A DNA stretch of 64,000 nucleotides, taken from Beverwykella pulmonaria (Eukaryota; Ascomycota; Dothideomycetes; Pleosporales; Melanommataceae). The translations under genes were made by a program, and so were the position numbers. Positions within the stretch are counted from its first letter, which is position 1, and each line of letters starts with the position of its first letter. The notes below the pieces were generated by a model that had not been told where the DNA came from, did no database searches, and worked only from the letters and a program-made list of their open reading frames with translations. The stretch lies in NCBI GenBank assembly GCA_001599595.1, contig BCHH01000009.1, positions 983,561 to 1,047,560 of the forward strand. The letters are read 5' to 3'. Positions 1 to 64,000 of this stretch are shown here, one piece after another.

Positions 1-2276
1 AGACCGAATCCGAATGGCCCTTCAGCGTCTGCAGCACCTTCCCCGAGCCAGCGTCCCACAGTTTGACTGTCATGTCACTCGATGCCGATGCCAGCGTTTT
101 GCCGTCCGGCGAGAAGGCCACGGCCAAGACCGACTTCAAATGGCCCTTGAGCGTCTGCAAACAGGGACTCCAGTTTTCTGACACCTCATGCATGCATGGA
201 AGCCAGTCGGGAACTTCATTTGAGAAAGTCTTCTTGATAATGCTCGCTTTTGGACTAAATATTAAACCGGCATAGTATACTTGAAGCGGTGCCACCTCTA
301 GAACCGGTCGAAAAGTAAGAATAAAGCGTACCGCATCATTTATTAGCGCTTGCAAACTCGACCGTGCTGCGTCCTTAGGATTTTCTGGATTTCTCTCGAT
401 CTTAGATGTAACGCTGAATGCAAACATCGATTTGAGCTTGCCACGACGCCTGGTTAGCATCTGAAGTCGCTCCCCTCGTTTGTACTTGTAGGTCAGCTAG
501 TTGTGGTTGCTGCGGAACTAATGTGGCTTACCAAGAATTCCGAATTCAGTATATGAACCATAACTACCGCATCAGAGGTACAGCCTAATAGTGCTAGCGC
601 TTCAAGCCAATGTAGAAAGTGTTTCCGGAGGAAATTTCCAATGTTTTGATCATCATCGGCATTCACATTGCTTCGTTTGTAATGATGCACCCAGAACCGG
701 CATGCGTATTGAACATGACATTGAATACATCTGTCCACTTCGCCTCTGCTCAGATTCGATGTGTCGGCCCCTGGATGTTGTAGATTGCAAATGTCGCGCC
801 GTAAGTGCTGTGACATTACTTGAAGGCAGTTCATGTACATCTCGTGATGGACCAATTTCTCATCAATGTAAAATTGAGTATTCGAGCATCTCTTCCGGTC
901 AAGGAGAAAGTCGCGGAACGATGGATGGAGCAATCGAACAGTATTTGACTCAGCCTCTGGCACATGAAGAACAGAATGCAAGTTGGATAAGGTCCGATTC
1001 AATACCCCGGCATCTTTTCCAAGTAGCCTGACGAGGCTTGACACAGATAAAGGCTCTGGAGAAATGATGATCGGCCCAACAACTTGACGGAATAGCTCGC
1101 GCAACCGCAGAGTTTCTTCTTCGTCATATTCTCCTCGGACGGAGTTGGTGAGAACGGTGGTGTATATCTCGTCAAGCTTGCGTGCTGGTTCAGTCGTACT
1201 ATCGGCTTCATGCAAGAGAAGAGATAAACGGCCCTGCGCAAGCTGGCCGCCTTGTTCGATGAATCGACAGGCTGTCGCAGCCCAGATGAATAGCCCATCA
1301 GAGCTCCGGACTAGAATTGTAATTGCACTTTCCTCTGGCCAGTCGGCCGGGAGCTGGTGCTTTTGTCTGATAAGTCCGAGTTTATCCCTTAGGAAAACAG
1401 AGATATCGCGATCCACAATCGAAGGCTCGATGCCATGAAGTATAAAGTCCTGGTGCTCGTCTTTATGTATTTGACTAAAGCCGTACCGGATCGGAATCTC
1501 GGGTCTGCTTGTCATAAGCACGCGTAGCCGGACATTTTTTAGGGACCGAAATTCAGCTAGAAGTTGTAGAATGGTCTGGATGTCATTCTGGTCTTCACAC
1601 TCATCGAGCGCATCAATGACAAGGGCATATTTTGATTGGCAATATTTGCCATCAAGGTTCGACAAAGGACGAAGTACGAGGTCCTGCCACTGATCGCGGA
1701 GAGACTGAGTTGCGATATCGCTGCGCTTAGATATAGCATCGCAAACTTCGCGCTTCAGGCCTGGTATGGTGTTCGCAAGTTGGAATGCAACGGTGGTAAC
1801 GAATTTTTCAGCATGTCCAACATCTCCGCCGCCGCGTGAGAAGAAGAAGCTCGCTCCGAGGGCTTTCTTTGCGGAGTAGGTGGCGGCCACGGTTTGGGCT
1901 ATTGTAGACTTGCCCGTGCCGGCTAGACCACAAAGCCAGAATATGCTTTGTAAGCTGTCACCATCGACCCAGTTGTATATGTCGTGGAGGAGATCGGCAC
2001 GGGTTCCGGGCAGACAGGTTGGTTCGCGCTCCCGCTTGCGTGCACTGAACGGCGCGTCCGTAGCAACAGACAGGGTCTTCTGAAGTAAATCGTTGAGTGC
2101 TATCTTTCGGTTAGTCTGTCACTATCGCAGGGTTTCATGCCGAAGTACTCACTTGAAGTAGTCTCGCTGGGAGCATAGGTTATGGTCCCAAGGTTGATGC
2201 CGGCGAAGGTCTGGCCGCCTTCCGTTGCGGTCGTGTTGTGGATAGCAAGATGGTGGGGCAGAGAGCCGCTAGCCAT
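1..2276 (-). CDS. NACHT-WD40 NOD-like receptor (3' end cut by window edge)
   Basis: This is a STAND-class intracellular receptor of the fungal NLR type, expected to control a cell-death or incompatibility response. Proposed exons are 2276-2153, 2099-532 and 484 to beyond base 1. The visible 725 residues hold a short N-terminal tail (1-50), then a NACHT NTPase with Walker [10 protein letters not shown] near residue 97 and Walker [13 protein letters not shown] near residue 200, a winged-helix/linker region, and the first WD40 blades ([32 protein letters not shown]) from about residue 650. The blades look highly alike, as in NWD-type receptors. Residues 14-29 ([14 protein letters not shown]) resemble the amyloid repeats at the C-terminus of the divergent neighbour at 3802. 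The receptor family and NACHT are clear; the start ATG and the amyloid role of the tail are inferred. An extra upstream exon cannot be excluded. Confidence 0.88.
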
Positions 2277-2627
2277 CGCGGGCCGTTGCGATGGAATGCT
2301 CAGCGACGGAATCTTAATGTATACGCGAATGTTTTGTCGGGTTAGCGTTATGCCCAAACACTTGCTTCGCTTCAGCTGAAGCGTGCTCCACAGCAACGCC
2401 AAGACATGCGCAATGGTTGGCTGCAACCCCTCAGCTTGGCCTCAGCTGAAGCGCAGCCCCTAAACACCAGCGCGTTGCCTCCCTCGACAGCCGTTTTCTC
2501 TTCAACTTTGGCTAAAGGGGCATTCTTTACATTTATCTTTTGAAGTGGTTTTCCAGTTGCAACATCGGGAATTCGGTTAAATTTTCCAAACCATGTACTA
2601 ACCATGGTTGACCACCGGTTACCACAC

Positions 2628-2708
2628 TAACCATACAAACCATACAAACCATACAAACCATACAAGCCATACAAACCATATACAAACCATATACAAACTA
2701 TACAAATT
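2628..2708. repeat. Tandem repeat, 10-bp unit ACCATACAAA
   Basis: About five near-perfect copies of ACCATACAAA are followed by two or three 12-bp variants ACCATATACAAA. The array lies about 350 bp upstream of the receptor start. It looks like a minisatellite; no function is evident. Confidence 0.85.
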
Positions 2709-3419
2709 GTAGAAACCTTTTGTTTGTGTCTCAAATCATTCAGGCTTAGAGAGTATAACCTTGGAGAAGATGACACTGTGTCACAGTAACCACCGCGACA
2801 CTAATCCTAAATGATGGTCCTGAACGACGGCCCCGAACGACAGTCCTGAACAGTCCTGACAAGTACTGTACTCTGCAGCACAGTACTTCTGAGTCACACA
2901 CCTGAACTTGCGCACAATACTGACTAATACCCTTTGCGCACATCATCCCATTCTGACTCACAGTGCGACGAGCTCGGCAACTAGCCGACCTGACCTAACC
3001 TGAAATACTGAACTGAGTCCTAACCAGGCTTAGCCCGCGCACGAACTAGACCCCTGATGCACGAACCATGCTAAGTATTTATTTAAACGCGAAGGACCTC
3101 TGGTCAAGCTCCTTACGCAACGTCTTGTATAATAATTTATCGCACCTGAGATTGTATCTGTAGTATCTGATATTTAATTGAACCTTTATCCTCTGCTACT
3201 AATAGCCTCTTATGACAAGGCAGGCGCGCAGCAGAAGCACACCACTTAGGTAAACGCGGCAATTATAGAGCACGTAAGTTAAGGAGACTGCAGAAACAAC
3301 ACATCTTGTTTGGAACACAGCTAATGAGGTGTTACACAGCAAGCATACACCTAGACAAAAGTTAAACCTAAACAGACAGGAATTGCTGGGGACAGCAAGT
3401 GTTGAACAATAGTTGTGTT

Positions 3420-3458
3420 GGGCGTTGGGGGGCATTAGGGGGCATTGGGGGCGTTGGG
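3420..3458 (+). other. Potential G-quadruplex element
   Basis: Five runs of three to six G (3420-3422, 3427-3432, 3438-3442, 3447-3451, 3456-3458) are separated by 4-5 base spacers, built from a GGCATTGGG-like repeat. The pattern satisfies the usual G3+N1-7 quadruplex rule. It lies about 340 bp upstream of the effector start. Folding is not shown by sequence alone. Confidence 0.5.
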
Positions 3459-3801
3459 TGCTCATGTAAGGTGAGCGTGGATTAAAGTGGCATGTGTGAT
3501 AGAACAATATATACGTTTTTGACACAAAGCTCTAAAACCTGATACAAACCTTTCTGTAATGGAGAGAATTTACTACTAAAGTGATACATACTATAATAAC
3601 AAATAAAGTCAACCTGGGTAATCAGGGTAACCAGATACCTGTATAGATTGCTCGTGGTAACCACAGCTAATCACGGTAATCGCGACCCGCCAAATGAGGC
3701 TCTCGTAATCTCACTAACCACCAAATCTCACTAACCTAGCTAACCATGGTTAACCATGGTTAACCACAACAACCAGATTCTAATTTACATTTTGCCGATG
3801 A

Positions 3802-4764
3802 ATGGACCCTCTTAGCATCACCGCTGCTACTGTAGGCATTACGACGGCAGCTCTTCAGAGCGTCCAGTTCCTGGCCAATACGATCGACAATATCAAAGGT
3901 GCTCCTGACACTGTCAAAAATGTTAGCGCCGACCTTCGGGCCATCCAACCTGTTCTACAAAATCTGGATAAAGCACTACAAGACAGTTCCTCGCCAATCA
4001 TGCTAAGCAGTCAGATCAAGGATGCTGTCGAAAACTGTGAAAGAGCATCCGTGGCATTTCAGTCGCAGGTCGAGCATTGGATGAGGCATTCTACAAAGGA
4101 AAAGACGTTTTGGATAGACAGATGGAAGATTGGAATGTTGGGGCAAGAAAGGATTAAGACTTTCACGGCGCAGCTCAGCGACTGCAAAGGCACTCTCAGT
4201 GTGGCGCTCAATACAGCGACAATGTGCTTGGTCCCGTAACACTAAGACGTATACAATTCACTTACCTATTGCCATAGCATCACGACGTCCCATCAAGAGA
4301 ATCTGATGAAGGAGATGAAGGAAATGATGCTCCAGCAGAATGAAGCGGTGCTTCAGCAATTGCTTGTCCGGGCAGGCAACGAAACGACAGAAATGGAACG
4401 TAGTCTACAGCAACTCACAGTTGCCGGGAGCCATGAGCTAAGCGATGGGTCGGAGCAGAGCAAAGAATCAGAACAGAGCAGACAGGAGCTACTCCAAGAG
4501 CTTGGGAGACAGCAAGCTGCCAACACTGTCTATAGAGAGATGTGCGAGGAAGCTCTCTCTAAAACCGTGTATGAACGTACAGGGCAGAAGATCAAGGGTG
4601 TCAAGGCGACGCAGAATAGTTCGGCACTGGCGGGATTCATCAATACTTCTGGAGAAGAGTTGAGGATCAATCAAGATATTTCAAATGTTACTGCTGACAA
4701 CAGGAGTTTGGCTGCTGCCGGAGTTATCAAGAATGTTGATTTCAAGGACTTGCGTCCTCAATAG
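3802..4764 (+). CDS. HeLo-like domain protein with C-terminal HET-s-type amyloid repeats (putative cell-death effector)
   Basis: The 302-residue protein is encoded by exons 3802-4223 and 4278-4764; the 54-bp intron uses a GTGCTT donor and joins ...NTAT to IITTSHQ in frame. The N-terminus (MDPLSITAATVGITTAALQS) is typical of the fungal HeLo-like domain (residues 1 to about 140), which in this family is thought to insert in membranes and kill the cell when activated. A charged, probably coiled-coil stretch follows (about 150-230). The C-terminus carries two pseudo-repeats, 243-263 (GQKIKGVKATQNSSALAGFI) and 272-293 (NQDISNVTADNRSLAAAGVI), separated by eight residues, as in HET-s-related amyloid motifs. 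It is transcribed away from the NLR at 1-2276, the usual arrangement of an effector and its receptor. The domain call is good; the amyloid function is inferred. Confidence 0.8.
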
Positions 4765-6375
4765 GCACAGTGGTGACGAGGCCAGTAACGGGCTGTAGGA
4801 TGGTTGCCTGAATGATTGCCTGGACGGGAAGGAAGATGGCAACACGCCGGTGGATACGAATACTGGATGGAAAGGACTTCTGAGATGAGTAGATGACGAA
4901 CATTGTTAACCGGCTTCCGCAACGTTGTTCCATGGGAGCTTATTATTTCAGCATTGAATTGAGCAGTTCATTGAACTGCACTATGTCTCTTAGTCTAAGT
5001 TAGTCACCCATTTGTCCAAAATGGCATGTACCAAGAAAATCTCCCTGATCTCAACATTGTCCTTCCTCCTGCCAGTATTAGCCTCGGCATTTTCCTCTCT
5101 GGACTTATGATTGGTGCTCCTCAGTTTAAACGCATTTCTAAACTCGGGACCGCGGTCACTATATCGTGGTCTCAGTGTCCAAACGATCGAAGTGTGGCTT
5201 GACGAATCGGGTTGATAAACACTGGTGTCAAATGGCCGATTGTAGAAAAGCAGCTCGTAAACTAGGGTGAGCTATTCCGAGCTGGTAAGAAACTCAGGGT
5301 AGACATTTCCTTCACCTATGCAGAGACTGGCCCGGAGCCAGCTGGTCCTAAAATGCGAGGCAAGCGAGGCCACTCTTCAGCCACAGAGCAGATGCTTTCC
5401 GAACGCGGTGACTACATCGATACCGATAATGAATCTCTTTGAATAGTCCTCAGTCTGGCGAGACATATACAATCTTATACGTTGTCCAGGGCTGCCATGC
5501 CATTTGAAACCCCACTGTTGGCGCGATCCAATAGGCAAGAAGCACTGTAAGCGAAAGACACCATTTTGAGCGACTTATCCGGCATGCAGGGCCACCCGAT
5601 CCGGACTCATGATGATATTCTCTCCCATGGGCCCTTGGGTCATCAAGGGAACACATTGCAACCGTTGAATCAAGCTTAAAGCTAACAAAAATTACAACAC
5701 CTGATCGATGACGCTTTACTACATACAGTAGAAATTAGCGCTCTTCGGCTCCAAAAAAAACCGTTCAGCACTGAACAAAGGCTGAGTTGTTAGCTTTAAT
5801 TACGATTCACAACCCATGTCGTACAGCTGAGTAACTTCAGGAGGCTACAACTCATCGAGAGGGCAGGGTCCACTTAATTACGAATGGCCCGTGCTATATC
5901 GAAATTGAAGGCAAGCTGAATCGCTCTAATAATAAATGATTTCCCAAGGTCCTAGCCTTCGTTGCAAATTGCTATCGCACTCCGCGATGCGAATCGAATA
6001 CTGAGGCAGTGTAGAATTCTGCTCCAAGACAGGGTAAGATCCTCGTGAATATGTAAGATTATAGAGTTCCGCCCTGAAAGACTCGACGAATAACTTCCAT
6101 GTTAGGCTTAGAGCTCGCATGTTCGGGCCGTGAATTAACGCTCCATCCACAGGCCCATGCACTACAAATGCTAAAATGGCCTGATACCAAGTTATCAGTA
6201 AGCCAATAACGAATTAGACTCAGAAAGACCGGTGGGACTATGCGAGATGTATATCATTGTGCTGCTAATATTATTTGCGTTCGCGATTTACATGGCGACA
6301 AGATATTTTCACCAACAGCAAGGCAAAAGGTAAGAATGTTCATTGAAAATATCTTGAAGTCTTTCCGTCGCTGTG
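4765..6375. other. Intergenic, no gene seen
   Basis: Only short ORFs without recognisable domains occur between the effector and the aminopeptidase; the two genes converge here. I see no RNA gene or transposon end. Confidence 0.55.
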
Positions 6376-7758
6376 TCAGATATATGAGGCCTCGACCAGA
6401 AACCCTACAGTGAACTAGGAATCATCAGTACACCGTTATGGAGCACCACAGAAGAAAACAGGGACATACCTTTGAGTGTCTTAAGATTGCATCGAAGCTG
6501 ATAGTCGCGTATGTCTAGAACGACTATTAGCTATGGCCATCTTATAGAGTAATCTTACTGGTAATACTCACATCTTGAGGGCTATGGATGTACGGTGAGC
6601 TCGTGCTCATCACCTCGTCGCAGACGTAAGTCGTTGCTACCAATTTATTAGTTGCCTAAACTGTTTTTGGAATGTAGGGTGGAACTTACGGTATCCATTT
6701 GAGTACGCAGACGCGTGATCGGAACACCCATACCCACAGCTATCGGATGTATATGCCAAGCCAGTGTAGGCCGTTACACACTTCCTCACGTACGCTAAAA
6801 GTCCTGCATCACTATAGTCGGTATAGACGCTGACCTTCCCACTTGGGCTGTAGCCAGTCATGTCCTGGCAAACCATGGCTAGCACTGTCTTGCCCGCAGC
6901 AGAGTAAGACTTGAAGACATCTGCAGATCCAAGCAGGCCACCTTCTTCGCCGGAGTAAAAATGCAATTCGATGGTATTCTTGGGCGCAAAGTTCGCGTTT
7001 GCGAGTACGCGGAGGGCTTCCATTTGCGTCACGACACCGGAACCGTTATCGTCCGCACCCGGGCCTTTGGCAGTAGATGACCCTCCAGTGGAGTCATAGT
7101 GGGCACCAACAATAATGAGGTTGGAACTAGTCCCAGGAATTTTCACAATGATGGAGGGCTGGCTGTACGAGTGCGTAAACGTCGTCACAGTGATTGCGGG
7201 ATTCACTGCAGAAATGGTTTGGATTTGGCTCAGTAGCCATGTCCCCGCCTGAGTTCCGTAGGTAGAGCGGTAATATCGGTTGTAGTAGCTAAGCGGGTTA
7301 ACAAGAAGCTCGGGTCAGGCAGATAAACGGACGCACTTGGTGAGAGTGGTCAACCAGCTCTTCGGTCCAGTCTGTGTGAGCTGGGCAATGAGCGCATTAG
7401 CTTGCGTTTGGTGCGTCAGCGTTGACGGATATGTCACTGCAGCTGCACGAGCCACAAGTTCAGATGGGGGAGTCGAGAGACGAGCTAGCGTAGTCGCATT
7501 CTTGTTTGTTTAGTTTGAGATTTCTCGAATTGGGTCGAATGTACTCACTGAGATGTCGGTGATATCAATAAAGTTGATGTTCTTCGCAACATAGTTCACG
7601 ATCTTCTCTTCTTCAGTCACCCATGTTCCTGGGTCGAGTTCCGATGTTTTGATGAGTCGCAGAGATGAATCCACCGCAACTGTGCTATCAGCGGCTGGGA
7701 CTGCAGCAACCAATGCAGCCGAAGCAATAATTCTGGCGAGAATGGATAAAGAACGCAT
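6376..7758 (-). CDS. Secreted M28 leucine aminopeptidase
   Basis: This is an extracellular zinc aminopeptidase that removes N-terminal residues from peptides. Six exons (7758-7549, 7500-7337, 7288-6690, 6636-6572, 6514-6470, 6414-6376) close in frame to 373 residues. A signal peptide starts MRSLSILARIIASAALVAAV and is followed by a short propeptide. M28 metal and catalytic motifs are intact: GAHYDS, GADDNGSG, SGEEGGLLG, VCQDMTGY and CSDHASA. The last three small exons restore the family C-terminus (SSPYIHSPQDTYATISFD and FTVGFLVEASY). The upstream in-frame ATG at 7833 would mask the signal peptide, so 7758 is preferred. The gene looks complete and ordinary, and is probably used for protein nutrition. 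Confidence 0.9.
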
Positions 7759-8898
7759 GACTGGATGAAGATGATGACGAACGGGAGAAATGTATGGAAG
7801 TCGAGAGGGATATATGTCAAGGCTACATCTCATCTACAAATTGATGAGCGTCACACATGTTCCTGGATTAAGGATAACTCTCCGACACGTTGACCACTGA
7901 ATTCCTAGGCGTGGGAACGCAAATCGCCAAGGATCTTGTACCTTCCCGAAGGTCCCTTTGACCCCATATAAACATTGTGATAGGCGAGGATGCGGTCGCC
8001 TCCGAATTTCAAAAGCCATGGTGTGCAACACGAACAACTCCACCTTCCCCAAACGCAAAGATAAGATTCCCGATGTCATGCGTGGACACCTTGGCGATCG
8101 ATGGAATGGTCAGGCGCGATTCGCTTATTTGTTTTCCGCTAGATCGCTGCTGGGTATGAGAGTGCGTCCGGTGATGCTATTCGGTACCTCCCGCATGAGG
8201 CTACTTTGCCCAGCTTGCCAAGAGGGAGGACCATCTGACTTATCGCGGAAGTGAGATTGGATAATTTTGCTACGTCTATTATATATCCCGCCACAGATGT
8301 GGTTCGCCATATCCTATTTACTATTTGGTCGCTGTGACTCTTGCGAATTGGAACACGTACTACAGTATTTAACCACACCAAGAGAATGGTCGAAGAAACG
8401 ACAAAGTGTCAGGAGGTGTAGAACTTGTAGCCTTTCGCGATTAGGGCATCAACCCACCAGGGCACTTGGTCCCTGCTGTGGGTGTAGATAAGGTTCAAAA
8501 TACCTCCATAGCATCATCAGCGCGACAGCTATAGGGGAGAAGTTTCACCTTCTCTGTGCCTTGGTGGTGCAATATCTGCCTTCTGAGTTAATATAATTTT
8601 AAATGGCAGATTTTGAGAGAAGGGGGTGCATCCTGCAGAAGAGCGGAGAAACAATGGGAGCAAGCGCATTGAAGTCTATGGACCGGAGCTTGAAAACACT
8701 AGGATTTTCACAGCTAGACAGAAACGATATGCATTAGGGTATCCACGGGTCGTCACATAATGTAGCAATACCAATGGTCAAGTACATATATTTGACTGTT
8801 TCATGTAAGATGACTGAACGATGAGACTGCAAAGGCTGTTCTGTACAGACATATACGTGGAATGGAAACACCTTTGCATATGGTCTCGAGCTGATCCC
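7759..8898. other. Intergenic, no gene seen
   Basis: This is the promoter side of the aminopeptidase and the 3' side of the rhamnosidase. The ORFs present are short and low in protein character. Nothing else is recognised. Confidence 0.5.
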
Positions 8899-10989
8899 TT
8901 AAGCCACAACAAACTTCAACTCAGTTCCAGTCGTATTAATGTTCACACTTACACGCCCATTCTCGAAGCTTGACCCCGGCCCCTTGCTCTTCCCATCTTC
9001 CCAAACAACCTTGTCGTCCACAGTTACGGTTGAGTTCTTGTTGGCCGGTACACTCACGACTGCCATAGAATCCGATGGCGCGGTAAGTATTAGACTAAAA
9101 TTCCCTCCATTAAGCTTCCAGTCCACTGCAATGTCGCCAAGCGGTGTTGGCACAAGACCTCTCGCCCACGTTACGCCTTTCGGAATGAGCGGCTTTACTT
9201 GGAACTTCGCGAATCCCGTCTGCGTGGGTGTAACACCTAGGATATAGTGTGTCAATGCGGGCAATACGCCAGTGCTCCATCCATGGGCGCAACTCGTGAA
9301 TCCGCCTTCGTACAGACTTCCATTGGCGCCTATACCTTCCCACATTGTGACTTCCGGATCATTGGCCGCCATCCAGCCGTACATGCGCTTGATCTGATCA
9401 ATTGCTGTGTCGGCCAAGTTTGTTTCGAAACGAGCTGAAATCTCAAAGTACGATATGAAGGCGTAAACGCGTGTTGAGAAGCCTGCAGAGGTGTCGAGAG
9501 CATCGCCAAGTGCGTCGTAGAATGCGTTGCCGTATGACTGTCGCATGTTTTTGTCTAGGTAGGAGAGCGCGGATTGCGACCGATCGAGAGGTGCAGCTCC
9601 AGAGAGAATAGCGATAGAGTTGCCGTCTTGAGCGTGACGAACACGTCCAACGGTCGAGTCAAGATAAGCTCCTGAGTTTTGGTCCCAGAGATTGCTGTTC
9701 AGGGCTGTAGTAACTACATTCGCCCGATCTCTCCATGCTGCTCCCTCTGGTTTTCCTGCCCAATCCGCCATGTCTGCCACTGACTTGAGAGCCAGAATAT
9801 ACAGCGCGTTATAATATGTGACCGGGCCACTTCGAGGGAGAAAAGCGTAATCGCCGTAGTCGCCTGTGCCGGTCTCATTGCCTCTGAAGAGCAGACCTGT
9901 AGAATTGTCTGTAACTGAAGGATAATATGTGTCTAAAACTTTGACTAGCACTGAATATACTTGGGCAAAGTACTCCACATCGCCAGTGTAGAGCACGTAG
10001 TCGTACGAAGTCATCACCCACCAAAGCGGGTAGTCGAAAAGCGGGAGGGTGTAGCTTCGGATACTGGCCGGTGGAATCCATCCATCATCTCTCTGATGTT
10101 GCGCTAGATCCAACAGCATGTTTTTCGCTGCTGCAGCTGCTGAAGGATGCGTCAAATACAGTGTCCGGCCTGCAACGGCAAGATCTCCAACGTACGGATC
10201 TCGATCCCGCTTCGCACCGTCGAATAAAACTGACTTTCCTTCCAGAAACGAGGAGTCAGATTCTCGGGCATCGATGTAATCTGCCAGGAAGAGGTCGACA
10301 TTCATATCGTTGGTGTATGCGGCGTCAAACCAGAATTGATTCAATTCCTCGTCTTCGCACTCGAACCATCCTTGAAACGTGTTTGGTGTTCCGAGAAATG
10401 CCGTGTAGTTCAACTGCACGCTCTGGATTCTGACTTCACCAGCCGCAGTTGTAAGAGGTGCGTCCGAGTCCAAAGCGTCCAACCAAATTTTCATGTACCG
10501 AAATCCATGGAGACCGTCTGCGCACACTTTGTTATCGGCCTGACACCCTCGCACATCCATCCATGTACTGGCTTCAACGGGCACTCCGTGCTGATCAGTG
10601 CCGTCCGTTATCTTTTGGCCATTATCTGATCGTGTGAAGTCGCTTCTGTCCCCAAGAAATTGCATGGTCTCGGAGAACGCAACTCTAATCCCTGGCGAAT
10701 TCAACGACGCGCCGTCAAATGTGAAGACGGGGAACCCAACAATGTTCAGACCGAAATCGATTGTGATTGATGGCGCGGGAGCCATCAGCGGTCGGGACAG
10801 GATGGCAAAAGTTGAATCAATGTTGAGGAGAGCTTCGGCATTTGTGACGTTGTTGTCAGTGCTGATAATGCGGGATGGTGATACCATTGTGGTGTTTGGA
10901 GCGCGAACATATTGATGCCATGATACTGACTGAGAAAGAGCGAGAGGCAAACAAGTTGCAATCATTGAAAGAAAAGTGAGCCGAGCCAT
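8899..10989 (-). CDS. Secreted GH78-type alpha-L-rhamnosidase
   Basis: This is an intronless ORF of 696 residues from the preferred ATG at 10989 (MARLTFLSMIATCLPLALSQ, a signal peptide); an in-frame ATG at 11025 adds 12 residues before it. It resembles alpha-L-rhamnosidases with a six-hairpin (alpha/alpha)6 barrel. FDGAKRDRDPYVGDLAVAGR carries the conserved acidic and RDR residues of the GH78 active site, and DYPLWWVMTSYDYVLYTGD and EGIGANGSLYEGG belong to the barrel. The C-terminal beta-sandwich spans about 590-696. The expected role is removal of terminal rhamnose from plant glycosides, pectin side chains or saponins outside the cell. There are several N-glycosylation sequons. Family assignment is confident; substrate is not. 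Confidence 0.88.
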   Translation of the reverse strand: MARLTFLSMIATCLPLALSQSVSWHQYVRAPNTTMVSPSRIISTDNNVTNAEALLNIDSTFAILSRPLMAPAPSITIDFGLNIVGFPVFTFDGASLNSPGIRVAFSETMQFLGDRSDFTRSDNGQKITDGTDQHGVPVEASTWMDVRGCQADNKVCADGLHGFRYMKIWLDALDSDAPLTTAAGEVRIQSVQLNYTAFLGTPNTFQGWFECEDEELNQFWFDAAYTNDMNVDLFLADYIDARESDSSFLEGKSVLFDGAKRDRDPYVGDLAVAGRTLYLTHPSAAAAAKNMLLDLAQHQRDDGWIPPASIRSYTLPLFDYPLWWVMTSYDYVLYTGDVEYFAQVYSVLVKVLDTYYPSVTDNSTGLLFRGNETGTGDYGDYAFLPRSGPVTYYNALYILALKSVADMADWAGKPEGAAWRDRANVVTTALNSNLWDQNSGAYLDSTVGRVRHAQDGNSIAILSGAAPLDRSQSALSYLDKNMRQSYGNAFYDALGDALDTSAGFSTRVYAFISYFEISARFETNLADTAIDQIKRMYGWMAANDPEVTMWEGIGANGSLYEGGFTSCAHGWSTGVLPALTHYILGVTPTQTGFAKFQVKPLIPKGVTWARGLVPTPLGDIAVDWKLNGGNFSLILTAPSDSMAVVSVPANKNSTVTVDDKVVWEDGKSKGPGSSFENGRVSVNINTTGTELKFVVA

Positions 10990-11648
10990 GGTGAGAGGAA
11001 TTTGCTTCAATGCCTGCGCCCTCATGGAGATGGGTGGATATCGGTCGATCTAACTACATAATGCCGTCGATGACCGCTGGTACCTGCGTAGAAAGGCGAT
11101 ATTATGAAGGACCTTAAGGATCTCTCCGGATATTACGCTCCAGATCATCGCCCTAGGCTACAACCGGTGATCGTTGGCGCCAAAATAGATCGCACGTTAA
11201 CCACATTGAGGTTTGACAGGGGTAAAGTGAGGACTAGTTCGACTAAGGCGCCCCATAGCAAGAAAATGAAGCTTAAGCAAACGTAATATGCTTCTGGTCA
11301 TTCAATCCTGAATGAAATTGTTGCAGACCATGTTGCGACATACAGCGAGATCCACGAAGTGCCTTTATGAGTCCTTACTTCATAGACGTAATATGTAATT
11401 GTTGGGAAAACTCTATGGTATGAGGTACGTTTCGTGATTTAGGCGTCCAAATATCAGGCCTCTATCAACGCGGTGTCCGAGCCAAAGAGACGCATATAGA
11501 TCTAAGTCCAACGCTTCGGCACTGCCCCAGCCTCAATGTAATACTGCTCCCTAATATAACACTTCTTCCTCGTCCGCGACGTTCCTCTCATGTTGCGATT
11601 CATATTTAATTTAATACGCCATATACGCCTGTTTAAAATCAGCCTACT
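10990..11648. other. Intergenic, no gene seen
   Basis: This is the promoter of the rhamnosidase and the 3' side of the PLD-like gene. A 60-codon plus-strand ORF at 11104 has no support. Confidence 0.5.
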
Positions 11649-13842
11649 CTATTCACTACCTACTTTCTCATCTTCTGTCTCTGGTTTCACACCTCTAACT
11701 CTCTGGACAGCGCCCATGACGCCTTTTGCCCATGAGAAGCGGCCAGGGTCCTTTCCGATCGCGCCCTCGGCCTCGACGCCCGTGATTGGGTTGCGCCAGA
11801 CGCCGTCTTCAGGAGAACCAAGGCCGTAGATGGCTGTGTCTAGGGAGAAGTGAGATAGGTTAGTATGTCTCATGCGCCAAAGAGAAAAAAAAAAGGCGAT
11901 GAGATGAGATCAAATACAAGCACGGCATTCTGCTCACTTTGGTTTCTACGTATCCCATCTAACCAAGCGCCACACACGAGTGCGCTATCAATCATCACAT
12001 TAACTTCCATACTATGGCACCAACTTTGTGTATCCATGTTTCCGTTTCCCTGGATACCGATGTGACCATCGACGATCAGCAATTTGATATGGCAACTTCT
12101 CTTGTGGAATTTGTTGTGTATTGGTTCGGTCTGGTCTTTCGCAACGTAGTAATGAATCTTTAACCTCTTTTTCGCCTCGGTATCTTCTGGTTTGGATAGC
12201 GAGGTGCACAGAGAGGAGGCAACCATTTCATTCGTGCCGCCTTGGCCCGGTAGTAATTCACCCGAATCGTTGTATCCTAGGCAAACATAGTATATAACCT
12301 CCACGCCACGACGAACAGCGTCTAGTAGTGCGGGAATCAGAGGCCAGGCGTTGAGATTAGGCGTTTGGATGAAGATGCTTTCCTTGGCGTGTCGTATTGC
12401 AGAGAGCCAGGCGCAGTTTTGGGGAACGGTGACTGAGGAATTGTTAGGCGCGCCGTATGGTGCACGATTTACGAGTGCGATGGGAAAGGCGGCGTGGGGC
12501 GCATGAAGAATGAAAGGCGTCATTTTTTCGGAGTCGGCGCATTCTGGTGCATTGCCTGGTGTGCTTTGTTTTATTGCAAGGTCTGTTCAGAAGTCAGCAA
12601 ACGTTTTTGACACGGTAGAATAAAGGACAAAGAGAAGGGGGGATTACTAAGATGTCTTGTAATGGGCTCCACTTGTGTCTCTCCAGGCGCAGGAACCAAG
12701 TTGGACTGCAATCGCCAATATTCGGATACAATATCTGGGTCGTAGTGTGGATCACCTGGAGCATGCGTTGGAAGAATGGCGTGTCCCTTTCCATTTTGCA
12801 TCGGGGAATCAGGTGACATATCGTTCTTCTTAAAGAAGCTCCGGAACGTTGAATCATCGAAGCTACTCCATCTAGCCGCCACAGCTGGAGTATTCAGGCA
12901 AGGCATCGCCGGCTTGAGTTCTTTCTCCCAGGCCAAAAGGCCCGTGTCATATAGAGAATCCACAATTGGACCTTCTATATGCGTCATCATCTCTAAGTTG
13001 TCGTTATCCTGAATGTTGTTGCTCTGCACAATTGCGATTTGTCGATCCACAATCATAAACTTGGAGTGAAAGGTGCCTAACATCGGACGGTGGAAGTTCT
13101 GCACTTCCATGTCGATATTCGGGATCGCTGATGGCGATGGTAGTTTCACCGCGTCGGAGGTGTATTGCTCCACTGACATAATCTGGTGGTTGTCGAGGAC
13201 TTGCTTGATATTACCCCGGTCGTACATGACTTTAACCACCACTCGTGTTCCTTTTGCACCAGCTCTTCTTGAAAGCTCGAGCAAAGCATCAGTAATGAGC
13301 ACAGATGCATCCGACGCAATCCAGAAATTGGTTGCAAGGAAGACCTCCTTTTCCGCACGTACGATGAGATTAGACATATGTCTTGCAATATCTGGCAAGG
13401 GTGCAATAATACTCAAAGGGATAGTACCACTGCTTCCCATTAGGCTCGGGCTTACCATACCCGCGAGTAGATCGTAATGGAGCGAACACAGCGCATCGTG
13501 GAAACATTGCAGGAAGAGCTCGCTTGGTTGTGCGTTTCCCCAATTTCCGCAGGCACGCGCCCGATCTAGATCCTCTTTCGATGCTGGTTTCCATTTGTGT
13601 GGCGGTGGAAGTTCTGTGCTCGCGGGATGGTTGCCACCATACAGCTTCTCGGCAATACTTCCAGGGGATGTTAACGGTTCTTTGGCAAGTTCACTGCTTA
13701 CACTGCGTGCAGCAGTGCAGTGTTGAAATACTTTTTGGGATATGGTCGACGCCATTGGTTTGCGAGGAATCCAAGGGAGACGATGGTAGAGATATGCTGA
13801 CGCGATGAGGATAAGGGAGATAGAAATCCAAAGAGCAGCCAT
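11649..13842 (-). CDS. Membrane-anchored phospholipase D-like protein with two HKD motifs
   Basis: Exons 13842-12648, 12582-11938 and 11839-11649 close in frame to 676 residues. An N-terminal hydrophobic anchor (LWISISLILIASAYLYH) is followed by two PLD-superfamily halves. Each has an intact HxKx4D motif: HSKFMIVD with downstream QSNNIQDND, and HIKLLIVD with GIQGNGNMDTQS. This organisation matches fungal PLD/cardiolipin-synthase-like phosphatidyltransferases or phosphodiesterases of internal membranes. The C-terminal tail (GVWRNPITGVEAEGAIGKDP) is in the third exon. The exact substrate cannot be read from sequence. The gene ends the left arm and its 5' side faces the NR-PKS; there is no sign that it belongs to the cluster. 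Confidence 0.82.
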
Positions 13843-15234
13843 CTTACCCGCGTGGCTTGGAAACGATTCAAGTACATTTTCTCGACTTTGAATACGCGTT
13901 AAGTTCTCACGCGATGACGTCAGGTATGAGGTCAGGGTGGCTTGGGAGCAGATGGCGCCGGGTTTCCGTTCGAGCCGGACTCTTGGTGTTGTCTTGACCC
14001 TTGCAAGTTCGAAGAGGAAGCTTGGTTAATTAATGCTTGTTATCTTGCATTCCGGCGTCAGCCCTTCGAACCCCAAAATCACAGTGAACCTTTACTGGAA
14101 CTACAGTCTTAGGAATAATGAGCATATCTGACAGAAAACGTCACTAAAAATCCAGCCAGCATCATAAAATTTTGCAGCTCTGGGACTACCCACAATCAAG
14201 GTACTGGGCACTACCCCATTCAGTGGATATGACCGAGTCGTGGATTTCCATAGAAAAGCTTGATTGACTTTAGTTATGGGTTTGGGCCTGTTGGAACACC
14301 TGTCGGAAAGCTTGAAAAAAACACTTGGAAAAGCTTGGAAAAGGCTTGATTGCGTATTACCCCGCGCTGTTGGGTCCGACCCTGGTGAAGATCATCGTCA
14401 TCGTCGTATCTAAGGCTGGGGGCATCGCTCGGTTCGTGCCAGACAGCGCGCCGAGAAGGCAATGTAGCGTCTTGGAAATGTGCCACGTGAGCGAGGGCAG
14501 GCGGTTTCGCGAAAGTTAGCAAAATGTCCAATATAAAGCAGAAGAGAGAGGGAGGTGATTGCTTCGTAGATAGTCGATATATAGCACGCCTAAATCTATG
14601 CACGCATGAGTAACACCGCCCTATAGGTTCTCCAATGGCGCACCCGGCATCACGTCTACGCAACGAATTAGTTCTCCCATCTAATACTTGTGCGCTTCTT
14701 TCCGCACCCGAACAACAGCATCCCACTTTGGTTCACGTGAGGCTGTGAATGTTTTTATGTATGTTTCTCGATCAATTTTGGTAACCATACTTGAACAAAC
14801 TTATTAACATAAGGGGACTTTCGATATTGTAGTAGTAGAAGACATGTGCAAGACATGCTTTGAATATCAAGACTGATTTACGAGCCAGGATGATGTCTTA
14901 GTTTCCGTTTAAGACAAGAACAAAAAGACTTATCAAGAAGCCCTGGGACTATTGAACTACTTTTAAAAATTATACCTTTACATCCAAAAAGATCTGCTGA
15001 AAATATCATCTGGATACCAAAGACCCAAGTAGTCAGGAACGAGAAAATTATGTAGCAAGTGACAAGTCATGCAGTGATGCGAGTATATTTAAGTGAAATA
15101 TAAGCTTAAAAAAATACTACCAACACTAACAAGAGAACCTAAATGCCCATCTTATCCGTCCCCAAACAGCTCAACACAAACTCCAAAGCTCCAATGGAAA
15201 ACTAAATGAAAACCCAACTAAAGCACACAAGATA
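13843..15234. other. Intergenic, left border of the PKS cluster
   Basis: There are 1.4 kb without a credible gene; the longest ORF (14274-14726, minus) is low-complexity and looks accidental. The region near 14780-15230 is AT-rich and is the 3' flank of the NR-PKS. Confidence 0.5.
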
Positions 15235-18200
15235 CTAAAACCACTTCAATGAAACCAAAAATCCCCTCGCCCTCCAGCTCTCCACAAACCCTCTCACTGT
15301 GTCCACGTCAACTGGCCCAACCGTTCTCATCGTCTCTGAATATTTCCTACTCCTGTCCGTCTCGAGCAAAACGCCGCCACAGCTCATCCTCCTAAAGTCC
15401 TGCTCCAAGAAATCCACAAGCCGTTTCGCTGGATTTACATCTTCCTTACCTGCAGCGCCAGTGGAAGGGAACCCGCGGACGCGTTTAATCCACTCCCCAA
15501 ACGGAATAATGTTGGACCCAGGGATATCTAGTTCGGCAGCAAGGACAGACAGTATCCCACTCCAGGGCTGGCGGACGGGGTTGTCAATATGATAGAACTT
15601 GTCTCCCGGTCCATCATTCAACACCAAATCTGCACACACACCAGCCACAGAATCGACAGGTGTCCAGCTAACAGGGCCCGCGAGCTGCGGCAAGCACCTT
15701 AGTGTCTGCGAACTCTTGACCAGGAAGGGCAAATGCTCATTCTCGTTCCAGTACCCGGACTTAGAGCTCCCCGCGACCTGGCCCAAACGTACAACCATGG
15801 CGTCGAAGCGTGAGGGATGCTTGTGCAGCGTCTCATCGATCATGCACTCGCAGATGAATTTCGCATCGCCGTAGCCGTTTGGAAGAACCGACTCGATGGT
15901 CATGCGTTCTTCAGGAATGTTTGGGGAGCCCATGTGGAGTGGGTAGTGACCCACAGTAGCAATGGAGGATATGAATTGGAAGCCGAGTTTGAAGCCAGAG
16001 GGACGGCGTGAGGAAATCAAGGCGGCGAAGTCGAGGAAGTGCCGTAGGACGCGGAATTGTGGGATGAAGGCCGAAAGAGGTTGTTTCGCGTTCATGGGCC
16101 AGGCGTTGTGCACGATGTGTGTGACATTGCTGACGAGGGTGTCGTAGGTGGAAAGCGGGAGGCCGAGATAGGGTTTTGTAGTATCGGCTTCGAAGGCGGT
16201 GATTTTGGACAGCGCAGAAGGAGAAAGCATGAGGCTTTTGGATGAGAGGGCGGTGAGTTGGCGTGTGAGAGAGTCTTGATTGGAGAAGTTGCTGCGGCGG
16301 TTTAGGCAGATAACCGATGAGACCGAAGAAAGATTGGCGTAGTGGGCAACCATATGCGCCCCTAGGCTGCCGGTTGCACCTGTGATGAGGATGCAGTGCC
16401 CCGTTGAAGTGCCGAGACCCTCGTTTGTGGTGCTGATAGGTATCTCAAATCCGGCTGTTGATTCACGGATGAGCTTGTCGGCCGCCGCCCTTCTCTCATC
16501 GTGACGGAAGTCCTACTAATCTTGTTAGCTAGTCATTTAATATAGGGCTAAGCTATGCACACCTCAATCTTGACAGGCTTCGGACCAATGGGAAGGTGCT
16601 CAAGCTGTTCTCCCCCAGCTGTAGCCATAATAAGCCTCTCGCACTTGACCTCCTCCGCATGCCCATCGCTCCAGTCAACATGTCCATACCCTACACTATG
16701 CAAATCTTTTTCCCACATCTCAGGTGGAGCGACAGCATGCTTCCTGCCATCTTCGAAGAGCCACCATCCCTCAAAGACACCGAAGATAATGTCGCACCAG
16801 TACATTGGCTGCGTCATCTCTAGTAGGAGCAACACGCCATCGGGGCGAAGCATCTTGCGGATATTGGCCGTGGACGCGGGCAGACTTCGTGTCGCATGCA
16901 CGGCATTGCTGGCAATAACAATGTGCTGGCTGTTAAGCAAGTCGTCGGCGGGTGTTTTCTCGATGTCATGGACGCGGAACTTCATAAAAGCGTGGTGTTT
17001 GAATTTCTTTCGTGCCGCCGCGACAAAACTGGACGCCAGATCCGTAAATGTGTACTCGACCTCGATGCCCAGATCTGCGAGAAGAGGGATAAGATTCTTG
17101 GTCGTGGCACCGGTTCCGGCACCCATCTCGAGGATTTTGAGGGGCCCTTGTCCAGGTCGCTGGGGTGTTGATAATGCCACGCGGCGGAGGAAGTCACCCA
17201 TCTGCGCGTAGTAGAGTTTGTTGAGGGGGAAATCAGCGTAGACGCCGCCTACTAGCTCACGACCATGTTCAGTGCCGAAGATGAGCTTGATACCGTCTTC
17301 TTTTCCAGTCAAGATGCCCGCCAGGTGCGAGCCAGTCCAGTGTGCCAGCTCGTTGCAACACGCGTGCTCGGGGTACTTGGCCAAGAGATCACGGAGGATG
17401 TCGCCGCTCAGTTTCGTTGGGACGGCGATGTGAGTACGCGTGATGATCCCGTCATCGAGGTTAACGAGTCTTGCCGTCTCGAGCACCGTGTAAAGGTATT
17501 GCGCGAACTTTTTCTGGTCGTCTGCGTGTGGGATGAACACGAGTTCTTGCCCAGGTTTCGCTGAGCCAAGATCGCAGCCTAGGTCTCGGAAAGCTTCGAC
17601 GGTGAGAGCAACGCAGAGCTGGTCCTGTTGAGGAGCGATCGTGTCCAGATACCCGTGCGCTCCATACTCGACGATGAGCTTGTCTGTCTGCAGTTTCGAT
17701 TCACCGAAGGCCTTGAGGATCGCAGATTGAGGTAGCTCGAGGTCAAATGGTAGCACCGCAGCTTTGAGGTCGAATTCGATAGAGCTGGCTTCAGTCGAGA
17801 CCGATGCAGGCGTGCGATACCCAGCGCTGTTATCATCAGCCTCATCCGAGGAAGAGGAACTGGAAGATAGGTCCGCGCTGTCCGAAGTCCCACCTAGAGC
17901 CGACTCCAGGCAACGCAGCAAGCCTGGGAAGTTAGTTACATGCACGAGTTCGTCCTGGGGCAGCGTGCACTGGAATCCCTTCTCGATCTCCCTCGCCATC
18001 TCCATTCCCATGAGCGAATCGACGCCGATATCACCAAGCTCGACGTCATCCTTAATGTCGTCGACTTCGAGGCCCGAAATGTCTGCCAGGATGGCCTTGA
18101 GCTTCTTGATGGTGCCGGATAGCGAGGCCTCTGGAGCACGCTTGGCCTTTCTAGGGATCGTGGGTTCAGAGTGAGAAGTTGATGGGACATGGGGAAGGTC

Positions 18201-21200
18201 CGCGGAAGCCATGAGGACAGGCGGACTGCTCTCGATGGCTAGTGCCTTAATCACTCCGCCTTCCTGTGCTGTGAGCCGAGAGAGCAATTTTCCCATCGAG
18301 GCTCGCGACACCTTTGCGTACTTGATTCCCAGAATGACTTCTGTAAGTACACCAGTCGTCGCATCGAAGATGAAAAGATCCGACAGAACCGAGTTACCGT
18401 CTGCGGCACGCGAGTGTTGTCCAAAGACATGCCACTTCTCTGTGGACGAGGTTTGCATCTTTGTCATTGGTGCGCGCGTCCACTGCTCGATGCCATTGGC
18501 AATCCACATATCTTTCTCATTCCCTTCGGTCATGCAGTTCACCCAGATCCCTGCGACTTGGCAGAACGCATCCGCGAGGAAGGCATCGAGCCAACTATCT
18601 CCTGCATGCTTCTTCACAACGCGGCCAGCGGACTCTGAATCTTGGCCGACAAGCTTCTGAAGGCCGAAGTAGAGAGCCGAGTAATCCACAATGGGTGAGA
18701 AGACGCGGTAGATGCTCCTCTGTCCTTGCAGAACTTCGTCTGCGTCCTCGGAATGCAGCACCTGTACACAGCGTCGGTGACTGACCAGGCGTTCGTAGCG
18801 CGAGAACTCGGATTGATATTGCACGTCGTTTGAAGCGCGAAATTGCATTTCGCCAACTACGTGCGTAGTTGGTACAGCGCCGGATGCGCCCGTAGATGTC
18901 CACTTCCAACTCCAGATCGTGCGGCTGGAGTCCAGGGCCTCAACATCGAGCCAGACAGAACGAGAAGCGTCGACACATACCGGGACGAGGTTAATCACGT
19001 TGCGGATCTGAGGTTGCATCGTGTCGGCCGCGAGCATCTTATCAAGGCTCCGGAGTGCCTCGATGGCGATATCGATCTGCACTGTTGCAGGGCAGATAGG
19101 TGCCACACCAGCAATGGTGTGGCCCGCAACAATCTCGTCGTACTTGCGAATCATAGTGTTGATTCTGAACCGTGCGAGCCGCTGCTTGCTGTCCTGGTAC
19201 CCAGTGAAGGAGTATAGCTTTGTTGGCAGTTCATAACTATCGCCATTGAGATGATCGCACACAGCAACCCCAACCTTGGGCGGCGCCTTGAGTTCGAGCC
19301 AGTGCTTCTTCTTCTCGAACTGATACGGGGGTAGCAGAATCGGCTTGTACTCGTCCGTTTGGGCCTTCGAGTGACCCCAATATGCCACGGGAAGACCGGC
19401 TTTCCAGATCGACATCGTGGTGTCGATAAGTCGCTGCAGACCTTGGCTGCAGGAGATATTGACAGCTTGGAAATGATGCATCGGCGGAGTATTCAACGCC
19501 TTGCTCGCCATAGACGTGATCGTCGCATTCGAGCCAGCCTCTAGCCATATCGCAGATGGGTACTTCTTCGCTAGTCGTTGGACCGCATGGGAGAAGTACA
19601 CCGGGTTTTGTAGATGGTCGGCGACAAAGTCTGTGGTGTAGGCATCTGCAGATGTCGTTGTCTCGATCGCTCTCTCGACTGGAATGGTAGGCTTGTTGAA
19701 CGTGAGACCCTTGCCAATGTCTTGGAGTTCGGATCTGAGCCGTGCGACGAGGGAAGAGTGGAACGCGTTTGACACAGCCAGCTTCTTGAACCGCAAGGTA
19801 GGGTACTTTGTCGAAAGTGTGTCTACCACAGCATCGATACTCGCCACTGATCCGGCAACGGTGTGGCTGCGTGGGCCATTGTAGCACGCAATAGACGCAT
19901 CAGAGCCTTGGCTGACATCCTTCAACACTTTTAAAACCTCCTCTTCGGTGCCTTCTACTGCGACCATCGAGCCTTTCTCGGTGCCCCAGCTATCACGAAT
20001 GATAGTAGCCCGGGCAACGATCATCCTCATTGTATCCTTCAGGCTTAGAATTCCAGAGACACACAGAGCGGTTAACTCGCCAAAACTGTGTCCGACGACC
20101 GCGACGGGTCTTGCACCGCACTCAATCCAACATTTTGCGGTGCTGTACTGTAGAGCGAATAGCGCTGTTTGGAGGAGTACAATGTCCGAGATGGGCGTGC
20201 TTTGAAAAACGGCAGGATAAATGCTTCCAGTACCGAGCAAAATCGCGAGTGTGTTGCATGCATCCATGTGTTGGCGCAGAAGGCTCGTGTTATCGTAGAC
20301 GGCGCGGTCTAGAGCAATAGTAGTGCTGAGCTGGCCACCGAAACAGAAGATGACGGGTCTAGGAGACGGGACGTCGATGGAAGAAGTAGGAGTACCCTCC
20401 AGCTCGGCGAGCTTCTGAATAAACTCAGGAACGGATCGGGCACTGAGGAGGAGAGCACGGGGAAGTGTGCGGTTTGACTGGCGGGAGACGTTGAACGCGA
20501 GGTCGCAAACTGACAAGCTAGGTTTCTTTTTGAGGTACTCGCGAAGTTTCGCTATATAGGCGCGAACGCTCCTGTCATCAAGTCCCGGGATCCAGAATGG
20601 GTATCTGACATCCAACTCCTTCTGTCTATCTTTGCTAACAGCGACATGTGTTAGAGGAGGCGGCTGCATTACGACCATGGAAGCATTGCTTCCACTGGCG
20701 CCGTAGTTATTGATGAGCGCGGCCTTGAAATCAGCATCCCAGCTCTTCAACTGCGTCGTGATCTGAATCCCATCGCTCTCCTTTGCACCAATCGAAGGAT
20801 TCATGATTGAATGGCTAGCCTGAGGTGGAATAGCAGCCTCATGCATCATGCAAAGCACCTTGACCAAACTGACGGCACCAGAAGCGCCTTCCGTGTGTCC
20901 GACCAGACCCTTCACAGAGCCAAGTTGCAGCGGCTGAGCTCTCTTGATCCTGTTATCCTTATCTTGTCCGAATATGCGGCGGATGGAGGCATACTCTGCT
21001 GGGTCGCCGACTGGAGTACCGGTGCCATGCGCTTCTACGACGGACACGTCTTGTGCGTCGAGTTTGGCCGTCTTCAAAACGGAGCGGAAGAGAGTGGAAA
21101 GAGAAGGCGCATTGGGGACCACGATCGGGGTGTCGTTGCTGTTCTGCGCGACGGCGGTGCCAGCAATAACGCCTAGGACCACATCGCCATCCTTTTGCGC

Positions 21201-23197
21201 TTGAGCGAGCGACTTGAGGAAGACAGCGGAGATAGCCTCACCTCTACAGTACCCATCTGCTTTGGCATCAAATGGCTTACAAGCTCCAGTAGGGCTGAGA
21301 AAGGAGGCTCCGGCGAGATTCTGATATACTCCTGGCTCAGTGATTATGTTTGTGCCGCCCGCAAGGGCGGCGGTGCATTCTCCGGATAGGATGGCACGGC
21401 ACGCAGAATGAATAGCGACTGCAGATGCGGAGCACGCAGTGTCGAGGGTGAGCGAGGGGCCGAGCCAGCCGAAGTAGTGTGAGAGCTTGCCAGCAATGAA
21501 GGAGCGAAGAGTGCCAGTAGCAGTGAAGGCGTTGGGCGCATGATGGGAAGTGTTGGAGACATAGTCGTTTCCGCACATGCCAATGTAGCAACCGATATTC
21601 TTTGCATCCACTGCTTCTTCTTCGACATGATGGTTGTCGACCTTGTTGAAGTACCCAGACATCTCCACAGCCTGGTATGCACACTGCAACAGTAGCCTCT
21701 GCTGAGGATCCATGCCTGTGCTCTCCCTCGGTGTTTTCTTGAAGAACTTATGATCAAAGTCCTCCACCCCATCTATGAAGTTTCCATACCACTTCTTGCT
21801 GGCGTCGTTCTCGCGAAAAACTGTGTCGAAAGTAAATCGTTCTTCGGGGACAAGACAATGTTGTGATTTGCCGGATGCGAGGAGGTTCCAGAACTCGGGA
21901 ACTGAGGATGCACCAGCGACGTTGACCGACATACCGATCACGGCAATATCGTTGGGGTTCTCTCGCAGTGATGTTGTGGGAAGGAGTCCGATGTCCTCAG
22001 GGTAGACAATGCGTCCGCTTAATCCGCTGAGGAGGCTTGCCGGGATACAACGTTCGCCAAAAGTAACGAGACGTGAATCGGGGCTGGAGAGGTGCGTTGA
22101 CTTAAGAGTCGAGAAGGTAGTGTACCACTCACACTTATGCAAGAGGATGGACTGCAGTGCGATACGATGAAGAAAATCCTCGGTATCAACATGACCATCC
22201 CCATTGTTCGACCTCGTCGAAATCCTAAGCGCCGCTGAACTGGGAAACGCAAAAGCAGGATTTCTATCACAGAAGTCGACAATTGAATCGAACACGGCAC
22301 CATGGTGTACATCACTGTGGAAGCGTCCAGATAGACCGAGTTCAGTGACGCCAAAACCAGCGTTCTGGAAGATATGTTGGAGGGCTGGAGATGACGATAG
22401 GGAGGTTGTTATTGACACGCGTGTTGTGTCGTAAACAACAGAAATATACGCCTATAGTAGATCGATTATTAGTCTCCATTGACATAGCCGATAGAACGAC
22501 GACTTTGGTGAACATCGATTGTTAGAGAGATGAATTGAGGGGGACTTACATCCTGAAGTTTCGCAAGAACATACTCCAACTCTTTACGCTTATCTACAGC
22601 ATCGCCACGTTTCCATGAGACGCTCAGTGTAGTTGATCGACCATCTTTATCTTGTGCGTCCTGTGCATCTACCATAGCGCCAACTAGCATCGCCAATCTG
22701 ACCGCAGCCGAAGCATGAACCTCGAAGTCCTCGGCTGCACCACCATGCGAAAGGGAAACTGCAAAAGCAGAGAGAAGCCCGATGCAGAAGCCCACTGTCT
22801 CGTTAATCTTTAGCTGCTCTGGAATGAAGGTGTTGCTGTCCTGCAGGCCGATAAATGTAGCGTATTGCACGAGCTGTGCGATAACGACCAGCGGAGCGAG
22901 CAGAATATTCGGTATATTCTCAGGTTCAATATTTAGATCTCCAGTGTGCAGCCAGTCCGCTAATTGTTTCACATGTGACTTTTGGCTTTCACTATGTAGT
23001 GTGGGAATCTCAGAGAAGAGGTGAGAGCAAGCTGCAGGGAGGTTGGACAGGACACCGTGGATCCAGGCATGCTGCGGAGAAGCGAGGATGGTGGTGCGGA
23101 GGGTAGAGAGGGCGGAAGAGGAGAGGGAGAGGGAGAGGGAGAGGGGGCCAAAAAGGAGGGCCGCTGGCGTGCTTGAGGAGCGAGTACTAGACGACAT
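15235..23197 (-). CDS. Non-reducing polyketide synthase, SAT-KS-AT-PT-ACP-CMeT-R
   Basis: Exons 23197-22550, 22451-16563 and 16512-15235 are each whole codons and give 2604 residues. Order: SAT (about 1-330; GFCIG with Cys138, and GRFH near 260), KS (about 383-800; DTACSAS with Cys near 556, EAHGTGT, GHTEGAS), AT (GHSFGEL), product template (HTIAGVAPICPATVQ), one ACP (GVDSL, serine near 1690), serine-rich linker, C-methyltransferase (LEMGAGTGATTKN near 1970) and thioester reductase (GATGSLGAHMV, YGDAK). Such enzymes make a C-methylated aromatic polyketide and release it as an aldehyde, the usual precursor of azaphilones. It diverges from the HR-PKS. The SAT contains an (SL)n run encoded by a microsatellite. 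Domain order is certain; the product is inferred. Confidence 0.96.
23121..23148. repeat. GGGAGA microsatellite inside the SAT-coding exon
   Basis: A run of GGGAGA hexamers encodes alternating Ser-Leu (SLSLSLSS) near residues 20-27 of the NR-PKS. The hexamer unit keeps the frame when copy number changes. Confidence 0.8.
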
Positions 23198-24040
23198 GGT
23201 GGGTATAAAATCGCAATGGTGCGAGAGAAATGCTGGTCGATGCGTCGTGGATGAGGGATAGGTTGGCCAGATAGAATGATTGCGATAGTTTGGTATAGAC
23301 AAAGAGTGAAGAATTATGATAGGACCAAGGACCGAAGAGTACTTGCGTATGCTCTTGAAAGATGTCGTATGGTCTTGGGTTGAATCAGCGCGTGTGTACG
23401 GAAATCTCGCGCGATGACAGGATGTTGAAGCCTGGACTGAACTCGATCTAAAATAACGTGAGCACCCCACGGCCACACTATTAATGCACCTCAAGTACCC
23501 GCAATCTTACCCATAACCAGGTCCTATTCACATGGTTACGGCTGAGCCCGAGAAACATGTCTCCGAGGCGGACTATCTCGCGTGGTGTTAGCTCGGAGTA
23601 ATCGCTCGGACTTTCACCACCACACCAAAACTCCATGCCAACCCCACGAACATCGAGCTAAGCCAAGGCGAAAGGTACCGAAACTCCATGCATGCGAAAT
23701 ACTCCCACTCCATCGGAGGTTCAGTAGTGGAGGCATGCAGGTCCGCATCCGGGGGCCAGGTCAGTGCGTTCCAGCAACCAGGTCACTGCTGCAGGATCAG
23801 AATGCTATATAGCATGTGTTAGCAGCAGTCAATACTGTATTCTAGAGTATCCTCATCACAAGTCTTTCGCTGCATTCAGACTTCAACAGCTCGCTAACGT
23901 TACTCAACTCAACGTTACGTCCCTACAGAGAGTCATCTTTGTCCCAAATTTGTCACTGACATTCTTGCCTACAAGCCTGCCTCTTTAACCTCACTCCATC
24001 TAAACCATCCTTTCACCAAAATAAACAATCTGTGGTCAAC
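23198..24040. promoter_or_regulatory. Bidirectional promoter between the two PKS genes
   Basis: This 843-bp region lies between divergently transcribed NR-PKS and HR-PKS, which suggests co-regulation. It contains CGG-type half sites expected for a Zn(II)2Cys6 regulator: CCGAGGCGG at 23563-23571 and CGG-N10-CGG at 23594-23609. A short ORF at 23582 has no support. Confidence 0.7.
23593..23609 (+). promoter_or_regulatory. Candidate cluster-regulator site, CGGAGTAATCGCTCGG
   Basis: The sequence is TCGGAGTAATCGCTCGG: a CGG direct repeat with 10-bp spacing and the AGTAA core. The same CGGAGTAA-N5-CGG layout recurs upstream of the ketoreductase (37338-37353) and the MDR gene (38827-38842). The 11-mer AGCTCGGAGTA (23590-23600) recurs at 45809-45819. 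Binding is inferred. Confidence 0.55.
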
Positions 24041-27000
24041 ATGTCTACGCCTAGTATCCCCATCGCTATCATCGGCATGAGCTGCCGCTTCGCCGGTGGT
24101 GCTACCGATCCCGAGAAGCTCTGGCAACTTTGCGCCGAAGGACGAACAGGCTGGAGCGAAATTCCCGAGGATCGATTCAACATCAATGGACACTACCATC
24201 CTCGGCCCGACAACCTAAACACAACGAATGTGAAAGGTGCTTGTTTCTTAGATGAAGATGTCGGCAACTTCGACGCTACCTTCTTTAATCTGCCTGCCGA
24301 GACTGCCGCATGCCTCGACCCCCAATTCAGACTCATGCTCGAAGGTACCTACGAAGCCTTCGAGAATGCCGGCCTCACCATGGCCGATGTCACAGGCTCC
24401 AACACCTCCGTATACGCTGGGTCCTTCTTCAAGGACTACCATGATGCAGGCCTCCGCGACGTCACCACCCTGCCGCGGTTCTTCCTGGTCGGCGTGGGCT
24501 CAGCCATGGCATCTAACCGACTATCGCATTACTTCGATCTGAGGGGGGCGTCAATGTCCATTGACACGGGCTGCTCAACGACCTTGACAGCGCTGCACCA
24601 GGCGTGCAATGACCTCCGCAACGGCGAGTCCAGCATGAGCGTAGTATCAGGCGCGAACTTGATGCTCAACCCGGATATGTTCATCACGATGTCTTCCATC
24701 GCGCTGATCTCCAAGGATGGCCGCTCTTTTGCGTTCGACAGCCGCGCAAACGGATACGGACGAGGAGAAGGCGTGGCGACTATTGTGCTTAAGCGCCTCG
24801 ACGATGCGATCCGCGACGGTGACCCCATTCAGGCTGTCATCAAGGAGAGTGGTCTGAATCAAGACGGAAAGACAGAAACTATCACCACGCCTAGCCAGGC
24901 TGCACAGATCGCGCTCATGCAACGTGTGTACAAGAAGGCCGGGCTCGATCCGAAAGACACTGGGTATTTTGAAGCACACGGGACGGGAACGCCCACCGGT
25001 GATCCGCTGGAAGTTGGTGCTATCGCGGCAGTGTTCAAGAACTCTCGGTCTACCGACACACCGCTCCCGATTGGATCGATCAAACCTAATGTCGGCCACA
25101 CTGAGTGTGCCTCCGGCCTAGCGAGTATTGTCAAAGTCGTCAAGGCTCTCGAAAAGGGTTTGATTCCTCCAGCAGCGAATCTTGAAACGATCAATCCGAA
25201 GTTGAAGCTCGGAGAGTGGAACCTAAAGGCAAGCGTTTTCTAACTAAAAGCCTCTAAATATGAAACTTCACATACTAATATCTCAGTTAGATCCCTCGTA
25301 CAGTTGAGCCCTGGAACTCGACTCTCCGTCGCGCCTCGGTCAACAACTTTGGTTACGGCGGTGCAAATTCACACGTCATTCTCGAGAACTATACCTCCCC
25401 AAGCATCACTTCCAATAGTAGCACGTCCCTAGCCTCTAAAGTCTACGTGCTCAGCGCCAAAGATGAGCACGCCGCGAAAGCCATGGTATCTAACCTGCGC
25501 GACCACCTTCTCGACATCAGCGACAACGCCGCCTTCCAGAACGACCTCGCATACACACTCGGCCAACGTCGTTCCGCATTCCCCTGGGTAGCAGCTACAC
25601 CTGCGTCTTCTCTCTCCAGCCTCGTACAGCTCATCGACGCAGGGAAGATGAAGCCGAGACGTAGAAACGACACCCCACGACTCGGTTTCGTCTTTACTGG
25701 CCAGGGAGCACAATGGTGGGCCATGGGCCGTGAGCTCATCTCTACGTATCCAGTCTTTCGTGAGACACTGTGCGAGGCGGAGGGGTACTTGCGCGAGTTT
25801 GGTGCAAAGTACAGTCTAATGGAGGAGTTGTACCAGAGCGAGAAGACAACGCGAGTCAATGAGGCAGCACTGGGACAGCCGGTATGTGTAGCTGTGCAAA
25901 TCGCGCTCGTGCGGCTCTTGGAGTCTTGGGGCGTGAAACCCACTGCCGTAACAAGCCATTCCAGCGGCGAGATTGCGAGCGCATATGCTGCCGGGGTTCT
26001 CAGCCTGCGCAGCGCTATGGGCGTCGTGTATGCTCGGGGTACCCTTGCCGCTGATGTAGCACGATACTCGACATTGGGTCCGGGTGGCATGATGGCTGTC
26101 GGTCTTGGAGTTGAAGATGCAGAGAAGTACATCGCTCGTGTTACTGCTGGCCGCATCATTGTAGCGTGTCAGAACAGCCCAAGCAGCGTGACCATCTCGG
26201 GGGATGTCCCCGGAATTGAAGAGATGGAGACGCTACTCCAGGCCGACAAGGTTTTTGCGCGAAAGCTTCAGGTCCCCACGGGATATCATTCCCATCACAT
26301 GGAACCACTTGCAAAGCCCTATGCAGAGTGGTTGAATGCAAACATCAAGCCCGAGCCCCAAATGAACGGAGTCATCTACTCGTCGCCTACGACCGGCAAA
26401 CGGATGACGAACGTGGAGGAGATCGGCGCAGCAGACCACTGGGTGAAGAGCTTAACCCAGCCAGTACTATTCGTCGAGTCCTTCACTAATATGTGCTTCT
26501 CCGCCCCTGGCAAGCCCAGCGACGTCGACATGGTCATAGAACTTGGCGCCCATCCCGCTCTCTCAGGCCCGATCCAGGACATCAAGACCCTCGACGTCTT
26601 CAATGGAACAACTGTCGGGTACGGCAGCTGCTTAGTCCGCAAGAAGAACGCCGTCGACACGATGCAAGCGCTTGCGTGTGAGCTCATTCACAACGGCTTC
26701 CCTCTCAATATGGCTGGTGTCAATCTGATCACTCAAGGACGTGTTCTGACCAATCTCCCTAAGTACGCTTGGAACCATCAGAGCCGCCACTGGTACGAAC
26801 CACGTATGAACAGGGCGCACCGAATGCTCTCTGAGGGGCCTCACGATCTACTCGGCTCCCTCGTCACTGGCACCAACCGAATCAACCCCTCTTGGCGGCA
26901 CGTCATCAAGCCCTCGTCCATGCCCTGGATTCGAGACCACATGCTGCAAGGCACGACCGTTTACCCCGGTGCAGGCTTTATCTGCATGGCACTCGAGGGT

Positions 27001-30000
27001 CTCATTCAATCTGAGCAGGGAAATGCCAAAGCCATTTCTGGCTACCGCGTGCGCGACATCGACATGCTCGCTGCACTCGTAATCCCAGAGGGCGAAGACG
27101 GTGTTGAAGTGCAGCTTTCGCTTAAACCATGCGGCGACAAGGCCATCTACGCCAAGGGTTGGAAAGAGTTCCAGGTCTTTTCCGTCTCGCACGACGATAA
27201 GTGGAGCGAGCACTGCCGCGGCTTGGTGTGCATCGAGTATGAGCGCAAGGGAACTCCATTGCTTCCGGTAGCTATCCGAAAATCGACCGACTATCGCGTC
27301 CGTGTCAGCCCAGCCGACGTGTATGCCTCTATGCATCGTGTAGGCATTCAGCACGGCCCCATCTTCCAGAACCTAAAGGCAGTGCGAGCACGCGGGCAGG
27401 GCTCCTTGGCGACCATTGAGACGGTTGATACCGCCGCTGGAATGCCGTACCAGTTTGAGCACTCGCATGTCATCCACCCAACAACGCTCGACACCGTGTT
27501 CCAAGCCATCTACGCGGCACTGCCGGCTGCTGGAGCAAATCTGCCATCAGCGCAAGTTCCGCGTTCCATCAAAAATTTGTGGATCTCGGGCAACATCAGG
27601 CATGGTCCTGCCAACTCATTCCATGCCTTTTCCGAGGTGCGCGACAACGATAAGCAAGGCTTCAAGGCCGCCGTCACTGTTGTAGACGAAGAGAAAGAGA
27701 ACGTTGTTATCACCATTGAAGACTTCCTCTTCCAGTCCATAGGCAGCGCTCTTGGAAACCGGGGACCGTGCGAGAACGACAAGTTTCTTTCGTCCCAGTG
27801 GGTTCCAGATGTAACTCTGATGGCACCGAGACTGCTCAAGCAACAACTGGCTTGCGAACCAGACCTCATGGAGGCACAGACTCTTGCTGAAATCAAGCTG
27901 GTCTGCGCGTGGTTCCTTGAGGAGGCACTGGCAACCATTGCCCCAGCAGAAGTTTCGAGCATACAGGGCCATTTCAAACGTTACTACTCGTGGATGAAAC
28001 TCCAGGTCGCTAACAGCCAGCCAACTCCAGCCACTGCACAGGAGAAGGCCGCACTAATCGCGAAGATTGAGACCAGCAGTGTTAATGGCGAGCTTGTCTG
28101 TAATCTCGGACCGCACCTAGTCGACATCCTCTGCGGACGCGTGTCGCCCTTGGATCTGATGCAGGATAACCAGCTTCTGTACCGCTTCTACGCCGAGGGA
28201 CTAAAGCTCGACCGCAGCCGCAAGCAGATGGCAGAGCTAGTCCGCCTGTACGCTCTGAAGAACCCGCGGGCCAAGATGCTTGAAATTGGGGCCGGCAGCG
28301 GTGGTGCAACACACCACATTTTGAACGCACTTGGAGTTGAAGATCCGCTCTCCGCATCCTACGACTTCACCGATGTCTCTGACTCCTTCTTCGAGGCCGC
28401 TGAGGAGGACTTCCAGAGTTGGAAAAGCCTTGTCTCATTCAAGAAGCTGGACATCGAACAAGATCCTTCAGCGCAAGGCTTCGAGACTGAATCATACGAT
28501 CTTGTAATCGCCTCGCAAGTCTTGCACCGCACACGCTCCATGGACGAGACGGTGGCCAACGTGCGGAAGTTGCTGAAGCCGGGAGGCAAGCTCATCATCA
28601 TGGAGTCGACTAAGGACCAGCTTGACTTCCGCATGGCCTTTGGGTTGCTGCCGGACCAGTGGCTAGGAGAGGAGGAGCACCGACTTTTGACACCGTCTTT
28701 GACAGTAGACATGTGGAACGATGTGCTTCAGAAAAATGGTTTTGTTGGATCTGACGTTGAAGTCCACGACTGCGAGAGCGACGAGCTATATTCCTACAGT
28801 GTAATCATGTCCTCTGCAAATGCAGCTCCCCCAGTCTATCACCCGGACGTCGTTATCGCCGTGTCGACGCCTGCTCCGCCTGAGAACTGGCTCAACAGTT
28901 TGGCTGACTTTATTGTCGCCCTCACTAGCGCCACGCCTACTGTCCAGCACTACGATAACCTTGACTGCGAAGGCAAGATCGTTGTTTTCTTACCAGAGTT
29001 ATCTGCCTCTCTCCTCAGCAATCCCACTGATGAGCAATTCGAAGCCATCAGGAACATCTGCACCAAGTCTAAGGGTATGCTATGGGTCACACGAGGGGGA
29101 GCAGCCGAGACGTCGGATCCGTTTTCGAGTCTATCCCAAGGCTTTCTGCGCATCCTGCGCCTGGAATACGTCGGAAAGCTGCTCGGAACTCTCGATCTTG
29201 ACCAGGCTGAAGACATCTGGTCTACCTCATCCGCGTCGTCTATCGCTAATGTGTATGCAAGCCTCTTCGCCAATGCCTCCGAGACCAAGCCGCGCGACTT
29301 CGAGTTTGCAGAACGAAATAGTACCATCAATATCCTCCGGTACTTCAAGGACCACCCACGCAACAAGACGTGGTTCCCCGACACGACCGAGGCAAACACC
29401 ACAGTGCTGCAACGGTTCGTCCACAGCACGCCGCTGCACCTCACTATCGAAAATCCTGGACATCTCGACAGTCTTGTCTTCGTGTCTAGTCCGGACTACG
29501 CAGACAGGGAAATTTCTATCGACGAACTCGAGATCGCTCCACAATCATTTGGCATTACATCCCGCGACGTCAGCGTCGCAACCAATGCTCTTCAGGACAG
29601 GGCCATGGGCTTCGAGTGCGCAGGTATTGTGACCCGCCTTGGAGCTTCTGCCTCAGCGGAAGGCTTCAAGGTTGGTGATCGCGTCGCTGTCTTGCTGAGG
29701 GGTGAGTGTGGCAGTTTGGTTCGTGTACCATGGACCAGCGCAGTTCGAATTCCCGCCGCCATGGGTTTCGAGCTTGCCGCCGCCCTGCCAGCAGCGTATG
29801 TGGCCGCATGGATTTCGCTCATGGATACAGCGCGTATAGAGAAGGGCGACAGTGTGCTAGTGCATGACGCTGGGTCAGCGGTTGGCCAGGCTGCGATTGC
29901 CCTCGCCAAATACGTCGGCGCGGAAGTTTTTGCTACCGTCAGCAATGCTGAGCATGGCAGTTTCCTCAGACGCGTCCTCGGCATCAAAGCGGACCGTATC

Positions 30001-31627
30001 TTCCCCAGCACGGACTCGGGTTTTGCTAGAGCGGTGCTTGAGAAGACAAAGGGTCGGGGTGTTGATGTTGTCCTCAACACCCTTGAAGGGTCCCTCCTGC
30101 AGGAGACACTGAATTGCGCCGCCGCACTCGGCCATTTCATCGAACTCGGCAAGCGTGATCTCGAGCAGAACAGCCGCTTGGACATGGGTGCGTTTGCTCG
30201 CGGTGTCACCTTCTCGGCAATTGATGTCGCCATGCTGGCAGAGCACAAGGGGCGCCAGGTCAGCCGGGCGTTGAGCTCTGTCCTCGACCTCATGAAGGGT
30301 AGGAAGATCCGTGGTGTGCCCATCTCAGTGCACGATATCTCGGACGTTGTCCAGGCCTTCCGGAATGCACAGTCAAATAGTTCGCCAGGAACCGTTGTTC
30401 TTTCTGTTAAGCCTGATAGCATGGTCCCAGTACGTAAACCTCATTTCCAATTATTCGAGAGAGCTCTTTCTAACAATCAAGCAGGTCACTCGCCAGACAC
30501 CCACTGTAAAGCTGCACTCCGACGCATCCTATGTAGTTGTGGGTGGGTTTGGAGGTATCGGTCAGAGCATCTGCCTCTGGCTCGCTGAGCATGGAGCCAA
30601 AAATTTAATTGTGCTCTCTCGAAGTGCCAATGCAGCGGACAAGGCAGCACCTCTCCTGGCCGAGTTGGACAATTTAAATTGCCGAGTCAAGGCAGTAGCC
30701 TGCGACATTGCCGACGAGGCGGATGTCTTACGCGCAGTCGAGGCTTGCCAGGACATGGCTCCTATTCGTGGAGTTATCCAAGGCGCTATGGTTCTTCGCG
30801 ACTCCATTCTCGAGCAGATGACACTGTCCGACTACGCGGCTGGTCTGCGTCCCAAGGTCCAGGGAACCTGGAATCTGCACACGGCTTTTGCTTCGACGCC
30901 GCTCGACTTCTTCATCATCCTCTCCTCTATCGCCGGCGTCATTGGAATCGCATCCCAGTGCAACTACGGCGCAGGCGGCGCCTTCCAAGATGCGCTCGCA
31001 GCATACCGAACAAGCCGTGGCCTTCCCTGCGTCTCGATCGATATTGGAGCCGTAAAGAATGTCGGCTATGTTGCTGAACATGCAGAGACAGATGCCTATC
31101 TCAAGAAGCAAGGTCACATGGTACTTTCAGAGGGCGATGTGCTGAAGTCTCTCGCCTGCGCCATAACTTCTCCATTTGCCACCCAGCTCGTTTTCGGCAT
31201 CAACACAGCGCCAACCAGCGCGCTATGGGACGAAGGCCCTGCATCCCGCGATCTTCGCTTCTGGCCCGCCAAGTTCCGTAGCACCGGCGACGAGGGCGCC
31301 AATTCAGGAATGGCAGACACGCTTGCCGGCAGAATCGCATGTGCCAAAACGCTCGAGGAAGCCGCCATAGCAGTGGGTGCTGAGATAACAGCCAAGATTA
31401 TGGACATCTTCATGATTCCGGAGGCTGAAGTATTTCCGAATAAGCCGATGGCGGAGTTCGGTGTGGATTCATTGACGGCGGTCGAGTTGAGGAATGCATT
31501 GGCTACAAAGGCGAGTGCGGAGGTTTCAATCTTTGATATCATGCAGAGTCCGAGTTTGAGTGCGTTGGCGGTGGCCATTGCCGGGAAGAGTGCGCATCTT
31601 AATCCGGCGCTTGCACCCGTGGCGTGA
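24041..31627 (+). CDS. Highly reducing polyketide synthase, KS-AT-DH-MT-ER-KR-ACP
   Basis: Exons 24041-25228, 25291-30429 and 30485-31627 are whole codons and give 2489 residues. KS (1 to about 430; DTGCSTT in place of the usual DTACSSS, EAHGTGT, GHTECAS), AT (about 520-830; active serine in SHSSGE, where the usual GHSxG glycine is Ser), DH (about 895-1190; [10 protein letters not shown] and [10 protein letters not shown]), MT (LEIGAGSGG near 1394), ER ([12 protein letters not shown] near 1922), KR (GGFGGIG near 2128, NYGAGGAF near 2269) and ACP (GVDSL near 2435). There is no release domain, so transfer to a partner such as the acyltransferase at 46000 is likely. Intron 1 has a GC donor (AAG|GCAAGC). 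It probably makes a reduced, methylated acyl chain. Confidence 0.95.
25229..25290 (+). other. GC-AG intron in the HR-PKS gene
   Basis: The reading frame requires removal of 25229-25290. The donor is AAG|GCAAGC and the acceptor TTAG|ATC, with a TACTAAT-like branch point near 25273. No GT donor nearby keeps the frame. GC-AG introns are a known minor class. Confidence 0.75.
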
Positions 31628-32925
31628 GCCGAGAGAGGACGTTTTCTATGATCAGTCTCTTTTGTTCTTGACTTCTTTGGGATTTGGGATTGGGTTTCCC
31701 ATGGTATTGCATGTCTTTTAGCGTCAGGTTTCCTTCGTCATCAATTGTAGATACTTGTTTAGACAGTAATTTTGACTACTCAACAAAAGCAAACCATGAC
31801 TGTGAATGAACATGACTGATGACTGAATTAAATTGAATTGAAATAAAGAAAATAAGAGAATGAGGGAAGCTGCCAGCTGAGTATTGGAAGGAAATGGTGC
31901 ATGATGAGAAAGTGAAGGGGTGAAGGGCCAACAAGGAATGTGCATGGAAATGTAGAAACCGGGTGTCATGTTGGGCTCGAAAACTGACAAGGCTCCCGTA
32001 GAGAATTCCTAGTCCTTCACATCCTCCTGCTCGTGTCAACTGCTTCTTGTGGTACGTACAAGACCCGCGTCGTGCCATGTACCAACCCTTCTGGTAAAGT
32101 TGAAGAAGACGTATTGAAACGACACAGTGGAGGGTGAACTGGCGCCTTCCCCACCAAGTATTAGAGCGCACATGCCCTACACCCCTAGAAAAGCTTTCTT
32201 CCATATTGTTCCGCGTCATCGACAAGTAGGAATAGGGCCAAGGCCGTGCAGGTGTGTATCCTTATCAATTACACCCCATTCTTCGACAGAGTGCCACGCG
32301 CTACTAGCCAGGAGCCTTCATTCAATATCATGCCCATGTATAGGCGGCCTCGCTTGATTGCGTGCGTACGCAGCAGTACCTTGCTCCGCGATTATCAGAA
32401 TTATGGAGAACGTTTTGTCAAACCCACGCATCGTGTCGCGTCGCGTCGAGTTGCCGTTCCCGCTTTGATGCCGACTTCTGGCGTGCCGTCATTGGGGGTG
32501 TGGTCGATATGTTATAATCTTGGATAGATGCATAAGCGCAGGTGGCAATGAGGGATGCAATGCTTGAGGCGTGGCCAAGGTGATGGTAACTAAAGGTTGC
32601 GCGTAGGTGCGACGGCTAAATGATCTAAGCCCAAAACAGCTAGCCTCACCAGTGCAGTGACGCCTCAAGACAAAGAGCTTTCCTGAAACGAAGTACGGAT
32701 GCAACTAGCAGATCGTATCATACAAGCACACTTCAAATAGCATGAAGATGTGTAAGTGAGAGAGCTCTAAACCGGTAGGTATATTGGTCTATCCCAGACA
32801 CCATAAACTCCCTCCGGAAAACGCTATGCCATGTGTTGGTATCCCTAAGCCACAAATGAGGGCCATCCTGTACGCCTGACCGTATCCATAGTCTATCCAG
32901 AGCAAAAGATAGAGAAGTCTAACAG
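31628..32925. other. Intergenic between convergent HR-PKS and regulator
   Basis: This is terminator-side DNA of two convergent genes. ORFs (for example 31776-32225 minus) look accidental, and no cluster motif was seen. Confidence 0.5.
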
Positions 32926-34862
32926 TTATACCTCCGGCCACGAAACCATCTGCAGCCTATTCAAACAATCCTGCGCGATCTTGTTCACATGGCCCAATCC
33001 CCGCAGCACGTTCTGCAGCGCTAGCTGCATCTCAAAGGTGGGGTCGAGGTGGTTATTCGAGCTGAGGAAGTCGCCGCAGAAGTAGAGGAGGACGGGTGTG
33101 AAGGGGTGTATCTGGGCTTCTCATTAGTCCCTTGATCCAAGCCGTACGAGTTGGGCGAGGAAGGCTCACCTTGAAATAGCTCAGCTCAATCAGCGCCTTA
33201 GACAGCGTCACCATCTGCTGCGCCGCTGCCAATGCCCTCCTCTCGTACTCCGCCGCCACGTCATGATAATCCTCCATTCCCCACGGCGCCGTCTGGCTCG
33301 CCTTGAATAGCATCAGGACCGCTGCCTGCGCCGCCAGGGCAGTGAAATGCGGCATTGGATCCAGGAATACCAGCGCACATGGATCATGTAGGGACATGCC
33401 TTCGATACTCTGCGTAAGACGCGCATCGAGTCTTTGTTGACGATCCCAAAAGTCCAGCGAGATCCAACCATGTGTATGCTCGACAGTACCTTGCTGTTGA
33501 TGCGACAGCGACTGTCCGCATATTGTGACGAGTCGGATTGATTCAGTAAATGTCGAAGGCGTTTTGGGTTGGGAGTCGTGCTGGAGGTCGGAGAGGAATT
33601 CCATGACCACTGGTTGGTCGGACTGGAATTCCTTCTCGGGAGAGGGGAGGCGGGTTAGGATCTATGCATCTTGGTTAGAACCATGGTCCAGGTTCAAGTG
33701 CAGGCAATACCTACAACATGCTGATCAAACGTCAATGGCAACTGGTCTAGCAGACTGATAATCCGATCAATCGTATACGCCATCCAGAACGTCCGTCTCC
33801 TCTCCTCGATCTCTGCAAAACTCAGACTCTCTAGTGAAGTCGCCGCAATCCCATCCCGTCCATCCACGTTATGCAGCTTCATCAACACGGCAAAGCGAAA
33901 GCACTTTCCTGCGCTCATCCACCCTCTTCGATATCCCACACGCATGAACTCGTATATGGCTAGCAAAGCCCAGGCCTGCACCTGTTCGATTTGTATGCAG
34001 TCGGCCTGCAGCGACTCAAGTTCTAGGTTGTCGATCATGAGGCGGGTGTATGCGTAGAGGTCGTCTTGGATGTACTGAAATTGGCTCGAGGTCGAAACGG
34101 CGAGTGTCCACATGGCGTGCTGCAGGCAGGAGAAGGCGTCGGCCTCGCTCCCGCATCGTGGCCGCCGGGCTCGTGAGAAGTAATGTCGTTTGCTGAGGAT
34201 GGGGCAGAAATTGTGGACTCTATCAAAGTAGAGATGATCCCTACAGTTACGATCCCATTAACTCCATCTGAGTTTCAAGGTGGAAAACAAGACAAACGTA
34301 CAGATCTGATCGCATCAGGTCTGAGATGCAGTCCACGGGTGACAATCCGAGCATCGGCAGTGACATCGAAGAATTGGACGGCGGAGTTACGAGGTCCACT
34401 GCGGAGCTATTCGAAGAGCCGCTATTTGTGGCCTCCTGCTCAGCACTATTCCGTCCGTTTTGGGCAAGAAAGTCTGTGAAGGATTGGTGACTCGGAGCGG
34501 CGAAGGTGTCGGTCTCATCAGGAAAGGCCATGAACTCTTCATCACCAGTCTCCTCAGAGGCGCCATCGTTGCTTATTCGGCGCTCTAGTGCAACTGTAGA
34601 GAGGTTTAGATGGCGAGGCAATATCCATAAGCTGGATGAACATACCAATTCGAGACTGTAAAGCTCGCAGATGTCCTCTTCTCGGACCACGAGGCTGTCG
34701 AGTCGTTGTGGTAACGCAGGTAGCACCCGAGTCTCGACAGACGCCACACTGAGGCTGGCCTCTATCACAGCGTAGTTTACGTCTGCGGCACTCATCGCAG
34801 GCTAGACCGGCCTGTTGGCGAGGGCGTGGAGTGGTGGTGGCGGCTGGGCTTTCGGACGACAT
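32926..34862 (-). CDS. Zn(II)2Cys6 transcription factor (probable cluster regulator)
   Basis: Five exons (34862-34646, 34593-34302, 34240-33715, 33661-33170, 33111-32926) close in frame to 570 residues. The N-terminal zinc cluster is CDECRRRKLRCDRGQPQC followed by GVCRDSGATC, then a basic linker (RQPRGPRRGHLRAL) and a short coiled coil (LQSRIVALERRI). The fungal-specific transcription factor middle homology region follows (LYFDRVHNFCPIL, RRRTFWMAYTIDRIIS, RLPSPEKEFQ). It lies between the HR-PKS and the ketoreductase and is the only DNA-binding protein in the cluster, so it probably activates it. CGG half sites fit this family. A CGGAGTA element about 200 bp upstream of its start (35063) could be autoregulatory. 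Confidence 0.92.
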
Positions 34863-35694
34863 CGTTTATCGGTTGTGAAGTGGTAATTAGGATAATCCTC
34901 GATAAATGCGTCACCCTAGAGCTTTGTATGTGAAGGCACTTCTACAGCCCCCGTCAGAGCGGCTCCGGCAGCCTGAGCTTTCCATTTCGATGGCTTCAAA
35001 AAATCGATCTGATGGCAACGACGAGTCTGCAGCGATCGTGAGATGATGATCGCGAGCTCAAACGGAGTATATACAAGAGAAAGGCTGTGTAAGAGCCGAC
35101 CTGCTTATCCTGTATGCCGGTGCGCGACGGTTTCGGTGTAAGAAGCTCGCCTATACGAGTGTGGGCCCCTGCACGTTCATGTTGGTGGAAATCCTTTGGT
35201 CGGCGGCTCCTCCGATCTTGGAACGGGCGACGTAATACTCGGGCGACGCCATCGTTCACGCTTGCTATAGGTGCCTCTGTAGGGGAATTGAGGCGCAAAC
35301 CACAGAGGCAAGCTTAAGATGGAACAAACTCGGGATTAGCTGAGGCTAAACGCGTCCACGTGGGGACTTGGAAAAGACTCTGCCACGCTGTTCAGTGGGC
35401 TTCTTCTGCTTGCTGACTGTGCTCGCGATCTTCGAACTGCCATGGGAGCTCACTATCGTCGTGTTTCGCTGACACTCCTAACCTCTTGGCTCTATTATGG
35501 CCCGGAATTGGGTATTGACAACACGGCGATGCCCCAGCTCCTTGCATTGTGAAGTCCTTCGGCTTCTTAGCGGTTCACGCGCTGCCTACGAATGCGAGCA
35601 GTGAATAGTGCTGTTAGTGCCAGCGTGGGGTGATGTGGTTGATGGCTGAAATGGCTGAAATGGCTGACATCTTGGGATAGCGAGGCTGTGGGTC

Positions 35695-35716
35695 GCCTCG
35701 GCGGCGCCTCGGCGGC
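35695..35716 (+). repeat. Perfect tandem 11-mer GCCTCGGCGGC
   Basis: Two abutting copies place TCGGCGG elements one helical turn apart. A third TCGGCGG is at 35200-35206. They may bind a zinc-cluster factor. Confidence 0.5.
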
Positions 35717-36668
35717 ATCAGCATCGGCCCCCAAAGCGTTTGCATTCGTAGGGTAGTAGGTTAGCTTCGATCCCCAACACAGTGAGACATTCGCCAGACC
35801 AAATAGCGGCTCCCTATCCATGACCGGACATGAGTCCTTCCACACGACATCCCTTGACGGCGGCGTTCAGTCCGCCAAGTTTCGTTATCTGTCGGGCCGT
35901 GACAGGACCACGACAGAAGACAAAACTAGAACGCCACTGATGAGTGGGCTGCAGCGTCTGGCTTCAGCTCCCGTCCGCCTCTGCCGTCGAACTGGCGGGA
36001 GGCTTTGCTCTGATCGAAGACTCGCAGCGCGTCTAACCCGTTCGAGCATCCGTGCTTCCTCCTCGTAAGATTCCCTTTTTGGTGACCAGACTGGCGCCCT
36101 GAAGATAACAGCGCGACATGCTCCTGTTTGAGCGTTGGTGGGTTTGCCGGAGCCCAAAGCCAGGTTTTGGGAAGAAGCTACCCACGTGCATACCATGTTG
36201 GATCCAGGATGGGTGTTGGAAAATAGAAAAGGATCCGCAATGCTGCCGATTGAGGACCTGGGAAGCCGCCGATTGGATATCAGGTTGGGAACGGGAAGGG
36301 CCATTACCTGCGTCATCTTGACGATGGGAAAAGAAACTCGAGACCACATTCTCGGCTCTCAAGAGGCCATTCCTTAGAACGAACAGCCAAACGGTTCGTG
36401 AGTGTTCGGCCAGCGTGGTTGCTGTTGGCAATATCGACAGCCATTTGCTGCTATTGGGAGCCTGAAAGATAGTGCGCTGTTTCTGCCACGACCCTGACGC
36501 GAGTCAATATCTGCTCTCGTACGTTTCTGGTAGACTGGAGGTGTTGGCATCGGGGCCGTCCCTGACAACGCCTCAACGGTCAAGCCTCTACTTGTTGGTG
36601 CCCGGCTGTGGCCCGTGGAGTTATTGCAATCCCCCCATGAGCCTTCAAAGGCTCGCCGGACCTGAGAA

Positions 36669-36676
36669 TACTCCGA
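36669..36676 (-). promoter_or_regulatory. TCGGAGTA element (minus strand)
   Basis: TACTCCGA on the plus strand is one of five copies of this 8-mer found in the window. The second CGG half site is not conserved here (CGGAGTATTCTCAGGT). Confidence 0.35.
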
Positions 36677-37336
36677 ACAGAAGTCAAGTGAAACCACGTC
36701 CGCGATCGAAGAAGCTTGGGCCCCTTTCCATCGTTTCCGATGCCCAGGGAAAATCAAGCATCCACCATCGAGACGGGAGGCGGGTCATAGCGCCCTTGCC
36801 ACGTTGCCAGATGCCTCGCTAATCCCTTCAGGGTCGAGAAGCCACCGGCGTACGGGCGATGTACAGCCGTGTGTCTTGTGTGCCTGATTTCCCACTCAAT
36901 TGTGGGAATCCAGCGAAATGTGCTGCCTCGGGAAAGTGGCCAATCATACGCGACCTCTACTTAAAATGGGAAGACGGGATTTCTGACACCCCGTCATCCG
37001 TCTTCTGCGATCATTCCCACAACATCGCTGCGATCTCATCTTCAAACCCCGGATGCCAACTTCCAGGTGCTGATAATGTCTCACTGAACAGGCTGCCTCG
37101 TTGTTTCAACATCTACTGCTTTCTTCGAATCCTCAGCATCCTTAGAAGCCACCCTTCCTGGCCCCGTCATATCAGGGTACGGATCGAAAAAGTTTCTCCT
37201 CTTTCCCTTTGTCAAAATGTCGATGGGCTAGAGTCGATATGTTATTCAAGACTTGGTATGAGCCTGGAAATAGATAACATGAGGCTGCTCAGACCGTGAT
37301 ATAGAGCGCATGAAGAGCGGAGCATCTTAAACTCCC

Positions 37337-37353
37337 TCGGAGTAACCTGCCGG
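37337..37353 (+). promoter_or_regulatory. Candidate cluster-regulator site, CGGAGTAACCTGCCGG
   Basis: TCGGAGTAACCTGCCGG lies about 125 bp upstream of the ketoreductase ATG. It has the same CGGAGTAA-N5-CGG layout as the sites at 23594 and 38827. Confidence 0.55.
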
Positions 37354-37475
37354 TACTGAATAACCACGGGGCTTTTTGTCCTAGTGGGAATGAATTCCAT
37401 CTTATGCAGTGGACTGTAGCTCTGAACAAAGAATAAAAAAATTGGCACTGCTTCAGCACACTTTACGACTTCAGC

Positions 37476-38546
37476 ATGCGTGTTCTCCTCACCGGTGGAA
37501 GCGGTTTCATCGCCGCACATGTACTCAACACGCTTCTCGAACGCGGGTAGGAATACATAGGCAATTCTTCACATTCCCACCTAGTTAACCGTTGTCAAAC
37601 TAGACACACCGTGGTCACCACCGTCCGCAGCCAAGACAAAGCCGATAGGATCAAAGCCGGACACCCCACACTTGGAAAAGAAAAACTCGACTTCGCCATC
37701 GTGTCAGACATTGCGCTTCCGGGCTCTTTCGACTTGGCCGTCCAGTCTGATCCTCCTTTTGACGCGGTGATCCACACAGCCAGTCCGCTCAACCTCAGCG
37801 TCAGCGATGTGCAGAAGGAGGTCTTGGATCCCGCCATCATTGGGACGACAGGCATACTGTTGTCTGTGGCACGCTTTGCGCCGACTGTGAAGCGCGTCGT
37901 GGTTCTTTCCTCTTTCGCTGCCATGATCGATCTCACTAAGGGTGACCGGCCGGGGCACACATACACGGCAAATGACTGGAACCCGATCACGCATGAGGAG
38001 GCGCTCGTAGACGCCATCGCAGGATATCGAGGCAGCAAGACCTTCGCAGAGCGGGCAGCGTGGGAGTTCATGGAACGCGAGAAGCCTGGATTTACGCTGA
38101 CGACGCTGAACCCGCCATTTGTGTTTGGGCCCGTTGTGCAATACCCTGGGTTGTCGCTGGACGCTCTAAACGCATCGAATAGACGGTTTGTTGCGTTCCT
38201 CAACGGCGTCATCACGCCTACGGTCTTTTACGCATGGGTTGACGTGAGAGATTGCGCCCTTGGACATGTGAGGGCTATGGAAGAAGAGAGTGCCGCCGGG
38301 GAGAGAATCTTCTTCACATCTTCGGAGCAGTTCTGCAACAAGGATATTTTAGAGGTCATCCATAGCGAGTTTCCAGAGCTACGAGAGAAGCTGCCTAAGA
38401 AGGACAGCTGGGACAGTGTCGGATTTCCAGAGGCCGGCGTGTACAAGGTCGCTGCAGACAAGGCGAAGGAACTGATTGGAAGGGATTTCGTTCCATTGAA
38501 GGAGTGCGTGGTGGAGACGGTTAATATGATCAAGGGGTTTCTTTAA
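37476..38546 (+). CDS. NAD(P)H-dependent ketoreductase, extended SDR (dihydroflavonol-4-reductase type)
   Basis: Exons 37476-37546 and 37604-38546 close in frame to 337 residues. The N-terminal Rossmann motif TGGSGFIAAHV and the catalytic YRGSK (YxxxK) are intact, and VVVLSSFAAM supplies the serine region. Family members reduce aldehydes or ketones of small metabolites. In azaphilone clusters an enzyme of this class (AzaE type) reduces the side-chain ketone of the released NR-PKS product, which is the job proposed here. A CGGAGTAA-N5-CGG element sits upstream. The first exon is only 71 bp and is needed for the nucleotide-binding motif. The extended SDR fold is sure; the substrate is inferred from context. 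Confidence 0.9.
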
Positions 38547-38826
38547 GTACCAAAAGTGTCCGTATATCTCAACCGGCTTTCGTAGGACAGACATTCCACT
38601 CCAGAACATTTGAACTCTGTAAGGGTGAATATGCGTTGTCATGCGACTTAGCACCAGATTGCGACCTCGGCTGCTGTCGTGGGCGGAATAGACGTCACAA
38701 ACGGCGGAATGGTTAGATGTAGTTCTCCCGATACCGGTACAGTAGCGTGCCCCAGAGCGGATACGGCGTGAAGAATTTCTACGCATTCGATTCCCAGCTA
38801 GATACGGATGCGGAGGGTCTTAAAGT

Positions 38827-38843
38827 CCGCCAAGTTACTCCGA
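38827..38843 (-). promoter_or_regulatory. Candidate cluster-regulator site, CGGAGTAACTTGGCGG (minus)
   Basis: On the minus strand the 16-mer is CGGAGTAACTTGGCGG, preceded by T. It is the third copy of the CGGAGTAA-N5-CGG layout and is about 405 bp upstream of the MDR start. Confidence 0.55.
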
Positions 38844-39247
38844 TTCGCGCATGAAGTCAGCGGGAGCTCGATCGGCGCCCACTAGCGTCGATCGGTCCAA
38901 ACGTCAATTCCGTATCGGGTTACAACCATCATTTCACGATTCGTACCCGAAGTGAATATATTTGTTGTATCTCCAAACTCTCTGCTCTGTCGACACGCTC
39001 GTATTGCTCTACTACTTGTCTCTTTCTCTATTGTGCCCCTCATAGTACCAGAATACGGACAACCTCATATCTTTTCACATTCCTCGCCGTGCTGGCCTCT
39101 ATCACAACAGCTTCCCGCATACTTTGCGCCCGCAGTAAACACTCTCTCCTGCGCATTCCTCGCGGCACAGATCGAGGCTCTATTCGACCGCAGATCCGCC
39201 TCTCTTGTCGCTTCAACTCTCACTCAAAACACACCACCATCTCCACA

Positions 39248-40366
39248 ATGACGCCCACCAACAAAGCCGCATGGTTGACAGCCAAACAAGCCCGGCCTCT
39301 TGTTGTAAAAGATGCACCCTACACTGCACCCGGCAAGAATGAGATCGTCGTCAAATCGGCCGCCATCGCCATTAACCCAGTCGATGCCATGAAGCAGGCC
39401 ATGGGTGACATGATGATGGGCTGGATCAAATACCCCTTCATCCTTGGCGACGACGTAGCAGGCGAAGTCGTCGAAGTCGGGCCCGGTGTCACTCGCTTCA
39501 AACCTGGTGACCGTGTACTCGGTCACGCTGTTAGCATTGACAAGAGGAGCAATCGGGCCTGTGAAGGCGCATTCCAGGAATACGTTGTACTTCGCGCCAA
39601 CCTTGTGTCCCAGATCCCGGACAGTCTGTCGTATGAGAAGGCGTGTGTGTTGCCGTTGTGTCTCTCCACCGCGGCTTGTGGGCTTTTCATGAAAGATTTC
39701 CTCGCGCTCGAACATCCAACACCAAAGACGGCGAAGAACTCGACAGACCAGATTCTCGTTGTCTGGGGCGGCTCCACTAGTCTTGGCAGCAATGCTATCC
39801 AGCTTGCTGTCGCTGCCGGCTATCAAGTCATTACCACCGCATCCCCTAAGAACTTTGAGTACGTCAAGAAGCTTGGCGCCAGCCATGTCTTCGATTATCG
39901 TAGTACAACCGCCGTGGTTGACATCATTGCATTGCTCAAGGGCAAAAACTCTGCCGGTGCTATTGCCATCGGTGACGGGTCTATGGAAGCCTGCATCGAG
40001 ATCGTGGCCGCCTCATCTGGTCGCAAGTTCATCGCTCAAGCCAGCGTTCCGATGCCCGCCCAGATCCCGCCCAAGGGTATGGCGTTAGTATCTTTCATCG
40101 CTGGATTCCTTTGGTTCAACGTCTCGACGTTTGTCAAATGCAAAGTTAAAGGAATTGGATGCAAGTTCATCTGGGGAGACGATCTGATGGCGAACGAGGT
40201 CGGCAGCGCGATCTATGAGCACTTCCTGCCGGACGCGTTAGCAGCAGAGAAGTACGTCGCGGCACCAGAGCCGTATGTGGTTGGGACAGGATTGGAGTAT
40301 ATTCAGGAGGCGTTGGATGCGGTAAAGAAGGGTGTTTCAGCTCGGAAGTTGGTTGTGTTGCTGTGA
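39248..40366 (+). CDS. MDR-family oxidoreductase (stand-alone enoyl reductase / quinone-oxidoreductase type)
   Basis: This single-exon gene encodes 372 residues from the ATG at 39248 (context CACAATGAC). It has the GroES-like N-terminal domain (FILGDDVAGEVVEVGPGVTR, KPGDRVLGHA) and an NADPH-binding Rossmann domain (VVWGGSTSLGSNAIQLAVAA). The structural zinc cysteines of true alcohol dehydrogenases are not seen, so it fits trans-acting enoyl reductases and quinone oxidoreductases of PKS clusters (LovC or AzaJ type). The HR-PKS has its own apparently intact ER, so this enzyme may act after release or at selected elongation cycles. The ORF runs open upstream to 39089, but the first codon there is GTG, so no presequence is proposed. 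Confidence 0.88.
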   Translation: MTPTNKAAWLTAKQARPLVVKDAPYTAPGKNEIVVKSAAIAINPVDAMKQAMGDMMMGWIKYPFILGDDVAGEVVEVGPGVTRFKPGDRVLGHAVSIDKRSNRACEGAFQEYVVLRANLVSQIPDSLSYEKACVLPLCLSTAACGLFMKDFLALEHPTPKTAKNSTDQILVVWGGSTSLGSNAIQLAVAAGYQVITTASPKNFEYVKKLGASHVFDYRSTTAVVDIIALLKGKNSAGAIAIGDGSMEACIEIVAASSGRKFIAQASVPMPAQIPPKGMALVSFIAGFLWFNVSTFVKCKVKGIGCKFIWGDDLMANEVGSAIYEHFLPDALAAEKYVAAPEPYVVGTGLEYIQEALDAVKKGVSARKLVVLL

Positions 40367-40670
40367 TACCATATATCTCTTTAGCGATTGTGTAATAACT
40401 TGATTACAATTTCTTTTCAGCGTTCATAGCCGCGTATCTCCTGCCTCATTTAGGTACAAGTGCAGGTATGAAATGTGAACTTTGAAACATTCTCATCAAA
40501 CCTCAATTCGCATATGAATGTACATCTGCACATGTTCGAAGCTTGCAACCAGTGGCGCCTTCCTCGCCGCAAAGAACTCATAGTATTCCCGAAGCCCATA
40601 TTCCAGAATCTCTACCCCTAGTTCCTGCCGTGAGCAGTAATGCGGTTAAAAACTCCGGTAATCTTCAGAA

Positions 40671-40690
40671 ACTCCGAGTATGTACTTCCG
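40671..40690 (-). promoter_or_regulatory. Variant CGG-repeat element upstream of the 226-aa gene
   Basis: On the minus strand this reads CGGAAGTACATACTCGGAGT, a CGG-N11-CGG repeat ending in TCGGAGT. It is related to, but not identical with, the sites at 23594, 37338 and 38827. It lies about 140 bp upstream of the ATG at 40827. Confidence 0.3.
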
Positions 40691-40826
40691 AGCATCCTCC
40701 CTGCTCCTTTCCCTTTAAGAACAACATAAAACACCATTCAACACTCTGGTCCCTACATACTATCAAACACTTATCACTTTTATGCTTATTCCATCCCAAT
40801 TCCGTGTTCGTCAACAACAATTCACA

Positions 40827-41507
40827 ATGACAACTTCAGCTCCAATCTCTGTTCCTGCTCCTCTTCCAGGAACCGAGAAGGAGCCCGCTGTTGAAGTAAC
40901 CTCTATCCCCACCGCCCCCATCGACCCCATCAAACTCGCCCGCTGGGGTCCCCGTTGGTCTCCCTCATCCATCGCCACCTCCATCCACCAATACTCCCTC
41001 GAGACGGGCTGGGTCGAAGGCACCGTGTACCAATGGTCTGTGACACAAACTGACCACGATGACGTTGTGTTCCACACTGCTTTGGACGTCATGGCCGCCA
41101 CTCTGCACCGCACCAAGACCATCCTAATCCACTCTGACAAACTCACGGCCGAGGACTCCGTCGCCGTCGCAAATGAGATTAAGGACGTGGAGAGGACGAT
41201 GAGAGATCTCTTGTACCAGTTTACGCTGATTAGGCCGTTGGAGACGGATATCATGGCCTGGAATGTGGGGGTAGGGATGGAGCAGCATTATGGCTTGTTT
41301 CGCACTTTTGAGACTGCTGTTAGGGAGAAGCTAACTGGTGAGGGGTTGGTCGCGGCTGAGGAGGCATTCGGTAATTTGGATAAGATGTTTACTGAGACGA
41401 TTGAAGTGTTCAAGGGTCCTCCAGGGAGTAAGAGGCCGGAGGTGCCGGGAGAGAGGGTGATTGAGAGTGACAAGGCTGAAGAGGTGATTGTGGAGAAGTC
41501 CGAGTAG
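40827..41507 (+). CDS. Conserved-looking protein of unknown function, 226 aa
   Basis: I do not recognise the family. This single-exon ORF encodes 226 residues from the ATG in CACAATGAC (40827); an in-frame ATG at 40782 would add 15. The N-terminus is Pro/Ser/Thr-rich (to about residue 40). A globular part follows with many aromatic and helical segments (WGPRWSPSSIATSIHQYSLE, GVGMEQHYGLFRTFETAV), then an acidic, lysine-rich tail. There is no signal peptide or membrane segment. It lies between the MDR gene and the FMO-MFS gene, and its promoter has a variant of the cluster element, so a role in the pathway is possible. Confidence 0.72.
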   Translation: MTTSAPISVPAPLPGTEKEPAVEVTSIPTAPIDPIKLARWGPRWSPSSIATSIHQYSLETGWVEGTVYQWSVTQTDHDDVVFHTALDVMAATLHRTKTILIHSDKLTAEDSVAVANEIKDVERTMRDLLYQFTLIRPLETDIMAWNVGVGMEQHYGLFRTFETAVREKLTGEGLVAAEEAFGNLDKMFTETIEVFKGPPGSKRPEVPGERVIESDKAEEVIVEKSE

Positions 41508-42211
41508 AAGGAAGAGAAGTGGAGATGGGAAGATAAGGTAAGGGGATTGAGTGGTGTGACGGAATTACATTACATGCTTCTTGTCTTTCGTGATTTTTTC
41601 CATCTCGTATGAAGGGAAACTACTCATTATTCCCTCCTCCTGTCTTTGAAGCCCTTGCAATGTTTTCGCGCTTTTCATCAGATTATTCCTTTCTCCAGAA
41701 CCAGTCTAAAGCAGTCCATACTTAAAGAAACAATTACAGGAGCAAATTGTATACGCGGGTATTGTCCGAACGTGGGTTCATGGATAATTCAGGGGTAACT
41801 GTCTCAGCTCGTGCATCCGTGCGAGCCTTGGCAGGAACCCCTTATAAGGCTTCCATCCCGCCTCACTCCAGACAGTAGCACAGTAGACAAATCAAGATCT
41901 CCTGCCTGCTCAACCCTTGTGTACGCCTACGGGCGTACTTCGTTCGATCGAACCCCGGTCAACCGACAGGTATAGTATTTTGTATTTCAAGTAATGAAAA
42001 ATTCATGTTCTGTTGGTAATATTTTGATTGGTTGTTCTACTACCTATTGAGACGCTCTATTTATCCTCAGATTCTCTATGGTTGTAGTATTCAAACATTA
42101 ACTTCGCCCAATTTTGTCATTACCACTATTTGAATTTTTCACCTCCGTTTTTCCACCACAATAGTAAGTCCTCCAACGACACTTCTCTCAGCTAAGCTTC
42201 CTAATCCTACC
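41508..42211. other. Intergenic between convergent genes, with a short hairpin
   Basis: No gene is seen. GTACGCC-TACG-GGCGTAC at 41921-41938 is a perfect 7-bp stem with a 4-base loop, followed by the palindrome TTCGATCGAA. It might be terminator structure or chance. Confidence 0.45.
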
Positions 42212-45200
42212 CTAAGTTACCTTCGCACCCTTTTGCCTCACATCCTTCCATCCCATGAACCAGCTCACAAAAACACCCGTCACCGCCGTAGCAGTAGCAA
42301 GATAAAACGTGCGCCCCACACTCTTACTATACGCCTCCAGCAATTGCTGTAGCTGCTTCTTACTTACCAGATTTCTCATCGCTGTCGAACCAGCCTTGAT
42401 AATCGCGTTGGCATCGAGCGTCGGGGCGTATTCACGAAGAGTGGTGTTGAGAGAGTTCGTGAAGACGGTTTGCGCGACTACGGTCATTAGTGCACCACCG
42501 AGGTTCTGGCAGAAGACGAAGGTCGACATAGCGATGGGGATTTGGGTGGGGAGGAGGATGTTTTGGACGGCGATCATAGGCTGTTTGAGTTCGGGTAAGC
42601 TCAAGTTTAGAAGGTGACCGCTTGACCTAGAGAGGGAGAAATGGAGAGAACGTACCATCGGGAGAGCAAGTCCCCGACCCGTGCCAGACAGCAGTTGGAA
42701 GCCTATGAGCTGCGCCATTGTTCTTGATGGCGAGACGAGCGTCAGAAGTCCAGAGCCAAGAGAGTTGAAGACACCGCCTGTGACAATGAAAGGCAAGTAG
42801 TAACCGAATTTCTGGACTATAGAATTCAGTACGCATTTCCACCAACAGTATGTGGGAAAATCTTACCGAGCCTCCCCCCCAAAAGCGTGAACACAACCTG
42901 CGTCAAAATTGTAGGCAGGAAATGCACACCACTCTGAAACGGCGAATCGCCCCTCACACCCTGAAAATACAACGGTAGATAGTACGCCGTGACAAATACC
43001 GTGCCCGAAAGCAGCAAAATCGTGCAGCAACTTGCCCACACAATCCGCATCTTTAGCATCGAGAACGGGATCATCGCCTTGTCACCTTTGTGTGAATTCC
43101 ATGCACAGAAGATCGCAAACATGGCGATAGCACCACAAAACAGACCAATGATCTCAGCACTCTTCCAAGAGAACCTGTTTCCGGCAAAGTCGAGTGCCAG
43201 GAAGAGCTGAATGGCCGCGGGTGCGAAGAGCGCAAAGCCGATGAGGTCAAATTCAGAGAGTGGGTGACGCAGAACAGTTTTCCAGTGCGGTTTGGCGATC
43301 TGGTCTGGGATTCTTACCCAGAGGAGGAACGGGAAAAGGAGGCCACCGGCAGGGAGGTTGATGTAGAAACCTGGGATTATTCAGTAGGTAGACGGGAGCT
43401 CGAAGAGTGTACGTACACCAGCGCCATGATACGTATTCCGTGATGGCTCCTCCAATAAGTGGGCCAGCTGCTGCACCAAGGTTTCCAACTGAATGCTTCA
43501 GTTAAATTAGAGGCGAGGGATCGAACCAGATGTGACTTACAAGCCATCATGAATCCAAGCATACCCGGACGCTGCTGCGGCGCGACACAAGAATGAAGCA
43601 TGGTGAACCCTCCATTCATAAGGCCAGCGCCTCCCATTCCTGCAACTGCTCGGCCAAGGATTAACATTATCGAAGACTGGGCCGCACCGCAGAGCGCGGA
43701 TCCAATGTTGAAGACCGTGAAGAAGCAAAGAAAGAGCATCTTGGAGTTGAGGCGAGCATACATTTTTCCAGTGAGGGGCTGGAGTGACGCACTGGCATAA
43801 GCATCAGCATATATTCAGGTCGTGGGGGATGGAATATTTCACCAGACGAGTTGGTATGCACTACCATACCAGCCGACATCAAGCAGGGAATTGAAGTCAT
43901 CAGTAATGTACGGGATCGCCTGAACTTAAAATTAGTTATAATCACCTAATTTCCAAAGAAGTATTTACGTACAGTAGACAGAATCGACATATCCAACATC
44001 ATCAAGAAGTACACAATTGTGAACGAAACCATTACAGCTGCCAATTTGAATCCTGACAAGTACACATGCTCTGTTGGACTTGGAGTGACTAGGGAGACCT
44101 CAGTTGTGGAAGTGTTTGCCTCCTTGTCGGTAATAGCAATGGAAGGTGCCTCCTTCATGCCCCTTACAAACTGATCCAATGCATCATCCACCATGGCATC
44201 TACATCAAAGTCCCAGATCTTGTGCGAGCGAGTATAGATCTCGTGCGCCATTTTCTTGTGATTGGAGCCACATTCTGGATCTCTGAACTCGTATACGTCA
44301 CCGATGATGCGACTGCTGTCGACAAGCCACTGTGAACGCTCGTAGCGCACGTCGTTGTACGCCTGGAGCGCGATTCGTACGGCTAACGACCGATCAAGTG
44401 GGTTGTGTTTTGATGCAGCTTCCAGAAGGACGGCGAGAGCGAGACAGTCTTCGATGCCACACCCTGCACCAGCCCCGTGATGAGGAGCTGCCGCATGAGC
44501 AGAATCGCCAGCTAGGCAAAGACGGCCAGACACATAAGTGGGTACAGGATGCCTGCGCGTGTCAAACACGGCCCATTTGTCGAGTTGCTCAGGCAATAGA
44601 TCCATGAGCCTCCGAACTACAGGGCTGAAAGTGGAAAATGCCTGCGTCGCTTCGCTTTTGGTAGCTGGGGCAGTGAGCTTTCCATCTGGTGCTGTCCACT
44701 CGCCGGGATCAGTGACAAAGGCAACAACATTCAAGATTGTGCCGCCTGCTACTGGGAATGTTACTGCATGCGCATTGGGGCCGAAATGCATAAGTCGATT
44801 CGAAGTTCTGAACTTCCCGATGGCGGCTCTGGCCTTATCCATTGGGATGAGGCCCCGAATGGCATACTTGTGGCTGTAGGACGGATGCGACGCGGGATTG
44901 TTGTCTCCAAGCATGAGTCGTCTCATCTTTGAGCGGATCCCATCACATCCAATAACTATCCTCTGGTCAGCAAATACTTTTCTAGGAGCTTTGTATATCA
45001 CTTACCAACATCAGCCGTGGTAGTCGACCCGTCTCGGAACGACAGCAATATCTTCTCATTATCCCCTCTTTCAATTGCAGAAACAAAGTCTTTCTCAAAC
45101 TCGACATGCTGCTTTGGAATATGCTGCACTAACTCTTCCAAGAAATCTGGCCTTCGACACCCTTCAAACCCTCTTTCACCAAGATACAACTTCAACACCG

Positions 45201-45519
45201 TCTCTTCGTGCTCAGGATTCTTTGTATCCCAATTATACCCGTCACAGTAGTAGAAGTTGTCCTCAGCATTCTGCGCTGCAACTTTCCGGAATGCAGCGTG
45301 GATGCGCGGATCCAGCGCTGTCATGGCTCGTTCCGCATTAGGAGTGAAGCCGATTCCAGCACCGATTTCGCGGAAACTATGGGCACGCTCGTAAACTTTA
45401 AAATTGATGTTGCGGCGAAGGAGGCCGATGGCCAAGGTTAGGCCTGTGATGCCGCCGCCGATAATGGCAACTTCGAAAGGGGCTTCATCCGAGGGCATTT
45501 TGGAATTGGATTCCAGCAT
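42212..45519 (-). CDS. Fusion protein: FAD-dependent monooxygenase joined to a 14-TM-type MFS transporter
   Basis: Eight exons (45519-45006, 44955-43973, 43919-43843, 43791-43541, 43488-43417, 43370-42867, 42816-42656, 42580-42212) close in frame to 976 residues. Residues 1 to about 437 are a whole class A FAD monooxygenase: GGGITGLTLA, VIGCDGIRS, and LAGDSAHAAAPHHGAGAG. Residues about 438-976 are a whole MFS drug transporter: YLSGFKLAAVMVSF in TM1, MMLDMSILSTAIPYIT, GRAVAGMGGAG, WRWCFYINLPAGG and FVSWFMGWKDV near the end. Exon 2 (44955-43973) runs through the junction with no stop, and no intergenic space remains. In azaphilone clusters a separate enzyme (AzaH type) hydroxylates and dearomatises the NR-PKS product, and a separate MFS pump exports. 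Here both sit in one chain. An alternative start at 45498 shortens it by seven residues. Confidence 0.87.
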
Positions 45520-45999
45520 TGGATTGTCTTGTGGTGGAGAAGAGGATCGCTGGGTCGAAATTGATATGAGAAATGGCTAGTTCAAGACAATTTGCAGGAT
45601 ACGTGGTGCTTACTTCTTCCTCTTGACTTCTGCTGACCACCAATCTTCGCCGCATCTCCATGGTGGACATGGTAACTCCGGAACGGAATTTCAGTGGCCT
45701 TTCGGGGAAACTATTATTGAATTCTGGGGAATGGGTCAGTAATGTGGAACATTAGAATTGAATAGCTCCGAGAGGTGGTTGAGATGGGCGAACTTGTCGC
45801 ATGGTCGGAGCTCGGAGTATCTTGGAAAGTGTGCGACCATCCCTAGGTAGGCGTGACTGGCTGTTCTCTTGTGCCAAGCTGAACGCATTACCGTCGAAAC
45901 CAGTCAGTAAGCTTTCATATTACGATTTTTGGTTAAAAGTCGTTGTACCCATTTGCAAACCTACATTTCAACTCTTCGATATCCCTACTCCACTTCAAC
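45520..45999. promoter_or_regulatory. Bidirectional promoter of FMO-MFS and acyltransferase genes
   Basis: This 480-bp region between divergent genes contains TCGGAGCTCGGAGTA at 45805-45819, a doubled TCGGAG with 7-bp phase that includes the cluster 8-mer TCGGAGTA (45812-45819). Confidence 0.6.
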
Positions 46000-47367
46000 A
46001 TGGCAGACTTCACTCGCAACGCCGATGTCCTCGGCCAGTTTCCTCAACTGAAGACCTACAATCATGGTGTCTCTCTCTTCCCCATGCGCGACGGCCTCAC
46101 GCAAGAAATAATCGTCAATGCCCTCGAAGACGCAACATCCAAGATCCTGACTGCCATCCCGTGGCTCTCTGGCCAAGTCGTCCACACACCCGGCGAAGAT
46201 GGCACTTCAGGCATTCTCCATATGGTGCCATGGCCCAAAGATGCTGCACCCAACAAGCTCCTTAAGGTCAGGGATTGCTCCGACCTCCTTCCCGCGTACG
46301 CAGAGATGCTAGCTGCAGAAGCACCATTCTCCATGCTCGACGGCGAGCTCATCTGCCCATTCCCTGGTTTCCCTCTCCCATACGACACTGCAGTGATTGG
46401 GCCCGCCCCTGCTACCATGCTGCAAGTTACCTTCGTGAAGGACGGCTTCCTGCTCACCTACTCAAATCAGCACAACATGGTCGATGGAACGGGCCTCTTC
46501 ACCATCATCACGCTCCTATCCGCTGCTCTTCGCGGTGAACCTTTCCCAGTGGACATCATCGCGGCGGCAAACCAAGACCCCGCAACTGTAATCCGGCTAC
46601 TGGATCCATACGAGCCGATGCTGGACCACAGCTATCTCCTCAAGCCCGACCCTGCGCCTGGGCCAGTCAAGCCCCGCGCCACTCCCAAGTGGACTTACTT
46701 CCGCTTCCACAAAGACAAGCTGCCCGAAATCAAGAAGCTGGCTGAAGACCCAGTAGGCTTTGACCCAGATGTTCCGTTCATCTCGCCCAATGACGCGTTG
46801 TGTGCGCTATTTTGGAAGAGCTTGGCCTCTGTAAGAATCAAGACTGGCCTTTCTCCAGATGCAGTCTCAAAGTTCTCACGCGCCATCGACATCCGGCCTT
46901 CCGTTGGCGTTTCCCCCGGATACCTCGGGCAAATGGTGTACCAATCCGCCACGCGCCTTTCCTTCCAGGAGCTCGTTGATATGCCCCTTGCAACTGTAGC
47001 AACGCGTCTGCGCAAAGATCTCGACGACGTGAATAACGACTTCTCTGCGCGTTCATATGCAACATTTGTTGACTCGGTGGAGGACAAGTCGCAGCTGATG
47101 TACGCTGGTGGTCTCAATCCCGTAACGGATGTTGGTCATTCTTCTATGATGAATGCGAAAGTAAACGGATTTGATTTTGGAATACTGGGGAAGCCGGATC
47201 TAGGCAGAAGGCCCAAGTTAGCGCCGCTGGCAGGTGTATTCTACATCTACCCGCCTGAGACTAGTGGAGACTTACTGTTGTTGCTTTGCTTGCCCGAGAT
47301 GGAATTGAGGGGCCTGAGTGAGGATCCGGAGTGGAGCAGGTGCACTGTCATGATAAATGAGGATTAG
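46000..47367 (+). CDS. BAHD/trichothecene 3-O-acetyltransferase-type acyltransferase
   Basis: This single-exon gene encodes 455 residues from the ATG in CAACATGGC (46000). The catalytic HxxxD motif is present as NQHNMVDGTG, and a DFGWG-like element near the C-terminus reads FDFGILGKPDLG. Enzymes of this family move acyl groups from CoA or ACP thioesters to hydroxyls. The azaphilone family member (AzaD type) joins the HR-PKS chain to the NR-PKS-derived core, which fits a cluster whose HR-PKS has no release domain. It shares a promoter region with the FMO-MFS gene. The family is sure; donor and acceptor are inferred. Confidence 0.9.
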   Translation: MADFTRNADVLGQFPQLKTYNHGVSLFPMRDGLTQEIIVNALEDATSKILTAIPWLSGQVVHTPGEDGTSGILHMVPWPKDAAPNKLLKVRDCSDLLPAYAEMLAAEAPFSMLDGELICPFPGFPLPYDTAVIGPAPATMLQVTFVKDGFLLTYSNQHNMVDGTGLFTIITLLSAALRGEPFPVDIIAAANQDPATVIRLLDPYEPMLDHSYLLKPDPAPGPVKPRATPKWTYFRFHKDKLPEIKKLAEDPVGFDPDVPFISPNDALCALFWKSLASVRIKTGLSPDAVSKFSRAIDIRPSVGVSPGYLGQMVYQSATRLSFQELVDMPLATVATRLRKDLDDVNNDFSARSYATFVDSVEDKSQLMYAGGLNPVTDVGHSSMMNAKVNGFDFGILGKPDLGRRPKLAPLAGVFYIYPPETSGDLLLLLCLPEMELRGLSEDPEWSRCTVMINED

Positions 47368-48144
47368 GAATAGGGTAATATTCTATGCTCACGGAGCGGA
47401 ATGTTTGCTTGTAAATCTCTATTTTTTTTTAGGCCTTAAGAAATCCGTATGAGAAAAACAAGTTCCACACAATACTAGCCGTATCTATCTTCGAAGCGAT
47501 AGCCATTTTGTAACGGCTTAGGCTTGTCCAGATGTTGCTAGTTGATCCTGGTCAGACAGCTTATAAGCTGCTCTGACTTGATCTGTCCCAGAACAACGCA
47601 TTCGTCGCATGATCATTGTCCCCATCAGAAAACCCTTACATAAAAGAAGTGTAATAAAGTAGATTCTGGAGGGCAGTCTTGGGATCTCCGAATTTACGCT
47701 CCCAATAGATATTGTAAGCAGGACGCTAATTAGTACCGTGGTGCTGATTCAACTTCTCTACCATACACAATAGAATCTTTATACTCCCTCATGATCAGAA
47801 CCCTGCTTACAATTTTATTTCCATGAAACCCTTATAGCGTTCCATATAGCTTTTGATTTAATTATATTGCATCTCTAGTCTGAAAAGATATCAAATTCTT
47901 CGTTTCACCGCTAGTTTTGCGCTTCACGTACTTAAATCCCACGACACTATTTCTATCTTAACAATACTATCACGTCCTGTCGCTAACAAAAAATTAAAAG
48001 ATTGATTCTCAAAGCGTGCGAAAATTTCCTCAACATTTGCAAGGTGTAATCAATCTTATATGTGGTGTAACATGTAAGTCCGCAACAGGGGCCAGAACAC
48101 GCGGCGAGTACTGTTCAGACTGCAGAGCTTTTGCCATATCGGCC
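47368..48144. other. Intergenic, no gene seen
   Basis: This is AT-rich DNA between two convergent genes, with no ORF of note. Confidence 0.5.
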
Positions 48145-49273
48145 TTACTTTCTCAAAAGCGCATCAACCTTCGCTGTGATATCCACGTATAAAAACTCGG
48201 TCCTATTCCCTGCCGTACCTGGACCATTCAACCCCACATCCCCAGAAGGCTCTAAATTAAAGTACACGGCGTCACCGACTTGCAGTGGCGCAGTTGCTCG
48301 TCTCTCCGTCTCGGGCCACGCGACAAGTCCTAGATACTCTGCCGTCTCCCACTCTCCCTTTCGATCTCTGTACACTGACACACCCTGTCCAAGCTCCGCT
48401 ACAAGAAGCACGGTGCCATTGTACATTCGTGGCAGCTGTATAGCATCGGTGGCACCAAGCGTATGTGGAGGCGTAACTGGGATGGGAATCGGCACACCAC
48501 GTTCCGAGCGCATATCGAACCGTAAAATGCCGCCCGTGGCCTGGTCGTTCGTGATGAGCGTCCAGTCTTTTGTGGCGAGACCCTTGAACCCAGGAATTGT
48601 GTGGTTCAGATTGTCGTCCAAATACCATGTCGTAACTTTCTCCCCATTGGCTTCTACTCGAATAATGCTGCTAGGGAATGTACCAACAACGTACACATTG
48701 TTGTCTGGGTCATGTTCAACATCTTGGAAAGCTCCGTATTGGCCTTGGGTGATAGCGGTGAGGTTGTGGCTGTATAGGATGCGACGTGTGGAGGGGTCCC
48801 ATTGCATGATTAAATTCGTTCCTGAGATATCTTGGCCTAAAGTATTGAACGCTGCGCCGGCGTCCACAACAATTGATAGCAGGTTGTTCTGATCATTCAG
48901 TTGCACTCCGCTAACGTGGAGTTCCGGGTTGTGCGTTATTCCTTCAAATTCGATGGCTTCAATGTCGTTCGTGTAGGGGTTGTAGATTCCGACTGAGGCG
49001 TTATACAGAATTCTGTGTCTTGAAGTTAGAACAGAAAAGGAGCGCTATGAGAGTATAAAAAGGTAAGGAATACCCAATGTATAAGACGCAGGCGTTAAAG
49101 TCAAAATCCCCATTTTCAGGATACAGCTGATAGGCCGATACAGTAAAGTTACCGCTAAACGGCGCACATTTCGAGTCCGGGTTAGTAGAGGATGTTAGGT
49201 TTGGAGCACAAGAGGCAATGAAAGGGAAGGTCCCAAAAAGGGTTAACAGAGGTGGCAGTAATTGCATCAACAT
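48145..49273 (-). CDS. Secreted TRI14-like beta-propeller (SMP-30-like) protein
   Basis: Exons 49273-49074 and 49018-48145 close in frame to 357 residues. A signal peptide (MLMQLLPPLLTLFGTFPFIA) is followed by sequence resembling the TRI14 family of trichothecene clusters: YQLYPENGDFDFNACVLYIG, YNASVGIYNPY, EGITHNPELHVSG and VDAGAAFNTLGQDISG. The repeated strands suggest a six-bladed SMP-30/NHL propeller. TRI14 has no settled biochemical role but has been linked to virulence in Fusarium. It flanks the cluster next to the acyltransferase. Its upstream region lacks the TCGGAGTA element, so membership is unsure. Family resemblance is good. Confidence 0.8.
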
Positions 49274-49485
49274 CTTGAGTTGGTGAATTCAAATTCGGCC
49301 CAAAAAGTTTAGATAAATGGATAGATAAACAAGCATGAAGAGCCTCTAGGTCTTTTTATATGTTTGATTTTGCACCGCAAATGGGCACAGTCCTTCACTT
49401 GGATGTGTACACTTCCCATTTTTGATCTCGGCCTTCGGGGCCTTCGCTGCCCGAACGACCGAACGATCCGCCCAAGGAATCGGAG

Positions 49486-49761
49486 ATGACCAAGGAGCCA
49501 CTGGCCTTCCTACTTAACGTAGCAGATTTTGGGAAATTCAATGCAAAAGACCAAGAGTCCGAGATCATAGTCGAGGAGGATGAAGAGGCTGAGATGATTG
49601 AGACTCTCAAAGACATCTGCAACGGAGATTATCGATTTGAGATAGCGGCCGACACTAAACCGACGTATGGTGATATAGGCAACTTCGGCGAGTATGTAGG
49701 ATATCCAGATAGAGAAGGCGACTTAGGATTCTATGATATTGGTCATGTCAATGGAAGTTGA
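49486..49761 (+). CDS. Doubtful small acidic ORF, 91 aa
   Basis: A continuous ORF rich in Asp and Glu (EIIVEEDEEAEMIETLKDI) lies 213 bp upstream of the TRI14-like start. I do not recognise it. It lacks a signal peptide and introns. It could be a small protein or chance; the acidic composition also reflects GA-rich DNA. Confidence 0.2.
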   Translation: MTKEPLAFLLNVADFGKFNAKDQESEIIVEEDEEAEMIETLKDICNGDYRFEIAADTKPTYGDIGNFGEYVGYPDREGDLGFYDIGHVNGS

Positions 49762-50272
49762 AACACGAAGTCGAGGTCTAGTATATATCCTACTGAGACG
49801 ACGCTCGTGTGTTTGAGAGTGTGAGGGTGTGGTAGGTATATAGCTACTTACTCCTCTTAGCTACGGTAACATGTACGAATTCTTGGTGGAAGAGATGTAG
49901 TTTTTGGTGAGATAAGTAGCCTGATGGCGCAATCTTGGAATTTCGTTTCTATTTCATCCTTTTTTTGGCTGCGCAACCACGGACGGTGCTTCCTTTCAAA
50001 TACATTATATCTTTTGGGAAAATGGTGCTTGGGGCCTAAAGGGAGGGGTCTGTCCAAATGTGTTTAGCCAGAATATCAGTTCTCGTCGCCGTTAAAGGTG
50101 ACAAATATAATGCAGCATAGTAATTGTTGGTTTCACAGGGCTATTGCAATAGCAATCGTTGGGTTCTCAAAGGTGGTAATAATTCATGTCTGTGTCTGCC
50201 TTGAAGCGGTGTAGCAGAGGGAATCCCATCAACCTCACCGCCGCGTGCACTAGCCTAGTATGGCTAGTGCTC

Positions 50273-50340
50273 CACGTGTCCACACGTGATTGGTACCTCC
50301 ACACGTGATTCCCACGTGATTCCCACGTTCTATATATATT
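50273..50340 (+). promoter_or_regulatory. Four CACGTG E-boxes followed by TATATATA
   Basis: CACGTG occurs at 50273, 50283, 50302 and 50313, with TATATATATT from 50331. No gene starts directly downstream that I trust, so it may be an orphan promoter or part of an old LTR. Confidence 0.4.
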
Positions 50341-50646
50341 CCAACAGTAATACTTGTCATTCCACTAATTCGTGATGAGACCATTTATTTGCGCAAGGTA
50401 CTCACAGGACCGCCAATACTGTCCAACTCTATCTAATTCCACATGTAAGATTTTACATTGGCACTTAATTTGCTTAGGCGCGATCCACGAAATCCACGAC
50501 CCAATTTGAAATAATAATCGCAGAAGCACGACCAAAGCATTTTTGTATCTATCTTAATCCCAAACACAGATGCATCGTACTTCTCTTCGAATATACACAA
50601 AGCATCCTTCACTGGTTCGCATTTACAGAAACTAATCGCAATAATC

Positions 50647-51145
50647 ATGTCATTCATCACTCACCATACTCTTCTAGCCCTCCTCGCTGCCCGCTCCTCG
50701 CCTCTCCACCCACTATCCCATTGTACCCAGAAGTTATCCCTGGCCCTAGCCAGCTAAGTCTCCCTAAACTCAACGTTACACCGACCCAGCTTTACAAAAA
50801 AGGTAAGTCTATTATAGCCAGCCAAATCAAATTCAACGGTAAGACTTCAACTTTGTCCCTGTCTTATCTCCTGATACCAACATAGTGAACCAGCGCCAAG
50901 GAAACGGCAACAAGAACTACCTAGCTACCTCGCCAACATCTACAACGTCGCCGCCATCTACGCTTATGCGCATCCCCAAGGAGAGTATCCACTGCTCAAT
51001 TGCGGCAGTTTTTCTGACGAGGTGGGGAGCTGGAGTCAGTTTGCGATAATATCTTACAGTGTCCTTATGTTTGTTATGTACAGCAGACAATTGAAGGGCA
51101 AAGGGACAATATTCATCAGCCCCATTAGAACCAAGGAATAAATCA
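50647..51145 (+). pseudogene. Possible broken secreted-protein gene
   Basis: MSFITHHTLLALLAAR looks like a signal peptide, but protein-like sequence then continues in another frame (PEVIPGPSQLSLPKLNVTPT). A good donor (GTAAGT, 50803) and acceptor (ACATAG, 50885) follow. After them the best protein-like reading (PSYLANIYNVAAIYAYAHPQ, GEYPLLNCGSFSDEVGSW) is in yet another frame. Two frame changes suggest decay. The family is not recognised and the whole call is tentative. Confidence 0.27.
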
Positions 51146-52056
51146 CCTGCAGCACCACAACTATGTAGAGTGTCGATGTGGAGAAAGTTGTAGCAAACCG
51201 CAACTCCAGTAGTGGATAGGCAGAAGCTGCTGGGAACAAGTCAGGAGTCAATAAGTTTGGCATGTAGTTTGTATAAGAGAATTACCGTGTTGCAATCTTC
51301 TTCGGCTCACTTCTTTCGGTGTCTGGGTTGCGCTTTCTCGACGCGTCTCGCATGTTGGTAACCCCTCATATCAATTGCAAGCTTCACTTTTTGTCCTTCT
51401 TATGATCGACCGTCTGTGCTCTGTGGTGAAAATGAAGACTCTGGTCTTGACACCACCTATATCCTACTTCCGGTCCATAAAGTCCTCGCCCTGCTGCCGA
51501 TGTGTTCAAAGAGCTGTGCGAGTCGGTATTTGGACACTAGAAAGAGGCAGCGCAGGCTTCACAGGTTAATGTAAAAATTTGTTACATCTAACGGGATTAG
51601 ACTAATTATTGGAGAGCAATGCAGAGATAGAAATTATGCGTGCACACCTGAAGAAACTTCAAGCCTCGCGTTACAAGAAAGAAGTTGGACGTCAACTTCA
51701 AACTCTATCCATGTGTATGCGTATGCTTCAAGACAGAAAGGTGACATATTGTTCGGCTATCTACAATTAGCTATGCGGATATTTCTTCCTACTGCCCTTA
51801 TTTCCTCCTGACTAATCTATGACACTGAACGAGCCCTTCGTCCTGTGCGCTAAAATGCAAGCGGCATATTTGTTCAAGATATCCACGCAAGTTGCCACGC
51901 AAGTTGCAAGACCGAACCAACGATCTCTATTCAATGATGCAGTCCTACTGCATCCGCTATTCGACCTTGTCTGGCTATAGACGATGGCGAGTGATAATTT
52001 GTAGGGGACCAGTGCAAATTTCTGCATCGTGTTGACCTTTCGTATGTTGGCAAGGA

Positions 52057-52417
52057 AATCGCCGTGAATTGGCCGAATCGTTCTACAAGAGTCTCGGATA
52101 CAGAAGGCCCGTTCGCGTTCCTGTCAAGATATTGGAGACCTCACACATCCTTCTCATAACTGATCCGTTTAGCGTTGGACTCCCTATCGGAGTCTATGTT
52201 AAAACATACGATTCAATGAGACCCAGCCATCAGGCAATCACAACAATTGCGGGCGACGGCGAGATTAGAGAGTTTTACCGACGCTTCGGAGGCTCTGAAA
52301 TCTTTTTAAGAGAACAGCGGATTAGAAGTGATCAACGCGTTCAATCCAGAGCAGGACCTTGAAAAAATTACTGTCATTCTAGAGAACTTCGGACCCACTC
52401 ATAAAATCCTTAAGTGA
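52057..52417 (+). pseudogene. Possible degraded ORF fragment
   Basis: One frame reads ELAESFYKSLGYRR...REFYRRFGGSEIFLREQR and then shifts at about 52320 to GLEVINAFNPEQDLEKITVI, ending in a stop. The two parts look like one protein interrupted by a single-base change. No family is assigned. Confidence 0.22.
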
Positions 52418-53421
52418 AAGGGTCACCATATCGTTTCAGCAATACTTCGCGAGTGGCGCTCTTGATACCGGAAGCTCTCATACACTTCATCGTATCAGGT
52501 TTGGCTTGAAGGTGTGAGCGTCTTCCTTATTTGTCAAGCCTATGCAACAGAGATTTCAATGTTAGGGCGCAAGTCAAGCACCCTTCGCAGTGCCTTTTAA
52601 GGCCAACCAACGATCTCTCGTTGGGTAATGAGCCCATAAGAAGTATAGTATCGCAACTCTCGGATGCCAAAACTTTACAAATAGTACGCCGTAGCGAAGA
52701 GCTACTTTGCCGGTTTTGAAGGAACCCCCATTTAATGGCGGCCTTACCAAACTACAAATCCTAAAATTCCAATAGAACACATGTCATAGACCGAATCCGC
52801 CTCAGGCACTGGTTTAAGGCTTGGATGCATGGTGCAGGGAACGGGTCTTAGTTTCTCTGTCAGCTACTTGCTTCGTCATCACTTAACGCGGCATATATAT
52901 AGGCATTCAGACACCACGCCCATCAAAATGAACCATCGAATGAATCACCATTGAACCGACAACCCCACCGAACATACGACCCTCACTCTAACGACATCAC
53001 GAACATCCTGTCTTTCATCACACGTCTCCTTCTTTCCTTCGGTAGGTAGATATAATGAAATTACAACAGTCTATTACCAAACCTCACCTTGATCCTCCCT
53101 CCTTCAGTGCATTGCTGCTTCGGACATCGCATGGCTGCGAGTCGCCTTCTACCCTCGTATCACGCCTCTACTCAACCACAATAGAACATTAAATAGTCGC
53201 ATTAAGTTGGGTGATCGAGATGGACGATACCAGGACGTGTTGCCAGTATAATGGATATCCTTTCGATTCGTCTCCCAGACTTTGAATCTACATTGTCAAT
53301 AGCTTTACCCTAATCGAGATCATTCCTGCAATTGAGTCCATGTCTACTCTTTATTCAATTCCTTCTCCCTATCCCCTTCTTCCAGACCCGTAATTCCATT
53401 ATTCCATATCTTTTCCATAGC

Positions 53422-54042
53422 TTATCCTAACTGTCCTCTTACCGCGCCTGCAAGTGCAAGGCTTGAGTGCGTATCTGACATGAACTTCTTAGGATCTGCC
53501 TCAATCTGGCTAACATAGAAGCCTTCGCCAGTGTCCTTGCCGTCCATCACAACGCCCGTTTCAAACGGCCCAGTGATGCATCCCACGCTCTGCCTCGTAG
53601 TACTTGTAATCCCACCAATTATCTCCGGGTTAGGGAATGCGATGCGAGGGGGCCCCGAGGCGCCAACGAGTGCTTCGTGGATATGCGTTGCTGTGATAGC
53701 CGGAGAGCTGAATTCGCCAGAGAAGTTGTGGAGTGTGATGTTATAGCAGATTGTATTAGTGTGGGAGTTGATACCGAAGTGGAAGGTGCCTGATGCACCG
53801 GCTATGCCACCAGTGGGAGTGGTGCCATTGACAACTTGCTCGGGTGTGGCGTGCACTGCATGGATCGACGTGAATGTAAATAGGTCACCTCCGCCGCTTA
53901 TCGCGTTGGCGGAGGTGGAGTCTTGATTGAGATCGATGTTAAGTTGGAGAGAGATCTTTCCGGAGCTAAGATCTACAGGGACGGCGGTTGTATACATGAA
54001 AAGTAGGGAGGGAACCAAAAGCGTAAATGTCGTGATTTTCAT
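53422..54042 (-). CDS. Secreted CHRD-domain protein, 206 aa
   Basis: This is an intronless ORF with a signal peptide (MKITTFTLLVPSLLFMYTTA). The mature part carries CHRD-like features: a beta-rich chain with TATHIHEALVGASGPP, where the HIHE element is typical, and a C-terminal ALAGAVRGQLG. CHRD domains were first described in chordin and occur in many microbial secreted proteins of unclear function. There are two cysteines (CYN, GCITG). The gene is isolated, with long non-coding flanks. Confidence 0.8.
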   Translation of the reverse strand: MKITTFTLLVPSLLFMYTTAVPVDLSSGKISLQLNIDLNQDSTSANAISGGGDLFTFTSIHAVHATPEQVVNGTTPTGGIAGASGTFHFGINSHTNTICYNITLHNFSGEFSSPAITATHIHEALVGASGPPRIAFPNPEIIGGITSTTRQSVGCITGPFETGVVMDGKDTGEGFYVSQIEADPKKFMSDTHSSLALAGAVRGQLG

Positions 54043-57000
54043 TTTGGGTGGAATGGTGGCTGGTCAACAGGCAAATATTAATAAGTGATTACGCTGAGGG
54101 GTCAAGGAATGGAAATCGAGCAAATGATTAAGAAGAAAATAAAAGAATGTAGCGAAAACGAAAGGCTTGAAGCGAGACTGTTCAACAGTGTGCCTGAAGA
54201 AAGCAAAATTGTTGCTCCGGCTGCGTCTTTTTATATCATTTCATTTCATCCTTTGCCAAATTCACGCACCTGCAAGCCAAGTTGCGTGCAGTGTCTTGGG
54301 GGAGTAAAATGCAGTACCTGATGCGTGACGCGTGCGCCCAGGCACGTTGTCGTTCGGCGGAAGCGTAGAGGCTAAAAGTGCCGAAGGGGACAAGACGTTT
54401 CACGGATCCTTGGCGGCGAGAGCATCCGGCTTGTGGTGAGCACAAATACATCATAAACAACAACTGCTCGATGCGCAGCGCCTTGAATGAGTGAATGGAT
54501 GCCGTTCGTTTGAAATTTTCTTTCTCTCCTTAAATATGTCAGGTTTTTTGAGTGAAGAGGAGACTATGGCATTTGACCTCAATTCGTTGGGGAACCGCTC
54601 CGCTCCCATGCCGAGAGATTCATCTCCTGCGCCTTGGCAACACTGCGCTCCGCCCACGCCAAGCGGGAGGAATGCGATGCAATGAACACAGAATAGACCC
54701 TAATCATTCCTCTGTGTTTTCAATTGTCTCGAGTCTCCTGGGTTGACTTTCTCTTATCGCTGGTCATCCGCTCCAGCGTGGTGGTCTTCTGGCGCACAAG
54801 GCTCATCGCGAATCATGCAGGAAGGCGTTCGCGGGGGCGTAATTTTCATGTGGGTGGCGTTATAGCGCTTAAGGAAAAGTCTCAGCATGTAACTCGAGGT
54901 GAATATGGTAAAATTCAAGACGTGTGGAGGATTTCTATTGCTTCAAAATCGAAGTACCTATGGTATGTTCCGTTACGGCGGTTGTTCCGTTACGGGCGGA
55001 TGGACGTTAGTTATAACGACTTTGCCTATACGCGGCATAGTCATATCTGCAAGAAGACGCTTACCGAAAAAAGACTTGAGATATAGATAGGAATACAGAC
55101 GTGTGCTTAGAGGATCCTAGGATCCTAATTCCAATTAGATTTGCGATAGAGATCTATTCACTACTACTTATACTAAAGAGATGGTGTGAATGATGACAGG
55201 TTGTCTAATACGCATTCTAACTTCGAGAACATATCCAGGTTGAGAAGCTATTTAATAGCCGAAACACTATGCCATCTTCAGTTTTAAATGAAGGCATTTG
55301 TAAGAGAAACTGGTTTCACTGAGTTTCCTGAAGACGGAATATGTTGCGGGACAGCTATTCACGTGCCCAGAGTGGGCCCCTGTATATACAGCCACTTTTT
55401 AGCCATCTTCTTCAATTCATCTCAATGCCCATGTAACTGACGCGCCTTAAGATACATCGTGAGTTACATAGGAAGTTCTTTGTATTCATTGAGAAGCCCA
55501 TGGCTGCCCTGGAGAGCCAGGATGAGGGTCGACTGCTGGTCTTCTGTGTATAGCTGCACTACCACGCATTGAGTCGCCCTGATGTTGTGGATGCACAGTT
55601 GTGCAAGGCGAATGAGCAGAGCGTTGCGTTGCCCGTTGACCGGTCCGTCACCCGTGCCGAAAAGTACGCCCATGCAAGCATGGGAACTAAGAGCACGGTT
55701 CCTTCGGGGACCTACCTCGATGGATGGGTAAGCTCGCAAAAGCCGCATGCTGATTGAATGAACGGTCAACTCGGCCCCATAGACTATAGCCTTGCGATCG
55801 GTTCCTGGATCCGCAAGCTCGCAGAAACTGCCCTCTGATCGTATCAAAGGCGGACTTGACCCCAGTGAGCCTTTGGGTCCTACACAAACTCGTGTTTAAC
55901 GTGTATGCGATTATAGCTCGCCGGCGCTAGAAGATTAGAGATGGATGCCTGGCACCGACCGACGGTCGGAATTGTACACTCCGAAAAATGTAACTAGCAA
56001 GATGGAGATCACCGCCTGCCTCCATGACAGCTTGAGATATATCCATCATAAAAAAGAACTAGCGGATTTCTAGAAGCAGGCATTGCTCCCCGTGCGCAGC
56101 TTTGTATAATGTCTGAGTGTAAGAAAGGGCATGAATTACACCGACAGCCCCACCTCGCTTGGCCAAACACCTCGTATTCAGGCCTAGGCGAGGGAATAAC
56201 ACACCACCATATTTGCACACCCCTCATTCCCGCGTAGACCTGAGGCTACTCGCCAACACGATGACCTGACCCAACAGCCAGGTCATCCAATCCTTCGCCC
56301 AAATTTCCGCCACGTGCGGATCCTTCCCGGGATGCTTGTTTCGACATACCAAGCCCTCTATCCTAAAGCTTTCCGCCCCTAATGCTTCTAGTTGCTAACC
56401 TGAAAATCTGCTAATGGCAGGACTGCAAAATATGCTACAGTGCCACTCTTTTCTGCCAGTGAACATGCGTTTTCAGGATTGCTAGCCAGGAACGTCAGAA
56501 CATTCCGCGCTCACGCCACAATCTGTCCTTTCTTAATACTCTCCCGTGGTTGCATTGCAGGCGAGAAGATTCCGATACTCCTTGCAGTCCCTTGAACCCC
56601 CTAGGACTTTAGAGTTGGAGGGACAGAATTACTGCCATGTAGCCTATCATTGATGCGTTGCTTTAAACGTGTCAGGCACTACATCAGATCACCTACTGGT
56701 ATATCCTAAAATTGGCGAGAGGAACTATACAGCACTAGAGTAGTCCATCAACGCTATTGCATATTGTTCAAAGTGTTGAGTACCGTGAGCGCGATTTCCC
56801 TACTCTAGGTAAATGCAGCATCTCGTGTTCCCGGGGACGCGATAGGCCCTACTACGGCTGAGGATGTACAATAAATTAAAAAGGTGATTAGAAGCTAGAC
56901 GCGTGTAACGTCGAACGGTTGGCTGGCATTCTGAAAGGAAAATGGGCTCAGTAGCTTTCCTGTGCACTTCACACCATATGCTAGAATTGGAAGAGCAATG

Positions 57001-57211
57001 GCGACTACATCAGTCTACTGAGGAGTATAAGAAGACTGCCGAAACCCTTTGATCTATCCACCACCGCAGCAACAACTCCTCAGTTCAACAAAGACAACTC
57101 ACACCACTCAAAACACTCTACTCTAGGTACGCCTGTCCCCCTACTCTCAACATCCAAACACTCCATACGCCTCTCACGCAGTTACTCACCCCTCCTAGCC
57201 CCTCTCCAAAA
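54043..57211. other. Long intergenic stretch, no gene seen
   Basis: Scattered ORFs under 130 codons have no domains or splice support. I see no RNA gene. A TATA-like TATAAG near 57028 probably serves the small secreted protein at 57212. Confidence 0.5.
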
Positions 57212-57526
57212 ATGAGGTTCACCGCCCTCCTCGCCGCCGCTCTCCTCTCGCACCTCGCAGCCGCCGCTCCCGCGGCCTGCAGCTGCACCCACAACGGCGA
57301 CGCCGGCCGCTGGAACGACTCCGACGACCCAGCCACCCGCCTGACCTCCCTCTGCGACAACGGAGGCGGCTGCTGGCAGGCCCAGGCCGGCCGCATGTGC
57401 GTCAGCGGCGACTTGAGCCAGTGCCAGTGCGCTGAGCAGGCGGCTCAGGACTGGCAGTCTTGGCACAACGATTGGTTCCTGTGGTCTGCTATCACTTGCG
57501 GTGGACTTTCTGTCACTATCACCTAA
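57212..57526 (+). CDS. Small cysteine-rich secreted protein, 104 aa (effector-like)
   Basis: A single-exon ORF has a clear signal peptide (MRFTALLAAALLSHLAAAAP). The mature chain of about 85 residues has eight cysteines (ACSC, SLCDN, GGCW, RMCVSG, SQCQC, ITCGG), enough for four disulfides, and several tryptophans. No known family is recognised. The size, secretion signal and cysteine content match fungal effector candidates or small antimicrobial proteins. It stands alone in a gene-poor stretch. A long antisense ORF (57182-57754) is a GC-rich shadow. Confidence 0.75.
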   Translation: MRFTALLAAALLSHLAAAAPAACSCTHNGDAGRWNDSDDPATRLTSLCDNGGGCWQAQAGRMCVSGDLSQCQCAEQAAQDWQSWHNDWFLWSAITCGGLSVTIT

Positions 57527-58559
57527 GTTGGCTGTCGGAGCTGGGAGATGCGGCGAGGGTTGGCTGGCTCTGTTTGCTTTAGCGGATGGGTGACTTTCTC
57601 CATTGGGATCTGGGATGGAAGGCTGACTTTGCTTGTCGCGGCGGGATCTCAGGTGGTGTTTATTTCTTGTTGTGGTAGATTTGGGGCAGTGTTTTTGATT
57701 CTGGTGGCTTGCGGTCTGGATGGAATAATATGTGGTCCTAATCAAGAAAAGCAAAAGCAGGGCACCTGCAAATGAATCCTATTACCTGCTTTTGGATGAC
57801 TTGCCACTTTATATACTTGGGGGTGAACTGTGCTATGTAACAAGTCTTGAGGCTGGGCTGTAGATCTGGAGTTTTGTGCATGATAGGGATTGGGTGTTAG
57901 GCGCAAGAGACGAGCGTGAGGCACACGATCAAATTGAGTTTGTGGCGGACTGTGACCGCTGGGGTATTTCTGAAGAAGACATGTTGAATAATTGAATAGA
58001 GTTCATGGTATGGTCTTTGACAAGGATAGGTTTTTCTTAGCTGCTATGAAGCCTCTTCTATCGTTACTATGCTGACGGGTGGCATACATTCCCTTGTCCG
58101 ATTGCACCGCAATCAACCTTTTCAAACCTTGACCTCCAATGGAAAATGGACGTATTTATTCGAGCAAGTGCCAGAAATCGGCGTTAATCGATGTCAACCT
58201 CCATCTTTCATATTGCCATTGCTATCCATACGCTAATGATCATTGAGATTGTTGCGGGGGCTTGGGGGCTGAGGTGGGCTTTCCTACATTGACTTGCAGC
58301 CGAAGCATGGCAATACAGTCTAGCATAATCCCCATACGAAATGGTTGTCTTTTATGGTCTATTAGCTCTGCCACAGGTGAAGGTTTTCAGGGGCGAACGG
58401 AGCCGTATAATGCGGTGGGGCAGAAAATTGCTTCCTGCCACCGTGGGGTATGTCTGGCCTGACATCATTACCTTGTTGTGTATGGGTGAGGCTGGTTCAG
58501 CTATTCTCCCACCTCCTCTTCGTACCTCACAGTATCAGTTCAGGTCACCTCTCGTGACG

Positions 58560-58930
58560 GTGCCGCTCGCCAGCTCGACCACGCGTTACATGAATACGTA
58601 TCAGAGGCGAGGGCATCAGGCGGTGAGCTCAACCACGAGCATCCCAGGAACATGCACGACGATGGCGCACGGTCAGCTCAACCACGTCGGACGACGTGGG
58701 CGCGCCATGTCATACCGCCCTCTCAGGACATGCTCGGTCGGCCGCGGCCTAGACCGTACCCTTCTGTATATAGGACCGTTCTCCCTGAGTACCTCTTCTC
58801 TCTCAATCTTAGTGTACTTGAAATAGAGCCTACTTATCCTTTCATTTGCCTTCGGCATCCACGATAGTGAAGACCGTGCTCATCATCACATTTACCAAGA
58901 TCCATACTAGTTAGAAACACTCTGCTTTTT
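58560..58930 (+). mobile_element. LTR-like segment A (possible solo LTR)
   Basis: Three copies of AGCTCRACCACG (58572, 58626, 58675) precede TATATAGG (58767) and a CT-rich block with TCTCAATCTT (58801). This looks like the U3-TATA-R layout of a retrotransposon LTR. No target-site duplication or internal region was identified. Confidence 0.3.
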
Positions 58931-59129
58931 GAGCTCAACTTAGTCTTAAAGACATCTCTTAACGTCTCAAGATCTAACTACAAGCTTGACCTATCGCAAT
59001 CAAGTACTCTATAAGAATACAACATCTCTATTTCACGCGCCTCCTATTCAGATCGCGCTTATTTACAAGACGCCTCCTCGGCCTCCATCATGCTCATCAG
59101 CTTTTTGCTTATTAATCGCTCAAACCTGG

Positions 59130-59500
59130 GGGGCGGTTTCACAGTGCATCACGTGCACCGTATGCTTAGTCTGTCACGTATATCACGTGTTCCACTATGT
59201 CACGTGTATCACGTATGTCACGTGTCTCACATGACATACCATATGTCCTATTCTAGCTAGCTCACCCTTCATGGGTATATATAGTCGTCGTGCGAGCAGT
59301 CAGCTCTTCACGGCTTTCTCAATCTTTATACACACTTTCCATCAGACAGTTGACTTCCGCCTCTACTCGTGACATAGTCACACCTCCTGATTACTCATGG
59401 CTGTATATATGCTTGTTGATCTCCATAGCTTCTCAATCAACTCAGTCCCTCATTATTATTTCGTCCATATAAAGTGACCACAAACTCCAACACTACATAT
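59130..59500 (+). mobile_element. LTR-like segment B with CACGTG array
   Basis: Four CACGTG (59150, 59184, 59201, 59219) and two CACGTA (59175, 59210) lie within 75 bp, followed by TATATATAG (59275) and TCTCAATCTT (59317). The layout matches segment A. It could instead be an orphan promoter bound by a bHLH factor. Confidence 0.3.
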
Positions 59501-59574
59501 TTTATAGAATTATTGATCCTACTTCACCAACGTTGATTCACATTAACTCCTGCGTTGGCGTTTTCTTCCAAAAT

Positions 59575-61028
59575 TTACTCGTAGATATAGCAGAACGGTC
59601 CGTCGATAGTACTGACCAAGTCCCTGATCGCAAATGTTCCCCCGTTCTCATACTTTACCCCATTATACCCCAAGTCCATGGTTGTATTTAGTGTTCCATT
59701 TGCACTTGGCGGGCCTGTTCATTCCCCGTCAGCTTTCTCGAATTCTCAATAGCAAATGCGGACATACTGTTCGAGATCGTTAAAGTTCCCGTGACCTGAT
59801 TCAACCTCTTCTCCAAGTCTTGTGCCTGCCAAAGAGTCCAGATGTGATCGACCTGCGCATGGTGAAAGTAGAAAGCTGGATCTCCATTCCCAGCATAAAG
59901 GTCATCATTCATGCCACCAATTCCTGCATGTCCGGCGGAGTGATGGATATCCAGGCGTGCTGAGAAGCTGAAAAGGTCGGGTTGGCTAAGCGTGAATGTG
60001 ACGTTTTCGTAGTTCAGAGAGCTCCGCGTTGTGCTTGGGCGAAAGTCTCGGCGGACGCAGCGGGGATTGTACTCAAATGCATTGGAGACTGTTGGCCTAG
60101 ATTTTGTTATCATTTGACGAAGAGCTAATTTAGTACAGTGATTTTACTTACGGGCCTTGGGGGCCCAAGTTGTTGGTTATATTTGCGAAAGGGCCATCGA
60201 GAATGCATCCTCCGCCTGTACCGGGAGGGATCTGTCCAGCTCTTTGCGGGACAGTAGGGATGTAGATTGTAGATGCGTTATGCGTGATTGCCTCTCCGTT
60301 GCTGCCAATGCCTCCTGGCTCGGTGAAAAGAGCATTTGTTGCTGGTGTTGCATCGCCAGCTGACCACTCCCACTAGCTTGTAGTCAATATTTTCGTTATT
60401 TTCTTTTTGAGACGGTGAAATTATTATAGAATCGGACTGGAAGAATTTTGACTTACGTATGGCTGTGCGCCCGTATACCCACATTCATCTCTGAGTGACT
60501 TTTCCCAGGCATGTACGAAGAGGCGATGCCACGGTAAGAAGTAAGCCTAAAATTTGACCTCAGCTGCCTTCCGCTTCATATGATAGCTGAAGTTGCGATG
60601 TTACCGATAAATGCACCCAAAGTGTTTGATTGATATGTGCGGCATGTATATCATCAAACCGACTCCTCGCTCCGGGCACAGCCTCTGGAGGCGAGATTGG
60701 AGGTAGGGTTCTTAAACAATTTACAGCGTCGGCCCACTCTTTGCGGGCCTCCAGAGTGAGGGTGCTCCTGCGATGGCCATCAGATTGGAGTGCGTAGTGG
60801 AATAGAATATTTGCGTCGTAGAGAAACCTACCATTCTTTACGAACAATAACGTTGTTCAACGTACAACCACTTTCACGCTTTTCCAAAACAGCCTTTTGG
60901 GCTGTAGTGGCTTGTGAGCGATAAAGGTCATATTTTGCTTGTGCTTCTGGGAAGGGCGATGGGGCAGCTTTGATGAGCTGAGCTGAAGCAAAGACGGCCA
61001 GCACAGCAATTCTTATCATAGAAGTCAT
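59575..61028 (-). CDS. Secreted tyrosinase (type-3 copper oxidase)
   Basis: Six exons (61028-60832, 60767-60605, 60546-60457, 60372-60152, 60096-59768, 59714-59575) close in frame to 379 residues. A signal peptide (MIRIAVLAVFASAQLIKAAP) is present; ATGs at 61028 and 61019 are both possible. The CuA site has HAAHINQTLWVH and PWHRLFVH; the CuB site has DIHHSAGHAG and GDPAFYFHHAQVDHIW. The last exon restores the family end (SPPSANGTLNTTMDLG, DGPFCYIYE). Such enzymes oxidise phenols to quinones outside the cell, for example in melanin formation or phenolic detoxification. All copper ligands look intact. Confidence 0.88.
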
Positions 61029-62152
61029 ACTTGAGTATGCAAGGCCTTGTAAAAATATCGCCCTTTAGGTTTGCAACTTGGTCCACAAGTCCATATATAC
61101 AAACTCTTTGAAGAAGTATTTGGCATTCTTTTGACTGCCTTACGATATTCGTCGAGGTTTAGCAACTTATCGCTATCCAATTTCACATATCTGGTCATAG
61201 CGCTTTGTATTTGTCAATGATCTTCTAATGTTTAAGCTCGTATTTGCATGGGGTGGGGATAAAGAGGTAGAACTCAAATACGCCGCGTCTCAACGAGAAC
61301 AACCTTCCCCTTTGGATACTTGGTTACATATCAGCACATATCTACCAGGATAGGTCATACCTTGAATGGATTATTTTACATGAGAATCGGTAGGTGGCAG
61401 TATCAGCGGGTTAGAAATTTCCAAGACCCTGTACACATTCAAAGTTCGGTCAGATAATACACCAAAAATGCCAATAGAATTAGGAAAAGAACCGAGGAGG
61501 CGTGAGTATGTTGCTGCCACGCCATTTAAACCGATCTGAAATAGAACCCCGAATTACGCTCGTATACATCGTGAAATTCTCTCGCATACCCGGGGAATTT
61601 GAAATCATAGATGAGGGTTACACCAAGAAGGATGACAGCCAGCAACTCGGGTCTTGCATGCTAACCCAAATAGGAAGCATTCTAGAATATTACAACTTCA
61701 GGCTGCCCACGCGAACACCATAGGATTATATGCTAGGTAAACTCAAATTGTCATTGGCGTTCTTAAGAGTGCTAATTTCAATTGCAAGGGCAGCTTTTTT
61801 AAACCCGTTTAGTCCGTGCTGCTCATATAATTCAAATCATCTTTTCACTATGAGTCCGTTTTGGATGTCGTTCCAGTTGAAATTTTACATAAATACTTCT
61901 CGTACATCGTAGAAAGAATCCAATGAACGAAGTGAGATCCTGAATTCAACACGATTCCGGACCCGCTCGAGTAGCAAGAAAATGAGCAGCACCACAAAAC
62001 CCGAACAATTAAAACGAAGGTTGAATAGGGACCTTAAATCAAAAATATTCCAAACGTCTATCTACAGAATCGAAAATATATATATATACAAACTCACGCA
62101 CGCATATTCAAACAACATTTTCCCTTGTATCCTCCATTCCCCAATTCTAATC
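61029..62152. other. Intergenic, no gene seen
   Basis: This AT-rich stretch contains only short ORFs and an (AT)n run near 62080. Confidence 0.5.
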
Positions 62153-63350
62153 TCACAAGCCCGGAACATACTGCCTCGCAGCCCTCCTTACACTCTGTGC
62201 GCCAACGCACTGGTAGTAATAGTCGTTCTGCTTCTGGCACGTAGCGCCTGCAGCACATGTCGTCGCCCCCTTGTGATTTATTCCACCGCATTGCCCGTAC
62301 AGAGCAACTATACCAACACTCGTGCTGGTAGGTGCTGGCACAGTCATAGAAATACTTGGGAGGAGGGTCGGCGCTGCGGTGTCCTTTCTCGAAGATGCTG
62401 CGACCAGAGTTGCAAGTGTAGTGGGCACGACCAACGTTGAGAGAGCTGCAGTGGGCACCGTAGTATTTGCAGATTGCATCAAGCTCATGGTTGAGATTGC
62501 GAGAACGACAGAGCTAGATGTGTCTGCAACTACAGCGCTGCTTGTCGTAACAGCTACAGTGGTTGAAGATGCGACAACGAGAGCACTCGAAGCGACAGGG
62601 ACAGTTCCAGCGCCTCCACACGAAGCCACGGCGCCGCCTGGTGCGGTATAGTTCGTAGGATTAAAGCCGTTATACACGTTGGGAATGTAGATATTTGCAT
62701 CTTCGGCGTTGTACGCGCCCGGGATGGCAATGGTAGGGGTACAGGAGCCGGAGCCAGTCCCACTGATTTTTAGCTGCGCACAACCGATGTAGAATTGGGC
62801 TCCGCCTATCGTTTGTGCGCCGTGAAGGGCGAGCATTTCGGAGCGAAGCTAGTGATATGTGAATGAGATTCTTGCATGAAGAATGGGGCATGAGGCTTAC
62901 GAGGTACTCGCCAGTGGCGAGGCCGGTTGGAAGAGAAAAAGTGTAGTTTCCACCCGCAGCCATCAGCACTTCGTTTGCCCACTTTCCGTCAACGTAGTCC
63001 AATTCATCGATCTTGAACCATCCCGCGCCGATACCCGATTCCTGTGCGGCATCGCCGACAGGACCAAACAGAAAATGTGTGATTGGGCCAGGATGTCCAG
63101 ACGTATCCCAGCCAACGGTAATCTTATCACCTTCAGCAGCAGCAATCGTCTCAACGCCTGACGGAACAGTGCTACCATCGACGTTGCACGCCATGTCGTT
63201 GCTAGTGACATCTGTCACGGGGCTGTTGCTGGGAGGCATTCGAAGTCCGATTTGGTAGCCAGGCGATACATCGTTGATCCATATTTGGTGGAGGTTTTGG
63301 TGAGCGGATGCTACAGCGAGGAGAGAGAGAACTGTGAGTGAATGAAACAT
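62153..63350 (-). CDS. AA9 lytic polysaccharide monooxygenase with CBM1
   Basis: Exons 63350-62901 and 62848-62153 close in frame to 381 residues. The signal peptide ([16 protein letters not shown]) is followed directly by His17, the copper-brace histidine expected at the mature N-terminus. The second copper histidine (ALHGA) and axial tyrosine (QFYIGCAQL) are present. A long Ser/Thr/Val-rich linker leads to a C-terminal cellulose-binding CBM1 ([20 protein letters not shown]). It should cleave cellulose oxidatively outside the cell with H2O2 or O2. The upstream ATG at 63431 would block secretion and was not chosen. Confidence 0.93.
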
Positions 63351-64000
63351 AGTGTTTCTGGTTGAAGAGAGTTGATGCAGTTGAATTCGAGATATATAGA
63401 CAATGAATGTAGTGAGGAACACCAGGTTCAAGATTGGATGAATGAAAATTTATAAAAGAAGGTAGAGTCAGCTAAGGACTGTAACAAACATAAACGGCAG
63501 TACGGGAGAGAGAGGATGAGGCGATATCGACTCTATTTGAAGGTGTCGCAACCATCTCCTTCGCTCCCTGCATTTCCCGGCTATCCACTTGTTTGCACTC
63601 AAACGAGGCTAGCGGACGATCATGTCTTTGACTTCAAACTAAATCTCTTCCTTCCACAATATTCCAACACCTACAAGCCGGAAAAAAATTCTGGGTCCAT
63701 CAACTCCTAGAGTTAAAAGCGTTCTGTATCTTTTCTATACAAACCATCTCTTCATCTTCGATGGGGAAGAAATTACTGTACCAAATGCCGTGCCTGGCAG
63801 TCTTGAGCTTCCGCTTCGTTTAAATCCGAGCCTAGGCGCTGAGTTAAGGACAGAAAACGTGGTCAGGGGCACTTAGACTGAATCGGGCAAGATGGCGTGT
63901 ATCTATTGGATATTCGTGAGGTTCATGTTTCGCTGAAACAATGACGGTGGTCAAAGCTCACGGAATAATATACTTCAGGAGTCTTGGCTATGACCACCCC
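63351..64000. other. Flank of the LPMO gene, no gene seen
   Basis: This contains the LPMO promoter and right-edge DNA with only one short unsupported ORF (63516-63710). Confidence 0.45.

Follow-up and report, generated by a model that had tools for sequence, protein, structure and literature searches.

Does a gene that appears to encode a FAD monooxygenase (FMO) and an MFS pump as one protein represent a genuine joining of an enzyme of secondary metabolism to a pump, and if so, how did it arise and what might it do? The gene lies on the minus strand (42212-45519) of a 64,000-nucleotide stretch of Beverwykella pulmonaria DNA, referred to here as the window, whose positions are used throughout unless another contig is named. 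The coupling of late steps in the making of reactive polyketides to their export has been hard to study, as enzymes and pumps usually have a gene each and may touch only briefly, if at all. A conserved pair that nature has joined covalently would amount to an enzyme-pump complex of fixed make-up whose partners one introduced stop codon could separate, making coupling directly testable, and the fusion tells which of the transporters of a cluster goes with which enzyme. The domain families and the type of cluster are already known; a conserved covalent FMO-MFS pair was not found described in the literature searched (titles and abstract openings, with most subscription papers outside this scope), and the accessible parts of PMC4205913 and PMC6985275 contain no mention of one. 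Databases already contain fused proteins, for example under the name 'MFS-1 multi-domain protein'. Like MamZ of magnetotactic bacteria, in which, according to the accessible text of PMC3971196, a ferric reductase domain is fused to an MFS domain with a proposed role in coupled redox and transport, the protein is a natural oxidoreductase-MFS fusion; unlike it, MamZ carries an unrelated, bacterial reductase that acts on iron.

Gene model and completeness of the two halves

The gene was spliced by hand at GT..AG introns on the minus strand from 45519 to 42212, resulting in eight exons (45519-45006, 44955-43973, 43919-43843, 43791-43541, 43488-43417, 43370-42867, 42816-42656, and 42580-42212) and a protein of 976 amino acids. 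All seven introns are of the GT..AG type and 46-75 nt in length, and the spliced frame contains no internal stop. The Pfam models FAD_binding_3 and MFS_1 matched this protein at residues 16-354 and 484-885, respectively. A single exon (44955-43973) encodes the GD motif of the FMO (GDSAHAAAPHHGAGAG), its C-terminal IWDFD region, the linker, and most of TM1. The spliced model thereby agrees with the preliminary description of this locus, which had one exon crossing the junction without a stop, placed Met438 at the ATG at 44158, and saw no intergenic DNA between the two parts, which lie in one continuous frame. The linker itself (44078-44179, minus strand; about residues 431-464, or ~35 amino acids) contains Met438. 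Stops interrupt both of the other forward frames across codons 425-470 of the fusion gene. When codon usage was scored after training on five other window frames, the linker reached +0.22 bits per codon in frame, and all five alternative frames came out negative. This lends weak support to the linker being coding, since on either side of it a reverse frame rivals the true frame (0.26 vs 0.28 at the end of the FMO and 0.24 vs 0.19 in the TM1 stretch).

The FMO half (44180-45519, minus strand; residues 1 to about 430) is interrupted by a single intron (45005-44956) and contains R205, W299, G321-D322, P329, and H330. Its closest PDB sequences are SorC (401 bits), TropB (383 bits), and AfoD (357 bits), with a salicylate hydroxylase at 199 bits. 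When the AlphaFold model of the homologue from Pyrenophora teres (P0001), which stands in here for the window protein, was submitted to Foldseek, TropB, SorC, and AfoD occupied ranks 1-11 of the 50 matches shown. These sequence scores and fold matches place the FMO half in the dearomatising SorC/TropB/AfoD group, in line with the earlier description of a dearomatising enzyme, with the activity being predicted. If a column is called conserved when at least 95% of 78 unfused FMOs agree (64 columns), the window protein keeps 63, the exception being A323S, and six full-length relatives keep 62-64. R205, W299, and P329 align with R201, W300, and P330 of SorC, which the accessible text of PMC11934079 names as catalytic or flavin residues, and R205 also corresponds to R206 of TropB. 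R205 and W299 are present in all 13 fused rows of the alignment and P329 in 12, the remaining row (P0037) having a gap. Val249 occupies the place of Glu245 of SorC, a position described as hydrophobic in AzaH, AfoD, and TropB in the same portion of PMC11934079. An equivalent of Tyr239 of TropB is absent from the 13 fused rows, all of which have Phe238 instead; this is not read as a loss of function because unfused relatives, such as P0038, P0039, and P0069, carry Phe there too. Solved members of the AzaH/TropB/SorC/AfoD group stand alone at ~440 amino acids, whereas the FMO of the window continues into a membrane pump. Three Penicillium FMOs of 441 amino acids (P0064, P0075, and P0081) consist of the FAD domain only and bear the misleading name 'Vacuolar basic amino acid transporter 3'.

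The pump half (42212-44077, minus strand; about residues 465-976) has 14 membrane helices as counted by eye on the P0001 model. The PDB sequences closest to it are EfpA, EmrB, and an antiseptic resistance protein, which we take to be QacA, and EmrB and EfpA were found at ranks 45-50 of the Foldseek search as matches to the second half of the P0001 model. The family is presumably that of the DHA2-type 14-TMS exporters. Of 93 columns conserved in at least 95% of 79 unfused MFS proteins, 91 are kept in the window protein and 81-91 in the six full-length relatives, the value of 81 belonging to P0005, a model with a damaged TM1. Judged by the MFS_1 match, these columns, and the helix count, the MFS half is a complete 14-helix exporter, for which export is predicted; compared with other exporters of the DHA2 type, including Hfaza1C of Hypoxylon, it is complete but bears an enzyme of 430 amino acids at its N-terminus. 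The numbers of conserved columns kept in the two halves (63/64 and 91/93) rule out that they are truncated pieces, in keeping with the earlier statement that both parts are of full length. As far as sequence can tell, the fusion is a genuine end-to-end joining of two complete proteins in one open frame.

Relatives and the junction

The preliminary description had pointed to related genomes as a place to look for the same two-domain architecture, and it was found there. A homologue search scored 7996 candidates, and among the 33 proteins listed, six from six other species cover 99% of the fusion at 67-72% identity: Pyrenophora teres (P0001, 72%), Polyplosphaeria fusca (70%), Curvularia kusanoi (69%), P. 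tritici-repentis (P0005, 69%, with a gene model that skips part of TM1), Ascochyta lentis (68%), and Bipolaris zeicola (67%). Shorter models with both domains come from Ascochyta clinopodiicola (P0007, 756 amino acids) and Pleomassaria siparia (P0008, 576 amino acids). Five further models, P0009 and P0037 from Neofusicoccum parvum, P0035 from Macrophomina, P0036, and P0102, cross the linker, enter TM1, and end thereafter, with P0035, P0036, and P0102 ending at the place of an intron after the residues ILST and P0009 and P0037 ending somewhat later. The start of P0149, named a partial permease, lies inside the C-terminus of the FMO, two fragments (P0138 and P0146) reach no further than the edge of TM1, and the divergence of P0104 falls within the linker. 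A taxonomy look-up placed Polyplosphaeria and Pleomassaria in the Pleosporales and Neofusicoccum in the Botryosphaeriales, all of them Dothideomycetes; the remaining genera with fused proteins presumably belong to these fungi as well. For the Botryosphaeriales (Neofusicoccum and Macrophomina), the models listed comprise the FMO half, the linker, and the first membrane part, and a complete MFS half was not found among them. The case for a shared fusion in that order therefore rests on shortened models, a limit that slightly lowers our confidence in the explanation preferred below.

The end-to-end homologues bear directly on the idea that a stop or spacer was lost through an error of sequencing or assembly and that the fusion was thereby created. 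Such an error had been called improbable before any relatives were known, and with the same architecture present in proteins of other species and with both the reading frame and the splice sites intact, and nothing found in its favour, it is ruled out for practical purposes. The joined architecture, as read from these proteins, is real and has been kept across several fungi.

A different possibility is that the locus gives rise to separate products, one with only the FMO and one with only the MFS part, by alternative splicing, intron retention, or a start at Met438, with the long frame being minor. Of 14 candidate GT..AG introns listed, three shift the frame. One of these three is a candidate cryptic intron of 79 nt in the linker (44167-44089, minus strand) with a GTAAGG donor and a CCCTAG acceptor, the removal of which, as read from the sequence, would stop the FMO 18 codons later, ahead of TM1. 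Retention of the intron just past TM1 (43972-43920, minus strand) would likewise lead to a stop soon after TM1, which is where the models P0035, P0036, and P0102 end, and the models of relatives that end there may reflect real intron retention. A Met is found at the place of Met438 in 10 of 19 aligned rows; however, it is missing from the other nine, including three of the six full-length relatives, and in P0001 and P0005 the first Met of this stretch is that of 'YMSGF', immediately before TM1. These absences make it less likely that Met438 generally serves as an internal start. As intergenic DNA is absent and end-to-end models exist in six species, which also argues against two products, we give this possibility little credence.

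The reading of the locus as one continuous polypeptide is compatible with the model of P0001, which has a mean pLDDT of 89.9 and a pTM of 0.58, with values below 50 for residues 437-459 of the linker. Two confident domains are thus predicted, connected by a disordered linker, with a relative placement that the model does not fix.

Unfused counterparts and the origin of the fusion

FMO and MFS proteins of azaphilone clusters had been described beforehand as separate, and two cases agree with this. In Hypoxylon, Hfaza2D (FMO) and Hfaza1C (MFS) are named as separate proteins. In the genome under study, a second locus on contig 18 contains an NR-PKS (~19.5-27.9 kb) flanked by a separate FMO and a separate MFS gene ~19 kb apart. 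The FMO (30.46-32.06 kb) is 34-41% identical to that of the fusion and reaches a stop codon shortly past the IWD motif, and the MFS protein (9.5-11.2 kb) is identical to the pump half at 45% of positions in its main part and 32% at its end and has an N-terminus of its own with a Met. This FMO (C18:30461-32057) is crossed by a proline repeat of ~50 codons, with the frame of the FMO differing before and after the repeat and one N nearby; the gene may be broken, or the repeat may have produced an artefact. Another FMO (36-39% identity) and an MFS protein are encoded as separate genes ~5 kb apart on contig 14 (C14:466061-474071), where none of 12 other cluster queries matched within the 20 kb examined. 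A close unfused paralogue was not found in the same genome, the six FMO matches that follow by E-value being 35-42% and the next MFS match 45% identical. A genome-wide scan with the Pfam model FAD_binding_3, in which 18 of 104 candidates were scored and the window gene was not listed, is uninformative on paralogues.

Three Aspergillus models (P0013, P0014, and P0021) were considered as fusions of an FMO with an acyltransferase. They look like merged models of neighbouring genes, and P0013 is without the N-terminus of the FMO at the joint; possibly, these combinations of a TRI-like acyltransferase and an FMO represent another type of fusion within this same part of the pathway.

Trees of both halves were built by a quick method. 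The FMO tree contained 95 rows, for which 82 unfused or other listed rows were chosen and most short fragments left out, and the MFS tree contained 89 rows, including 81 of the 120 MFS rows listed. All 13 fused FMO halves fell, together with P0034, into one clade of 14 rows (SH-aLRT 100), and the eight fused MFS halves, together with the partial model P0149, into one clade of nine rows (support 100). The next larger supported sets around these clades comprise 29 FMO rows and 32 MFS rows, both of which include unfused proteins from Xanthoria, Pleurostoma, Cryphonectria, and Thozetella, with Hfaza1C of Hypoxylon also in the MFS set. Three of these genera provide unfused FMO and MFS pairs apparently from one genome each, namely Xanthoria (P0047/P0152, with the names given as X. 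aureola and X. calcicola), Pleurostoma (P0057/P0159), and Cryphonectria (P0148/P0168), which does not by itself prove that the genes are clustered; no such one-genome match was seen for the Thozetella proteins (P0062/P0177). In Pleopsidium flavum, P0142 and P0150 are encoded on one contig of 51,285 bases (locus tags M1830_009016 and M1830_009009), and the FMO of this species falls outside the 29-row set. The topologies suggest that two members of an azaphilone cluster were probably fused once in an ancestor of these fungi and then kept. The stem of the fused MFS clade is long (0.71) compared with that of the fused FMO clade (0.23), which suggests, on branch lengths, that the pump may have changed faster around the fusion event.

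A rival reading gives the joining no mechanism of its own. Co-regulated cluster neighbours might have been merged by the loss of a stop and a spacer, with the chimera being tolerated or useful for equal dosage, and the poor conservation of the linker (11-16 identities over 28-34 positions in comparison with the six full-length relatives), its predicted disorder in P0001, and the existence of FMO and MFS as separate genes in other clusters speak for this. On the other hand, the full-length architecture has been kept in six further species with near-complete conservation of the family residues, and a fusion that is only tolerated might well have come apart again. P0034 from Diplodia seriata, a protein of 438 amino acids that ends where the linker starts and sits within the fused FMO clade beside Macrophomina, may be one such case; from its sequence, it would be either a fission or a cut gene model. 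We regard a real fusion with no special mechanism as a serious but doubtful possibility.

Cluster context and what the joining may do

The surroundings of the fusion were annotated by scanning 36 of the 58 open frames of at least 150 amino acids in the window. NR-PKS frames (15235-23506, minus strand) encode SAT, KS, AT, ACP, C-methyltransferase, and reductase (NAD_binding_4) release domains, and HR-PKS frames (23960-31627, plus strand) encode KS, AT, DH, MT, ER, KR, and ACP domains. These are followed by a fungal-specific transcription factor domain (33694-34257, minus strand), a ketoreductase-like member of the NAD-dependent epimerase/dehydratase family (37551-38546, plus strand), a member of the zinc-type alcohol dehydrogenase family (38855-40366, plus strand), and an open frame with no Pfam match (40719-41507, plus strand). 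The divergent neighbour of the fusion is a TRI-like acyltransferase (45937-47367, plus strand). On the flanks of the cluster are frames for rhamnosidase-like, PLD-like, tyrosinase, and AA9 proteins (8899-14025, 59688-60143, and 62153-63449). With an NR-PKS that has a C-methyltransferase and reductive release, an HR-PKS, an FMO, and an acyltransferase, the cluster conforms to the azaphilone type implied by the preliminary description, with the product being predicted. It resembles the two-PKS azaphilone clusters (azanigerone and group B of the Hypoxylaceae, as presented in the accessible text of PMC8403587) in having two PKSs, an FMO, an acyltransferase, a transcription factor, and a transporter, and differs from them in that the FMO and the transporter are one gene. 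Group B, as given in that text, is without a ketoreductase gene, whereas the window has an epimerase-type frame; the FAD-dependent oxidoreductase that PMC8403587 assigns to group B was not found among the 36 of 58 window frames scanned.

Taken with this context, the fusion is probably expressed as a single polypeptide in which an AzaH/TropB/SorC-like FMO is connected by a flexible linker to a DHA2-type exporter, with a single origin and subsequent retention, so that a late biosynthetic step would be anchored to the membrane in a 1:1 ratio with the exporter. The N-terminus of 14-TMS MFS proteins is cytosolic. The FMO would therefore face the cytosol with its supply of NAD(P)H and FAD, and the pump would anchor it on the cytosolic face of whichever membrane the pump occupies. 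That membrane need not be the plasma membrane, since the locations given for other MFS pumps of clusters include the ER or vesicles besides the plasma membrane (accessible text of PMC9134587). Polyketide oxidation and the subsequent acylation would then take place next to the exporter, and the finished azaphilone would leave through the pump, either to a vesicle or to the outside of the cell.

The preliminary description had gone further, with the pump tethering the FMO to the membrane and a reactive quinonoid product being handed over to it. Tethering would follow from the anatomy of the protein. The hand-over is not supported, as the linker is predicted to be disordered, the P0001 model does not fix the placement of the domains, and an acyltransferase is encoded next door. 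In its strict form, the idea is that the dearomatised o-quinol passes from the active site of the FMO into the pump and is exported before acylation, which would suit an FMO of the dearomatising group that is physically linked to a transporter. In related azaphilone chemistry, however, the substrate of the acyltransferase PigD is the open o-quinol that AzaH produces (accessible portion of PMC10979483), and with an acyltransferase gene adjoining the fusion, the product of the FMO is probably not the exported compound. We consider such channeling unlikely. A more ambitious version, in which an enzyme-exporter chimera couples the committing dearomatisation to vectorial transport, would have a reactive o-quinol or isochromene enter the pump directly and be completed within a vesicle or extracellularly, with occupancy of the pump controlling the enzyme; this appears rather improbable. 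Given the PigD chemistry and the acyltransferase next door, direct hand-over is less favoured than an arrangement in which oxidation and acylation take place together at the membrane and the finished compound is exported.
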